NCBI GenBank assembly: GCA_022340545.1
Contig: JAJDNV010000197.1
Span: 1 to 43,649, forward strand
Reading direction: 5' to 3'
Length of the DNA stretch: 43,649 nucleotides
Source: Acidobacteriota bacterium
GTDB taxonomy: Bacteria; Acidobacteriota; Vicinamibacteria; Fen-336
Shown: piece by piece, positions 1 to 43,649 of the stretch
Layout: each line of letters begins with the position of its first letter
Position numbering within the stretch: position 1 is the first letter of the stretch
Notes under the pieces: model-generated
The model's input: the letters and a program-made list of their open reading frames with translations, nothing else
The model's database searches: none
Told to the model about the DNA's origin: nothing
Translations under genes and position numbers: made by a program

Positions 1-296
1 CGGCCGGGGCGCTCTACCGGCTCGGCCTCGCGCTCCTGGACCTGGACGAGCCCACCGAGGTGCTCCTACGCAGCGACGAGTGGGTCTTCGGCCCGCAGGC
101 CGAGTACGAGCGTGTCGGGGACGTGGCCGACGTCGTCTTTCCGTGCGGCGCCACCGTCGCTCTCGACGGGGACACGCTGCACCTCTACTACGGAGGGGCG
201 GACACCGTCCTGTGTCTCGCCACCGCCAGCCTGCACGAGCTGCTGAGCTGGCTGAAGGACCACGGGCGCCCGGGAGGCGTCGCACGCGATGAGTGA
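1..296 (+). CDS. GH130-type glycoside phosphorylase, C-terminal end (5' truncated by window)
   Basis: The reading frame is open from the window edge (first full codon at base 3) to a TGA at 294-296. The roughly 97 visible residues match the C-terminal blade of the five-bladed propeller of GH130 beta-mannoside/mannooligosaccharide phosphorylases: a YRLGLALLDLDEP-like segment, then a VVFPCGA segment and an LHLYYGGADTVLCLA segment. In this family the final YYGGAD block closes the propeller, and the enzymes phosphorolyse beta-1,4- or beta-1,2-mannosidic bonds in the cytoplasm. The catalytic residues lie upstream and cannot be seen, so substrate and activity are open. The gene overlaps the next start by 8 bases (ATG at 289), which implies coupled translation with the glycosyltransferase. 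Confidence 0.8.
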   Translation, partial: AGALYRLGLALLDLDEPTEVLLRSDEWVFGPQAEYERVGDVADVVFPCGATVALDGDTLHLYYGGADTVLCLATASLHELLSWLKDHGRPGGVARDE

Positions 297-1515
297 CCCG
301 ATCGTCATGATTTCGAGCTACCCGCCGCGGCTCTGTGGCATCGGGACCTTCTGCGAAGAGGCCCGGGAGTTCATCCAGAAACGCCATCCCGAGCGAGATG
401 TGTTGGTGATCAGCCACACCGACGGGGCGGGCAACGGCGTCTTCCCCATCATGGACTTGACGAGCAGCGGCTGGTGGACACAAGTCGCGGAGAAGGTTCG
501 TGAGCTGCGTCCACACGCGGTCCACATCCAGCACGAATACGGGCTGTACGAGTTCGTCGACAGCCGGGGCCATGGCGACGGAAACGCGGGCTTTCTGAGC
601 CTTCTGGATGCCATCTCCGATTGGCCAATCGTGGTGGAGCCCCACACCGTTCACGGCCGGATGCGCGACCCCGAGGCCGACTTCGTCTACGCGCTGTGCC
701 AGCGCGCCCACGTGGTGCTCTTCAAGTGTCACTACCAGAAGTGGCGTCTCGACTGGACCTTTCCGGGCCGGGGCTGGAACACCCCGCGCAACATCCTCGT
801 CGTCCCCCACGGCGCCCGGCCCGACCGGCACTGGGGACCGGGCGAGATCCCGGCGCTCCGGCACGAGCTGGGGCTCGACCGGGTCCCCCACCTCAGCTCT
901 CACCTCGTCGGCCTGATCGGCTGGATCCAGTCCAACAAGCGCTGGGACATCCTGACCTCGATGTGGGAGGAGATCGCCACCGAGCTCCGGGACCGCACCG
1001 GCCAGGAGTGGGACCTCCTCGCCGCCGGTACGATGCGCGATCCCGCCCACCGCGAGGAGTACGAGCGCTGGAAGAACGAGGTGCAGCTCCTGGAGCAGAA
1101 GGGGCTCGCGCACTACTACGAGTTCGTCCCGCGTGGCGAGATCTACTACAAGACGATGGCGGTGTGTGACTTCATCGTCCTGCCCTCGACCGACGAGACG
1201 CAATCCGGCACCCTCGCCCGCATCATCGCCCTCAACAAGCCCTTCCTCACGACCGCGCCGATGGAGGGCCTCACCGCACAGACGCTCGAGAGCGAGGGGG
1301 GATTCCTCTTCACAACGAAGGAGATGCTTCGGCGCAAGTTGATCCGCCTGGCCAGCGACGAGCACCTCCGCCACGAGCTGGGCGACAACCTCCGTCGCTA
1401 CCTCGACACCGTCGTGTCCTGGGACGTCGTCACCGGTCAATACGACGAGGCGTACACGCTGGCCCGGGAGGCGGTGCGGTCCGGAAGGCCGGTCGAGCTC
1501 CCCGCGGAGTTCTGA
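289..1515 (+). CDS. Glycosyltransferase, GT-B fold, family 1/GT4-like
   Basis: A 408-residue cytoplasmic protein. The N-terminus (IVMISSYPPRLCGIGTF) is the usual GT4 opening with a glycine-rich acceptor-side loop, followed by an HIQHEYGLY segment. The second Rossmann-like domain begins near residue 205 (LVGLIGWIQSNKRWD) and ends with the donor-site stretch FIVLPSTDETQSGTLARII, the position of the nucleotide-sugar-binding EX7E motif in retaining GT4 enzymes. Here the first acidic residue is kept but the second is not obvious. The start overlaps the end of the GH130 gene, so the two form an operon and probably act on the same mannose-type glycan. The sugar and acceptor cannot be read from sequence. 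A 144-base gap follows. Confidence 0.8.
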   Translation: MSDPIVMISSYPPRLCGIGTFCEEAREFIQKRHPERDVLVISHTDGAGNGVFPIMDLTSSGWWTQVAEKVRELRPHAVHIQHEYGLYEFVDSRGHGDGNAGFLSLLDAISDWPIVVEPHTVHGRMRDPEADFVYALCQRAHVVLFKCHYQKWRLDWTFPGRGWNTPRNILVVPHGARPDRHWGPGEIPALRHELGLDRVPHLSSHLVGLIGWIQSNKRWDILTSMWEEIATELRDRTGQEWDLLAAGTMRDPAHREEYERWKNEVQLLEQKGLAHYYEFVPRGEIYYKTMAVCDFIVLPSTDETQSGTLARIIALNKPFLTTAPMEGLTAQTLESEGGFLFTTKEMLRRKLIRLASDEHLRHELGDNLRRYLDTVVSWDVVTGQYDEAYTLAREAVRSGRPVELPAEF

Positions 1516-1582
1516 GGGCTGGCTTCCGCGTGATGCCTCTCGCGCTCGGGGCGGGGCGGGGCGGCGGAATCGCTCGGGCTGA

Positions 1583-1609
1583 CGCTCCGGCCTGGCGCGG
1601 CGGTACAAT
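1583..1609 (+). promoter_or_regulatory. Putative sigma70-type promoter for the endonuclease V operon
   Basis: A TACAAT -10 hexamer at 1604-1609 lies in the 144-base gap 1516-1659. A weak TGACGC-like -35 (about 1580-1585) sits 18-19 bases upstream. Transcription would start near 1616 and give a leader of about 45 bases. No other gene is visible in this gap. Confidence 0.4.
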
Positions 1610-1630
1610 CGGGAGCCACGGGACTGACAC

Positions 1631-1646
1631 GGCCGCGCGCGCGGCC
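1631..1646. repeat. Perfect 16-bp palindrome in the endonuclease V leader
   Basis: GGCCGCGCGCGCGGCC is its own reverse complement. It lies between the putative promoter and the start codon at 1660. It could form a hairpin in the leader or bind a dimeric regulator; the alternating GC composition makes chance origin possible in a genome this GC-rich. Confidence 0.5.
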
Positions 1647-1659
1647 ATCGTGATTCCCC

Positions 1660-2403
1660 ATGCGAATCGCCGAGCTGCACCCGTGGCGTGTGTCGACGCA
1701 GGAGGCGCGGGAGATCCAGCATTCCTTGCGCTCACGCCTGCGGCTCGAGCCGCTGCGGCGGGAGGTCCGGCTGGTCGCCGCGGCCGACGTCGCCTACTCG
1801 CGACCGACGCACCGCATGCACGCCGCGGTGGTCGTCGTCCGCCTGCCGGGCTTCGAGGTCGTCGAGACGACGACCGCGTCCCAGCTCGCGCGCTTCCCGT
1901 ACATTCCAGGTCTCTTCAGCTTCCGCGAGGTGCCGCCGCTGGTCGGCGCCTTTGCCCGGCTCAAGAGCCGCCCGGACGCCGTCCTCTTCGACGGCCAGGG
2001 ACTCGCCCATCCCCGTCGCCTCGGGCTCGCGTGCCACGCCGGGCTGCTGCTCGCGACACCCACCGTCGGGTGCGCGAAGTCGCGCCTCGTGGGCGAGCAC
2101 GGACCCGTGCCCGCCCGGCGCGGCGGGCGAGCGGAGCTCGTGCACGAAGGCGAGGTCGTCGGCGCGGTCGTTCGGACGCGGACCAGGGTGTCGCCGGTAT
2201 TCGTCTCCCCGGGGCACCTCATGGATGTCGACTCGGCGGTGGATCTGGTGCTGCGGGCGACGGGGCGTTTCCGGATCCCGGAGCCCCTGCGGCTGGCGCA
2301 CCACACGACCACGACGTTGATGCGGGAGAGGGATCCTCGGCTGGCTCCGCCCCGGACTCGACGCTATGCCAACTTCCGGAAGGCGGTTCAGGGACGACCA
2401 TGA
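1660..2403 (+). CDS. nfi: Endonuclease V (deoxyinosine 3'-endonuclease)
   Basis: A 247-residue protein with the full endonuclease V signature. D43 in AADVAYS, E90 in PYIPGLFSFRE and D111 in DGQGLAHPRRLG match the metal-binding catalytic acids (D43, E89, D110 in the Thermotoga enzyme). The PYIPG wedge motif that strand-separates at the damaged base is present, as are the downstream CAKSRL and VSPGHLMDVDSAV segments. The family cleaves the second phosphodiester 3' of deoxyinosine and other deaminated bases, starting alternative excision repair in the cytoplasm. The C-terminal 20 residues are basic and poorly conserved. Its TGA overlaps the next start codon (ATGA at 2400-2403), so the two genes are co-transcribed although no functional link is evident. 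Confidence 0.93.
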   Translation: MRIAELHPWRVSTQEAREIQHSLRSRLRLEPLRREVRLVAAADVAYSRPTHRMHAAVVVVRLPGFEVVETTTASQLARFPYIPGLFSFREVPPLVGAFARLKSRPDAVLFDGQGLAHPRRLGLACHAGLLLATPTVGCAKSRLVGEHGPVPARRGGRAELVHEGEVVGAVVRTRTRVSPVFVSPGHLMDVDSAVDLVLRATGRFRIPEPLRLAHHTTTTLMRERDPRLAPPRTRRYANFRKAVQGRP

Positions 2404-3611
2404 GCTCACTGCGTCTGTTTCGTGGAGTGCTGCTGACCTTCGCGCTGCTGGCCCCGGGCTGTGGCCAGTCCGGATCGGAGCCCTCACCGGTCGCGGACTG
2501 GGTCTACCGCCCGCCCGAGCAGGTGGGCGACGGGTGGGAGACGGCGTCGCTCGAGGCGGTGGGCATCGATCCGGGACCCCTCGCCTCCCTCATGAACACC
2601 CTGCGCCGGCGGAGCAACCACCGGGTGCACGGCATCGTGATCGTCAGGCACGGGCGGCTCGTGCTCGAGGAGTACTTCGATGGACTCACACACCCGACGT
2701 TCGGGGAGGAGCCGATCTCCTTCAGCCGGGAGACGGCGCACTGCCTGTCGTCGGTCGCCAAGAGCTTCACCGCGACGCTGCTCGGGCTCGCCATCGACCG
2801 CGGCTTCATCGTGAACGAACGACAGAGTGTCTTCGACTTCTTCCCCGAGCTGCTGGACCTCGAGGTCGGCCTGCGGCGAGACATCACGCTGGAGCACCTG
2901 GTCACCATGACCTCCGGCCTGGAGTGGGACGAGACCTCCCGTTCGCTGCGCGATCCGTTGAACGACCTGACCGCCTGGCTGACCCTCACCCGAACGACCA
3001 CTCAAGATCCGGTCCGGGCGGTGCTCGAGAAGCCGATGGTGGCCGCGCCGGGAACGCTCTACCGCTACGGTGGAGGCAACACGAACGTCCTCGGCAAGGC
3101 GATCCAGAACGCGGTCGGCCAGCGCCTGGACGGCTTCGCCCGGGACGCCCTGTTCGCACCGCTGGGCATCGAGTCGGTCTGGTGGTGGGTCCTGCGCGAC
3201 GACTTCGTCTACGCCTCCGGCGACATCACCCTTCGGCCGCGGGACATGGCGAAGTTCGGGCTGATGTACCTGAACGGAGGAGTGTGGGACGGACAGAGGG
3301 TCCTGTCACCGGAGTGGGTCGACGCGTCGGCCTCGGCCTACACCACGATTCCAGTGTCCGACCCTCACCACGGACAGAGCGGCTTCGCGGGCTACAGCTA
3401 CGGCTGGTGGATCAAGAGCGACGACTACGGCCGGGGGGTCTACGAGGCGGCGGGCTGGGGTGGCCAGACGATCACCGTCCTCCCGGAGCTCGACATGGTC
3501 GTGATCTTCACCGGCGGCTCCTACTGGGAGGCTCCTGTCCTCAGTCCTCACCAGATGATGCTCCGCTACGTGCTTCCCGCGGTCGGGCAGGCGGCGGCCT
3601 CGTCTCAGTGA
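2400..3611 (+). CDS. Serine hydrolase lipoprotein, beta-lactamase/class C fold (PF00144)
   Basis: A 403-residue protein starting at the ATG that overlaps the endonuclease V stop. An N-terminal signal ends in the lipobox LAPGC, so it is a predicted lipoprotein of the periplasm or outer membrane. The catalytic SxxK motif is S118-V-A-K121. A YRYGGGNTN segment stands in the place of the second (YxN/YxS) motif, and GWGGQ replaces the KTG/HxG motif, as is common in non-beta-lactamase members. Related proteins are peptidases, esterases or amidases; resistance to beta-lactams should not be assumed. The last 7 bases overlap convergently with the VWA gene on the other strand. Confidence 0.85.
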   Translation: MSSLRLFRGVLLTFALLAPGCGQSGSEPSPVADWVYRPPEQVGDGWETASLEAVGIDPGPLASLMNTLRRRSNHRVHGIVIVRHGRLVLEEYFDGLTHPTFGEEPISFSRETAHCLSSVAKSFTATLLGLAIDRGFIVNERQSVFDFFPELLDLEVGLRRDITLEHLVTMTSGLEWDETSRSLRDPLNDLTAWLTLTRTTTQDPVRAVLEKPMVAAPGTLYRYGGGNTNVLGKAIQNAVGQRLDGFARDALFAPLGIESVWWWVLRDDFVYASGDITLRPRDMAKFGLMYLNGGVWDGQRVLSPEWVDASASAYTTIPVSDPHHGQSGFAGYSYGWWIKSDDYGRGVYEAAGWGGQTITVLPELDMVVIFTGGSYWEAPVLSPHQMMLRYVLPAVGQAAASSQ

Positions 3612-5500
3612 ACGGCGGGGTCACCCGCCGCGAGTGAGCGGATCACCTCCGCCAGCTTCAGGAGCCGATCCAGCGAGAGCTCGGACGCGGCCAGCTTGTC
3701 GCGACACGAGGGGCACAGGTCGCTCCCCTCGAGCAGGGCGGCGATGTCGGCGGGGGTCCGGGAGAAGTCGAAGAGGCAACCCCGGGTCTCCACGTGCCCG
3801 ATGCGCTCCGGCTCGTAGCCGGGGCCGAGGAGGTGGAGCCCGTAGAAGACGATCTCCGCGGCCACCAGGGCCTGGGGGCACTCGGCCAGCGTCCCCTCGA
3901 GGCCGGCCAGGGAGACCACCGCGGTCCGGCGGTCCTCGTCCCAGTGCGAAGACCTCCCGTCGGCGAGGGGGCGGGCGGTGAAGACGAGGCGCACCCGGGC
4001 CTCCGGAACCGTCCGCACCGCGGTGACGGTGAGATCCTCCTCCTCCTCCGGGGTGAGGGCGGCGTCGGGGCCAGCCTCGTCGTCGGCGTCGGAGAGACGC
4101 CCGTCGAGGATCATGTCTCCGAAGAGCTCGGGGTCGGCGGCGGCCAGGGGCAGCACCGCGGCGTCGACGAGGCTCCGGATCCCGCTCACCGGCATGAGGA
4201 CGAAGTTGCGCGTCGCCCCGTCGTCGCGGTCGCGCAGGACGGGCCGCGAGCTGAGGGTCCCGGAGGCCGACGCGTAGCCGCGCTTGCGGGCCAGCGAGTC
4301 CATCTCGCGCGCGACCTCGTCGATCTGCAGCCGGAGGGTCCCGAGGGTGCCCAGCGTGGCCGGGTCGTCGCCGGCGTAGCGGCTGATGTCCTGGGCCGTC
4401 TTCTGGATGACGCGACGGGCCCCCGCGTAGTCCCCGGCCCGGTTGCGCTCGAGGGCCTCCTGGTAGGCGCGGGCCGCGGTGAGGGCAGCGACCCGCCGGT
4501 CGACCGCGCGGTCCCGGTCCTGCTTCCTGTTCGCGGCCTCGTCCGCCCAGTGGAAGGGAAGGCTCCCCCTCGCCCCCTCGAGGACGCCGTCCCGGTCCAC
4601 GACCGTGATCCCGACCTCACGCATGCCGCCGATCTCGCCCCCGGGGAAGACCACCCGCAGGACGGCGTCGATGCTCTGCCCGGCGAAGAGGGAGCCGATC
4701 TCGACCCTCCACTCGCCGCCGTCGAGCTGCCGGCACGGGTAGCCGTTCAGGGAGTCGAGCGTCACCCCCTCCCCGGTCTCGACGACGAGGGCCACGTCAC
4801 GAGCCGTCACATGCAGCGTCTCCCCCACCTCGCCGGCGATGAACTCGGGGATCTGCGCCGCGCTCTCGATGAAGTGGAAATTGCCGCGGCCCGCCTCGGC
4901 CATGCGGTGGAGGAGCTTCTCGTCGAAGTCGGCCCCCAGGCCGAAGGTGGACGTGGCGACCCGTCGGTCGCGGAGGTCGCTGGCGTGCCGCACGATGTCG
5001 GCCTCGTCGGTGATCCCGTGGTTCGCCAGGCCGTCCGTGAGGAGGAGGCACCGCCCCACCGCGTCGTCGGCCAGGTGGCTCTCCACCTGCGCACACCCCC
5101 GGAGCCAGCCCTCGCACAGGTCGGTGGCCCCCCGCGGCTCGATGCCCCTGACCGCAGCGGCCGCGGCCTTCCGCGCCTCGCGCGTGGCCGCGGTGGACGG
5201 GACCACGACGTCGATCCGATCGTCATACGCCACGACCGAGAAGCGGTCCCGGTCGGACAACGAGCGGATCCCCTGGAGCACCGCCTTCCGCGCCCTCTCG
5301 ATCTTCCCCTCCTCCTCCATGGAGCCGGAGCGATCGAGGACGAAGGCGAGGTTCACCGGGAGGCGCTTCTGGCCCTTCGTCGTGCCCGGGGCCTGGAGCC
5401 GGAGACGGATGAATCGGCGGCTGCTCTCGTCGGCGCGGATGAGTCGACGGTCGGCACGGACCGAGAGATCCACGGCAAGTGCAGTCGGCCGGTCTGTCAC
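3605..5500 (-). CDS. VWA-domain protein (VIT/inter-alpha-inhibitor-like layout)
   Basis: A 631-residue protein from a GTG at 5500, preceded by a GGGGAGGAG Shine-Dalgarno. An N-terminal beta segment (residues 10-45) leads into a von Willebrand factor A domain with an intact MIDAS: DRSGS at 56-60, a GATD loop, and LLLTDG near 150. A beta-rich region and a helical segment (about 350-430, rich in Arg and Ala) follow. The C-terminal third is uncharacterised and includes a CPSC pair near the end. No signal peptide or membrane segment is visible, so the protein looks cytoplasmic. VWA proteins of this type bind protein partners through a Mg ion; the partner is unknown. The gene is divergent from polB and convergent with the serine hydrolase. 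Confidence 0.8.
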   Translation of the reverse strand: MTDRPTALAVDLSVRADRRLIRADESSRRFIRLRLQAPGTTKGQKRLPVNLAFVLDRSGSMEEEGKIERARKAVLQGIRSLSDRDRFSVVAYDDRIDVVVPSTAATREARKAAAAAVRGIEPRGATDLCEGWLRGCAQVESHLADDAVGRCLLLTDGLANHGITDEADIVRHASDLRDRRVATSTFGLGADFDEKLLHRMAEAGRGNFHFIESAAQIPEFIAGEVGETLHVTARDVALVVETGEGVTLDSLNGYPCRQLDGGEWRVEIGSLFAGQSIDAVLRVVFPGGEIGGMREVGITVVDRDGVLEGARGSLPFHWADEAANRKQDRDRAVDRRVAALTAARAYQEALERNRAGDYAGARRVIQKTAQDISRYAGDDPATLGTLGTLRLQIDEVAREMDSLARKRGYASASGTLSSRPVLRDRDDGATRNFVLMPVSGIRSLVDAAVLPLAAADPELFGDMILDGRLSDADDEAGPDAALTPEEEEDLTVTAVRTVPEARVRLVFTARPLADGRSSHWDEDRRTAVVSLAGLEGTLAECPQALVAAEIVFYGLHLLGPGYEPERIGHVETRGCLFDFSRTPADIAALLEGSDLCPSCRDKLAASELSLDRLLKLAEVIRSLAAGDPAVH

Positions 5501-5668
5501 GCCTCCTCCCCGAGCACGCTCGCGCCTCCTCGGGGGAACAGTGTACAGCACGCGCGAAAGTGCCCACCTCGGCCGCGCACGGCGACCACTCGCGCCGCGG
5601 GCATGGGCTGCGCCGTCAGAGCTTTCCGGCCTCCGCGGGGATAGACTGACCGAGGACGTCCTTCCGTC
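5501..5668. promoter_or_regulatory. Divergent promoter region between VWA gene and polB
   Basis: On the minus strand a TACACT box (complement of 5540-5545, with an upstream TG) would drive the VWA gene with a leader of about 30 bases and a good Shine-Dalgarno. On the plus strand TAGACT at 5642-5647 lies 21 bases before the polB ATG, leaving a leader of only about 14 bases. I see no clear -35 for either and no LexA-like box. Confidence 0.4.
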
Positions 5669-8002
5669 ATGCCCGGCACTCCCCCGCTCCGCGGCTTCGT
5701 TCTTCAACCGACGTACCGCGTCGAGTCCGGGCGACCCGTCGTCCACCTCTACGGGCGGCTCGAGGACGGCCGGACGTTCCTGGTGCGCGACGGCCGCCTG
5801 GTCCCGCACTTCTACGTGGAGGCGAGGGACGCCGCCCACGCCCGCGAGCGCGGGGCGCGGCGCCAGGTGGAGACGGACCGGGTGACGCTGGTGGGTCAGC
5901 CCGCGGTCCGCGTGGAGGTCCCCACGCCCTCGGACACGCCACCACTGCGCGAGAGGCTGGGCCGGGCCGGGATCGCCACCTACGAGGCCGACGTGCGCTT
6001 CGCGATGAGGTACCTCATCGACCACGGCGTCCGCGGCTCGGTCGAGATTCGCGGGCAGGGCCACGCACGTTCGGGGGTGGGGGTCGTCTTCGACGATCCC
6101 GAGATCGGACCGGCGGACTGGACGCCCCGCCTCGGAGTCCTCTCCTTCGACATCGAGACCGACCCGCAGGTCCGGCGGCTGCTCTCGATCGCGATCCACG
6201 GGTGCGGGGTCACGGAGGTCCTGCTCCTCACGCCGCCCGGCACGAGCTGCCCGGACGGGGCGCGGCCCTTCCCCACCGAGAAGGAGCTCCTGGCCGGGTT
6301 CTGTGAGCGCGTGCGCGAGATCGACCCCGACGTGATCACGGGGTGGAACGTGATCGAGTTCGATCTCGCCGTGCTTCAACGCCTCGGGGGCCCCCTCGGG
6401 GTGCCGCTGGAGATGGGGCGCGGCCCGGGAGCGCTCCGCCTCCGGTCGACGGGCTCGGCCCGCGGGCTCCGTGAGGCCCTCGTTCCCGGCCGGGTGGTCC
6501 TCGACGGGATCCCGCTCCTGCGGGGCGCGTTCGTCCGGATGGAGGACTGGAGCCTCGACGCCGTGGCCCGCGAGATCCTCGGCGAGGGCAAGACCCTCAC
6601 CGGCCGCGGGAGGGGCGAGGAGATCCTGCGCCTCTTCCATGAAGACCGCGAGCGCCTCGTCGAGTACAACCGCACCGACGCGCGGCTGGCCCTCGAGATC
6701 CTGGAGCGTCTCCATCTGGTGGAGCTGGCGGTCGAGCGGAGCCGGCTGACCGGGCTGCCCCTCGACCGGGTCTCCTCCTCGATCGCCGCCTTCGACTTCC
6801 TCTACCTGTCCGAGCTGGGGCGGCGCGGGATCGTGGCGCCGAGCGTCGGCGCGTTGGACACCGAGCCGGAGCCGCAGGGGGGCGGGCACGTCCTCGAGCC
6901 GCTGCCCGGGCTCTACTCCAACGTGATCGTGCTCGATTTCAAGAGCCTCTACCCCAGCCTCATCCGGACGTTCCAGATCGACCCGCTGAACCTGATTCGC
7001 CCGGGCACGGGGGAGGCGCGGGACGAGGCCGATCCGATCGTGGCGCCGAGCGGGGCCGCCTTCGCGCGCCGGAGGGGGATCCTCACCGAGATGCTCGACG
7101 AGATCATGCCCCGGCGCGAGGCGGCGAGGCGAGCCGGGGACAAGGTGACGGCCCACGCGATCAAGATCTTGATGAACTCCTTCTACGGAGTCCTGGGGAC
7201 GCCGGCCTGCCGCTTCTACGACCCCCGCCTGGCCAACGCGATCACGAGCTTCGGGCGCGAGGTCCTCCTCTGGTGCAAGGAGAGGGCCGAGGTCGAGGGA
7301 CGCCGCGTGCTCTACGGCGACACCGACAGCCTGTTCGTGGAGTCAGGGGCGGGTGCGGCCGAGGCGGCCCGGCAGCTCGGCGAGACGCTCGCCGACGAGC
7401 TGACCCGGGACCTCACCGCGCACATCTCCCGTCGCTGGCGCGTCACGAGCCGCCTCGAGCTGGAGTTCGACCGGCTCTACCGGCGACTGTGCCTCCCGGC
7501 CGTGCGCCGCGGAACCGCCGGGGCCCGCAAGCGCTACGCGGGGCTGGTCGAGGACGGGCGGGTCGTCTTCACCGGGATGGAGGCAGTGCGCGGGGACTGG
7601 ACGGACCTTGCCCGGGAGGTCCAGAGAGAGCTCTACGGAAGGCTCTTCCGCGGGCAGCCGATGGAGGAGTACCTGCGGCAGGTGGTGGCGGACCTCCGCG
7701 CCGGGCTTCACGACGACCGCCTCGTCTACCGCAAGTCGCTCCGCAAGCCGCCGGAGGAGTACACGACCACGACACCGCCCCACGTGGCGGCGGCGCGCAA
7801 GATCCCGGGCAAGCGCCGGGGACGCGTGGCCTACGTCATCACGACCGCCGGCCCGGAGCCCGCCGAGGACCGCCGCAGCCCCATCGACTACGAGCACTAC
7901 CTGGACAAGCAGGTGCGGGCGGTGGCGGAGCCGGTCCTCGCCCTGCTGGGGCTCGAGTTCGGCAAGGTGGCGGGCACCGACCGGCAGCTGTCCCTGTTCT
8001 GA
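5669..8002 (+). CDS. polB: DNA polymerase II (family B DNA polymerase)
   Basis: A 777-residue protein, close to the 783 of E. coli Pol II. The proofreading exonuclease motifs are intact: Exo I FDIETD (D161, E163), Exo II NVIEFD (D232) and Exo III YNRTD (333-337). The polymerase motifs are also intact: motif A DFKSLYPS (423-430), motif B with K499 and NSFYG (503-507), and motif C YGDTDS (549-554). A KRYAG thumb motif follows. In characterised bacteria Pol II restarts stalled forks and performs error-prone or error-free bypass of lesions; this role is taken from the family. The preceding leader is short and lacks an obvious SOS box. The next gene starts 36 bases downstream. Confidence 0.95.
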   Translation: MPGTPPLRGFVLQPTYRVESGRPVVHLYGRLEDGRTFLVRDGRLVPHFYVEARDAAHARERGARRQVETDRVTLVGQPAVRVEVPTPSDTPPLRERLGRAGIATYEADVRFAMRYLIDHGVRGSVEIRGQGHARSGVGVVFDDPEIGPADWTPRLGVLSFDIETDPQVRRLLSIAIHGCGVTEVLLLTPPGTSCPDGARPFPTEKELLAGFCERVREIDPDVITGWNVIEFDLAVLQRLGGPLGVPLEMGRGPGALRLRSTGSARGLREALVPGRVVLDGIPLLRGAFVRMEDWSLDAVAREILGEGKTLTGRGRGEEILRLFHEDRERLVEYNRTDARLALEILERLHLVELAVERSRLTGLPLDRVSSSIAAFDFLYLSELGRRGIVAPSVGALDTEPEPQGGGHVLEPLPGLYSNVIVLDFKSLYPSLIRTFQIDPLNLIRPGTGEARDEADPIVAPSGAAFARRRGILTEMLDEIMPRREAARRAGDKVTAHAIKILMNSFYGVLGTPACRFYDPRLANAITSFGREVLLWCKERAEVEGRRVLYGDTDSLFVESGAGAAEAARQLGETLADELTRDLTAHISRRWRVTSRLELEFDRLYRRLCLPAVRRGTAGARKRYAGLVEDGRVVFTGMEAVRGDWTDLAREVQRELYGRLFRGQPMEEYLRQVVADLRAGLHDDRLVYRKSLRKPPEEYTTTTPPHVAAARKIPGKRRGRVAYVITTAGPEPAEDRRSPIDYEHYLDKQVRAVAEPVLALLGLEFGKVAGTDRQLSLF

Positions 8003-8023
8003 GAAGACGGCCGCCGCTTCTTG

Positions 8024-8029
8024 TATGAT
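8024..8029 (+). promoter_or_regulatory. -10 box close to the DUF6116 start (possible leaderless transcript)
   Basis: TATGAT with TTG just upstream ends 9 bases before the ATG at 8039. There is no Shine-Dalgarno between them. The geometry would place the transcript's 5' end at or within a few bases of the start codon. Confidence 0.4.
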
Positions 8030-8038
8030 CGCCCCGTC

Positions 8039-8311
8039 ATGCCGCAACCCACACGCAGCCCCGTTCAGGACGTCGTCGAGCGTTACGCCGGACGCCTCAA
8101 GGCCCCCTGGCTGTTCGCGGCGGTGGCCGTGCTCTTCGTCGCGGACCTGGTTCTTCCCGATCCCATCCCCTTCGTCGACGAGGTGATGCTGGCGCTGCTC
8201 ACGTTCCTGCTCGGCACCTGGCGCACCCGGCGGAAGGTCCCCTCGGACACGGCGGACGTGAGCCCTTCCACGACCGCCGGGCCCGGCGCCCCCTCCGATC
8301 GCGACGAGTAG
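8039..8311 (+). CDS. Small DUF6116-like membrane protein
   Basis: A 90-residue protein. I chose the ATG at 8039 over an upstream in-frame TTG at 8021 because the TATGAT -10 box covers that TTG. The core (RYAGRLKAPWLFAAVAVLFVADLVLPDPIPFVDEVMLALL, quoted by its ends RYAGRL and VDEVML) matches the small DUF6116 family: two hydrophobic segments at about 22-38 and 44-60, joined by a conserved DPIPFVDE loop. A short basic WRTRRK stretch and an acidic, low-complexity tail follow. It is probably an inner-membrane protein; the family has no known function. Confidence 0.7.
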   Translation: MPQPTRSPVQDVVERYAGRLKAPWLFAAVAVLFVADLVLPDPIPFVDEVMLALLTFLLGTWRTRRKVPSDTADVSPSTTAGPGAPSDRDE

Positions 8312-8422
8312 GGCCTCCGGCGGCGGCGGCCCCGCGTCCGCCTGCCACCCGGGGTGACACTCCCGCGGGTCTCGGGTGTCTCTCAGGCCGTAGCAGAGAA
8401 CACGGGGAGTGAGGGACGAATC

Positions 8423-9100
8423 ATGAAGCGGACAATAGCAGCGACGGTGGTGTGCGTGGCCCTGGCCCTTCTCTGGGGCTGCGACTGCCACACCGAAGGA
8501 GTGACGGGGACGACGCCGGCGGGCTCGGGGGTCCTGGTGACAGAGTCCAGGCCGGTCCAGGGTTTCACCGCGGTGGTCGTGAGCGGCGCGGGTCACGTGA
8601 TCATCGAGCAGACGGGAGTCGAATCCCTCCAGGTGACGGCGGAGGACGACATCATGCCGTTCGTCTCGACCGAGGTCCGGGGCGGCCGGCTCTTCCTGGG
8701 CTTCGAGCCGGGCGTCAGCGTCAGCCCGACCCGTGGGGTCGAGTACCGGGTCTCCGTGGCCGAGCTGACCGAGATCGAGGCCGCCGGGGCGAGCCGCGTG
8801 GAGATCCTCCACGTGGACACGCCGGAGCTCACCGCCCGTCTCGTCGGGGCCTCGATCTACACCGCGGCCGGGATCGCCACCGACCACACTCTCGAGCTCA
8901 TCGGCGCCAGCCGGTGCGACGCCGGTGACCTGGCCAGCCTCACGGTGACGGCTCACCTCTCGGGGGCCAGCTACGGCCTCGTTCGGGCGCGCGACCGGCT
9001 CGTGGTGAGGGCCAGCGGGGCCTCCACCCTCGAGTACATCGGCAACCCGGTCGTCGACGCCACGGTCTCGGGAGCGTCCGTCGTCAGGTCGAGAGGTTGA
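8423..9100 (+). CDS. DUF2807 (head GIN domain) lipoprotein
   Basis: A 225-residue protein with a GAGGGA ribosome site before ATG 8423. A Lys/Arg N-terminus and hydrophobic stretch end at a WGC lipobox (C20), so it is a predicted envelope lipoprotein. The mature part is a right-handed beta-solenoid of the DUF2807 type. It starts with a FTAVVVSGAGHVIIEQ-like strand and continues through six GAS turns (GASRVEI, GASIYTA, GASRCDA, GASYGLV, GASTLEY, GASVVRS) spaced at roughly 20 residues, as in family members. The function is unknown; such solenoids are thought to be surface or periplasmic adhesins. A 111-base gap precedes it, and it is convergent with the minus-strand pair. Confidence 0.85.
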   Translation: MKRTIAATVVCVALALLWGCDCHTEGVTGTTPAGSGVLVTESRPVQGFTAVVVSGAGHVIIEQTGVESLQVTAEDDIMPFVSTEVRGGRLFLGFEPGVSVSPTRGVEYRVSVAELTEIEAAGASRVEILHVDTPELTARLVGASIYTAAGIATDHTLELIGASRCDAGDLASLTVTAHLSGASYGLVRARDRLVVRASGASTLEYIGNPVVDATVSGASVVRSRG

Positions 9101-9167
9101 CGCCGATCCCCACCCCGCGTAACGAGCGAGAGCGACGGCGGGGGCGGAAGCGGGGCCGTCCCGCCGA

Positions 9168-10232
9168 TCAGCTCGCGAAGGGCTCGAGCGGGACGTCGCA
9201 GTCGGAGCAGCGCGCGAACCCGGTGCGGTACTGCCCGCCGCACTCCGGGCAGAAGGCGGCGGCCGAGGCGTCGCCCGGTGACGGGTCCTCCAGCTCGGGC
9301 ACACCGGCCCGCGCGGCCTCCCGGGCGACGAGATCCAGCGTCATCGCCTCGACTACCGACTCCCCGCCACTCTCGGGCCCGTCCCCCGCCGCCTGCTCCC
9401 GGCGCAGCCGCTGCTCCAGGCGACGGAACTCCTGCGGGTCCAGGAGCAGCGCGGCCGCGGCCAGGGGCTCGAAGCCGAACGAGGTCTCCCGCGCGACGAG
9501 AGCCGGGGCGTGGACGGCCGCGGGCGGAAACAGGGCCAGGGGGAGCATCCGTGAGCCGAGCGCCCACCCGCGCACGCCGACGCGACGAAGCAGCCGGACG
9601 CTGACGGAGAGGACGGCGAGATAGGCGAGAAGGAAGAGAACTCCGGCCTGCAGCAAGGACGGTCTCCACGCGAGATCGGGAAGGACGCTCGCCGGGAGCA
9701 CCACGAAGAAGGCGACGAACGCGGCACCGCTCAGGACCTTGAGCATCCGGAGGTCCTTCGCCTGCTCAAGCCGGCGCCGGCGCAGGGCCGCGAGGTCGCA
9801 CCGTCGCCGCAGGGCGCGCCGGATGAGGGCGAGTCGCCGGGGGCGAGCCGTGAGACGCAGCTGCTCGACGAGCGCGGCCAGCTCCATCGCGGCCGACGGA
9901 TGGGTGGCCTTCAGCTCGAGGCCGGGCCCGAGGCACACGTGCCCATCCTCGACCGCGACGCGCTCGATGTCCTCGTAGGCGACGAGTCGTCGCCTCCCGT
10001 CACCGCTCGGCGAGAGCAGCACGCCGGTCTCGTTGGCCCGAAAGCCGAGCGACGGGACGAGCACGCTCTCCGAAGCCGGCAGGAAGCCGACCCACCGCCA
10101 CCCCGGTCCCTCGAGCCGGAAGTGGCGACCCCACAGAGAGGTGAAGAGGGCCTGGCCGGGGCGCACCCGTACGAGGCAGTCCAGGAGATAGGCCGCCACG
10201 AAGAACGGAAGCAGCTCGCCAACCAGGCCCAT
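9168..10232 (-). CDS. Membrane protein with C-terminal zinc ribbon, unknown function
   Basis: A 354-residue protein I do not recognise. It starts with a hydrophobic segment (ELLPFFVAAYLLDCLV). A soluble region at about 30-120 resembles a PH-like small beta domain (LGFRANETGVLLSPSG, YEDIERVAVEDGHVCLGPGLELKA). An Arg-rich cytoplasmic-looking stretch follows, then two to three helices at about 165-235. The C-terminus carries a four-cysteine zinc-ribbon motif: CPECGGQYRTGFARCSDCDVPL (quote by ends CPECGG and CSDC). That knuckle is common at the end of prokaryotic membrane-associated proteins. It lies 10 bases downstream of the DUF2167 gene on the same strand, so the two form an operon. Confidence 0.6.
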   Translation of the reverse strand: MGLVGELLPFFVAAYLLDCLVRVRPGQALFTSLWGRHFRLEGPGWRWVGFLPASESVLVPSLGFRANETGVLLSPSGDGRRRLVAYEDIERVAVEDGHVCLGPGLELKATHPSAAMELAALVEQLRLTARPRRLALIRRALRRRCDLAALRRRRLEQAKDLRMLKVLSGAAFVAFFVVLPASVLPDLAWRPSLLQAGVLFLLAYLAVLSVSVRLLRRVGVRGWALGSRMLPLALFPPAAVHAPALVARETSFGFEPLAAAALLLDPQEFRRLEQRLRREQAAGDGPESGGESVVEAMTLDLVAREAARAGVPELEDPSPGDASAAAFCPECGGQYRTGFARCSDCDVPLEPFAS

Positions 10233-10242
10233 CAGCGACAGC

Positions 10243-11088
10243 TCAGGCCTTGACCTCGGTGCTGAAGATGGCCCGGAGGATCTTGCGGATCGCCGCCACC
10301 ACCCCGAGTACGAACACGATCACCAGCTTCCCGCCCTTGGCGAGGAGCTTGACCAGCGCCGCGAGGAGACCGGTCTTGGCCGCGGCGGCACCGGCCCCGC
10401 CCACGACCAGGGCGGCGAGCCCGTATTTCGCGATCTTGTCCCCCTCGCGGAACTCGGCGTACCTGTGGCCGGTCTTGTAGCCAAAGCCACCCAGGAGCAG
10501 GTCGAGGTGGGGCCGGGCGAGGGCGATCTGGGTCGCGTCGTCGACGAGGGTGGCCGACACGAAGCCCCGGCGGCCCAGGAGGCGGACATTGAAGTTGACG
10601 ACGTCGCCGCCCTCGTCGTCGCGGCCGAGGATGGCCCAGGTCAGGTTGTTGGTCGTCTCGTCGTACCGCGGCGGCGTCTGCCAGCCCACGACGTGGATCC
10701 CGGGGATCCCGCGCTCGGCGCGGACCTTGTTGGCCTCCTCCGTGCCCTCCCGGATGCTCTCGAGAATGGCGTCCGCGTCGATGTCGTCCTTGTCGTCGTC
10801 CCGGACGTAGCCGACCTCACGCTCCTCGAAGATCACAAACCAGGTGGCGTTCTCGTCCGCCCCGGTGACCATCCCCAGCTCGGAGCCGTCGGCCACGTTG
10901 CCCATCTCCTCCATGAGCGTCTTCGTGTCCTCCGCGTCCAGGAACACGTAGCCCGCCGGCAGCTGAAGCTCGGCGATCTGCCCCAGGTTGACGGTCTGTG
11001 GGCCGCTCTGCCAGTTCAACGCGGGCTGGGCCCACAGCCCCAGCGGAGTCAGAAGAAGGGCCAGGGCCCCGACGATCGGTCTCCTCAT
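10243..11088 (-). CDS. DUF2167 membrane-anchored protein
   Basis: A 281-residue protein with a strong GGAGGTG ribosome site before ATG 11088. A cleavable signal peptide ends near WAQPAL. The central domain carries the DUF2167 hallmarks: a GPQTVNLG-type opening, LPAGYVFLDAEDT, WFVIFEE, VGYVRDDD, and VVGWQTPPRYDETTNNLTWA (quote by parts VVGWQTPPRYD and NLTWA). Two hydrophobic segments near the C-terminus (about 220-240 and 253-272) flank a lysine-rich loop. Proteins of this family are membrane-anchored with the DUF on the periplasmic side and have no established function. It is the promoter-proximal gene of a two-gene unit with the zinc-ribbon membrane protein. Confidence 0.8.
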   Translation of the reverse strand: MRRPIVGALALLLTPLGLWAQPALNWQSGPQTVNLGQIAELQLPAGYVFLDAEDTKTLMEEMGNVADGSELGMVTGADENATWFVIFEEREVGYVRDDDKDDIDADAILESIREGTEEANKVRAERGIPGIHVVGWQTPPRYDETTNNLTWAILGRDDEGGDVVNFNVRLLGRRGFVSATLVDDATQIALARPHLDLLLGGFGYKTGHRYAEFREGDKIAKYGLAALVVGGAGAAAAKTGLLAALVKLLAKGGKLVIVFVLGVVAAIRKILRAIFSTEVKA

Positions 11089-11390
11089 CGCTCACCTCCG
11101 GGGCCCGAAGGGCCCGGCTGGTCCGGCCCGCCACCCCCCATTCGTGGAGGCGGGTCTGCCGGTGTCGGCCGTGATGAGCAAGGCCCGCACCAGAACGACA
11201 AGTGGCTCTGGCCGCGACACTTCCCTCGGTCGGCACCTCGAGGTGGCCACCCTCGCTGGCCGAAATCCAGACGGACGGCTGTCGGGAGAACGGCGTTCCC
11301 GCTCCTCACGCGCCCGAGGGAAGAGGCCGTATCCTTGCTGGATAGTCCCAGCGGGTGGCGGCCCCGGTCGCGCGCCCAGGGGAGGTGTCT
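11089..11390. promoter_or_regulatory. 302-base divergent intergenic region
   Basis: This region separates the DUF2167 gene (minus) from the large membrane protein (plus). On the minus side a GC-rich hairpin (CCGGGGCCC, GAA loop, GGGCCCGG) lies just upstream of the DUF2167 ribosome site. On the plus side a GATAGT box near 11340-11345 is a possible -10, and GGGGAGG at 11379-11385 is the ribosome site for the GTG at 11391. I see no gene in it. Confidence 0.35.
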
Positions 11391-14300
11391 GTGCGTCGAC
11401 GCGTCGCGCCGTTCGCCCTGCTCGTCCTCACCGCCGCTCTGGCCCTGGGCGGCACCGATCCCGCTCTCGCCCAGCCCATCTCGCGCCAGGACCTGCCGCC
11501 CGACCTGCGGCCCTGGGTGCCATGGGTTCTCGACGAGGTTCCGGGGCTCGGCTGCCCGAAGGTGCAGGGGACGCCCGTCTGCGTGTGGCCGGGACGTCTC
11601 GATCTCGACCTGACCCGGACCGGCGGGACCTTCACCCTCCGCGTGCGGGCCGACCGGGAGGCGGACCTGTTCCTCCCTGGAACCGCCCAGCTCTGGCCAC
11701 TCGACGTCCGGCTCGACGGCCGGGCGGCGCCGGTCTTCGGCAAGGGTGGGGTCCCGCGGCTCCGCATCCCCCCCGGGCGCCACCTCGTGTCCGGCCGCTT
11801 CGTCTGGTCACGGCTGCCCGAGTCGCTGCGGGTCCCGGGCACGATCGGCCTCGTGGAGCTGAGCCTCGACGGCCGTCCCGTGTCTCGTCCGAGGCGCGAG
11901 CAAGGAGGCCTGATCTGGCTGCGCGCGCGCGACGACGAGGCGGCGGGCGAGGGCGAGAGCCTGCGGCTCCAGGTCTTCCGGCACGTGGCGGACGGCATCC
12001 CTCTCTTCGTGGAGACGCGCCTCCAGCTCGAGGTGTCCGGTCGCGCCCGCGAGGTGACGTTTCCGGAGGCCCTTCTCCCGGACTCCGTTGCCGTCGCGGT
12101 GAGCGGAGATCTGCCCGCCCGCGTCGAGGACGGGACGCTCCGCGTCCAGGTGCGGGGCGGCCGGTACGTGGTGCGCGTGCGGGCGCGGATCGACGGACGT
12201 CCGGAGGCCGTGGCTCGTCCGCCGAAGGCCAACGACGCCGCAGGCGGAGCCGGCGTCGAGGCCTGGCCGGAGAGGGAGGTCTGGGTGTTCGCGGCGAACG
12301 AGGACCTGCGTCAGGTGGAGCTGTCCGGCCCGCCGGCCATCGACCCCTCGAGGACGGAGCTCCCCGACGGCTGGCGCACGCTTCCCGCGTTCCTGGTCGA
12401 GCCCGGGGCCGCGCTGACGATCGCGACGGTTCGGCGCGGCCTCCCCGAGGCGGCCCCCGACGCCGTGCAGCTGTCCCGCGAGATCTGGCTCGACCCCGAC
12501 GGGCGGGGGGCGAGCGTGCGCGACACGTTCGGAGGAACGCTCCATGCGACGTCGCGCCTCGACCTCCTGGCCCCCGGCACGCTCGGGCGCGTCGCCGTCG
12601 ACGGCCTGGACCAGCTCGTCACCGCGAATCCCGAGACCGAGACCGCCGGCGTCGAGCTGCGCCGGTCCGCCCTGCAGATGGAGGCCGACTCGCGGCTCGC
12701 CTTCGGGGGAGGGCTGCCCGCCGTGGGCTGGTCGACGGGCGTCGAGTCTCTCCACGCTCGTCTGCACCTCCCTCCCGGCTGGACGATCCTCGGCGCACGC
12801 GGCGTCGATCACCTGCCCGGGACCTGGACCTCGCGCTGGACGCTCCTGGGTTTCTTCTTCGTGCTGCTGGTGGCGTTCGCTGCCTACCGGCTCTTCGGGC
12901 CGCGGCACGCCGTGCTCGCGGTGGCGACGCTCGTCCTCACCCATGGCGAGCCCGGCGCGCCCTTCCTCGTCTGGCTGAGCCTCCTCGGCGCGATTGCCCT
13001 CCGGCGCGTCGCGTCTGAGGGACGTCTCGGAAGCCTGGGACGGATCTGGTTCCTGGTGAGCGCGGCGGTGCTCGTCCTCCTCCTCGTTCCCTTCGCCCGC
13101 GACCAGGTGCGCGCCGCGCTCTTCCCCCAGGTCGCGCCCGGCGGCGCGCAGTACGGCGTCGAGCGCAGCGCCCGTCAGTCCGGGATCGCGGGCGGCGCGG
13201 TCGGAGGTGTGGGCGGCGGGATGCAGGACGTAGACGAGATGTCGAACGTCCCGGCGAAGACGCCAGCGGCCCCGGCCGCCTCCGAAGTCCCACTCCAGCA
13301 GGTGCCTGAGGAAGAGATCGCCCGGGACAAGGAGGGCGCGATGCGGCAGCTCGCGGGCGAAGGCCGGCGGGCCTCCCTTGCTGAACAGGTCAGCGTCGTC
13401 GCCTACAACAAGGCCCTCGAGCAGGACCCGAAAGCCGTCCTGCAGACGGGACCCGGCGTCCCGACCTGGACGTGGAGCGGCCACACACTGAGCTGGACCG
13501 GACCGGTGGGTCAGGACCACGAGATGCGGCTCTACCTTGCCTCCCCCGGTCTCAACCGCGTGCTCACGGCCCTGCGGCTCGTTCTCCTGGGCCTTCTCGC
13601 CGTCGTCCTCGTCACCGGTCGGTGGCCGACCCTCCCCGGCCGGGGCAAACGGGGAGCGGCCCCCGTGGCCACGGGTCTCACCGCGCTCCTCCTCCTGGCC
13701 ACCTCGGGAGCCCGCGCCGCCGCGGCCCCGCAGACTCCCAGCCCGGAGATGCTCCAGCAGCTGAAGCAGAAGCTCACGCGTCCGGAGCCCTGCGAGCCGG
13801 ACTGCGTGACGACACCGAGCCTTCACCTGCGGCTCGGGGGGCGGACGCTGGAGGTGACGGCCGAGGTGCACGCGTCTGCCGATGGCACGTGGGCACTGCC
13901 CGGCCCGCTCGCGAGCTGGGGCGCCTCGGAGGTGCGCGTCGACGGCGTCCCGACGGTGGCGGTGGCTCATCTGCGGGACGGATTCCTCCACGTGCGCCTG
14001 CCGCGCGGCGTGCACCGGATCGTCGCCTCGGGCCCGGTGCCTCCCGGCGACAGCTTTACCCTGCAGTTCGCCAACCCGCCCCGCCGTGCCCGCGCCACCG
14101 CCCCGGGATGGGAGGTGAGCGGTCTCCGCGTCGACGGACCGCCGGAGGCGTCGATCCTGCTCTCACGCCGGCTGGCTGCGCGCACTGCTGGCGCCGCGGT
14201 CGAAGGTCGCTACGCCCCGTGGCTCGAGCTGACGCGGACCCTCGGCTTCGGGGTCACGTGGACGGTACACACGAGCGTGCGTCGGGTGACCCCGCGCGGG

Positions 14301-15629
14301 ACGCCAGTGGCGCTCCGGGTTCCGCTCCTGCCGGGCGAGGCCCCCACCCGCGCCGACTTCGTGGTCGAGGACGGCGAGGCGGCGGTGAGCCTCGGGCGCG
14401 ACGAGACGGAGACGTCCTGGGAGTCGACGCTCGAGCAGACCACGCAGATCGTCCTGGAAGCACCGGAGGGCCGGCCGTGGTCGGAGGTGTGGCGGCTGCA
14501 GTGCAGCACTATCTGGTCCTGCACTGGGGAAGGCCTGCCCCCGGTGAAGCGGATCGAGGGCGGTGTCTTCGCTCCGGAGTACCGGCCCTGGCCCGGGGAG
14601 TCGCTCGAGGTCACACTCGCCCACCCCGCCGGCGTCGAGGGCCAGACGCTGACGCTCGACTCGGTGCGCCTCGAGGCCACGCCGGGGACGCGACTGGAGC
14701 GCCTGCGACTGCAGATCCAGGCGCGCTCGAGCCGCGAGCAGCCGCTGCAGCTCACCCTGCCCGGCGACAGCGAGGTGCAGCAGGTCCGGCTCGACGGCGA
14801 CGAGCGCCCGCCGCGGTCGGAGGGCGGCGAGCTCCGGGTGACGGTGCCCGCGGGTGCCCACAACGTGGAGGTGCGCTGGCAGCAGCCCCGGGGCATTGCC
14901 CCGCTTTACGCGATCCCGCGCGTGGGCCTGCCCGGTCCCGCGGTGAACGTCACCCAGCAGCTCACGCTGCCCCGGAGCCGCTGGCTCCTGGTGACATGGG
15001 GCCCGGCCTGGGGCCCGGCGGTCCTCTTCTGGCCCTACTTCGTCTTTCTCCTCGCGGTGGCCCTCGGCCTCGGCCACATCCCGCAGAGCCCGCTCTCGAG
15101 CACGCAGTGGGTGCTGCTCGGCCTCGGGCTGAGCCAGATCCCGGCCCTGGGCGCGCTCGTGGTCGCCGGGTTCGTCTTCGCCCTCGCCATCCGCCGCGAT
15201 CGGCAGCCCGAGCACGCCTTCGTGTTCGACCTCACCCAGCTGCTGCTCGTGGTCTGGGCGGTGATCAGCCTCGGCCTCCTCTACGTGGCCATCCACACCG
15301 GCCTCCTCTTCCGGCCCGACATGCAGGTGGCGGGCAACGGAAGCACGGACACCGTGCTGCGGTGGTACGCGGACCGGGTGGTCGGCGAGACGCCGGGCGC
15401 GGGGGTCGTGAGCCTGCCCCTGTGGGCCTACCGGGTGGGGATGCTGGTCTGGGCTCTCTGGTTGGCGGCGAGCCTCGTGCGCGCCATCGGCTGGGGCTGG
15501 CGCTCGTTCGGAGAGGGCGGCTTCTGGCGCCGGCTCGGACTGCGGCGCACGCCGCGGACCGGCGAGACGCCGGTGGACGGCACGGCCGGGGTACCGGACC
15601 ACGAGCCCGACGACACGCCACGGGAGTGA
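11391..15629 (+). CDS. 1412-residue two-module membrane protein, unknown function
   Basis: I chose the GTG at 11391 because it has a GGGGAGG ribosome site 5 bases upstream and opens a clear signal peptide (basic start, then LLVLTAALALGG, ending near ALAQ). I do not recognise the family. Residues about 30-480 are a beta-rich periplasmic region, followed by three or four membrane helices (about 483-503, 522-540 and 552-575). A Gly/Ala-rich loop containing GGVGGGMQDVDEM follows, then two helices at about 723-744 and 755-775. A second beta-rich region spans about 780-1195, and four helices (about 1205-1395) and a charged tail finish the protein. The two beta regions share a pattern: W..xVRLDG or VRVDG, then RIPPGRH..xG or RLPRGVHRIVASG. 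This suggests an internal duplication. Confidence 0.7.
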   Translation: MRRRVAPFALLVLTAALALGGTDPALAQPISRQDLPPDLRPWVPWVLDEVPGLGCPKVQGTPVCVWPGRLDLDLTRTGGTFTLRVRADREADLFLPGTAQLWPLDVRLDGRAAPVFGKGGVPRLRIPPGRHLVSGRFVWSRLPESLRVPGTIGLVELSLDGRPVSRPRREQGGLIWLRARDDEAAGEGESLRLQVFRHVADGIPLFVETRLQLEVSGRAREVTFPEALLPDSVAVAVSGDLPARVEDGTLRVQVRGGRYVVRVRARIDGRPEAVARPPKANDAAGGAGVEAWPEREVWVFAANEDLRQVELSGPPAIDPSRTELPDGWRTLPAFLVEPGAALTIATVRRGLPEAAPDAVQLSREIWLDPDGRGASVRDTFGGTLHATSRLDLLAPGTLGRVAVDGLDQLVTANPETETAGVELRRSALQMEADSRLAFGGGLPAVGWSTGVESLHARLHLPPGWTILGARGVDHLPGTWTSRWTLLGFFFVLLVAFAAYRLFGPRHAVLAVATLVLTHGEPGAPFLVWLSLLGAIALRRVASEGRLGSLGRIWFLVSAAVLVLLLVPFARDQVRAALFPQVAPGGAQYGVERSARQSGIAGGAVGGVGGGMQDVDEMSNVPAKTPAAPAASEVPLQQVPEEEIARDKEGAMRQLAGEGRRASLAEQVSVVAYNKALEQDPKAVLQTGPGVPTWTWSGHTLSWTGPVGQDHEMRLYLASPGLNRVLTALRLVLLGLLAVVLVTGRWPTLPGRGKRGAAPVATGLTALLLLATSGARAAAAPQTPSPEMLQQLKQKLTRPEPCEPDCVTTPSLHLRLGGRTLEVTAEVHASADGTWALPGPLASWGASEVRVDGVPTVAVAHLRDGFLHVRLPRGVHRIVASGPVPPGDSFTLQFANPPRRARATAPGWEVSGLRVDGPPEASILLSRRLAARTAGAAVEGRYAPWLELTRTLGFGVTWTVHTSVRRVTPRGTPVALRVPLLPGEAPTRADFVVEDGEAAVSLGRDETETSWESTLEQTTQIVLEAPEGRPWSEVWRLQCSTIWSCTGEGLPPVKRIEGGVFAPEYRPWPGESLEVTLAHPAGVEGQTLTLDSVRLEATPGTRLERLRLQIQARSSREQPLQLTLPGDSEVQQVRLDGDERPPRSEGGELRVTVPAGAHNVEVRWQQPRGIAPLYAIPRVGLPGPAVNVTQQLTLPRSRWLLVTWGPAWGPAVLFWPYFVFLLAVALGLGHIPQSPLSSTQWVLLGLGLSQIPALGALVVAGFVFALAIRRDRQPEHAFVFDLTQLLLVVWAVISLGLLYVAIHTGLLFRPDMQVAGNGSTDTVLRWYADRVVGETPGAGVVSLPLWAYRVGMLVWALWLAASLVRAIGWGWRSFGEGGFWRRLGLRRTPRTGETPVDGTAGVPDHEPDDTPRE

Positions 15630-15643
15630 GCGCTCGCCGGAGG

Positions 15644-15672
15644 CCGCCTCACCCGCCGTCTTCGGAGCGGGC
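15644..15672. repeat. Left 29-bp direct repeat flanking the sugar-transport cassette
   Basis: This copy matches 21128-21156 at 28 of 29 positions (C at 15663, T at 21147). In the right copy the sequence is the last codons of the CBS gene plus 5 bases beyond. Read on the minus strand this left copy would encode ARSEDGG then TGA, against ARSKDGG then TGA in the intact gene. It begins 15 bases after the stop of the 1412-residue gene and has no gene body attached. It looks like an attachment-site duplicate or the remnant of a gene end. Confidence 0.9.
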
Positions 15673-15815
15673 CGAAAGAAGGTGCACCCGCTGGGGCTGG
15701 GCGTTGGCGCGCAGGAGCCCGAGAGGAGCGCGCGGCGATCCGGAGGCTAAAAGCGTCGCTGATGCAGGCGGGCATCCAGCACGCACCTCTGACGGCCGCC
15801 CTGAGTGAACCGACC

Positions 15816-15845
15816 TTGACGGTCTGACCTGGTCACTGTTGATAG
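15816..15845 (+). promoter_or_regulatory. Promoter with embedded palindromic operator for the sugar operon
   Basis: TTGACG (15816-15821) and TGATAG (15840-15845) are separated by 18 bases. Within the spacer lies TGACCTGGTCA (15825-15835), an 11-bp perfect dyad, placed as a repressor site would be. The gap 15630-15964 holds otherwise only the left repeat, then about 110 bases without recognisable content. The leader from this promoter to ATG 15965 is about 110 bases. Confidence 0.45.
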
Positions 15846-15964
15846 ACTCACACTGAGCTCAGGCTGCCCGGACAGGTGGTGTGGCGGGCCGGGGATTCTT
15901 GGCGCCGAGGAGACTTCATTCCCCGTTGTCCAGCGCTGTATCGCTGACGACCTCAGGACGAAGG

Positions 15965-17449
15965 ATGGGACAAGCTCCGCTGCTCTCAATTCGCGGAATC
16001 AAGAAGAGCTTCTCGGGCGTGCAAGCCCTCCTCGACGGAAGCCTGGATCTTCACCGCGGCGACATCCACGCGCTCTGCGGCGGCAATGGCGCCGGCAAAT
16101 CGACTCTCTTGAACATTCTGATGGGCTTCATCAAGCCCGATCAGGGAGAGATCTTCATCGACGGCAAGGAGGTGCGCTTCACGAATGCGAGGGAAGCGCT
16201 GCATGCGGGCATCGCGATCGTTCAACAGGAGCTCAGCGGCGTTCCTCACTTGACGGTGGCCGAAAACATTCTTCTCGGCGCCGAACCCTCCCGTTATGGC
16301 TTCGTCGACTTCCGTCAACTGAACGAGCAGGCCGAGAGGCTACTGCAATCCCTGGGTTTCGATCTCGACCCCACCGCAACCATGGATACCCTTGGCATCG
16401 CCTCTCAGCAATTGGTGGAGATCGCCAAGGCCCTCTCTCATCGCAATGCCGATATCCTGATCTTCGATGAGCCGAGCTCGGCCCTCGGCGAAGAGGACGC
16501 GGGCCGGCTGTTCGAGGCGATGCGCGACCTGGCATCGTCCGGCAAGAGCATCATCTTCGTCACCCACCGCATTGCGGAAATCTTCGCCATTGCCAGCACC
16601 TACACGGTGCTCAAAGACGGTGCGCGAGTGCAATCGGGAAAGATCAGTGACATCACTCCCGAGCGCCTGATCGAGGTAATGGTCGGCGGCGACGTAGAAG
16701 GAGAATTCATCAAGGACAACACGCCCGGGAGCGCCCCTCTGCTTGAGGTGCACGGCCTGACCCGCGCACCGCGTTTTGCGGATGTCTCCTTCACGCTCCA
16801 CGAGGGAGAGGTGCTTGGGATCTACGGGCTGGTTGGATCGGGGCGCACCGAGGTCCTGGACACCATATACGGTCTCTGCCGGGGTGACTCCGGTACTGTC
16901 TCCGTGCGTGAAAGGCCGCTCAAGGGAGGATCGCCCAGCGAAGCTCTCGACGCCGGTGTGGCCTACCTCACCGAAGACCGAAAGCGCAGCGGCCTCGTCC
17001 CTCGGGCGTCCGTGGGAGACAACCTGTCGCTCTCGGTGCTGTGGCGTATTCAGCGATGGGGTTTCATCCGTTTCCCGGAAGAGCGGTCGCGCGTCGACAA
17101 GGCGGTCGGCATGATGCGGATCAAGACCCCGACTACCAGCGAGCAGGTGCAGAACCTGAGTGGAGGCAACCAGCAGAAGGTGGTGCTTGGTCGTTGTGTT
17201 CTGACGGAGCCAAAGGTGCTTCTCCTCGATGAACCCACCCGTGGCGTTGATGTCGGGACGAAGAGAGAGCTCTACCGCTTCATCTCGAGCTTTGCGCGGG
17301 CCGGAGGTGCCGTAGTCATCGTTTCGTCTGAGATGGAAGAGGTCATGGGCGTGAGCGACCGGGTCCTTGTTCTTCGCAAAGGACGTCTTGCTTCTGTCTT
17401 GTCACGCGAGGAGGCGACTCGGAAGCAGATTATGATGGCCGCCGTCTGA
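15965..17449 (+). CDS. Sugar ABC transporter ATP-binding protein, RbsA/MglA type
   Basis: A 494-residue protein with two fused ABC domains, the length usual for CUT2 sugar importers. Domain 1 has Walker A GGNGAGKST (39-47), a degenerate signature ending SQQLVEIAKAL, Walker B ILIFDEPSSAL and a switch histidine in FVTHR. Domain 2 has the family's degenerate Walker A (GLVGSGRTE), a consensus signature NLSGGNQQKVVLG, Walker B VLLLDEPTRGVDVG and a serine (VSSEMEE) in place of the switch histidine. This asymmetry is normal for RbsA. It powers import through the permease encoded 10 bases downstream. I chose ATG 15965 over an upstream in-frame start because homologous sequence begins at LLSIRGIKKSF. 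Confidence 0.92.
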   Translation: MGQAPLLSIRGIKKSFSGVQALLDGSLDLHRGDIHALCGGNGAGKSTLLNILMGFIKPDQGEIFIDGKEVRFTNAREALHAGIAIVQQELSGVPHLTVAENILLGAEPSRYGFVDFRQLNEQAERLLQSLGFDLDPTATMDTLGIASQQLVEIAKALSHRNADILIFDEPSSALGEEDAGRLFEAMRDLASSGKSIIFVTHRIAEIFAIASTYTVLKDGARVQSGKISDITPERLIEVMVGGDVEGEFIKDNTPGSAPLLEVHGLTRAPRFADVSFTLHEGEVLGIYGLVGSGRTEVLDTIYGLCRGDSGTVSVRERPLKGGSPSEALDAGVAYLTEDRKRSGLVPRASVGDNLSLSVLWRIQRWGFIRFPEERSRVDKAVGMMRIKTPTTSEQVQNLSGGNQQKVVLGRCVLTEPKVLLLDEPTRGVDVGTKRELYRFISSFARAGGAVVIVSSEMEEVMGVSDRVLVLRKGRLASVLSREEATRKQIMMAAV

Positions 17450-17459
17450 GGGCGCGACC

Positions 17460-18458
17460 ATGAGGCCTGCACTCCGGCTCGCAAAGAACTACGGAACGGT
17501 CCTGGCTTTCGTTCTGCTCTGCGTCCTGGTGGGTCTCGCCTGTCAGTGCCGGGTCATGAAGGGGCAGTGGGAAGAGAACGTCTTCTTCACGCCTGAGAAC
17601 TTCATGCTGATCCTGTATCAGATCTCCATCAACGGCATTCTCGCGATCGGTATGACCTTCGTCGTGATCTCGGGCGGCATCGACCTGTCGGTCGGCTCGG
17701 TATTGGCCTTTGCCGGCATGCTTGCCGCGTCCTTTTCCACCAGCTCGACCACCGTGACGCCATGGAGTGGAACCTACACACTCGCGGTGCCGATCCTGTT
17801 TGCCCTGGCGGGAGGAGTCGTTTGCGGCGCGTTCAATGGTTGGGTTGTCTCCCGGTTCCGGATTCAGCCTTTCATCGCAACGCTCGGAATGCTCCTCGCC
17901 GCACGGGGAGCAACGATGGCCCTCACCGGAGGCAATCCGATCTCATCGCTCGACGCTCGCCTGCGGTGGCTCGGAACTGGCAGAATCTGGAACGTCCCCG
18001 TCCCCATCGTCATCTTCGTGATCGTGTTCGCCGTCGCCTGGGTCATTCTCAACAGAACCGTTCTCGGGCGCTATGTCTACGCAGTCGGTGGAAATGAGAG
18101 GAGTGCCCGAACCTCCGGCATCAAGACCGGACAGATCAAGATCTGGGTCTATGTCATCTCCGGCCTTCTTGCCGGTGTGGCGGGGATCATCCTGACCGCC
18201 AAGACGGGATCCGGCCAGACAAACGCCGGGAGCTCGTACGAGCTCGACGCCATTGCCGCCGCCGTCATCGGGGGGACCAGCTTGTCCGGCGGCGTCGGCA
18301 GGTTGTCGGGGACACTGTTCGGGGCGTTGATCATGGGTGTGATGAACAACGGCTTGGACATCCTGGGGGTTGAAAGCTACTACCAGTTGATCATCAAGGG
18401 CGCGCTCATCCTCACGGCCGTGATCATCGATCCCTCGCGCAAGGCGGCGGATTCCTGA
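17460..18458 (+). CDS. Sugar ABC transporter permease, RbsC type
   Basis: A 332-residue inner-membrane protein of the BPD_transp_2 family with about 8-10 hydrophobic helices. Recognisable segments are the ISGGIDLSVGSV loop, GGVVCGAFNGWVVSRFRIQPFIATLG (quote by parts CGAFNGWVV and QPFIATLG), the YAVGGNERSAR coupling region and the C-terminal AAAVIGGTSLSGGVGRLSGT segment. All are typical of RbsC/XylH permeases. Only one permease gene is present, so it would act as a homodimer with the RbsA-like ATPase. The spacing of 10 bases from the ATPase stop and 34 bases to the binding protein supports one transcript. Confidence 0.92.
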   Translation: MRPALRLAKNYGTVLAFVLLCVLVGLACQCRVMKGQWEENVFFTPENFMLILYQISINGILAIGMTFVVISGGIDLSVGSVLAFAGMLAASFSTSSTTVTPWSGTYTLAVPILFALAGGVVCGAFNGWVVSRFRIQPFIATLGMLLAARGATMALTGGNPISSLDARLRWLGTGRIWNVPVPIVIFVIVFAVAWVILNRTVLGRYVYAVGGNERSARTSGIKTGQIKIWVYVISGLLAGVAGIILTAKTGSGQTNAGSSYELDAIAAAVIGGTSLSGGVGRLSGTLFGALIMGVMNNGLDILGVESYYQLIIKGALILTAVIIDPSRKAADS

Positions 18459-18492
18459 GAATGAAGCCTTCAGTCGACGACACGGAGAGTCC

Positions 18493-19503
18493 ATGAAGAA
18501 GCGACTCCTGTTGCTCGCTGCGAGCGGGACTGTATTGACTTCATGCCTGCTGTTCGAAGCGGCGCCCGCTCCGACGAAGGTGAAGATCGCCGTGCTCATG
18601 TACGGCCACAAGGCGGAGTTCGTCCAGATGATGGTGCGTCATGGCAAGCAGCATCCTGCCGTGACCAGCGGCCTGGCCGCGTTGACCTTCTATGACGGCC
18701 GCTACGACCCGGCCGTGCAGAACGACCAGGCACAGCTGGCCATCAACCTGAAATACGATGCCATCATCGTGAACCCGATGGACTTCGAGGCCAACATCGA
18801 TGTGGTGACAAAAGCCAATGCGGCACACATCCCCGTGATTGTCACCAACGCCCGCCTGGATACCCAGGAGATGACTTCCGCAGTGGATTCAGATGACGTT
18901 CTCGGCGGCTACATGGAGGCCAGGAGCGTCCTGCAGGAGCTCGGCTGCAAGGGCAACGTGGTGATCATCGAGGGTCCCAAAGGGGGTTCCGGCGAGATCC
19001 AACGGGGACAAGGCAACGAAAAGGCCATCTCCGAATGCCCTCCGGGAGCTGTGAGAATCCTGGAACGAAAGACCGCCAACTGGTCACGTTCGGAAGCGAT
19101 GGACCTGATGCAGAACTGGCTGCAGAAGCATAGAGGCCGAATCAACGGTGTCATCGCCCAGAACGACGAGATGGCATTGGGCAGCATTGAGGCGATCAAG
19201 GCGGCCGGGCTGAATGTTCACGACTATGCAATCGCCGGTATCGACGGTGTGTCCGATGCCCTCAACGCGGTCAAACGCGGCGAGATGACCTCCATTCTGC
19301 AGGACGCCAAAGGCCAGATGCAGGCCAGCATCGACATCGCAATCCGTGCAGTCCTTGGGCCAGGCTATCTGCCGATGTCTGCGATCTGGAAACAATACGA
19401 AGAGGACATGGAGTGGAACAGCGGTCAGTCGAAGCACTACCTCGTTCCCTGGACGATCGTGACACCCACGAACGTCGACGGATTGCTGGAGAGCCGCAAG
19501 TAG
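18493..19503 (+). CDS. Sugar-binding lipoprotein, RbsB-like periplasmic binding fold
   Basis: A 336-residue protein with a GGAGAG ribosome site before ATG 18493. The signal ends in an LTSC lipobox, so it is anchored to the membrane rather than free. The mature part is a type I periplasmic binding protein (Peripla_BP_4): VKIAVLMYGHKAEFVQMM, the NLKYDAIIVNPMDF segment, AAHIPVIVTNARLD, a GNVVIIEGPKGGSGEIQRG hinge region, INGVIAQNDEMALG and DYAIAGIDGVSDALNAV. These segments define the RbsB family. The ligand is probably a monosaccharide or polyol but is not readable from sequence. It follows the permease, so the operon order is ATPase, permease, binding protein. Confidence 0.9.
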   Translation: MKKRLLLLAASGTVLTSCLLFEAAPAPTKVKIAVLMYGHKAEFVQMMVRHGKQHPAVTSGLAALTFYDGRYDPAVQNDQAQLAINLKYDAIIVNPMDFEANIDVVTKANAAHIPVIVTNARLDTQEMTSAVDSDDVLGGYMEARSVLQELGCKGNVVIIEGPKGGSGEIQRGQGNEKAISECPPGAVRILERKTANWSRSEAMDLMQNWLQKHRGRINGVIAQNDEMALGSIEAIKAAGLNVHDYAIAGIDGVSDALNAVKRGEMTSILQDAKGQMQASIDIAIRAVLGPGYLPMSAIWKQYEEDMEWNSGQSKHYLVPWTIVTPTNVDGLLESRK

Positions 19504-19562
19504 AGCAGGCAGACTGACCCCTTCTCGAAACGACCCGGGATGTCGTGGACGGCCAAGCCAAG

Positions 19563-21098
19563 ATGAAGAATCTCGTCGTCGGGCTTGACAGCAGCACCAC
19601 TGCCACCAAAGCCATTGCCTGGAGACGCGACGGCACGATCGCCGGGCATGGCCGCAGCCCCATCCCTCTACTCAGCCCGGGTCACAACCGCTACGAGCAG
19701 GACCCCGAAGACTGGTGGCGTTCCGCCTGCGGCGCTCTACAGGGACTGTTCCAGAAAGTTGCGCCCAGCGATGTGGCCGCCATCGCGATCGCCAATCAAC
19801 GCGAGACCTTCGTGCCTCTCGGGCAGGACGGCCATCCGGTGCGGCCAGCAATCGTGTGGCTTGACCAGCGCTGTGAAGAGGAGGTGGCCTGGCTCGCCGG
19901 CCGCGTCGGCAGCGAGAGGATTCACCAGATCACCGGCAAGCCCCCTGACATGGGGCCCGTGGCCTACCGCATCGCCTGGATGCTGCGGCACGAGAAGGGG
20001 CTGTTCGAGCGCACTGTCATGTTTGCCGACGTCCATGCCTATCTGGCGCGGCGTCTCACCGGCACCTTTCAGACGAGCTGGGCGAGCGCAGATCCCTTGG
20101 GCATGTTCGATCTGGAGGAGGAGGCCTGGTCGCCGGAGATACTGAGCGCACTCGATCTCTCGCGGGAACGGCTGCCGCAAGCCGCGTGCCCTGGAACTGT
20201 CATTGGCACCGTGGGTGAGTCGGCTGCCGCCACGACTGGCCTCCACCCCGGCACTCTGGTCGTGGCTGGCGGAGGAGACGGACAAGCCGCGGGCCTCGCT
20301 GTCAACTCTCTCTCTCGGGAACGCGCCTACCTCAATCTAGGAACTGCGGTCGTATCGGGTGTCTACTCGAACGAGTACCGCATCGGAAGAGCGTGGAGGA
20401 CGATGGGAAGCTGTACCGGACGAGGTTTCTACCTCGAAACCAGCCTGCGGGCCGGAACGTTTCTCACCGACTGGTTTGCACACCACGTGTGCCAGGCCGC
20501 AGAGGGTGACCGGAGCATCTTCGAGCAGCTCGAAGCCGAAGCGGCGGCGGTCCCAATCGGTAGTGGCGGACTCCTCACCCTGCCCTACTGGGGCGCCGTC
20601 ATGACGCCGTATTGGGATCCTCGAGCCCGCGGATGCTTCGTGGGGCTCAGTGGATCTCACCGCAGAGGCCAGCTGTATCGGTCGCTCCTGGAGGGTATCG
20701 CCCTGGAGCAGGCTCTCGTCACCGGCATGATAGAAGACGCAACCGGCATGCGGGCGAAGGAATTCGTCGCCATTGGCGGCGGGGCCGCGAGCGATCTGTG
20801 GTGTCAGATCATGGCCGATGCGACTGCCACGACCGTGCGCCGGTCTCGGACCGTAGAAGCTTCGAGTCTCGGGGCGGCCATTTGTGCGGCCGCCGGTGCG
20901 GGCTGGTACAGCAATGCGGTGGAAGCGGCCGAAGCGATGAGCGACAACACCCTCCGTGACACGCAGCCCTCAAGCGAAGCTTGCGCACGATACGCCGAGC
21001 TGTTCGGAATCTACCGCGAGCTCTATCCCACTCTCCGCGAGACCTTCTCGAAGCTGTCGCAGTTCAGGCCGGAGAAGAGCCGCGAGACACGAGGATAG
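19563..21098 (+). CDS. FGGY-family carbohydrate kinase
   Basis: A 511-residue cytoplasmic kinase. The N-terminal phosphate-1 loop VGLDSSTTATKAIAW and the WLDQRCEEEVAWL segment mark the FGGY fold. The C-terminal domain has the LNLGTA, LTLPYWGAVMTPYWDPRARG, LLEGIALEQALV and FVAIGGGAASDLWCQIMAD segments, the last being the family signature around the adenosine site. The closest general resemblance is to xylulokinases, but the substrate cannot be fixed. I prefer ATG 19563 to an in-frame GTG at 19545; neither has a strong ribosome site. The gene lies 59 bases after the binding protein, implying phosphorylation of the imported sugar. No isomerase, dehydrogenase or regulator accompanies it. Confidence 0.88.
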   Translation: MKNLVVGLDSSTTATKAIAWRRDGTIAGHGRSPIPLLSPGHNRYEQDPEDWWRSACGALQGLFQKVAPSDVAAIAIANQRETFVPLGQDGHPVRPAIVWLDQRCEEEVAWLAGRVGSERIHQITGKPPDMGPVAYRIAWMLRHEKGLFERTVMFADVHAYLARRLTGTFQTSWASADPLGMFDLEEEAWSPEILSALDLSRERLPQAACPGTVIGTVGESAAATTGLHPGTLVVAGGGDGQAAGLAVNSLSRERAYLNLGTAVVSGVYSNEYRIGRAWRTMGSCTGRGFYLETSLRAGTFLTDWFAHHVCQAAEGDRSIFEQLEAEAAAVPIGSGGLLTLPYWGAVMTPYWDPRARGCFVGLSGSHRRGQLYRSLLEGIALEQALVTGMIEDATGMRAKEFVAIGGGAASDLWCQIMADATATTVRRSRTVEASSLGAAICAAAGAGWYSNAVEAAEAMSDNTLRDTQPSSEACARYAELFGIYRELYPTLRETFSKLSQFRPEKSRETRG

Positions 21099-21110
21099 CT
21101 TCCGCGCAAT

Positions 21111-21129
21111 GGGCGGCGGAGCGCCGCCC
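21111..21129 (+). terminator. GC-rich hairpin after the kinase gene
   Basis: GGGCGGCG, loop GAG, CGCCGCCC forms a perfect 8-bp stem 12 bases after the kinase stop. There is no T-run, so intrinsic termination is doubtful. It may terminate with Rho, protect the 3' end or serve the convergent CBS gene. Its last two bases overlap the right 29-bp repeat. Confidence 0.45.
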
Positions 21130-21156
21130 GCCTCACCCGCCGTCTTTGGAGCGGGC
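21128..21156. repeat. Right 29-bp direct repeat, at the 3' end of the CBS gene
   Basis: Identical to 15644-15672 except for one base. It covers the last codons and stop of the CBS gene (minus strand) plus 5 bases beyond. Inside it CCCGC and GCGGG form short inverted arms about a 10-base centre, loosely like the core of a tyrosine-recombinase site. Confidence 0.9.
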
Positions 21157-21663
21157 TTCCAGGTCCGGGAGCGGCGGGAGGTTGATGACGTGGCTGGGCA
21201 GGAGAGACACGATGTAGTCGACGACCTCGCGCTGCGAGAGGATGCCCACGAGCGCCCCTTTCTCGTCCACGATGGGCACGTTCCGGAAGCCGCCCACCGC
21301 CATCCGATTCAGGGCGAAGGCAACCCCGTCGTCGAGCCGTAGCGTCTCGGGGTCCGGCGTCATGACCTCCTCAATGGCGCGGTCGAGGTCGATCCCGGCC
21401 GCGACCACGCGCCGCATGAGGTCGCGCTCGGTGAAGATGCCCACCGCCTGGCCGTCCCTCTCCACGAGGACCGCGCCGAGCTTCTGCTCGAGCATCAGGT
21501 GGACCGCAGCGCGGATGGTACCCATCTCCCGCAGCGTGGCCGCCGGCTTCGGCGCCAGGTCCTCGATGGTCGCTTCGAGGATCGCCTGGCCGAGGCTCTC
21601 CTCTTCCCGCTCGTACTGGCCGGGCTCGTCTTCGTAGGCCTCGTCGAACTCGCTCGTGCCCAT
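21133..21663 (-). CDS. Tandem CBS-domain protein
   Basis: A 176-residue cytoplasmic protein read from ATG 21663, which has an AGGTG ribosome site; an in-frame upstream extension is non-conserved leader. An acidic N-terminus (residues 1-30) precedes two CBS motifs. CBS1 covers about 35-95 (TIRAAVHLMLEQKLGAVLV, VGIFTERDLMRRVV), and CBS2 about 98-155 (VMTPDPETLRLDDGVAFAL, FRNVPIVDEKGALVGILSQRE). Paired CBS motifs bind adenosine nucleotides and regulate a partner; stand-alone proteins like this are often sensors of energy state. The final residues ARSKDGG lie in the 29-bp repeat shared with 15644-15672, so this 3' end is the likely insertion target of the adjacent cassette. Confidence 0.9.
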   Translation of the reverse strand: MGTSEFDEAYEDEPGQYEREEESLGQAILEATIEDLAPKPAATLREMGTIRAAVHLMLEQKLGAVLVERDGQAVGIFTERDLMRRVVAAGIDLDRAIEEVMTPDPETLRLDDGVAFALNRMAVGGFRNVPIVDEKGALVGILSQREVVDYIVSLLPSHVINLPPLPDLEARSKDGG

Positions 21664-21801
21664 GGGACACCTCAGCGCCGAGAAAAAACCCTTTGTTCTG
21701 TTCAGGACGATTGCCCGTATCTTACGCTCAGCCCCAACGACAACACAAGGGGGGCGGGCCAACGAGCTGACAGAGTTTGACTTGAGGGGGGCTCCGCTCG
21801 C

Positions 21802-21831
21802 TTGACGCCGGCGGCCCCGACCCACTACACT
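21802..21831 (+). promoter_or_regulatory. Strong sigma70-like promoter upstream of the cold-shock gene
   Basis: TTGACG (21802-21807) and TACACT (21826-21831) are separated by 18 bases. Transcription would start near 21838-21840. It is among the best -35/-10 matches in the window and fits an abundant cold-shock transcript. Confidence 0.6.
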
Positions 21832-21838
21832 GGTTACC

Positions 21839-21902
21839 AGCTAGTCGGCGTTGCTTTGGCGTTAGCACAGAGGGTCGCCCGCAGTGGGCGGCCTTTTTGT
21901 TT
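21839..21902 (+). ncRNA. Short terminated leader: attenuator or small RNA upstream of csp
   Basis: From the predicted start near 21839 about 60 bases are transcribed before a hairpin that looks like an intrinsic terminator. No open reading frame of note lies in it. If it terminates, most transcripts would be a 60-nt RNA and the downstream cold-shock gene would need read-through, as expected for a temperature-controlled attenuator. This is an inference from layout only. Confidence 0.4.
21873..21898 (+). terminator. Intrinsic terminator-like hairpin in the csp leader
   Basis: GGTCGCCC, loop GCAGT, GGGCGGCC (one G-T pair) is followed at once by TTTTTG. An 8-bp GC-rich stem plus five Ts is the standard intrinsic terminator form. 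It lies between the strong promoter and the cold-shock start codon, 59 bases upstream of the latter. Confidence 0.65.
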
Positions 21903-21956
21903 GTGGACGTGCAGGGTACGTGGCGACGGGCACGGGCCAAGGAGGCCTGCACGTAC

Positions 21957-22160
21957 ATGATCGAAGGTAGTGTGAAGTGGTTCAACGAGTCCAAGGGTTT
22001 CGGTTTTCTTTCCCAGGAGGGTGGGCCGGACGTTTTCGTGCATCACTCGGAGATCCGGGCCGATGGGTACCGCAGCCTGAACGAGGGTGAGAAGGTGAGC
22101 TTCGAGGTCGTCGACAGCCCCAAGGGGCCGCGCGCGGCCAACGTCACCCGCATCTCCTAG
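21957..22160 (+). CDS. Cold-shock protein, CspA family
   Basis: A 67-residue protein, the standard length of a single cold-shock domain. ATG 21957 has a strong AAGGAGG ribosome site 11 bases upstream. RNP1 is GFGFLSQ (KGFGFLS) and RNP2 is DVFVHHSEI, both intact, and the protein begins with the diagnostic GSVKWFNESKGFGF stretch. The end GPRAANVTRI is also canonical. These proteins bind single-stranded RNA and DNA and melt RNA structure at low temperature. The gene has a strong promoter, a hairpin-containing leader of about 118 bases and its own terminator, so it is a single-gene unit. Confidence 0.95.
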   Translation: MIEGSVKWFNESKGFGFLSQEGGPDVFVHHSEIRADGYRSLNEGEKVSFEVVDSPKGPRAANVTRIS

Positions 22161-22184
22161 CGGACTCCGTCGAATTCACACCGA

Positions 22185-22215
22185 CGCCCGGGGCCACCAA
22201 GGCTCCGGGCGTTTT
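22185..22215 (+). terminator. Intrinsic terminator of the cold-shock gene
   Basis: CGCCCGGGGCC, loop ACCAA, GGCTCCGGGCG (one mismatch) followed by TTTT and then CCCTTT. It lies 25 bases after the csp stop codon. Confidence 0.75.
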
Positions 22216-22253
22216 CCCTTTCCGGAGGTCTGGTCGCTCGGTGGTGCGCCCCG

Positions 22254-23105
22254 TCAGTGGTGCCGGTCGTGAATCCAGGTCAGGACGTCGCTCATCACGA
22301 CCTCGCGGTCCGGCTCATTGAAGATCTCGTGAAAGAGGCCGGGATAGATCTTGAGCTGCTTGTCGTTCACCTGAAGTCGTGAAAACAGCTCTTCGCTGCC
22401 ACGCGGGTCCACCACCGAGTCGGCGCCGCCGTGCAGGACCAGCGTGGGTGTCTCGACCTTGCCGGCATCCGAGAATCCGGCCTGCCCCGCCTCCATCGCG
22501 GCCAGGCCCAGCCCGGTTGTCAGATGCCGGGGGATCCGCGGGTCGGTCTCGTAGCGACGGACCACGTCCGGGTCACGCGAAAGCTGGCGCGCCTTGATGA
22601 GCCCGGGCACCGGCGTGGTGGACGAGAGCTTGTTGACCTGCCGGAGCAGCCAGACCACCGGCCCCGGCGGAGCGATGGCCGCCTTCAAGGCGGCGCCGGA
22701 GAGGATCAGGCCCCGCAGCGGGGTCCCCCGGGTCTCGGCATAGCGAAGGGCGATCAGCCCGCCGAGGGAGTGGCCGACAAGGAAGACTCGCTCCGAGTGG
22801 GACTGCACGTGCTGCAGCAAGACGTCCAGGTCCTCGAGGTAGGACTCGAAGGACGGAATCCAGACGCGCCGTCCCTCGCTCTGGCCGTGTCCGCGCAGGT
22901 CCATCACCGAGACGCCGAGGCCGCGATCGGCAAAGAACTTCCCAACGTCATGGTAGCGATCGGAGTGCTCGGCCACGCCGTGAACGAGCACGATCTGGGC
23001 CGGAGCGTCCGGAACGAGCCTCTCGAGGTAGTGGAGCCGGAGACCGTCGGACGAGGTGAGCGAGCCTTCCTCGACCGAGGTTCCTGCGACGGGCATCGAG
23101 GGCAT
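22254..23105 (-). CDS. Alpha/beta hydrolase, monoacylglycerol lipase-like (Hydrolase_4)
   Basis: A 283-residue protein from ATG 23105, which has a GGAGGGGG ribosome site. The oxyanion-hole motif is LVHGVAEHSDRY, a hallmark of the monoacylglycerol lipase/lysophospholipase group. The nucleophile elbow is GHSLGG (S113), the acid is D229 in HGGADSVVDP and the base is H259 in PGLFHEIFNE, so the catalytic triad is complete. A cap region lies at about 140-215. No signal peptide is seen, so it is probably cytoplasmic and acts on monoacylglycerols or similar esters. It is preceded by the SnoaL-like lipoprotein gene on the same strand with a 28-base gap, suggesting one transcript. Confidence 0.88.
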   Translation of the reverse strand: MPSMPVAGTSVEEGSLTSSDGLRLHYLERLVPDAPAQIVLVHGVAEHSDRYHDVGKFFADRGLGVSVMDLRGHGQSEGRRVWIPSFESYLEDLDVLLQHVQSHSERVFLVGHSLGGLIALRYAETRGTPLRGLILSGAALKAAIAPPGPVVWLLRQVNKLSSTTPVPGLIKARQLSRDPDVVRRYETDPRIPRHLTTGLGLAAMEAGQAGFSDAGKVETPTLVLHGGADSVVDPRGSEELFSRLQVNDKQLKIYPGLFHEIFNEPDREVVMSDVLTWIHDRHH

Positions 23106-23133
23106 CCACCCCCTCCGGCGGGGCTCGGAGGGG

Positions 23134-23640
23134 CTACTCGGTTGCCGAGCCCTCAGGCGGATCCGACACCGGCGCGTCCACCGCGACCTTCCACTCGCCG
23201 ACCGCGTTCTTCCTCCAGACGTCCACGTATTGACCGTTCTGGCTCACCGCGTTCCCGTCCGGGCCGCTCATCGTCAGGCTGTAGGAGCCGATGTCGTAGG
23301 CGAGATCTCCGGATCGGGCGACCACGACCTCGTCGGGCGCAAACGAAAGGCTGAAGTTCGGGTCGCTCATCATGCCGCTGACCCCCTCCTTGAGAGCCGC
23401 CATCCCGCGGGCGTCGGGTGCGTTCTCCAGCAGGAGGATGCCCTCGTCGGCGTAGAAGGAGGCGAACTTCGCGGCGTCCTTCGCCTCGGCCGCCGCCGCC
23501 CATTGCTTGAGGGCCGCCCGGAGCGCGGCCTCGTCGGCGGCGCGGTTGTCGGGCGGCGCCGCGGGCGCCGGGGCCTCGGCCACGCACCCCGCGAGGGCCA
23601 GTGCGCCGATGAGGGCAACGTGTCGACTGAGCCTTGTCAT
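23134..23640 (-). CDS. SnoaL/DUF4440-like lipoprotein
   Basis: A 168-residue protein with a GGGGAGG ribosome site. The signal ends in an ALAGC lipobox, followed by an Ala/Pro-rich linker. The mature part is a cone-shaped NTF2-like domain of the DUF4440/SnoaL type: ALKQWAAAAEAKDAAKFASFYADEG (quote by parts ALKQWAAA and FASFYADEG), then a SGDLAYDIGSYSLTM strand and DVWRKNAVGEWKVAVDAP at the end. Such domains bind or convert small ligands, or simply serve as dimer modules; no catalytic set can be assigned. It lies directly upstream of the alpha/beta hydrolase. Confidence 0.82.
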   Translation of the reverse strand: MTRLSRHVALIGALALAGCVAEAPAPAAPPDNRAADEAALRAALKQWAAAAEAKDAAKFASFYADEGILLLENAPDARGMAALKEGVSGMMSDPNFSLSFAPDEVVVARSGDLAYDIGSYSLTMSGPDGNAVSQNGQYVDVWRKNAVGEWKVAVDAPVSDPPEGSATE

Positions 23641-23969
23641 GAGTATTCCTCCCCGAGTGCTGCGCCGGCCATTCGGCTGGCCTGGGGCGGATTCTATCCC
23701 GGGACGGCGGCGACGCGGTGAGCGTCACCCTGGCTTTCGAGCCATGAGGACCGCGGCGCCGCGTCCGAAACGGTAGGCGCCGTAGCCCCGTCGCAGCACG
23801 GCACAGAGACCGGACATCGACGGAGATTGTAGCTGCCGGTCCCGTAGCGAAGGAGACGAGAGGTTCCGTCAGCGGTGCGAGCGCATGTCGTCGATGCCCG
23901 CCGCGAGCGTGTCTCGCCAGGCGGCCTCGACAGACTCCTGGGACATGGGGATGGCCCAGGGATATCCGG
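23641..23969. other. 329-base region between M56 gene end and lipoprotein start
   Basis: No confident gene. Two very short minus-strand frames are present. One is the 30-residue frame listed separately at 23725-23817. The other is a 25-residue frame at 23869-23946 without a ribosome site. I see no T-rich terminator after the M56 gene. Confidence 0.4.
23725..23817 (-). CDS. Possible leaderless 30-residue microprotein
   Basis: An ATG-to-TGA frame of 31 codons on the minus strand. The predicted peptide is basic and glycine-rich with an RRGYGAYRFGRG core, a short AAVLMA hydrophobic stretch and a KPG end. A TACAAT box (complement of 23826-23831) ends 8 bases before the ATG, and there is no ribosome site, the same geometry as other putatively leaderless genes here. 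It could equally be a chance frame. Confidence 0.25.
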   Translation of the reverse strand: MSGLCAVLRRGYGAYRFGRGAAVLMARKPG

Positions 23970-25952
23970 CTAGGGCATCTCGGTGTCCGGCCCCGCCTCC
24001 AAGGTGTGCTCGAGGTGAGACTCCTCGGCCTCTTCCAGCCGGTGCGTCTTCTCGTGCTCCGCCTTGTGGACCTCGCGCGCGGCGTCGTGGGCCGCTTCCC
24101 GGGCCGCGTGCATGTCTTCGCGGGCTGCCTCGCGGGCGGCGCGCATGACCTCGTGGATCTCGGGAAGCGAGTCGTGCATGGCCTCTTGCAGGTGATGCTG
24201 GGACTCTCTCATGGCCTCCCGCGCGTGGGCGAGGGCCTCGTGCAGCTCGGACATGTCCGGGTGAGCGTCCCGGGCGACCTCCCGGGCAAGCCGCCGGATC
24301 TCTGCCCGTTCTTCCGCCGTGGGCCTCGCCGCCCGGGCGATCGTCCGGGCCTTCTCCCGGATCTGACGCATCTGCTCCTCGGGGATCTGTGCCGCGCGGA
24401 CCGCCTCTCTCAGCTCCCTCTGGGCGGCCCTCATCTGCCGGCGGGCCTCCTCGACGTCCTTTCGAGAGGCGTCGTCCTGGGCGGTGCCCTCGTGCTGCGC
24501 GCGTTGCGCGTCGGCCAGGGCGCGGGCCGCGACCTCGACGTCACGCCCCAGACGCTCGAGCGCCTCGTGGTCGGGGAGGCTCGCTTCCACGAGCGCGTCG
24601 ATCTCGTCCTCGACCTTGGCCAGGGCCGCCTGCTGCCCTTCGGCTCGTTCGGCGATTCTCTGCGTCAGCTCCTCGAGTCGCCGCTCGGCATCCGACTCCG
24701 GAGCCGCAGGCGCTTCGGGTGCCTCCGGCGCCTCGGGGGCGTCCGGTGCGGGAGGGGCCTCCGGCGCCGGAGGGGCCGGGGGGGCCTCCGGCGCTTCGGG
24801 GGCGGTCGGGGCCGGGGCCGGCTCGACGGCCTCCAGCGACTCCGGCACACGCGCCGGCTCGCCGCCGGGGTGGCCCGAGACGACGGGCGTGACGAGCGCC
24901 GTTGCCAGGACGGCGGCGGCGGCCAGGGGGAGCACGAAGCGGCGCGGGCGTTCGAGTGAGCGCAAGGGATCCATGAGTCTCTCCACACGGTGCCCGAGCC
25001 GGCTGCGGGTGCTCAGTGCTCCCGAGACGGCAGCGGGCAAAGAAACGGGTTCGGCCACCGTCCAGGAGGCCACGTCGACGAGCGAGCGGGCGAGGCCGAG
25101 AGGACGACCGGAGGCGGCGACCGCCAGGTCGTCGCTCAGGCACTCGGCCAGGTCCTGGAGGCGACGGCGCGCCCAGGTGTTGAGCGGTTGGACCGGCGCC
25201 ACCGCCTCGACGAGACGAGCGGCGAGGATCCAGGCGGGGTCGCGCCGGGCCACGTGCGCCAGCTCGTGAGCGCACAGGGCGACCTGCTGCTCGCCTTCCA
25301 GCTGCTCGAGGGCCCGGGTCGGGAGGCACACCTCGGGGTGCAGCACCCCGGTGGCCAGGGGCACGTCGAGCCGGGGCACCGTGCTCACGGGCACCGGGCG
25401 CCGGAGGCCGAGCCCCGCCGCGAGGGCCGTCGCCCGCGAGGCGAGGTCATCGTTCGCCAGGGGATGGCGCGAGCGGAGCACGCGGCGAAGCCGCACCGCG
25501 GCGACGCCCAGGCGAGCCAGGGCGAGGAGCGCCACCGCCGCCCAGACTCCGGTCAACACTGGTCTCCAGACGCTCGGCGCGGGGAACGACCACCCGCCGG
25601 GCGTGCGAGCGGCTCCATCCTGGTTGCGAACCGTCTCCAGCACCGTCGGAAGGGACCCGAAGACGACCTCGACATCCCCGGACGCGCGTGCCGCATCCGT
25701 GGGACCGACGCCCGGCTCGCCGCGCACGACCGGCGGCTCCTCCGGAAGTGTGAAGACGCCGCCCAGCGGCTGTACGCCGAGACCGAGCTGGAGGCTGGCG
25801 GTGAGAAGGCCGCCGACCAGGGCGGCGCGGAGCACCGCCTCCTGAAGCCCCAGCCGCCGCTCGCCGAGCAGACGGCACAGCACCGCCGCGCCGCCGAGCA
25901 GGAGCGTGCTGTGCAACAGGTACGTCAGGGCCCAGGAGGTCAGGAGGGTCAT
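23970..25952 (-). CDS. M56-family metallopeptidase, BlaR1-like sensor with coiled-coil tail
   Basis: A 660-residue membrane protein. The N-terminus has two helices (about 8-28 and 36-58) and one at 130-152. The cytoplasmic peptidase domain carries HELAHVARRD (zinc ligands H229 and H233, catalytic E230) and a downstream AECLSDDLAVAAS segment typical of M56. A further helix lies near 341-362. In BlaR1 an extracellular penicillin-binding domain follows. Here instead a Pro/Ala/Glu linker (about 375-420) leads to a long charged coiled coil (about 425-650) with many histidines. The sensing input therefore differs from beta-lactams. It overlaps the BlaI-type repressor gene by 4 bases, implying signal-induced cleavage of that repressor. 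Confidence 0.85.
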   Translation of the reverse strand: MTLLTSWALTYLLHSTLLLGGAAVLCRLLGERRLGLQEAVLRAALVGGLLTASLQLGLGVQPLGGVFTLPEEPPVVRGEPGVGPTDAARASGDVEVVFGSLPTVLETVRNQDGAARTPGGWSFPAPSVWRPVLTGVWAAVALLALARLGVAAVRLRRVLRSRHPLANDDLASRATALAAGLGLRRPVPVSTVPRLDVPLATGVLHPEVCLPTRALEQLEGEQQVALCAHELAHVARRDPAWILAARLVEAVAPVQPLNTWARRRLQDLAECLSDDLAVAASGRPLGLARSLVDVASWTVAEPVSLPAAVSGALSTRSRLGHRVERLMDPLRSLERPRRFVLPLAAAAVLATALVTPVVSGHPGGEPARVPESLEAVEPAPAPTAPEAPEAPPAPPAPEAPPAPDAPEAPEAPEAPAAPESDAERRLEELTQRIAERAEGQQAALAKVEDEIDALVEASLPDHEALERLGRDVEVAARALADAQRAQHEGTAQDDASRKDVEEARRQMRAAQRELREAVRAAQIPEEQMRQIREKARTIARAARPTAEERAEIRRLAREVARDAHPDMSELHEALAHAREAMRESQHHLQEAMHDSLPEIHEVMRAAREAAREDMHAAREAAHDAAREVHKAEHEKTHRLEEAEESHLEHTLEAGPDTEMP

Positions 25953-26335
25953 CGCTCGCTCTCCGGCTTCCGCTCGGCCGCCAGTCGCCGGCGCAGCTTT
26001 TCGAGCTCAGTGGCGTCGATCTCGTGCTCGGAGACGAGATGAGCCACCAGCGCCTTCGCGTCCCCGCCGAAGAGCCGCTCAACGAGCTCACCCACCATCG
26101 ACTCGCGGACCTCGTCCTCGGTCACGGCGGGGCGATACACGAACTGCCGGCCCTCGGTCCGGTGCCTGACGACGCCCTTGTTCTCCATCTTCCGCAGCAT
26201 CGTCGCGATGGTCGTGGGAGCCAGTCCCCGCTCGGCGCGCAGGGCCTCATGGACCTCGCTCGTGGTGGCCTCCCCCCGCCCCCAGAGCACCGCCATGATC
26301 GCGTGCTGCAGGTCGCCCAGGCTTTGCCGTGCCAT
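25949..26335 (-). CDS. BlaI/MecI/CopY-family transcriptional repressor
   Basis: A 128-residue winged-helix protein. The start at ATG 26335 has a GGAGGG ribosome site. The DNA-binding domain spans about 5-75: LGDLQHAIMAVLWGRGEATTSEVHEAL, with the helix-turn-helix around LAPTTIATMLRKMENKGVVRHR (quote by parts TTIATMLRKMENKG). The C-terminal dimerisation helix carries ESMVGELVERLFGGD, and the tail is charged. In the family it represses its own operon until an M56 protease cleaves it. Here the gene is first in the operon, overlaps the M56 gene by 4 bases, and has a palindromic operator in its promoter. Confidence 0.93.
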   Translation of the reverse strand: MARQSLGDLQHAIMAVLWGRGEATTSEVHEALRAERGLAPTTIATMLRKMENKGVVRHRTEGRQFVYRPAVTEDEVRESMVGELVERLFGGDAKALVAHLVSEHEIDATELEKLRRRLAAERKPESER

Positions 26336-26355
26336 CCGGCCCTCCGTATAACTAC

Positions 26356-26386
26356 TACGGTAATACTACCTAGGTAGTTCCGTCAA
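26356..26386 (-). promoter_or_regulatory. BlaI-type promoter/operator
   Basis: On the minus strand TTGACG (complement of 26381-26386) and TACCGT lie 18 bases apart. The spacer holds ACTACCTAGGTAGT (26365-26378), a perfect 14-bp palindrome. A related ACTACTAC half-site lies just downstream at 26351-26358. BlaI/MecI operators are dyads of TACTA-type half-sites, so autoregulation by the adjacent repressor is likely. Confidence 0.7.
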
Positions 26387-26464
26387 GATGTCTTTGTCTC
26401 CACCCTCCCTGTAGACGTCAGGCGGCCGCTTTTTGTTGCTGCGGGGGCCGGGGGGCGAGGAGGC

Positions 26465-28006
26465 CTACGCCCGCGCCCCCTCGAAGATGGCGCGCACGGC
26501 CTGGAGGGTGTTGGCCTCGTGAGCGGGCTTGTCGGGACGGTGGCGCTTGACCCGGGCAAAGCGCAGGGCGAGCCCACCCGGGTAGCGCGGCGACTCCTGG
26601 ACCTCGCCAAACGCGACCTCCACCACCAGCTCGGGACGCACGTGCACGGTCCACTCGTCGCGGCCGGTCTCCAGCTCGAGCAGCGCTTCGGTCTGCCAAC
26701 GCAGCATGGCGTCCGTGAGGCCCTTGAAGGTCTTGCCGAGCATGACGGGCTGGCCGCTCGCCTCGTCGCGCGCCCCGAGGTGAAGGTTGGAGAGCCAGCC
26801 CTTGCGGCGTCCACTCCCCCACTCCGCGGCGAGGACGATCAGATCGAGCGTGTGCGCGGACTTGAGCTTGAGCCAGTGGAACCCGCGCTGGCCGGCCACG
26901 TACGGGGCCTCGAGCGACTTGGCCATGAGCCCCTCGTGCCCGGCCTCGAGGGCCCTCGCCAGGAAGCGCTCGGCGTCGTCGCTCGCCCTGGTCACGAGAC
27001 GGGGCAGTCGCCGATCCGCTGACACGAGGCGCGCGAGGCGCTCGGCTCGCTCGCGGTAGGTCAGGTCGATGAGGGGGCCCTCTCCTTCCAGGAAGAGGCA
27101 GTCGAAGAAGAAGGTGGAGAGAGGGAGCTTCTGCCGGGCAGCCGCGACATTCTTCGATCGGCCCAGCCGCTTCATCGTGACCTGGAACGGATGGGGGCGA
27201 CCGTCCTCTCGGAGGGCGAGGGCCTCCCCCTCCACGACCAGCTCCCCGGCCGGGAGGGCGCGGGCCCACTCGACCACTTCCGGGACCCGCTCCGTCACGT
27301 CCTGGAGCTGCCGCGTGAAGACGCGAACCTCGTCGCCCGCTCGGTGCACCTGGATGCGGGCCCCGTCGACCTTGTACTCGAAGGCGGCCTCCCCCAGCCG
27401 CGCGAGGGCCGCGTCCACGTCGTCGGCCGGGCTGGCCAGCATGGGGGCGACCGGCGAGAGGAGGCGCAAGGAGAAGCGGCCGAGCCCCTCGACTCCCTCG
27501 GTCAACGCCACGCGCGCGAGCTCGCCCACGTGGCCGGCAAACATCGCCGCCTGCCGCACCTGTCCCGGCGGCAGCCCGGCGGCGTGGGCAATCGCCTCGC
27601 GGAGGACACCCTCGAGCGCCCCCTGTCGCACCTCGCCCACGAGAAGCTCGGCCAGAAACCGCCGGCCCCCGGCATCGGTCCGCAGAAGGAGATCCCGGAG
27701 CGCGCCGAGGCGTCGCTCGGACGAGCCGGGGCCCGTCTCGGCGGCGATCACGTCCAGGGTGCGATCCACTTCGACGAGGGTAGGGGCCTCGCCGGCCGGG
27801 TCCCCACCGGGCATCGCCGACTGGATCGTTCTCCAGCCGATGCCCACGCGCCCCTGCGGCACCGTGCCGGTGAGGTAGAGGGCAACGAGCTCGGTGTCTC
27901 GCCCCGTGCTCTGACGAAGGACGTCCGCGATCAGCCTCACCTTCTCCGTCCGACGGGACGTGGCGCGGACTCGCTGGACGAGGTCGACGAGACGCCGAAG
28001 GTGCAT
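26465..28006 (-). CDS. ATP-dependent DNA ligase
   Basis: A 513-residue protein of the bacterial LigB-like group with an N-terminal DNA-binding domain (about 1-185), an adenylation domain and an OB-fold domain. The nucleotidyltransferase motif I is EYKVDGARIQVH, with the adenylated lysine K212. Motif III lies near STFFFDCLFLEGEG, motif IV at EGLMAKSLEAPY, and motif V at WLKLKS. Motif VI residues occur toward the C-terminus near LRFARVKRHRPDKP. Such ligases act in repair alongside the NAD-dependent replicative ligase. The start codon at 28004-28006 lies inside the conserved end of a dispersed repeat (28007-28123), so that element probably supplied the initiation region. Confidence 0.93.
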   Translation of the reverse strand: MHLRRLVDLVQRVRATSRRTEKVRLIADVLRQSTGRDTELVALYLTGTVPQGRVGIGWRTIQSAMPGGDPAGEAPTLVEVDRTLDVIAAETGPGSSERRLGALRDLLLRTDAGGRRFLAELLVGEVRQGALEGVLREAIAHAAGLPPGQVRQAAMFAGHVGELARVALTEGVEGLGRFSLRLLSPVAPMLASPADDVDAALARLGEAAFEYKVDGARIQVHRAGDEVRVFTRQLQDVTERVPEVVEWARALPAGELVVEGEALALREDGRPHPFQVTMKRLGRSKNVAAARQKLPLSTFFFDCLFLEGEGPLIDLTYRERAERLARLVSADRRLPRLVTRASDDAERFLARALEAGHEGLMAKSLEAPYVAGQRGFHWLKLKSAHTLDLIVLAAEWGSGRRKGWLSNLHLGARDEASGQPVMLGKTFKGLTDAMLRWQTEALLELETGRDEWTVHVRPELVVEVAFGEVQESPRYPGGLALRFARVKRHRPDKPAHEANTLQAVRAIFEGARA

Positions 28007-28123
28007 TCATCGACCCCCCACCCTATCCCTCCCCACGTAGGGGGAGGGGAATGCTTGAGATCGGCTACCTCGCCCGCGTGTCCCCACGGACGGGACACGC
28101 GGACGATCCCCGGCCTGATGGCC
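28007..28123 (-). repeat. Dispersed intergenic repeat, copy A (117 bp)
   Basis: Reads on the minus strand from GGCCATCAGGCC through hairpin 1 (CGCGTGTCCC paired with GGGACACGCG), a CGATCTCAAGC block, and hairpin 2 (CCCTCCCC, CTACGT, GGGGAGGG) to GGGGGGTCGATGAATG. The final ATG is the ligase start codon. Three related copies are at 35103-35306, 41175-41296 and 42719-42841. Confidence 0.88.
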
Positions 28124-28135
28124 CATCGCACTTCC

Positions 28136-28157
28136 TCATCGACCCCCCACCCTGTCC
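28136..28157 (-). repeat. Partial second copy of the dispersed repeat end
   Basis: TCATCGACCCCCCACCCT followed by one mismatch and TCC duplicates the start of copy A 129 bases away (21 of 22 identical). It encodes the last seven codons (DRVGGR then stop) of the gene 28136-29215, so this fragment probably replaced the original 3' end. Confidence 0.7.
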
Positions 28158-29215
28158 GGAGCCGTGGACTCCGGCAACGGGACGGGAGAGGCGGCCGGAA
28201 GCGCGATCACCGGCGGGGACGGGGCGTCGGCCTCGGCGGTCAGATCGGCCCCGTACCAGAGGATGTCCTCCACCGCCTGGAGGCCCCGCGGCTCGACGCG
28301 GAGGGCGTAGGTCGTCCCGCCGAGGGTCATGGACTTCCGATATCCGGCGGGAAGACGGACCGGCTTGAAGATGCGGCGGGGGATCTTTACCTTGAACCCG
28401 CGGTCGAGCAGACCCTGGAGGGCCTTCGGCACGTCGACCAGCTTGAGGGCGGCGCGGCACCGGAGGCCCTGGCTCTCGAGCAGGCGATCCACCGCGCGCC
28501 ACGACGCCTTCGAGGCCTCGACGTAGAGGCGGATCTCGAGGTCCGGCACGCGTGGCACGGCCGTCACGGTGTCCCCCTCGAGCACGAGCTCGAGCGCGCC
28601 CTCGACCGGGTAGGTGTGGGGGACCACGCGCCCGTCGACCTTCTGCGTCACGTCGATGTCTCCGCACGCCAGCCCGGCCAGGCCCTTCGACTCCCACTGG
28701 AAGCGGATGGTCGCCCGCCCCTGCCCGTCCCGGATGCGCGCCGGCACCTTCACCCGGGCGCGGTCGTTCTCGTAGTGGATCTCGGGCTCCCCGGTCCCCA
28801 GCCGTCCTCGCACCTCGATCACCTTCACATCGAGGGTGTAGGCACCGGGCGTCATCCGCCCGAGCAGGGTACCGACATTCACGGTTCCCTTCTTGCGGAC
28901 TCTGAGGTTGGCGAGGTGGATCTCGGTGTGCTCGAGGAGCCCGCCCACGAGCTGGTGGGCGAGGTGCGAGGTGAAGGGCGCGGGGGCACCGATGAGCACA
29001 CCCCCCGGCGGGGCCTGGGACAGGCGCGGGTCGTTCGCGAGAAGGCGGGCCAGCTCGTCCCGCAGCTCGTCGCGCACCCCCTCGAGGCGGGCCGCCTCCT
29101 CGCGCTGCCATCGCTGGTGGATCGGAACCGACGCGGTGGCACCGACGAGACACAGGAGGACGAGCCAGAACAGCAGCCGCCGGAGCCGGCGTGGCTTCTC
29201 CTTCCGCGGCGTCAT
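28136..29215 (-). CDS. Membrane-anchored protein, last gene of MoxR operon, unknown function
   Basis: A 359-residue protein I do not recognise. A basic N-terminus (KEKPRRLRR) precedes a single membrane helix (about 13-33), so the bulk is periplasmic. A helical stretch (about 38-60) is followed by two long alpha/beta segments with amphipathic strands: HLANLRVRKKGTVNVGTLL and ALKLVDVPKALQGLLDRGFKVKIPRRIF (quote by parts). The alternation of long curved strands with ends such as GALELVLEGDTVTAVPRV suggests a lipid-binding TULIP-like or AsmA-like fold, a guess from pattern only. It overlaps the preceding gene by 4 bases. Its C-terminal DRVGGR and stop codon come from a repeat fragment. Confidence 0.55.
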   Translation of the reverse strand: MTPRKEKPRRLRRLLFWLVLLCLVGATASVPIHQRWQREEAARLEGVRDELRDELARLLANDPRLSQAPPGGVLIGAPAPFTSHLAHQLVGGLLEHTEIHLANLRVRKKGTVNVGTLLGRMTPGAYTLDVKVIEVRGRLGTGEPEIHYENDRARVKVPARIRDGQGRATIRFQWESKGLAGLACGDIDVTQKVDGRVVPHTYPVEGALELVLEGDTVTAVPRVPDLEIRLYVEASKASWRAVDRLLESQGLRCRAALKLVDVPKALQGLLDRGFKVKIPRRIFKPVRLPAGYRKSMTLGGTTYALRVEPRGLQAVEDILWYGADLTAEADAPSPPVIALPAASPVPLPESTAPDRVGGR

Positions 29216-30012
29216 CGTTCGCCCTCCGAACCGTTCCCTTCGGTCGCCTCGAGCGGGGTCCAGTCCCCCGCGCTCACGTCGAGGACGATCCAGAGACGTC
29301 GGTCGAAGGCCAGCAGATCCGTGACGCGGGCGGACAGGGGAAAGCGCGCCGCTTCGATGCGAACCGGGCCCTTCTGGTCGGTCCCCCGAACTCGGACCTC
29401 CCGCTCGAGCTGGACGGGCAGAACGAGCGAGTCGCTCAAGAGGGAGAGGATCTGTGGGCTCAGGCCGGCCAGGCCCTCGAGGAGTCGCCTCCGCAGCGCG
29501 CTCTCACCGAAGAGGCCGACGCGTTTGAGCTCGAGGCCGATCAGGGTCACCCGGCCCCGCAGGCCGCCGCTCTCCTCGTCGACCTCGACGTGATCGACGC
29601 GGCCGAGCACGGCCAGCTCGGCGAAGATGTCGTCCGGGGGACCCGTCGTCCGGAAGACCTGCCCGTCGAGCCGCACCAGGCCATGGCCGTCCCGGAACTC
29701 GACGTCGACCGCGTCGACGCGGACCCGAAAGCGTCCCCGGGTGCCGGCGACGGCTTCCTCCCGCGGGAGACCCAGAGCGGCGAGGTCGCGCACCGTCTGC
29801 TCGTCCACCGCCACCAGCAGGCGATCCCGGGGCAGCAGCTCTCCCGCCTCGACGGCGCGGATGAGGCCGTGCAGGTCCTCGATCTGCCGGGTCAGGTGCT
29901 CGGGGCTGATGATCGCGCGAGGCCCTTCGCCGGGCTCGCAGGCCAGGACCGGAGCCAGCGCCATCACCCACGGGGCGAGGCGCCACCACACCGCTCGTCG
30001 CGAATCCCGCAT
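29212..30012 (-). CDS. Lipoprotein, unknown function, fifth gene of MoxR operon
   Basis: A 266-residue protein. I chose ATG 30012; a TTG at 30018 that overlaps the transglutaminase stop is the alternative. The signal ends at an APVLAC lipobox. After a helical segment (about 40-60) the mature protein contains strands GRFRVRVDAVDVEF, HGLVRLDGQVFRT, HVEVDEESGGLRGRVTLIGLELKRVGLF (quote by parts) and a helix-rich LLSDSLVLPVQ middle. The pattern resembles the neighbouring 359-residue protein, and both may be TULIP-type envelope proteins. I cannot assign a domain. Translation is coupled to the neighbouring genes on both sides. Confidence 0.55.
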   Translation of the reverse strand: MRDSRRAVWWRLAPWVMALAPVLACEPGEGPRAIISPEHLTRQIEDLHGLIRAVEAGELLPRDRLLVAVDEQTVRDLAALGLPREEAVAGTRGRFRVRVDAVDVEFRDGHGLVRLDGQVFRTTGPPDDIFAELAVLGRVDHVEVDEESGGLRGRVTLIGLELKRVGLFGESALRRRLLEGLAGLSPQILSLLSDSLVLPVQLEREVRVRGTDQKGPVRIEAARFPLSARVTDLLAFDRRLWIVLDVSAGDWTPLEATEGNGSEGER

Positions 30013-30014
30013 CG

Positions 30015-32105
30015 TCAAGACAGACCCAGTCGCGCCACCTCGCGCCGCAGGCGTCCCATCTCATCAGGGGGCAGGAGCGCACCTCCGTAGGCCGTCCGGT
30101 AGCACGCGTCGACGACCCTCGCGCTCGCGTCCCTCTCTCGCCCGGACAGGTCAGGGGAAAGGCTCTCGAGGTGCTCGCGCAGGCCCCGGGTCGGCGGCCG
30201 GGGTCGTCCCCGTCTCGCCCAATGATGCTCGACCGCCGCCAGCATCGTCGAAAGCTCCCCGGGGAAGGCCACCCTCCTCTCCTTGCGAGCGCGATACCCC
30301 GACCGGAGGCGCGTCCACCACGCCCGCGCCCGGCGCCAGGAGAGGGCCGCCAGAAGAAGCGCGACCACGGCTCCGGCGATCCACGGACGTCGCCAGAGGG
30401 CATCGAAGATTCCCCGCGCGGTGACCGCGACCGCGCCCAGGACGCCGACCAGCTCGTCGTGCATCAGGAGCGCCCTCAGCTCGGCGGCGTGAGCGCGGAC
30501 GGCCTCGGCGAGCTGCGCGAGCCAGCCCGGCTCTCGTCGGTGCCAGGCCGACAATCCGGCGGGGGGTGTCGGGTCCGCCTCGACCCAGCCCTCGCCCTCG
30601 ATCCAGGCCTCGACCCAGGCGTGCGCGTCGGACTCCCGGACGAGATGGTAGTCCGTCATCCCGAAGCGACCCGGGACCGCGCTGTGCGGAGCCACGCTGA
30701 ACCCCTTGACGTAGCGCGCGGGGATCCCCTGCATGCGCAGGAGGACGGCGGCCGCGGTGGCGAAGTACTCGCAGTAGCCGGCCTTCTTTTCGAAGAGGAA
30801 CTCGGCGACCGGATCGGAGGTCTCGAACTCCCCCACGTCGAGGCTGTACGTGTAGCCGGAGTGCATCCTGGCCATGGTGTTGTCCAGACGGGCGCGGTCG
30901 GAGTCGGCATCGGAGTAGAGCGCGCCGGCCAGGATGCGGAGGCGTGGGTCGAGCCGCGCGGGCAGGCCCAGGGCCGCCGCTTGCGCCGACAGGCTGGTGT
31001 CGAGGGCCGGGTCCGAACGCCGACCGGTCTCGTGCAGGACGCCGTAGAGACGGGCCGGCTCGTTGGGGGGCCCGCGGAGCTCGCCGTCGCGGCTCCTCAG
31101 CAGGTACGGCACGGGAGCCCGGACGAGGTGAGCATTCGCAGGCACCAGGAGCGGCCAGTCCGCGGTTGCGCTCTGGAGGATCCGCGTCTCGACGAGGTCG
31201 CCCGTCGACGACGCCTCTCCGTGTCCGGGGATCTCGAAGAGGTTCCCCGGCAGCCCGGACAGCCGATCCCGGTCCGCACCTTCAGCCCGGGGGAGCAGCG
31301 GCTTCACTCCCCAGGTCTCGCGTCGGTCTCCCGCGGACCACTCGATCCCGTCGAAGCGGGTGAAGACGTAGGCCCGCAGCAGCCGAGGGCGCCGGGTCCA
31401 CACCCGAAGGACGACGCGGTCCGACACGGCCAGCTCGCCGAACTCGCCCAGCCGCGATTCCTCGGAAAGCCCGCTCGTCCCCTCGGCGAACGTCCGGGCC
31501 ACCGCCCGCTCGACGTGAGGCTGGGCCCACGGCAGCAGCTGCAGCGTGCCCACGGACACGAGGGCCGCCAGCCCGAGGAACCCGGCCAGGGGGAGACCGA
31601 GACGCCGCGGCCCGCCGTGCACGAAGGCGAACGTCCAGAGGGCGAGGGCCCCGGCCGCGGCGAAGTACGGGAAGAGCCCGATTCCCGGCTTCAGGCCGCT
31701 CACCACGAAGACCCCGACGATCGCCGGCAGGAGCGTCCCGGTCACCGGCCAGATGCGGTGGCCGAGGATGAAGACGACGGCGAGCACCGCCAGCGTCCAG
31801 CCGAGGATCCCCGCGAAGCGCAGGCCAGGGGCTTCCTGGATGAACCGCAGCTGCCGCGACAGGACGGCGAGGGCGAGCGTCCCGACGAGGGCGACCCGCG
31901 CGAGCACCGGGAGCAGCGTCACGAGCACCCGCGACGCCCGCGACCAGCGCAGGGCAGGGACAAGCGCCAGAGGGATGAGAAGCACGAGCGGCGAGCGGTC
32001 GCCCCGTGCCACGACGAACGCGCCGAGGGCGGCGATCAGAGCCACGTGCAGGGCCCACCGGGCCACGAGGCCCGTCCGCGGGGCCGGGCCGGCTCCCCCG
32101 CTCAC
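30015..32105 (-). CDS. Transglutaminase-like membrane protein (TgpA/DUF3488 type)
   Basis: A 696-residue protein from a GTG at 32105 that overlaps the DUF58 stop (GTGA). The N-terminal half has about seven hydrophobic helices (DUF3488). A periplasmic transglutaminase core follows with the catalytic triad C445 (KKAGYCEYFATA), H495 (DAHAWVEAW) and D511 (EADPTPP), an intact papain-like set. A helix near 550-570 and a C-terminal region resembling DUF4129 (about 600-690) complete the usual TgpA layout. TgpA-type proteins cross-link or cleave peptide bonds in the envelope; TgpA is essential in Pseudomonas. The gene is in the classic MoxR-DUF58-transglutaminase order. Confidence 0.9.
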   Translation of the reverse strand: MSGGAGPAPRTGLVARWALHVALIAALGAFVVARGDRSPLVLLIPLALVPALRWSRASRVLVTLLPVLARVALVGTLALAVLSRQLRFIQEAPGLRFAGILGWTLAVLAVVFILGHRIWPVTGTLLPAIVGVFVVSGLKPGIGLFPYFAAAGALALWTFAFVHGGPRRLGLPLAGFLGLAALVSVGTLQLLPWAQPHVERAVARTFAEGTSGLSEESRLGEFGELAVSDRVVLRVWTRRPRLLRAYVFTRFDGIEWSAGDRRETWGVKPLLPRAEGADRDRLSGLPGNLFEIPGHGEASSTGDLVETRILQSATADWPLLVPANAHLVRAPVPYLLRSRDGELRGPPNEPARLYGVLHETGRRSDPALDTSLSAQAAALGLPARLDPRLRILAGALYSDADSDRARLDNTMARMHSGYTYSLDVGEFETSDPVAEFLFEKKAGYCEYFATAAAVLLRMQGIPARYVKGFSVAPHSAVPGRFGMTDYHLVRESDAHAWVEAWIEGEGWVEADPTPPAGLSAWHRREPGWLAQLAEAVRAHAAELRALLMHDELVGVLGAVAVTARGIFDALWRRPWIAGAVVALLLAALSWRRARAWWTRLRSGYRARKERRVAFPGELSTMLAAVEHHWARRGRPRPPTRGLREHLESLSPDLSGRERDASARVVDACYRTAYGGALLPPDEMGRLRREVARLGLS

Positions 32106-33453
32106 GCCCCCTCCTCCATGGCGATCCGGCGCTCCACCTCCGTCGGCTCGAGCAGCGTGATCTCGCCCAGCCTGTGCGCGGCCTGGTCCCACGGACGTCG
32201 CGTCGGCCCCGCGGGCACGACGAAACACCGCACCGCCACCCCGAGATCCCGCAGCCCCTGAAGAAACGCCTGCCGCTCGTCGTCCCAGCCCAGGACGACG
32301 GCGACGACGGTGGTGAGCCCGGCGAGCCTCTCGTGGAGGTGCGGGCCCACGCGCTCGAACGGCGGCTCGTGGCAGGGCTCGAGACAGGCCAGGACGTCGA
32401 GGACGTTCTCCAGGTAGGCGAGGCTCCGGCCCGCGCTCACCTGGTAGATGTCCGGCCCGGCGGCGAAGATGTCGACGACGTTCTCGCTGCGGCTGAAGTG
32501 ATCGGCGATCGAGGCCAGCACCGAGACGGCGGCCTCGAACGCCCGGCGCTCCCTCCGCCCCGCACGGCGCGGCAGGAAGGTATCGAGGACGAGGGCGATC
32601 CGCGAGAAGTACTCCTCCTGGTACTCCTTCACCACAGGGAGTCCCCGGCGGGCCCACGAGCGCCAATGGATCTTGCGGAGAGGGTCGCCCTCGCGATACT
32701 CCCGCGTGGAGACGAACTCGTTCACGTCGCCGAGGCTCGAGGCGAGCGGGATTCCACCTGGCTGGTAACGACGTCCGACGGGAAGCGGCAGCCTCTCGAT
32801 GTGGAAGAAGCGCGGATAGGCCAGCACCGCCTGGGCGGGCTGGCGGAACGACCGACGCGTCGCCAGCAGGCCGAGGGGATCGGTGCCGGAGACGCCGAGG
32901 CCAGGGACGACATAGCGTCCTCGCTGCGCCGCCGTCATCTCCACGCGGGCGCGCCCGGCGCGCCCCGGCGCGCAGTCGACGAACGAGTCCGCCGGTCCGA
33001 TGCCCACCCCGCGGGCGAAGCGGTCGGGACCGGGCCAGGAGACGACGAGCGGTCCGCTCTCCCGGGCGGCGCCCGTCTCGACATGGACGCCGACCGTGAC
33101 GGGGCGGCCCGCGGTGAGGCGTCGGGGCAGGCCGCCCACCAGGCGCACCCGCGGCGCGCGACGCAGTGCGAGGAGGCCGGCCATGACCAGTGGACCCACG
33201 GCAAAGGCGAACAGCTGATAGACGAGGGTCTCCCGCGTGTCGAGGCCCGCGAAGCCAACGAGGCCACAGAGGACAAGCAGGAACCGGCCCCGCGCGGTGA
33301 ACCGCTCGCGCCAGATCCGACGCCCCTTGCGGTAGAGATAGGACGAGTCGAGCGACCGGTGAAAGAGCACGGCCAGACCCTGCGCCATCGACTCCAGGAC
33401 GCCGGCGACCGACGCCAGCGCGACTCGACCCGCGCCGGGGGCGGCGGTCGCCA

Positions 33454-33454
<1 letters not shown>
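32102..33454 (-). CDS. DUF58 protein
   Basis: A 450-residue protein from ATG 33454, overlapping the MoxR stop. Two membrane helices lie near residues 55-90. A beta-rich region follows and then the diagnostic DUF58 block REYREGDPLRKIHWRSWARR, starting about residue 230. A VWA-like fold lies after it, with the first MIDAS-like aspartate in ALVLDTFLP; the usual DxSxS is replaced by DTF, so metal binding is uncertain. DUF58 proteins accompany MoxR ATPases and are thought to be their substrates or partners in assembling membrane complexes. The overlaps with both neighbours indicate fixed stoichiometry. Confidence 0.9.
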
Positions 33455-34388
<934 letters not shown>

Positions 34389-34392
<4 letters not shown>

Positions 34393-35027
34393 CGGGAGCC
34401 CTCCCCACGGCGGCCCGCCCAGTAGGTCCGCTCGATGATCGTGAGCCGGGACTCGACGCGGACGAGCTCGGTGGGCTGAAGACTCAACGGATCGACATTC
34501 TCCGGGAAGACGAAGAGACGAACCCGGCGTGTCCCTCGCGGCTCGACGATCACCAGCGGGCCACCGGCGGGATCGGTCACCTCGATGCGTCGCCCGGCCG
34601 GAATGGGATCCGCGGGACGACCGGCGATCGGATAGAGCTGCACCGTCCGCACGCCGGCGCGGTCTTCGAGCACCAGGGCCCGCGCCCGCCCCTCGATGCG
34701 GAAGGAGAGACCCACCCCGGCCCCTTCTTCTCGTACTGCCTGGGTGCCTGGCCGGCTCCCGGCCAGGTCCAGCGAAGCCGGCATCGACACCCGTAGGGGC
34801 AAGGACATGAGGCGGTGGGCCATCCCCGGAGCGATGGCCGCGGTCGGCGTACGCGGGCTCGACGGCCCCCCGGACAGGATCAGGAACACCACCGCACCGG
34901 CCAGGACGACGGCGGCCACGCCGGCGAGCTCGCCCCACGACCGGGAGAGACGAGCCCACTGGAGGAGGCGTCGGGCGGCGGGGCCGCCCCCCTTGCTCCC
35001 CTCGTGTGCGGGGCCTTCGGACGTCAT
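34389..35027 (-). CDS. Single-pass membrane protein, first gene of MoxR operon
   Basis: A 212-residue protein I do not recognise. A charged N-terminus (about 1-32) is followed by one helix (WGELAGVAAVVLAGAVVFLILSG, quoted by its ends), so it has a short cytoplasmic and a longer periplasmic part. The periplasmic portion (about 55-200) is beta-rich, with GVGLSFRIEGRARALVLED, RTVQLYPIAGR, and RVRLFVFPEN segments. In many bacteria a small membrane protein of unknown function heads MoxR-DUF58-transglutaminase operons. The stop overlaps the MoxR GTG start. A TATAGT box lies just 8 bases before its start codon. Confidence 0.6.
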
Positions 35028-35035
35028 GGTCCCGG

Positions 35036-35060
35036 ACTATATCGCAGGCCCGCGACCTGC
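35036..35060 (-). promoter_or_regulatory. Promoter with inverted repeat for the MoxR operon
   Basis: On the minus strand TATAGT (complement of 35036-35041) ends 8 bases before the ATG at 35027, so the mRNA should have almost no leader. Immediately upstream GCAGG and CCTGC (35044-35048 and 35056-35060) form an inverted repeat with a 7-base centre, a possible operator. No -35 is clear. Confidence 0.45.
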
Positions 35061-35102
35061 CGCGCCTCCGGGGGCTCCAGGGGTCAATGAACGGGTGCGG
35101 TC

Positions 35103-35306
35103 GGCCATCAGCCCAGGCTCGCCTGCGTGTCCCTTCCTTGGGGACACGCGGGTGTTCGCGGCCTATCTCAAGCCTTTCCGGCCTGTGGGAGGCGACGCTG
35201 GCGCGTCGCGGCGTACACTCGGGGTCGACGCTCGTCTCGCAAGCTCGACTTCGCGTCCCCCGAGCCCCCTACGTGGGGAGGGTTAGGGAGGGGGGTCGAT
35301 GAATGA
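35103..35306 (+). repeat. Dispersed intergenic repeat, copy B (204 bp, interrupted)
   Basis: Plus-strand copy from GGCCATCAGCCC through hairpin 1 (35126-35150: GCGTGTCCC paired with GGGACACGC) and GGCCTATCTCAAGC. The right part resumes at CCCCCTACGTGGGGAGGG and ends GGGGGGTCGATGAATGA. Between them lies about 84 bases (35180-35263) absent from the other copies. The insert has its own hairpin (GCGACGC with GCGTCGC). The element ends 25 bases before the radical SAM start. Confidence 0.85.
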
Positions 35307-35331
35307 CCGATAATGGGGGCCTGGAGGGATC

Positions 35332-36240
35332 ATGCGGCTGACCGGCGTTCACCTCCTCCTCACCTACCAGTGCACCTTCGAGTGCGACCACTGCTTCGTG
35401 TGGGGCAGCCCGCGGCAGACGGGGACAATGACCCTGCAGACCGTCCGCCGCATCCTCCGAGAAGCCGAGAGCCTCGGCACGGTCGAGTGGGTCTACTTCG
35501 AGGGGGGCGAGCCCCTGCTCTTCCACCCGGTGCTCGTCCAGGCCGTCGACGAGGCCGTCGAGACAGGCTTCCGCGTGGGGCTCGTCTCCAACGCCTACTG
35601 GGCGACCAGCCCGGAGGATGCCGAATTGTGGCTCGGGCCTCTCGCCGGGAAGGTCGCGGACCTGACGCTGAGCAGCGACCAGTACCACTCGGACGAGCGG
35701 CTGAGCCAGCAGGCCCGCGACGCCCGGGCCGCGGCGGAGAAGCTGACGATGCCAGTGGGGATCTGCAGCATCGCGGGGCCGGAGGCCGGGGCCCGCGGCG
35801 TCACCGGTCAGCTGCCCCACGGCGAGATCGCAGTGATGTTCCGCGGGCGCGCGGCCGAGACGCTGGCCCCGCGCGCCCCTCGCCGGCCGTGGACCGAGCT
35901 CCGCGAGTGTCCCCACGAGGAGCTGGCGGAGCCGGACCGGGTCCACGTGGATCCCTTCGGGTATGTGCACCTCTGCCAGGGGATCTCGCTGGGCAACGTC
36001 CTCGAAGAAAGCCTGCGAGAGATCTGCAACCGCTACGACCCGGCGACCCACCCGATCACGGGACCGCTTCTCAACGGGGGCCCGGCCGAGTTGGCCCGTC
36101 GCTACGACCGCGAGCCGGGCCCCGGCGACACCTTCGCCGACGCCTGCCATCTCTGCGACTCGACGCGGCGAGGGCTTCGCGCGCGCTTTCCGGAGGTGCT
36201 CACGCCGGACCAGATGTACGGGGTGCCCGAGGGCCAGTGA
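35332..36240 (+). CDS. Radical SAM protein with C-terminal cysteine cluster
   Basis: A 302-residue protein with a GGAGGG ribosome site before ATG 35332. The SAM-cluster motif is C14-x3-C18-x2-C21 (TYQCTFECDHCFV). The YFEGGEPLL segment is the SAM amino-group-binding GGE motif, and LVSNAYWATS matches the barrel strand. The C-terminal part has further cysteines (ECPHEEL, LCQGISLGN, EICNRYD and CHLCDSTRRG), suggesting SPASM/twitch-type auxiliary iron-sulfur clusters. Such proteins often modify peptides or act as sulfatase maturases; the substrate is unknown, and no precursor peptide is next to it. The neighbouring downstream gene (31 bases away) encodes a glucanotransferase. Confidence 0.85.
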   Translation: MRLTGVHLLLTYQCTFECDHCFVWGSPRQTGTMTLQTVRRILREAESLGTVEWVYFEGGEPLLFHPVLVQAVDEAVETGFRVGLVSNAYWATSPEDAELWLGPLAGKVADLTLSSDQYHSDERLSQQARDARAAAEKLTMPVGICSIAGPEAGARGVTGQLPHGEIAVMFRGRAAETLAPRAPRRPWTELRECPHEELAEPDRVHVDPFGYVHLCQGISLGNVLEESLREICNRYDPATHPITGPLLNGGPAELARRYDREPGPGDTFADACHLCDSTRRGLRARFPEVLTPDQMYGVPEGQ

Positions 36241-36255
36241 GCCGGTCCCGGGCCG

Positions 36256-36264
36256 TGCTAACGT
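36256..36264 (+). promoter_or_regulatory. Extended -10 box directly before the GH77 gene
   Basis: TGC TAACGT (extended -10) ends 6 bases before the GTG at 36271. No ribosome site lies between, so a leaderless transcript would start at or next to the GTG. No clear -35. Confidence 0.45.
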
Positions 36265-36270
36265 CAGGCC

Positions 36271-38172
<1,902 letters not shown>

Positions 38173-38302
38173 GCCGCTCGGGAACCCACCGAGACCCCGG
38201 TTTCACCCCAGCGATTCGGCGGACAGACGTTGGGTGTCGGTGAGTGACGGAACGGCGAGGGGGCACGTCGCGTAAGCTAAGGTGAGAGAAGGAGAAACCC
38301 TC

Positions 38303-39340
38303 ATGTCCCCAGCCTCCCGCGACGGCGAAGCCGAGCCGGGCCGTCCGCACCGGGCGGACTGGGGTCGGGTGGCGGACGGCGTCTTCCTGGCCGGGCTCGG
38401 GGTCTTCTTTCTTCTCGCCACGACGCGAGGGCTTCCGGCGGGTTTCTGGGTGGAGGCGGTGTCGTTCTGGCCCGTCCTTCTCGTGTCCGCGGGCATCCGC
38501 ATCATCTTCGAGAAGACGGCGATGCCCTGGGGGGTGTTGCTCGGGCCGATCGTCGTCCTGGCAACGCTCTTCTGGCTGGCCTGGGGCGACCGGCCCGAGA
38601 TCCGTCCTCCCGGTGAGTGGCGGGCGCTGTCGGCCGAGCGGCCCGAGGGCGCCGAGCGCGTGAGGGTTCACGCCAAGCTCGCGGGCGTTCGCGTCCATCT
38701 CGAGGCACGTCCGCTCTCTCCAAGCCTCCTGGCCGAGGGCCGGGCCGCCTCGCGCGACAGCGAGACGCACCTCGAGGTGAGCCACGACGACGGGGACGCG
38801 ACTCTGCGACTCCAGGGGCGGCGCGGCGGCTTCCTGCTCATCGGACGGAGGCGCGAGGTCTGGGAGCTCGGCCTGACCGACCGCATTCCCCTCGACGTCG
38901 ACGTGGACGGGGTGTTCATCCGGGCCGACGTCGACCTCAGAAGAGGACGCACGACCGCCGTCGAGGTGCGCGGGGCGTTCAACTCCACGACGCTGCGACT
39001 GCCCCCACCCACCGGGAAGGTGACGATCCGCCTCGAGGGGGCCTTCAGCACCTTCGGCGTGATCGTCCCGGAGGGCACACCCGTCCGCCACCACGGTCCC
39101 GGCTTTCCCGTCAACTTCGTGAGCAAGGGCCCGGCGCCCGAAGACTTCTCCGGGGAGGAGCCCGGCTACCAGGTGATCGTCGAGGGCGCGTTCACCATGC
39201 TGAACATCGAGGAGGGTCCGCCGCCTCCCGGAGGCTGGCCGCCTTCTCACGCGGAGGAGCCGGAGGTGTCGCCGCTCCCGGCCGAGGCCGGGCGCCCCCC
39301 CGCGGAGGACCCCGGCGGCGCCGCGCCGAGCGGGACGTGA
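38303..39340 (+). CDS. LiaF-like membrane protein
   Basis: A 345-residue protein. I chose ATG 38303 because GAAGGAG lies 7 bases upstream. Three hydrophobic helices at about 28-48, 54-72 and 78-98 make a LiaI/LiaF-type N-terminal domain. A beta-rich C-terminal domain (about 115-300) with strands such as VRVHAKLAGVRVHLEARP, VFIRADVDLRRGRTTAVEVRGAF (quote by parts) and FSTFGVIVPEGTPV follows the pattern of cell-wall-active antibiotic response proteins. The Pro-rich tail is low complexity. Family members act in envelope-stress sensing, but no two-component genes are adjacent. A TAAGCT box at 38273-38278 is a plausible -10. Confidence 0.7.
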   Translation: MSPASRDGEAEPGRPHRADWGRVADGVFLAGLGVFFLLATTRGLPAGFWVEAVSFWPVLLVSAGIRIIFEKTAMPWGVLLGPIVVLATLFWLAWGDRPEIRPPGEWRALSAERPEGAERVRVHAKLAGVRVHLEARPLSPSLLAEGRAASRDSETHLEVSHDDGDATLRLQGRRGGFLLIGRRREVWELGLTDRIPLDVDVDGVFIRADVDLRRGRTTAVEVRGAFNSTTLRLPPPTGKVTIRLEGAFSTFGVIVPEGTPVRHHGPGFPVNFVSKGPAPEDFSGEEPGYQVIVEGAFTMLNIEEGPPPPGGWPPSHAEEPEVSPLPAEAGRPPAEDPGGAAPSGT

Positions 39341-39396
39341 GGGCGCGGTAACAGAACGCGCGGCCCGGCGTGTCACTACTGTAAAGAGGTGCGGTG

Positions 39397-41169
39397 ATGA
39401 CCAACCTGCAGGGGTTACGACGGTGCTGGCCTCGTGCCCTCGTCGCCTGCGTGCTGGTCGGCCTCGGGGCCTGTGGTGGGGACGGATCGTCCCCCACCAC
39501 CCCGCCCCCGCCCGCAGCCACGCCCCCCCCGCCCCCCGCCGGGGTCCGCGATCTCCTGACCGTGGACGACCTCTTCGGGGGCGCGGCCCCGGGCGTCGTC
39601 CACAACTCCTACTTCACGCCGCTCGGCGGGGTGCTACCCACCTCCCATCGTCTGTGCGGGACGCTCCACTTCGCCGAGACGCCGATGGCAACGACACACC
39701 CGGACTCCGGCTGGATGGGCAGCGGGCAGACCCTCTTCCCCGCCTTCTCGCTCCCGGTCGTCACCGTCGACGACTGGCTCATCCCGCTCGAGCGCGACCT
39801 GATCCTGTCCGGGCGCGGCGCGGGGGGCAGCGGACGGAGCCTCTGGAACATCATCGCCAACCCGGGACACGTGTGGGAGGAGCCGGGGGACGGAGGACTC
39901 TCCCGCGCCACCCTCCTCCTCACCTTCACCGACAACTACGTGGGGCAGGCCCGCAACGCCCTCGCCACCTTCGTGTTCAGCGAGAGCGAGGTGTCTTCGG
40001 CCGCCGTCCAGATCACGCAGGAGACGGCGCCGAACGACGAGTACCTCCGCACGGACTTCTCGGCGCTCGTGCCGCTGACCCTCGAATCGGACTGTCCAGC
40101 CGGGGCCGAGGGCGCGATTGCCGCCTTCGGACGCGAGCGGGCGAGCCGGCTGCCCCTGCGCCAGTGGTCCGATCTCCCGGACGCCGGGAGCTCGTACTCG
40201 GTCTCCCGGAACGGCTTCGCCGACACGGACGTGAGCGCGCTCGCCCTCCTGATGGACGGACAGCTCTACCAGCAGACGGTCGCCACCCGCTCGGGCCCCC
40301 ACCCCTGGCCCCAGTGGATGCGTCACGGGGTCTTCTCGGTGACGAAGACGCTGGGGCTGGGACTGTCGATGTTCTACCTGGCGCATCGGTACGGCGACGC
40401 GATCTTCGAGGAACAGATCGTCGACTACGTCCCCGAGCTGGCCGATCATCCGGGATGGCACGGGGTCACGTTCCACCACGCCCTGAACATGGTGACGGGC
40501 ACCGCGGGGGGCGAGCGGGGCGCCGCCATCGGACCCTTCATCCAGGCCCGCTCCGCGGCGTCGAAGATCGCCGCGATCCACGCCTATCCCGACGCCCCGC
40601 CGGCCCCCGGGACCGAGTTCACCTACTACTCCACCCACTCGTTCGTGCTCTCGCAGGCCATGAACAACTACGTCAGGGTGCGGGAGGGCCCGAACGCCGA
40701 CTACTGGACGATGGTGAGCGAGGACGTGCTCGAACCCATTGGCGTCCCCCACCTCCCGCTCTCACGGTCGTTCGAGAACGACGGCAGGCTCGGAACACCG
40801 ATCATGGGCTGGGGCAGCTACCCCGACGTCGACGCCGCGGCCAAGGTGGCCCAGCTGCTCCAGGACGAGGGGGTCTTCCAGCGACGGCAGCTGCTGAGCC
40901 GGGCGAAGGTCCGCGAGGCGCTTCGCCGCGCGGGGCGGGACGACTACCCGACCGGGAACAGCGCCGAGCGCTATCTCCACTCCGTCTGGACGGTGCGGAC
41001 CGACGTGGGGTCCTGCACGATCGACGTCCCGACCATGTCCGGCGACGGGGGCAACCACGTGATGATGCTGCCGAGCGGGCTGAGCGTCGTCCGCTTCATG
41101 GACGCGGATGACTACGAGGTCAGCTACGCAACCCGGGCCGCCGAGATGTACCGAAGCTCCTGTCGCTAG
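39397..41169 (+). CDS. Serine-hydrolase lipoprotein with extra N-terminal domain
   Basis: A 590-residue protein. ATG 39397 is preferred over GTG 39394 because AGAGGT at 39385-39390 is better spaced. The signal ends in a GLGAC lipobox (C26), followed by a Pro/Thr linker (PTTPPPPAATPPPPP). Residues about 50-260 form an uncharacterised beta-rich domain. The rest resembles PF00144: SxxK is S314-V-T-K317, YYSTHSF stands in the second motif position, and GDGGNHVMML near the C-terminus replaces KTG. Substrate is unknown and activity on beta-lactams should not be assumed. A TACTGT box at 39377-39382 may be its -10. It is a second, unrelated-looking member of the fold in this window. Confidence 0.8.
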   Translation: MTNLQGLRRCWPRALVACVLVGLGACGGDGSSPTTPPPPAATPPPPPAGVRDLLTVDDLFGGAAPGVVHNSYFTPLGGVLPTSHRLCGTLHFAETPMATTHPDSGWMGSGQTLFPAFSLPVVTVDDWLIPLERDLILSGRGAGGSGRSLWNIIANPGHVWEEPGDGGLSRATLLLTFTDNYVGQARNALATFVFSESEVSSAAVQITQETAPNDEYLRTDFSALVPLTLESDCPAGAEGAIAAFGRERASRLPLRQWSDLPDAGSSYSVSRNGFADTDVSALALLMDGQLYQQTVATRSGPHPWPQWMRHGVFSVTKTLGLGLSMFYLAHRYGDAIFEEQIVDYVPELADHPGWHGVTFHHALNMVTGTAGGERGAAIGPFIQARSAASKIAAIHAYPDAPPAPGTEFTYYSTHSFVLSQAMNNYVRVREGPNADYWTMVSEDVLEPIGVPHLPLSRSFENDGRLGTPIMGWGSYPDVDAAAKVAQLLQDEGVFQRRQLLSRAKVREALRRAGRDDYPTGNSAERYLHSVWTVRTDVGSCTIDVPTMSGDGGNHVMMLPSGLSVVRFMDADDYEVSYATRAAEMYRSSCR

Positions 41170-41174
41170 TGTCC

Positions 41175-41296
41175 GGCCAACAGGCCTGACGCCGTCCGCG
41201 TGTCCCTTCCCTGGGGACACGCGGATGTCCCTGGCCTATCTCAAGCATTCCCCTCCCCCTACGTGGGGAGGGTCAGGGAGGGGGGTTATTGAATGA
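41175..41296 (+). repeat. Dispersed intergenic repeat, copy C (122 bp)
   Basis: The least disturbed plus-strand copy, from GGCCAACAGGCC through hairpin 1 (CGCGTGTCCC with GGGACACGCG), GGCCTATCTCAAGC, hairpin 2 (CCCTCCCC, CTACGT, GGGGAGGG) to GGGGGGTTATTGAATGA. It lies between two converging genes, 5 bases after one stop and 6 bases before the other. Confidence 0.88.
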
Positions 41297-41302
41297 TAGA
41301 GG

Positions 41303-42592
41303 CTACGCCTCGCGCTCTTCGAACTCGCCCCACAGCTTCACGAAGAGGTTGATGACGACGATCGCCAAGACCATGTGCGCGGCCAGGGTGTACCAGACGT
41401 AGTCCGGGTGGCCCATCGCGTCGAAGCGCCCGTAGAGCCCGGTGTAGATCGGGCCGCTGAACGCGCCGATGGCGGTGGCCAGGAAGTTGGCGCCCATGTA
41501 GAGGCCGGCCTTCTCCTTGGGGGCGATCCAGGTGATGTACTCCTGGATCCGCGGGGAGGCCATCATCTCCCCGAGGGCGAAGAAGAAGATGCCCACGAAG
41601 ATCATCGAGGCGACCGACAGCCGCGCGTAGCCGAGGATGACGAAGCCGGCGGCCGACAACGCCAGACCGCTCATGAAGGTGGGCAGGGCCCTCCATTTTT
41701 CGATGGTGCGGGACACGAACACCTGCAGGAGCACGATGATGTAGCCGGTGTTGGAGATCGACTCTCCCAGCACCCGCCTCGTGCCGTCCTCGTCCACGTG
41801 GGAGAGGAAGCCGGCGATCCCCGAGCCAAGGACGCTGCGGATGTCGAGGTAGAGCTGGGCGGTGTCCACGTTGGAGTCGACGTAGAGGGCGCAGAGGTTG
41901 AAGAAGGCCCAGAAGGGCACCCACCACATGACGCCGAGGACGATCAGGAAGCTCGTGAACTTCAGGTCGGAGAGCGCGGTCTTGAGGTCCCGGAACTTCT
42001 GCTTCAGGGTCAGCCCCTCGATCTGACGGGGTGGCTCCTTGTAGAAGAAGAGCGTCACGAAGAGCATCACCACGATCATTCCCGCGGCGGCGTAGAACGC
42101 GTGGTCCCACGAGATCGCCCGGAGCTTGCCGGCGACGATGGGGCCGAAGGACCCCCCGACGTTGACCATGGCGTAGAAGATCCCGAAGCCGAGGGTCTTG
42201 TTCGACTTGTCGGTGACGGCCCGGACCGTCCCCGCGATCAGGGGCTTGAAGATCCCCGCCGCGAATCCAATCGTGAGCATCGTCAGCGCGATGCCGGAGA
42301 AGGTCTTGTTGAAGATCAGCAGGAGGATGGAGGGCAGATACGCCATGTACGCGACGAGAAGGGTCTTCTTGAAGCCGAACCGGTCGGCGAAGGTGCCCGA
42401 GATCACCGGGATCGTGTAGGAGAGGAGCAGGAAGATGAACTGCACCCACCCGAGCTGATCCGGCGAGAAGCCCAGGGACTTCATGTAGATCCCGAAGCCG
42501 AAGTAGATCCCGTAGTAAGCGAAGCGCTCCATCACCTCGATGAGGTTGGCGACCCAGAAGACGGGCGGAAAGGCGGTTCTCGTCGTGCTCAT
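41303..42592 (-). CDS. POT/PTR2-like MFS transporter
   Basis: A 429-residue membrane protein with about 12 helices. The N-terminal helix 1 carries EVMERFAYYG, the ExxERFxYYG proton-coupling signature of proton-dependent oligopeptide transporters. The TDKSNKTLGFGIFYAMVNVGGS segment (quote by parts) matches helix 4-5 of the family, and IFFFALGEMMASPRIQEYI the helix 10 region. Length is shorter than most POTs (about 450-600). Substrate is likely di/tripeptides but may be another compound. A GAGGGAG ribosome site precedes ATG 42592, and a TGCTAGAAT extended -10 lies upstream. The 3' end meets repeat copy C. Confidence 0.85.
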   Translation of the reverse strand: MSTTRTAFPPVFWVANLIEVMERFAYYGIYFGFGIYMKSLGFSPDQLGWVQFIFLLLSYTIPVISGTFADRFGFKKTLLVAYMAYLPSILLLIFNKTFSGIALTMLTIGFAAGIFKPLIAGTVRAVTDKSNKTLGFGIFYAMVNVGGSFGPIVAGKLRAISWDHAFYAAAGMIVVMLFVTLFFYKEPPRQIEGLTLKQKFRDLKTALSDLKFTSFLIVLGVMWWVPFWAFFNLCALYVDSNVDTAQLYLDIRSVLGSGIAGFLSHVDEDGTRRVLGESISNTGYIIVLLQVFVSRTIEKWRALPTFMSGLALSAAGFVILGYARLSVASMIFVGIFFFALGEMMASPRIQEYITWIAPKEKAGLYMGANFLATAIGAFSGPIYTGLYGRFDAMGHPDYVWYTLAAHMVLAIVVINLFVKLWGEFEEREA

Positions 42593-42677
42593 TGACTCCC
42601 TCGGAAGTGGTGCTGGTGCGGGGGGCTCTCCTCGGCCCTCCGCCGCTCAGGCGGTCGGGTGACGTCCGGATCGGCGC

Positions 42678-42686
42678 ATTCTAGCA
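42678..42686 (-). promoter_or_regulatory. Extended -10 promoter of the POT-like transporter
   Basis: TGCTAGAAT on the minus strand is a good extended -10. It gives a leader of about 80 bases. No -35 hexamer is clear. Confidence 0.45.
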
Positions 42687-42718
42687 GGAGCGGCACGAGG
42701 CCTGGTGGCCGGTCGTAT

Positions 42719-42841
42719 TCATTCATCGACCCCCCACCCTAACCCTCCCCACCCACGGAGGAGAGGGAAAGGCTTGAGATAGGCCCCGTGCACCCGCGTG
42801 TCCCCACGGAAGGGACACGCGGGCGAGCCTGGGCCTGGTAG
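42719..42841 (-). repeat. Dispersed intergenic repeat, copy D (123 bp)
   Basis: Minus-strand copy from CTACCAGGCC through hairpin 1 (CGCGTGTCCC with GGGACACGCG), GGCCTATCTCAAGC, a diverged hairpin 2 (CCCTCTCC with GGGGAGGG) to GGGGGGTCGATGAATGA. It lies between divergent genes, oriented toward the POT-like transporter. Confidence 0.88.
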
Positions 42842-42900
42842 CTGCATTTCCTGGAACCCGGCCTCCGGGCGGATCGTTGGATCTGGTGGAGGGTATTCCC

Positions 42901-43649
42901 ATGTCATTGAAGCGGATTCCGGCCTCAGCCCTGGTCCTCGTGGCAACGGTGGCGCTCAGCGCCTGCCAGTACTCCAGCGGGCCGCTCGTCGCCCGCGACA
43001 GCCTCGAGGAGACCCGGGCCCTCGAGCCGGACGGTCGCTTCGAGCTGGAGAACGTCAACGGCCGCATCACCTTGGCCACGTGGTCGAAGGACGAGGTCCT
43101 GATCGAGGCCGAGCGGGCGGCGGTCAGCGAGGAGGCGCTGGAGCGCATCCGGATCGAGATCGACGGCGAGGGCGACGAGGTGCGGGTCAAGACCCGCTAC
43201 TCGCGGAGCAAGCCCTGGTTCATAGGCGGGAACCCCGGCAAGGTCGACTACCACGTCACCCTGCCCGCCGGCGCGCGGGCCCGGCTCAAGACGGTCAACG
43301 GGCCGGTCGACGTCGAGGCCCTCCACGGCGATCTCCGCGTGGAGTCCGTCAACGGGGGCCTGGAGCTCGACGACGTGGGCGGCGAGGTCCGCGCGCACAC
43401 GGTGAACGGGGGGATCCACGCCGTCTTCGATGTCCTCCCCGCGGGCGGCCACCACGAGTTCAGGACGGTCAACGGTGGGATCAAGGTCACCCTGCCCGAG
43501 GGCACGACCGGCCGGCTGGAGGCCCGCACCGTCAACGGGTCGATCGACTGCGACCTGCCCCTGGATGTCGAGACGAGGAAGAAGCGTTCCCTCGTTGGAC
43601 GGCTCGGTCCTGGCGGCGGGTCCTTCCAGCTCGACACCGTCAACGGCAG
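42901..43649 (+). CDS. DUF4097 beta-solenoid lipoprotein (3' truncated by window)
   Basis: A frame open from ATG 42901 (GGAGG ribosome site) to the window edge, 249 residues visible. The signal ends in an ALSAC lipobox. The mature part is a DUF4097 beta-solenoid with seven VNG turns (ENVNGRI, KTVNGPV, ESVNGGL, HTVNGGI, RTVNGGI, RTVNGSI and DTVNGR) mostly spaced at about 17-25 residues. This strict repeat is the hallmark of the family. Function is unknown; such proteins are thought to be envelope scaffold or adhesion proteins and are often linked to stress responses. The 3' end is not in the window. Confidence 0.85.
   Translation, partial: MSLKRIPASALVLVATVALSACQYSSGPLVARDSLEETRALEPDGRFELENVNGRITLATWSKDEVLIEAERAAVSEEALERIRIEIDGEGDEVRVKTRYSRSKPWFIGGNPGKVDYHVTLPAGARARLKTVNGPVDVEALHGDLRVESVNGGLELDDVGGEVRAHTVNGGIHAVFDVLPAGGHHEFRTVNGGIKVTLPEGTTGRLEARTVNGSIDCDLPLDVETRKKRSLVGRLGPGGGSFQLDTVNG

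Follow-up and report, generated by a model that had tools for sequence, protein, structure and literature searches.

The window, i.e., the whole stretch of 43,649 nucleotides from an Acidobacteriota bacterium (contig JAJDNV010000197.1) that was analyzed here, contains a conserved gene whose existence was confirmed and which encodes a protein of 1412 amino acids with the parts listed in Table 1. The longest open frame extends from a GTG at 11355 to 15629 and corresponds to a 1424-residue form, and the GTG at 11391 is preferred as the start because a GGGGAGG sequence is located just 5' of it and because the product then begins with a clean signal peptide (MRRRVAPFALLVLTAALALGG...ALAQ), which, judging from its residues, is probably cleaved after ALAQ. 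A promoter scan of the gene's region found none.

Table 1. Coordinates in the window of the gene and of the predicted parts of its product (residue ranges of the modules in parentheses).
Feature	Position	Strand	Basis or remark
Whole gene	11391-15629	+	GTG start; open frame, coding-like GC3, GGGGAGG upstream, kept in relatives
Signal peptide	11391-11474	+	Residues 13-40 of the 1424-aa form; hydropathy core 20-38, basic n-region
Ectodomain 1, module A1 (66-200)	11550-11954	+	Matches A2; holds Cys67 and Cys76
Ectodomain 1, module M1 (200-320)	11952-12314	+	Matches M2
Ectodomain 1, module B1 (362-486)	12438-12812	+	Matches B2
Membrane helices a-d, unit 1	12840-13100	+	Hydropathy, AF2 helices
Periplasmic loop d-e, unit 1	13101-13544	+	Gly-rich part variable; QTGPGxPxW segment after it conserved
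Membrane helix e, unit 1	13557-13613	+	Hydropathy, AF2 helices
Internal signal-like helix 5' of ectodomain 2	13656-13718	+	Hydropathy; basic loop precedes
Ectodomain 2, module A2 (812-945)	13788-14189	+	Matches A1; holds Cys813 and Cys817
Ectodomain 2, module M2 (950-1078)	14202-14588	+	Matches M1
Ectodomain 2, module B2 (1080-1206)	14592-14972	+	Matches B1; third VRLDG...PxGxH pattern copy
Membrane helices a-d, unit 2	15018-15296	+	Hydropathy, AF2 helices
Periplasmic loop d-e, unit 2	15300-15413	+	GLLxxPDMQVAGxGS...LxWYxDR, conserved over 31 members
Membrane helix e, unit 2	15414-15491	+	Hydropathy, AF2 helices; basic cytoplasmic tail after

Each half of this protein comprises a beta ectodomain of three modules and, C-terminal to it, five membrane helices, and hydropathy together with the AF2 helices indicates about 11 membrane helices in total. 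Averaged over 31 family members, the seven putative cytoplasmic segments all carry a net basic charge and each of the six periplasmic segments is net acidic or neutral, loop charges which fit a periplasmic location of both ectodomains. The beta-rich periplasmic regions that had been predicted from the DNA sequence are supported. The cytoplasmic parts amount to short basic loops and a tail of 22-126 residues of variable length. The assignment as an inner-membrane protein with 11 helices and both ectodomains in the periplasm is well supported. Two invariant cysteines open each ectodomain (Cys67/Cys76 and Cys813/Cys817; 31/31 members) and these pairs may form disulfides. The expected VR(L/V)DG...(I/L)PxGxH pattern occurs in each half, as VRLDG...IPPGRH at residues 106/126 and VRVDG...LPRGVH at 848/870 (1412-aa numbering), and there is a third copy ending in VPAGAH (residue 1152). 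The Gly-rich stretch to which the original prediction drew attention, GGVGGGMQDVDEM at residue 605, is indeed present but is not conserved among relatives; it lies in the variable, disordered d-e loop of unit 1, whose length ranges from 101 to 202 across the 31 members with variable Gly content and low pLDDT.

On the evidence of profile comparison, the two halves are homologous and derive from one duplicated unit, which bears out their suggested similarity. Using 31 sequences, hhalign aligned half 1 with half 2 at Prob 99.0 (score 157, 497 columns), a probability that grew with depth from 97.7 with 6 sequences and 98.5 with 13, as compared to best scores of 26.0 (13-sequence set) and 25.8 (31-sequence set) for column-shuffled controls (n=20). 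The signal spans the ectodomain and reaches the first helices; when the membrane part of the halves was compared alone, similarity was not significant. Among the module pairs, A1-A2 gave Prob 98.2, M1-M2 79.2 and B1-B2 62.9. Identity between proteins is 38-42% and that between the halves within a protein just about 20%, indicating that the duplication is older than the family. In a tree of halves, 31/31 second halves fall in one clade on a long branch (2.09), although support at the rerooted node is 0.11, and for this reason the identities were relied upon instead.

The family was delineated by aligning 30 near-full-length relatives, 32-53% identical to the window protein, from Acidobacteriota, a deltaproteobacterial metagenome-assembled genome (MAG) and genomes around that MAG, and Azoarcus. 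This 31-member set excludes contig-cut or frameshifted members (G001/L004, G316, G281, G073:C20, G345, G365, G329, G351, G336, G340 and G420) as well as four others (G339, G367, G370 and G389). The gene is present in 13 of the 14 sampled genomes of the order of the deltaproteobacterial MAG and is patchy in Acidobacteriota (12/297 genomes, a tally that includes fragments). In a further tally that likewise includes fragments, G341 is represented by a 70-position fragment only. A natural split into two genes was considered after half-length matches had appeared, and no convincing case was found: the matches in G345 and G365 stop at contig ends, and two overlapping open reading frames in different frames in G316 were read as a frameshift and left unmended. 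All intact members seen carry both units in a single chain.

That the membrane protein would be an unrecognized one was confirmed, since the window protein matched no family in Pfam or NCBIfam at E<=1. When 13 members were searched, Pfam returned single stray matches only (best E 0.016), none of them over a curated cut-off, NCBIfam returned no family, and no enzyme family was matched in either library. A PADLOC scan of three members gave nothing usable. A PHROGs scan of three members yielded a single match, in L005, which covers 42 residues of the helix region (E 0.0097) and was discounted. By sequence, the best PDB match was EMC subunit 7 (E 0.44, 62 positions), which is not significant, and no match to the protein was found in phage records and viral contigs. 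Neither Pfam nor NCBIfam covers this inner-membrane protein family, whose members are large and well conserved, the novelty being claimed relative to these family libraries, and its invariant residues and ancient internal duplication provide a clear basis for structural and knock-out work.

No conserved gene partner or operon was found across the neighborhoods compared, in agreement with the earlier remark that no recognizable partner adjoins the gene. The DUF2167 gene (10243-11088) was rejected as a partner, as 3/20 other genomes searched (G007, G012 and G016) carry DUF2167 without the protein. At the loci of two of these three genomes (L038 and L039), a stretch resembling the end of the window's Zn-ribbon neighbor is located near DUF2167. 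Literature searches on DUF2167, and on Ost1 together with aminopeptidase, yielded nothing useful.

In view of the lack of a catalytic signature and of a conserved partner gene, it is proposed, with a probability of roughly 40%, that the two-unit protein is a non-enzymatic, stand-alone inner-membrane scaffold or binding platform for envelope homeostasis. The N-terminal signal peptide would export ectodomain 1; behind the five helices of unit 1 and a cytoplasmic turn of basic character, the signal-like helix would export ectodomain 2, with five more helices and the basic cytoplasmic tail completing the chain. The paired, non-equivalent ectodomains could then act as a two-armed periplasmic clamp, anchored by the two five-helix domains and serving envelope homeostasis, that would hold an envelope client, either polypeptide or glycan; client binding and an envelope role are presumed functions. 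Presence in 13/14 genomes of one order is what a housekeeping rather than an accessory gene would show. Also counted in favor of the platform were the duplication, the loop charges, the invariant Cys pairs in both halves, and the lack of HExxH and of any enzyme family match. Ribophorin I/Ost1, the best match of both half models, is itself a non-catalytic, membrane-anchored beta protein and was counted in favor of such a platform; the low-confidence models, patchy Acidobacteriota distribution, non-significant membrane-part similarity and lack of a partner gene were counted against it.

Among the alternatives, the protein may be a fused and doubled CreD-type protein. CreD consists of an export helix, a beta ectodomain and about five C-terminal helices, and hydropathy and AF2 helices reveal the same order of parts in each half, which would then be a very distant CreD. 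Loss of creD in Stenotrophomonas is described in PMC4689548 as harmful to division and envelope integrity, and the latter would be the service provided here. We nevertheless regard this alternative as unlikely, because the Pfam CreD profile had no match among 13 members at E<=1, the best Prob obtained against profiles of 9 CreD sequences and of 10 distant CreD-like ones was 1.9, versus 97.1 for a positive control of CreD against the distant CreD-like set, and the window's genome already carries a separate CreD-like gene.

Another suggestion, to which we likewise attach a low probability, arises from structure prediction: a non-catalytic, client-recruiting or glycan-handling subunit like ribophorin I/Ost1, built of tandem beta modules resembling the N-terminal domain of M1 aminopeptidases. 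In separate Foldseek searches with the half models, which are of low confidence (mean pLDDT 61.8 and 52.6), the top-ranking PDB entry was ribophorin I/Ost1 each time (E 2.7e-5 and 4.6e-7, prob 1.00), and modules A and B, again as low-confidence models, match M1 N-domains at Z about 8-9 over 105-145 residues. According to PMC7226087, Ost1 also possesses two similar lumenal beta domains. On the other hand, whole-model TM-scores are 0.12-0.21, half 2 is matched by integrins too, no significant similarity to M1 N-domains emerged from the sequence profile comparison, and ribophorin is not matched by sequence in Pfam (13 members) or PDB; moreover, the same source portrays Ost1 as a single-helix protein within a complex, and the window contains no OST-like neighbor. 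The module fold assignment is tentative. Still more doubtful is an elaboration in which two ribophorin-I-like units fused in one chain, each with M1-N-like beta modules in tandem and a five-helix anchor of its own, would constitute a bacterial, previously undescribed periplasmic client-binding platform that acts, with no catalytic partner, as a pseudo-dimeric clamp for quality control or glycan handling.

There is also little likelihood that the protein serves as a membrane sensor, with its ectodomains perceiving a signal from the envelope and relaying it to a nearby kinase or chemoreceptor: histidine kinases or an MCP adjoin the gene at three loci (L074, L035 and L067), but such neighbors vary in kind and are not general, and the cytoplasmic parts are just the short loops and variable tail described above. 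Least probable is the original prediction's own proposal that the duplicated ectodomain builds an envelope complex or polymer, which, despite repeated beta modules of fiber type and the pilus backbone RrgB among the module matches (Z 7.7), is unsupported in the face of 11 membrane helices, both units in one chain, no operon, conserved partner or repeat expansion, and an LPxTG-type sorting motif that is missing from the window protein and present in 1/31 members. As a whole, that prediction is partly supported, and neither the folds of the two halves, judged from models of low confidence, nor the search for a strong known-family match overturned its central claim.

Returning to the proposed scaffold or binding platform, several known proteins can be placed beside it. 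The hypothetical protein WP_015452075.1 of the Azoarcus sp. KH32C plasmid pAZKH belongs to this family over its full length and shares 34.4% identity with the window protein, although its neighbors differ from those in the window, with an isoaspartyl peptidase downstream in a 4-base overlap. CreD (PF06123) shares the per-half layout, the inner-membrane location and the lack of an enzyme signature, and differs in that the window protein unites two units in one chain, has no creBC beside its gene in the window and no sequence match to CreD. The M1 aminopeptidase N-terminal domain (PF17900) is a fold match of the low-confidence models of modules A and B, whereas the window protein has neither a catalytic domain nor a sequence match, and the HExxH zinc motif occurs in 0/31 members. 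Finally, ribophorin I/Ost1, a non-catalytic subunit of the eukaryotic oligosaccharyltransferase, is the top fold match of the low-confidence models of both halves and has similar beta domains in tandem outside the membrane, but it is a complex member with a single membrane helix as opposed to about 11 here, and no sequence match links the two; should the ribophorin-like fold prove true, the family would represent a bacterial example of the ribophorin architecture.

The window protein belongs to a genuine, hitherto unnamed family of membrane proteins that carry an ancient duplication within the chain, an architecture that is far more certain than any function proposed for it. The original prediction placed the start at the second of the two GTG codons in the table, and this choice is supported by a GGGGAGG directly 5' of it and by a textbook signal peptide. 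GC content by codon position in the ORF (0.78/0.54/0.90) is the profile of a coding frame in its own genome.

Coordinates of the window protein and of other features mentioned in the text
Feature	Location	Strand	Content
ORF read from first GTG	11355-15629	+	1424 aa; form used for residue numbering (minus 12 for the 1412-aa form)
ORF read from preferred GTG	11391-15629	+	1412 aa
DUF2167 gene and downstream gene	9168-11088		downstream product 354 aa, zinc ribbon at end
Sugar ABC importer cassette	15881-21098		ATPase, permease, binding protein, FGGY kinase
Family B DNA polymerase	5669-8002
ATP-dependent DNA ligase	26465-28006
Distant CreD-like family	G000:C105:16040-16411; loci L098-L110		open frames of about 410-570 aa

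That the protein consists of two similar halves, as had been proposed from the sequence, was confirmed by hhalign comparison of residues 40-770 with 771-1424 in an alignment of 31 members (Prob 99.0, score 157, 497 columns; 20 column-shuffled controls reached at most 25.8), and a 13-member alignment gave Prob 98.5 and score 131 (shuffled controls reached no more than 26.0 and the reversed one 20.7). When the three modules of each ectodomain (A, M and B) were compared, like matched like as expected (A1-A2 98.2, M1-M2 79.2, B1-B2 62.9), and matches were also found between kinds (A2-B2 90.8, M1-A2 85.5, A1-B2 76.7, M1-B2 46.2), from which it follows that both ectodomains may derive from one ancestral beta module. 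These seven of the 15 pairs, three same-kind and four cross-kind, outscored 10 shuffles each, and the remaining eight gave a weak match or none. The membrane parts of the two halves compared alone scored 19.2, which is not significant, although the register of the alignment was the same. Identity is about 20% between halves within one protein versus 38-42% for the same half across proteins, which points to a duplication that predates the family.

Family-averaged hydropathy shows a signal peptide and eight more hydrophobic stretches. In the AF2 models each ectodomain is followed by five helices, in corresponding positions, and a signal-like helix lies ahead of ectodomain 2. The mean net charge over the 31 members is basic for each of the seven segments putatively assigned to the cytoplasm, the n-region of the signal peptide among them, and acidic or neutral for each of the six in the periplasm. 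Together these data give a predicted topology of 11 helices after signal cleavage, with both ectodomains periplasmic and a cytoplasmic C-terminus. The 89 columns that are invariant in the 31 members include Cys67 and Cys76 at the start of ectodomain 1 and Cys813 and Cys817 at that of ectodomain 2, among which we infer disulphides. Between helices, conservation is highest in a QTGPGxPxW segment and a GLLxxPDMQVAGxGS...LxWYxDR loop. The Gly-rich stretch previously highlighted lies in a loop of 101-202 residues, disordered in the model, the variable part of which is 3-16% Gly across members.

The gene is single-copy in its own genome, with relatives at 75% identity in a same-genus genome and 53% in a same-family genome. 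A search of genome contigs yielded four loci, including a deltaproteobacterial MAG and a Thermoanaerobaculia MAG (44-45%). Within the phylum the family profile matched 12 of 297 genomes; it also matched 30 of 96 in a search centred on the deltaproteobacterial MAG (itself and fragments counted) and 13 of 14 in the order of that MAG. A single plasmid record out of 72,556 carries a member (Azoarcus sp. KH32C, 34.4%, annotated as hypothetical protein), and none was found in phage records or viral contigs. One genome, G331, holds two divergent full-length copies (L074 and L075).

No known domain had been recognised, and database searches agree: Pfam and NCBIfam each returned zero families for the window protein at E<=1, and for 13 members Pfam gave stray single matches only (best E 0.016) and NCBIfam none. 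The reported lack of a partner also holds, as no neighbour recurs across 30 family loci (two of which are a single locus entered under different ids) or in Azoarcus; with a Pfam scan covering 10 neighbour genes, neighbours varied by locus (TPR/DUF1570 protein, histidine kinases, MCP, helix-hairpin-helix protein, PA14, isoaspartyl peptidase and others). DUF2167, the closest gene in the window, is divergently oriented and unlinked to the window protein gene. A zinc-ribbon end similar to that of its downstream protein lies near DUF2167 at two other loci, L038 and L039. The sugar ABC cassette has a GC content of 0.60-0.65 versus about 0.70 in its surroundings, and is missing at L036, the same-genus locus, which has 0.67 kb in place of the 5.6 kb; the difference is therefore an insertion or loss. 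The tabulated DNA polymerase and ligase lie in this same bacterial contig.

The likeliest function, at a probability of roughly 40%, is that of a non-enzymatic platform in the periplasm, for binding or as a scaffold, that serves envelope homeostasis. The polymer assembly envisaged by the original prediction is not supported. Half models built from five-sequence alignments are of low confidence (half 1 mean pLDDT 52.6, pTM 0.33; half 2 61.8, 0.32), and for each, searched separately, the top structural match is ribophorin I/Ost1 (half 1 E 4.6e-7, half 2 E 2.7e-5; prob 1.00), followed for half 1 by M1 aminopeptidases. VIA aligns M1 N-domains to modules A and B (Z about 8-9, rmsd mostly 3-5 Å), and in half 1 the second of these matches extends into strands beyond the helix block (model 664-690). 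Since whole-model TM-scores to Ost1 are just 0.12-0.21 and for half 2 integrins score as well, this modelled resemblance is a lead rather than a classification. HExxH is absent from all 31 members, and profiles of M1 (26 sequences), CreD (9) and distant CreD-like proteins (10) matched no part of the window protein significantly (best Prob 2.6). The distant CreD-like family, also present in the window's genome, clearly matches classical CreD at Prob 97.1, which served as the positive control.

Among known systems, Ost1 has, according to a review, two similar lumenal domains made mainly of beta sheets, and an earlier fold-predicted chaperone role for it is there described as not borne out by OST structures (PMC7226087). 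A CreD-like role is conceivable for the window protein through analogy only; in Stenotrophomonas, loss of creD is reported to impair division and envelope integrity (PMC4689548).

Follow-up and report, generated by a model that had tools for sequence, protein, structure and literature searches.

A sugar-uptake operon of foreign origin between 29-bp direct repeats at the 3' end of a CBS-domain gene in an Acidobacteriota genome

By what route did a set of sugar-uptake genes come to lie between two copies of the last codons of a CBS-domain gene, and does this arrangement point to an integrase? A sequence-only reading of the window (the whole 43,649-nt stretch of DNA that was analyzed) had described the interval as the expected product of site-specific integration that restores a gene 3' end. 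The genome examined is a 5.04-Mb draft in 406 contigs, and one same-genus sister genome (G001) was included for comparison. The features of the locus are listed in Table 1.

Table 1. Features of the repeat-bounded interval and its flanks (window positions)
Feature	Position	Strand	Remarks
Left flanking gene, 1424 aa as called, no Pfam family	11355..15629	+	73.5% identical orthologue in sister, next to CBS orthologue
Left 29-bp repeat	15644..15672	+	Stray copy of CBS gene 3' end
Decayed PF00756 esterase gene fragment (about residues 333-368 of 397)	15676..15784	+	Frameshifted, truncated at both ends, abuts left repeat
Sugar ABC transporter ATP-binding protein (CUT2/RbsA-like), 494 aa	15965..17449	+	
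Sugar ABC transporter permease (BPD_transp_2), 332 aa	17460..18458	+	
Periplasmic sugar-binding protein (Peripla_BP_4), 336 aa	18493..19503	+	
FGGY carbohydrate kinase (xylulokinase-like), 511 aa	19563..21098	+	
Palindrome GGGCGGCGgagCGCCGCCC	21111..21129		Perfect 8-bp stem, overlaps start of right repeat
Right 29-bp repeat	21128..21156	+	Authentic CBS gene 3' end (gene on - strand) plus 5 bp
Intact CBS-domain gene, 176 aa	21133..21663	-	Orthologues in G001, G003, G004, and G006

The repeat pair and the genes between its copies

The two repeat copies are identical at 28 of 29 positions, as the sequence-only reading had reported, and are spaced 5,484 bp apart. They form the longest direct repeat with no more than 1 mismatch in window positions 10000 to 27000; the longest repeats in 61 first-order Markov shuffles reached 16 to 22 bp, and analytically only 1.6e-6 such pairs are expected, which together rule out a chance repeat. 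The motif (79% GC) occurs at these two places alone in the draft genome when up to 3 mismatches are allowed, which rules out a common genomic motif. At the same threshold no site was found in 20 relatives, and no copy of the 29-bp core was found in viral contigs.

The right copy comprises the last seven codons and the stop of the CBS gene, plus 5 bp past the stop. The C-terminal motif of this gene (EARSKDGG) has the form common to four orthologues and is identical in one of them, in agreement with the earlier view that this copy ends an intact gene. The left copy has no CBS gene body adjoining and is the stray fragment that the same reading had taken it to be. Its single difference would encode Glu where the CBS gene itself has Lys; Lys is also found in the sister and in G006, which makes the right copy the ancestral one. 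The palindrome at the right repeat (GGGCGGCGgagCGCCGCCC) is not stronger than those in shuffled sequences, and hairpins by the CBS stop were rejected as a marker of the native junction on the same ground.

All four genes of the operon are intact. Matches to PF00005, PF02653, PF13407, and PF00370/PF02782 well over their cut-offs identify a CUT2-type sugar ABC transporter with an FGGY kinase, for which the best model is xylulokinase (score 298.8, under the cut-off of 380). The four intact genes agree with the description of the interval as a single complete operon; the degraded esterase fragment at 15676 to 15784, which also lies inside, does not. Homologous transporters elsewhere adjoin an alcohol dehydrogenase, and several also adjoin a xylulokinase or a D-lyxose isomerase, which suggests a pentitol or pentose as the substrate. 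The operon likely imports a pentose or pentitol of the xylitol, arabitol, or lyxose type, and the kinase likely phosphorylates the derived ketose, a substrate assignment that we infer from these neighboring enzymes. A literature search on the transporter substrate found nothing specific. The alcohol dehydrogenase is absent from the block, and the proteins most like the Consotaella enzyme that this genome encodes at other loci share 34 to 37% identity with it. The operon was probably retained because it is functional.

Composition and relatives of the operon

The operon genes have a GC content of 0.59 to 0.65 and a GC3 of 0.74 to 0.80, compared with a GC3 of 0.86 to 0.94 in most neighbors, and their codon-adaptation index against the native genes of the window is 0.48 to 0.52, compared with 0.66 to 0.79 for the native genes themselves. 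Both GC and codon usage thus mark the operon as foreign relative to the native genes. The GC of the interval had been described as lower than in both flanks; this holds against most neighbors, but the drop on the left falls at about position 15747 and not at the repeat. A second GC dip (0.63 to 0.65) is present at window positions 41000 to 43000.

Among 395 other genomes of the phylum, no close relative of the binding protein was found at E ≤ 1e-40, and its best match among 60 relatives has 38% identity. The closest relatives found are Proteobacterial (67 to 72% identity). The ATPase, permease, and binding protein are 62, 74, and 71% identical to those of Tropicimonas and 63, 69, and 69% identical to those of Consotaella. 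The window operon shares the ATPase-permease-binding protein order with the Proteobacterial pentose/pentitol operons (Tropicimonas, Consotaella, and the Klebsiella aerogenes plasmid NZ_CP099261.1), and ATPase and permease identities are lower for the Enterobacterales operons than for Tropicimonas and Consotaella. In contrast to the window, the Proteobacterial operons carry an alcohol dehydrogenase upstream and, in several cases, their own xylulokinase, whereas the window operon lacks the dehydrogenase and has a downstream kinase that is only 25 to 28% identical to the kinases linked to the Proteobacterial transporters. This kinase of a different lineage makes the operon a composite. The nearest kinases are encoded by G305, a member of the same phylum (53%), and by Skermanella plasmids (51 to 53%). 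The G305 kinase gene likewise lies near a PF00756 esterase gene, together with a zinc alcohol dehydrogenase gene, but ABC transporter genes resembling the window set are missing from its 12-kb contig. When the whole cassette was compared with plasmids at the DNA level, the matches listed were only 66 to 68% identical and fell in the transporter genes.

An ancestral operon that was lost in the sister was considered and rejected, given the absence from the phylum sample, the Proteobacterial relatives, and the foreign codon usage. Judged by its composition and relatives, the operon is of outside origin.

The site in the sister genome and the left edge of the block

Orthologues of the 1424-residue gene (73.5%) and the CBS gene (85%) lie adjacent on one contig of the sister, the only same-genus genome compared, with an intergene of about 590 bp from which the operon is absent. 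Adjacent flanks without the operon are what a search for an empty site in relatives was expected to reveal, but no clean site carrying just one 29-bp repeat was found, and the sister's intergene has its own rearrangements. Collectively, the flanks adjacent without the operon in the sister, the absence from the phylum sample, the Proteobacterial kinship, and the foreign composition make an insertion after the species split well supported. An assembly chimera was judged unlikely, as both sides are syntenic with the sister.

The sister's intergene holds a direct duplication of the 3' end of the large gene (232 bp, 76% identity; G001 contig 222, L002:780-1412). A palindromic element of about 95 bp, with the ends GGTCAGATCTC...GAGATCTGACC, is present in the same intergene (contig 222, 4140 to 4234) and on four other G001 contigs, giving at least 5 copies in the sister; an exact pattern search found none in this genome. 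The independent 232-bp duplication around the dispersed palindrome shows that duplications arise at this intergene without any cassette, which is in keeping with the illegitimate insertion favored below, as is the GC break inside the left repeat. This observation would also suit a history of two unrelated events, in which the CBS 3' end was duplicated locally and the operon block was then inserted between or beside the copies, and a GC break away from the repeat would suit it as well. We consider this history improbable: it requires two events, and the esterase fragment begins just where the left copy ends.

The DNA of this fragment (15676 to 15784, recovered with the spacer as the query) matches contig 82 of this genome (80%, E 3e-20), C13 of G001 (79%), and C169 of G005 (75%). 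The matching loci are the C-terminal part of an intact PF00756 esterase of about 397 residues. A GH3-family protein is encoded near the esterase in this genome, and in the sister an arabinofuranosidase-domain protein is. The remnant in the window covers about 36 residues, split over two frames and missing both ends, and its differences from the intact gene by codon position (9/6/7) show no third-position bias, as in a pseudogene. Homology to the esterase begins 3 bp past the left repeat; an extension into the repeat was rejected as not significant, since about 10% of shuffles were as good. The left GC shift lies at 15747 (range, 15719 to 15824), about 75 bp inside the left repeat, and a break at this point beats one at the repeat end by 3.4 log units. 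The fragment abutting the left repeat and the GC shift downstream of that repeat place the start of the inserted block inside a broken gene of a lineage-native type. The repeats are 28/29 identical while the neighboring fragment is 79% identical to its match, which suggests that the fragment, of uncertain source, was probably already divergent on arrival.

Mobility machinery and the mode of insertion

No integrase, transposase, or remnant of either was found between the repeats, and no integrase-like fragment was found in the 292-bp spacer; the earlier statement that the interval contains no recombinase was therefore correct. Phage_integrase matches in the genome are limited to XerD, a XerC-type recombinase, and an integron integrase, and one resolvase-type protein is also encoded. 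The integron integrase is located on contig 201 (L087:2940-4211; TIGR02249, 449 bits, cut-off 265); a search of this 5.6-kb contig for a RYYYAAC/GTTRRRY motif pair found none. A phage source of the block was tested with negative results.

With XerC, XerD, and an integron integrase encoded in the genome, and with a repeat length near the 28 bp of dif sites, the block could be a minimal passenger element that is moved in trans by one of these enzymes on 29-bp sites. This is very improbable, because the 79% GC repeat does not resemble dif (the ground on which dif and pdif [IMEX] sites were rejected), no dif-like site lies within 3 mismatches of the consensus used in the draft genome (the host's own dif may differ from it), and the repeat pair is the sole one in the genome. 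An integron attC site was likewise rejected, as neither junction has a RYYYAAC/GTTRRRY motif pair, and the repeat's best dyad reaches 5 of 6. Also very improbable, and slightly more so, is a minimal metabolic cassette that has no recombinase of its own and travels between genomes in trans through an unrecognized host recombinase acting on the CBS-gene 3' end.

Direct repeats around an insert also have the look of a target duplication, as would be left by a transposon or a pair of insertion sequences that has since been lost. Target duplications made by transposition are usually much shorter than 29 bp. The junctions have neither terminal inverted repeats nor other repeats, and no transposase is present among the reading frames between the 29-bp copies, findings that count against a DDE transposon; a transpositional origin is accordingly quite improbable.

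The main rival is a decayed integrative element, in which a tyrosine-integrase island would have entered the CBS 3' end at a 29-bp att core, restored the gene, and then lost its integrase and most of its cargo, leaving a CIME-like remnant. Tyrosine integrases leave direct repeats of 8 to 60 bp and use the 3' ends of housekeeping genes (PMC5704250), and the locus agrees with this in its repeat length (29 bp, 28/29 identical), its location at a 3' end with stop, the restoration of an intact CBS gene with a conserved C terminus, and a foreign operon that is absent from the sister's site. As in a CIME, foreign DNA lies between direct repeats, one of which restores the 3' end of a housekeeping-type gene, and no integrase is left. 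In a comparison made from the DNA alone, the two differ in that a broken gene of lineage type, directly against the repeat, forms the left end here, with neither element-specific sequence nor an integrase remnant at the ends, and in that no related ICE or IME and no further copy of the att core was found in the genome, the 20 relatives, or the viral contigs. A later deletion ending almost exactly at the att core would be needed to place the broken gene 3 bp inside the left repeat. Further, no recognizable integrative element or integrase was seen beside the CBS orthologues of G001, G003, G004, and G006 (open reading frames read by eye), and in the last three the gene surroundings are different. 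The broken, frameshifted esterase at the left repeat, the lack of an integrase remnant, and the lack of an integrative element at the site in relatives speak against the proposal of site-specific integration, and we regard a decayed element as possible but unlikely.

We favor an illegitimate insertion over this rival and give it an even chance. A sugar-utilization chunk of about 5.45 kb would have been inserted between the two convergent genes with a 29-bp target duplication. The insertion itself, the foreign transporter that it carries, the broken esterase gene at its left edge, and the duplication are shown by the analysis; a repair-type mechanism, and the joining of the transporter to lineage-type esterase DNA ahead of the move, are what they suggest. 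The source chunk would have begun with what was left of a xylan-type esterase gene, its broken 3' part, and continued with the ABC transporter operon and the FGGY kinase. Non-site-specific recombination would have placed it between the convergent genes after the split from the sister, and the 29-bp duplication at the 3' end of the CBS gene may reflect fill-in of a staggered break or template switching, so that neither flanking gene was harmed. Without the insert, only 19 bp would separate the two stop codons. Between genes this close, DNA that enters without damage to either one necessarily lands at a 3' end, and a tolerated insertion with a 29-bp duplication has to take one in, so that the position argues less strongly for an integrase than might appear. 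Against an illegitimate insertion, a 29-bp duplication is long for fill-in of a break, the exact location at a 3' end with stop is a classic mark of tyrosine integrases, and an older island that later underwent deletion or decay could have left the esterase fragment. A literature search on insertion by end joining found nothing specific.

The locus is thus best described as a horizontal acquisition of the ordinary kind, in which nothing points to a special mobility mechanism, and as a well-documented case of a metabolic operon that crossed phyla and settled between two convergent genes. An integrase need not be invoked for direct repeats at the 3' end of a gene, and where the spacer between convergent genes is short, any tolerated target-duplicating insertion will look like 3'-end integration. 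A wider mechanistic importance would follow only if mobility were shown.

The far side of the CBS gene appears to be variable as well: an S33 hydrolase gene and an adjoining small gene (window positions 22254 to 23640) have no match in the sister contig between the CBS and M56 genes. Window positions 21828 to 22215 have a weak match to the Rfam cspA thermoregulator (27.7 bits, below the gathering score of 78) and contain a small cold-shock-protein-like gene at about 21957 to 22160 on the forward strand; this stretch is conserved in the sister.
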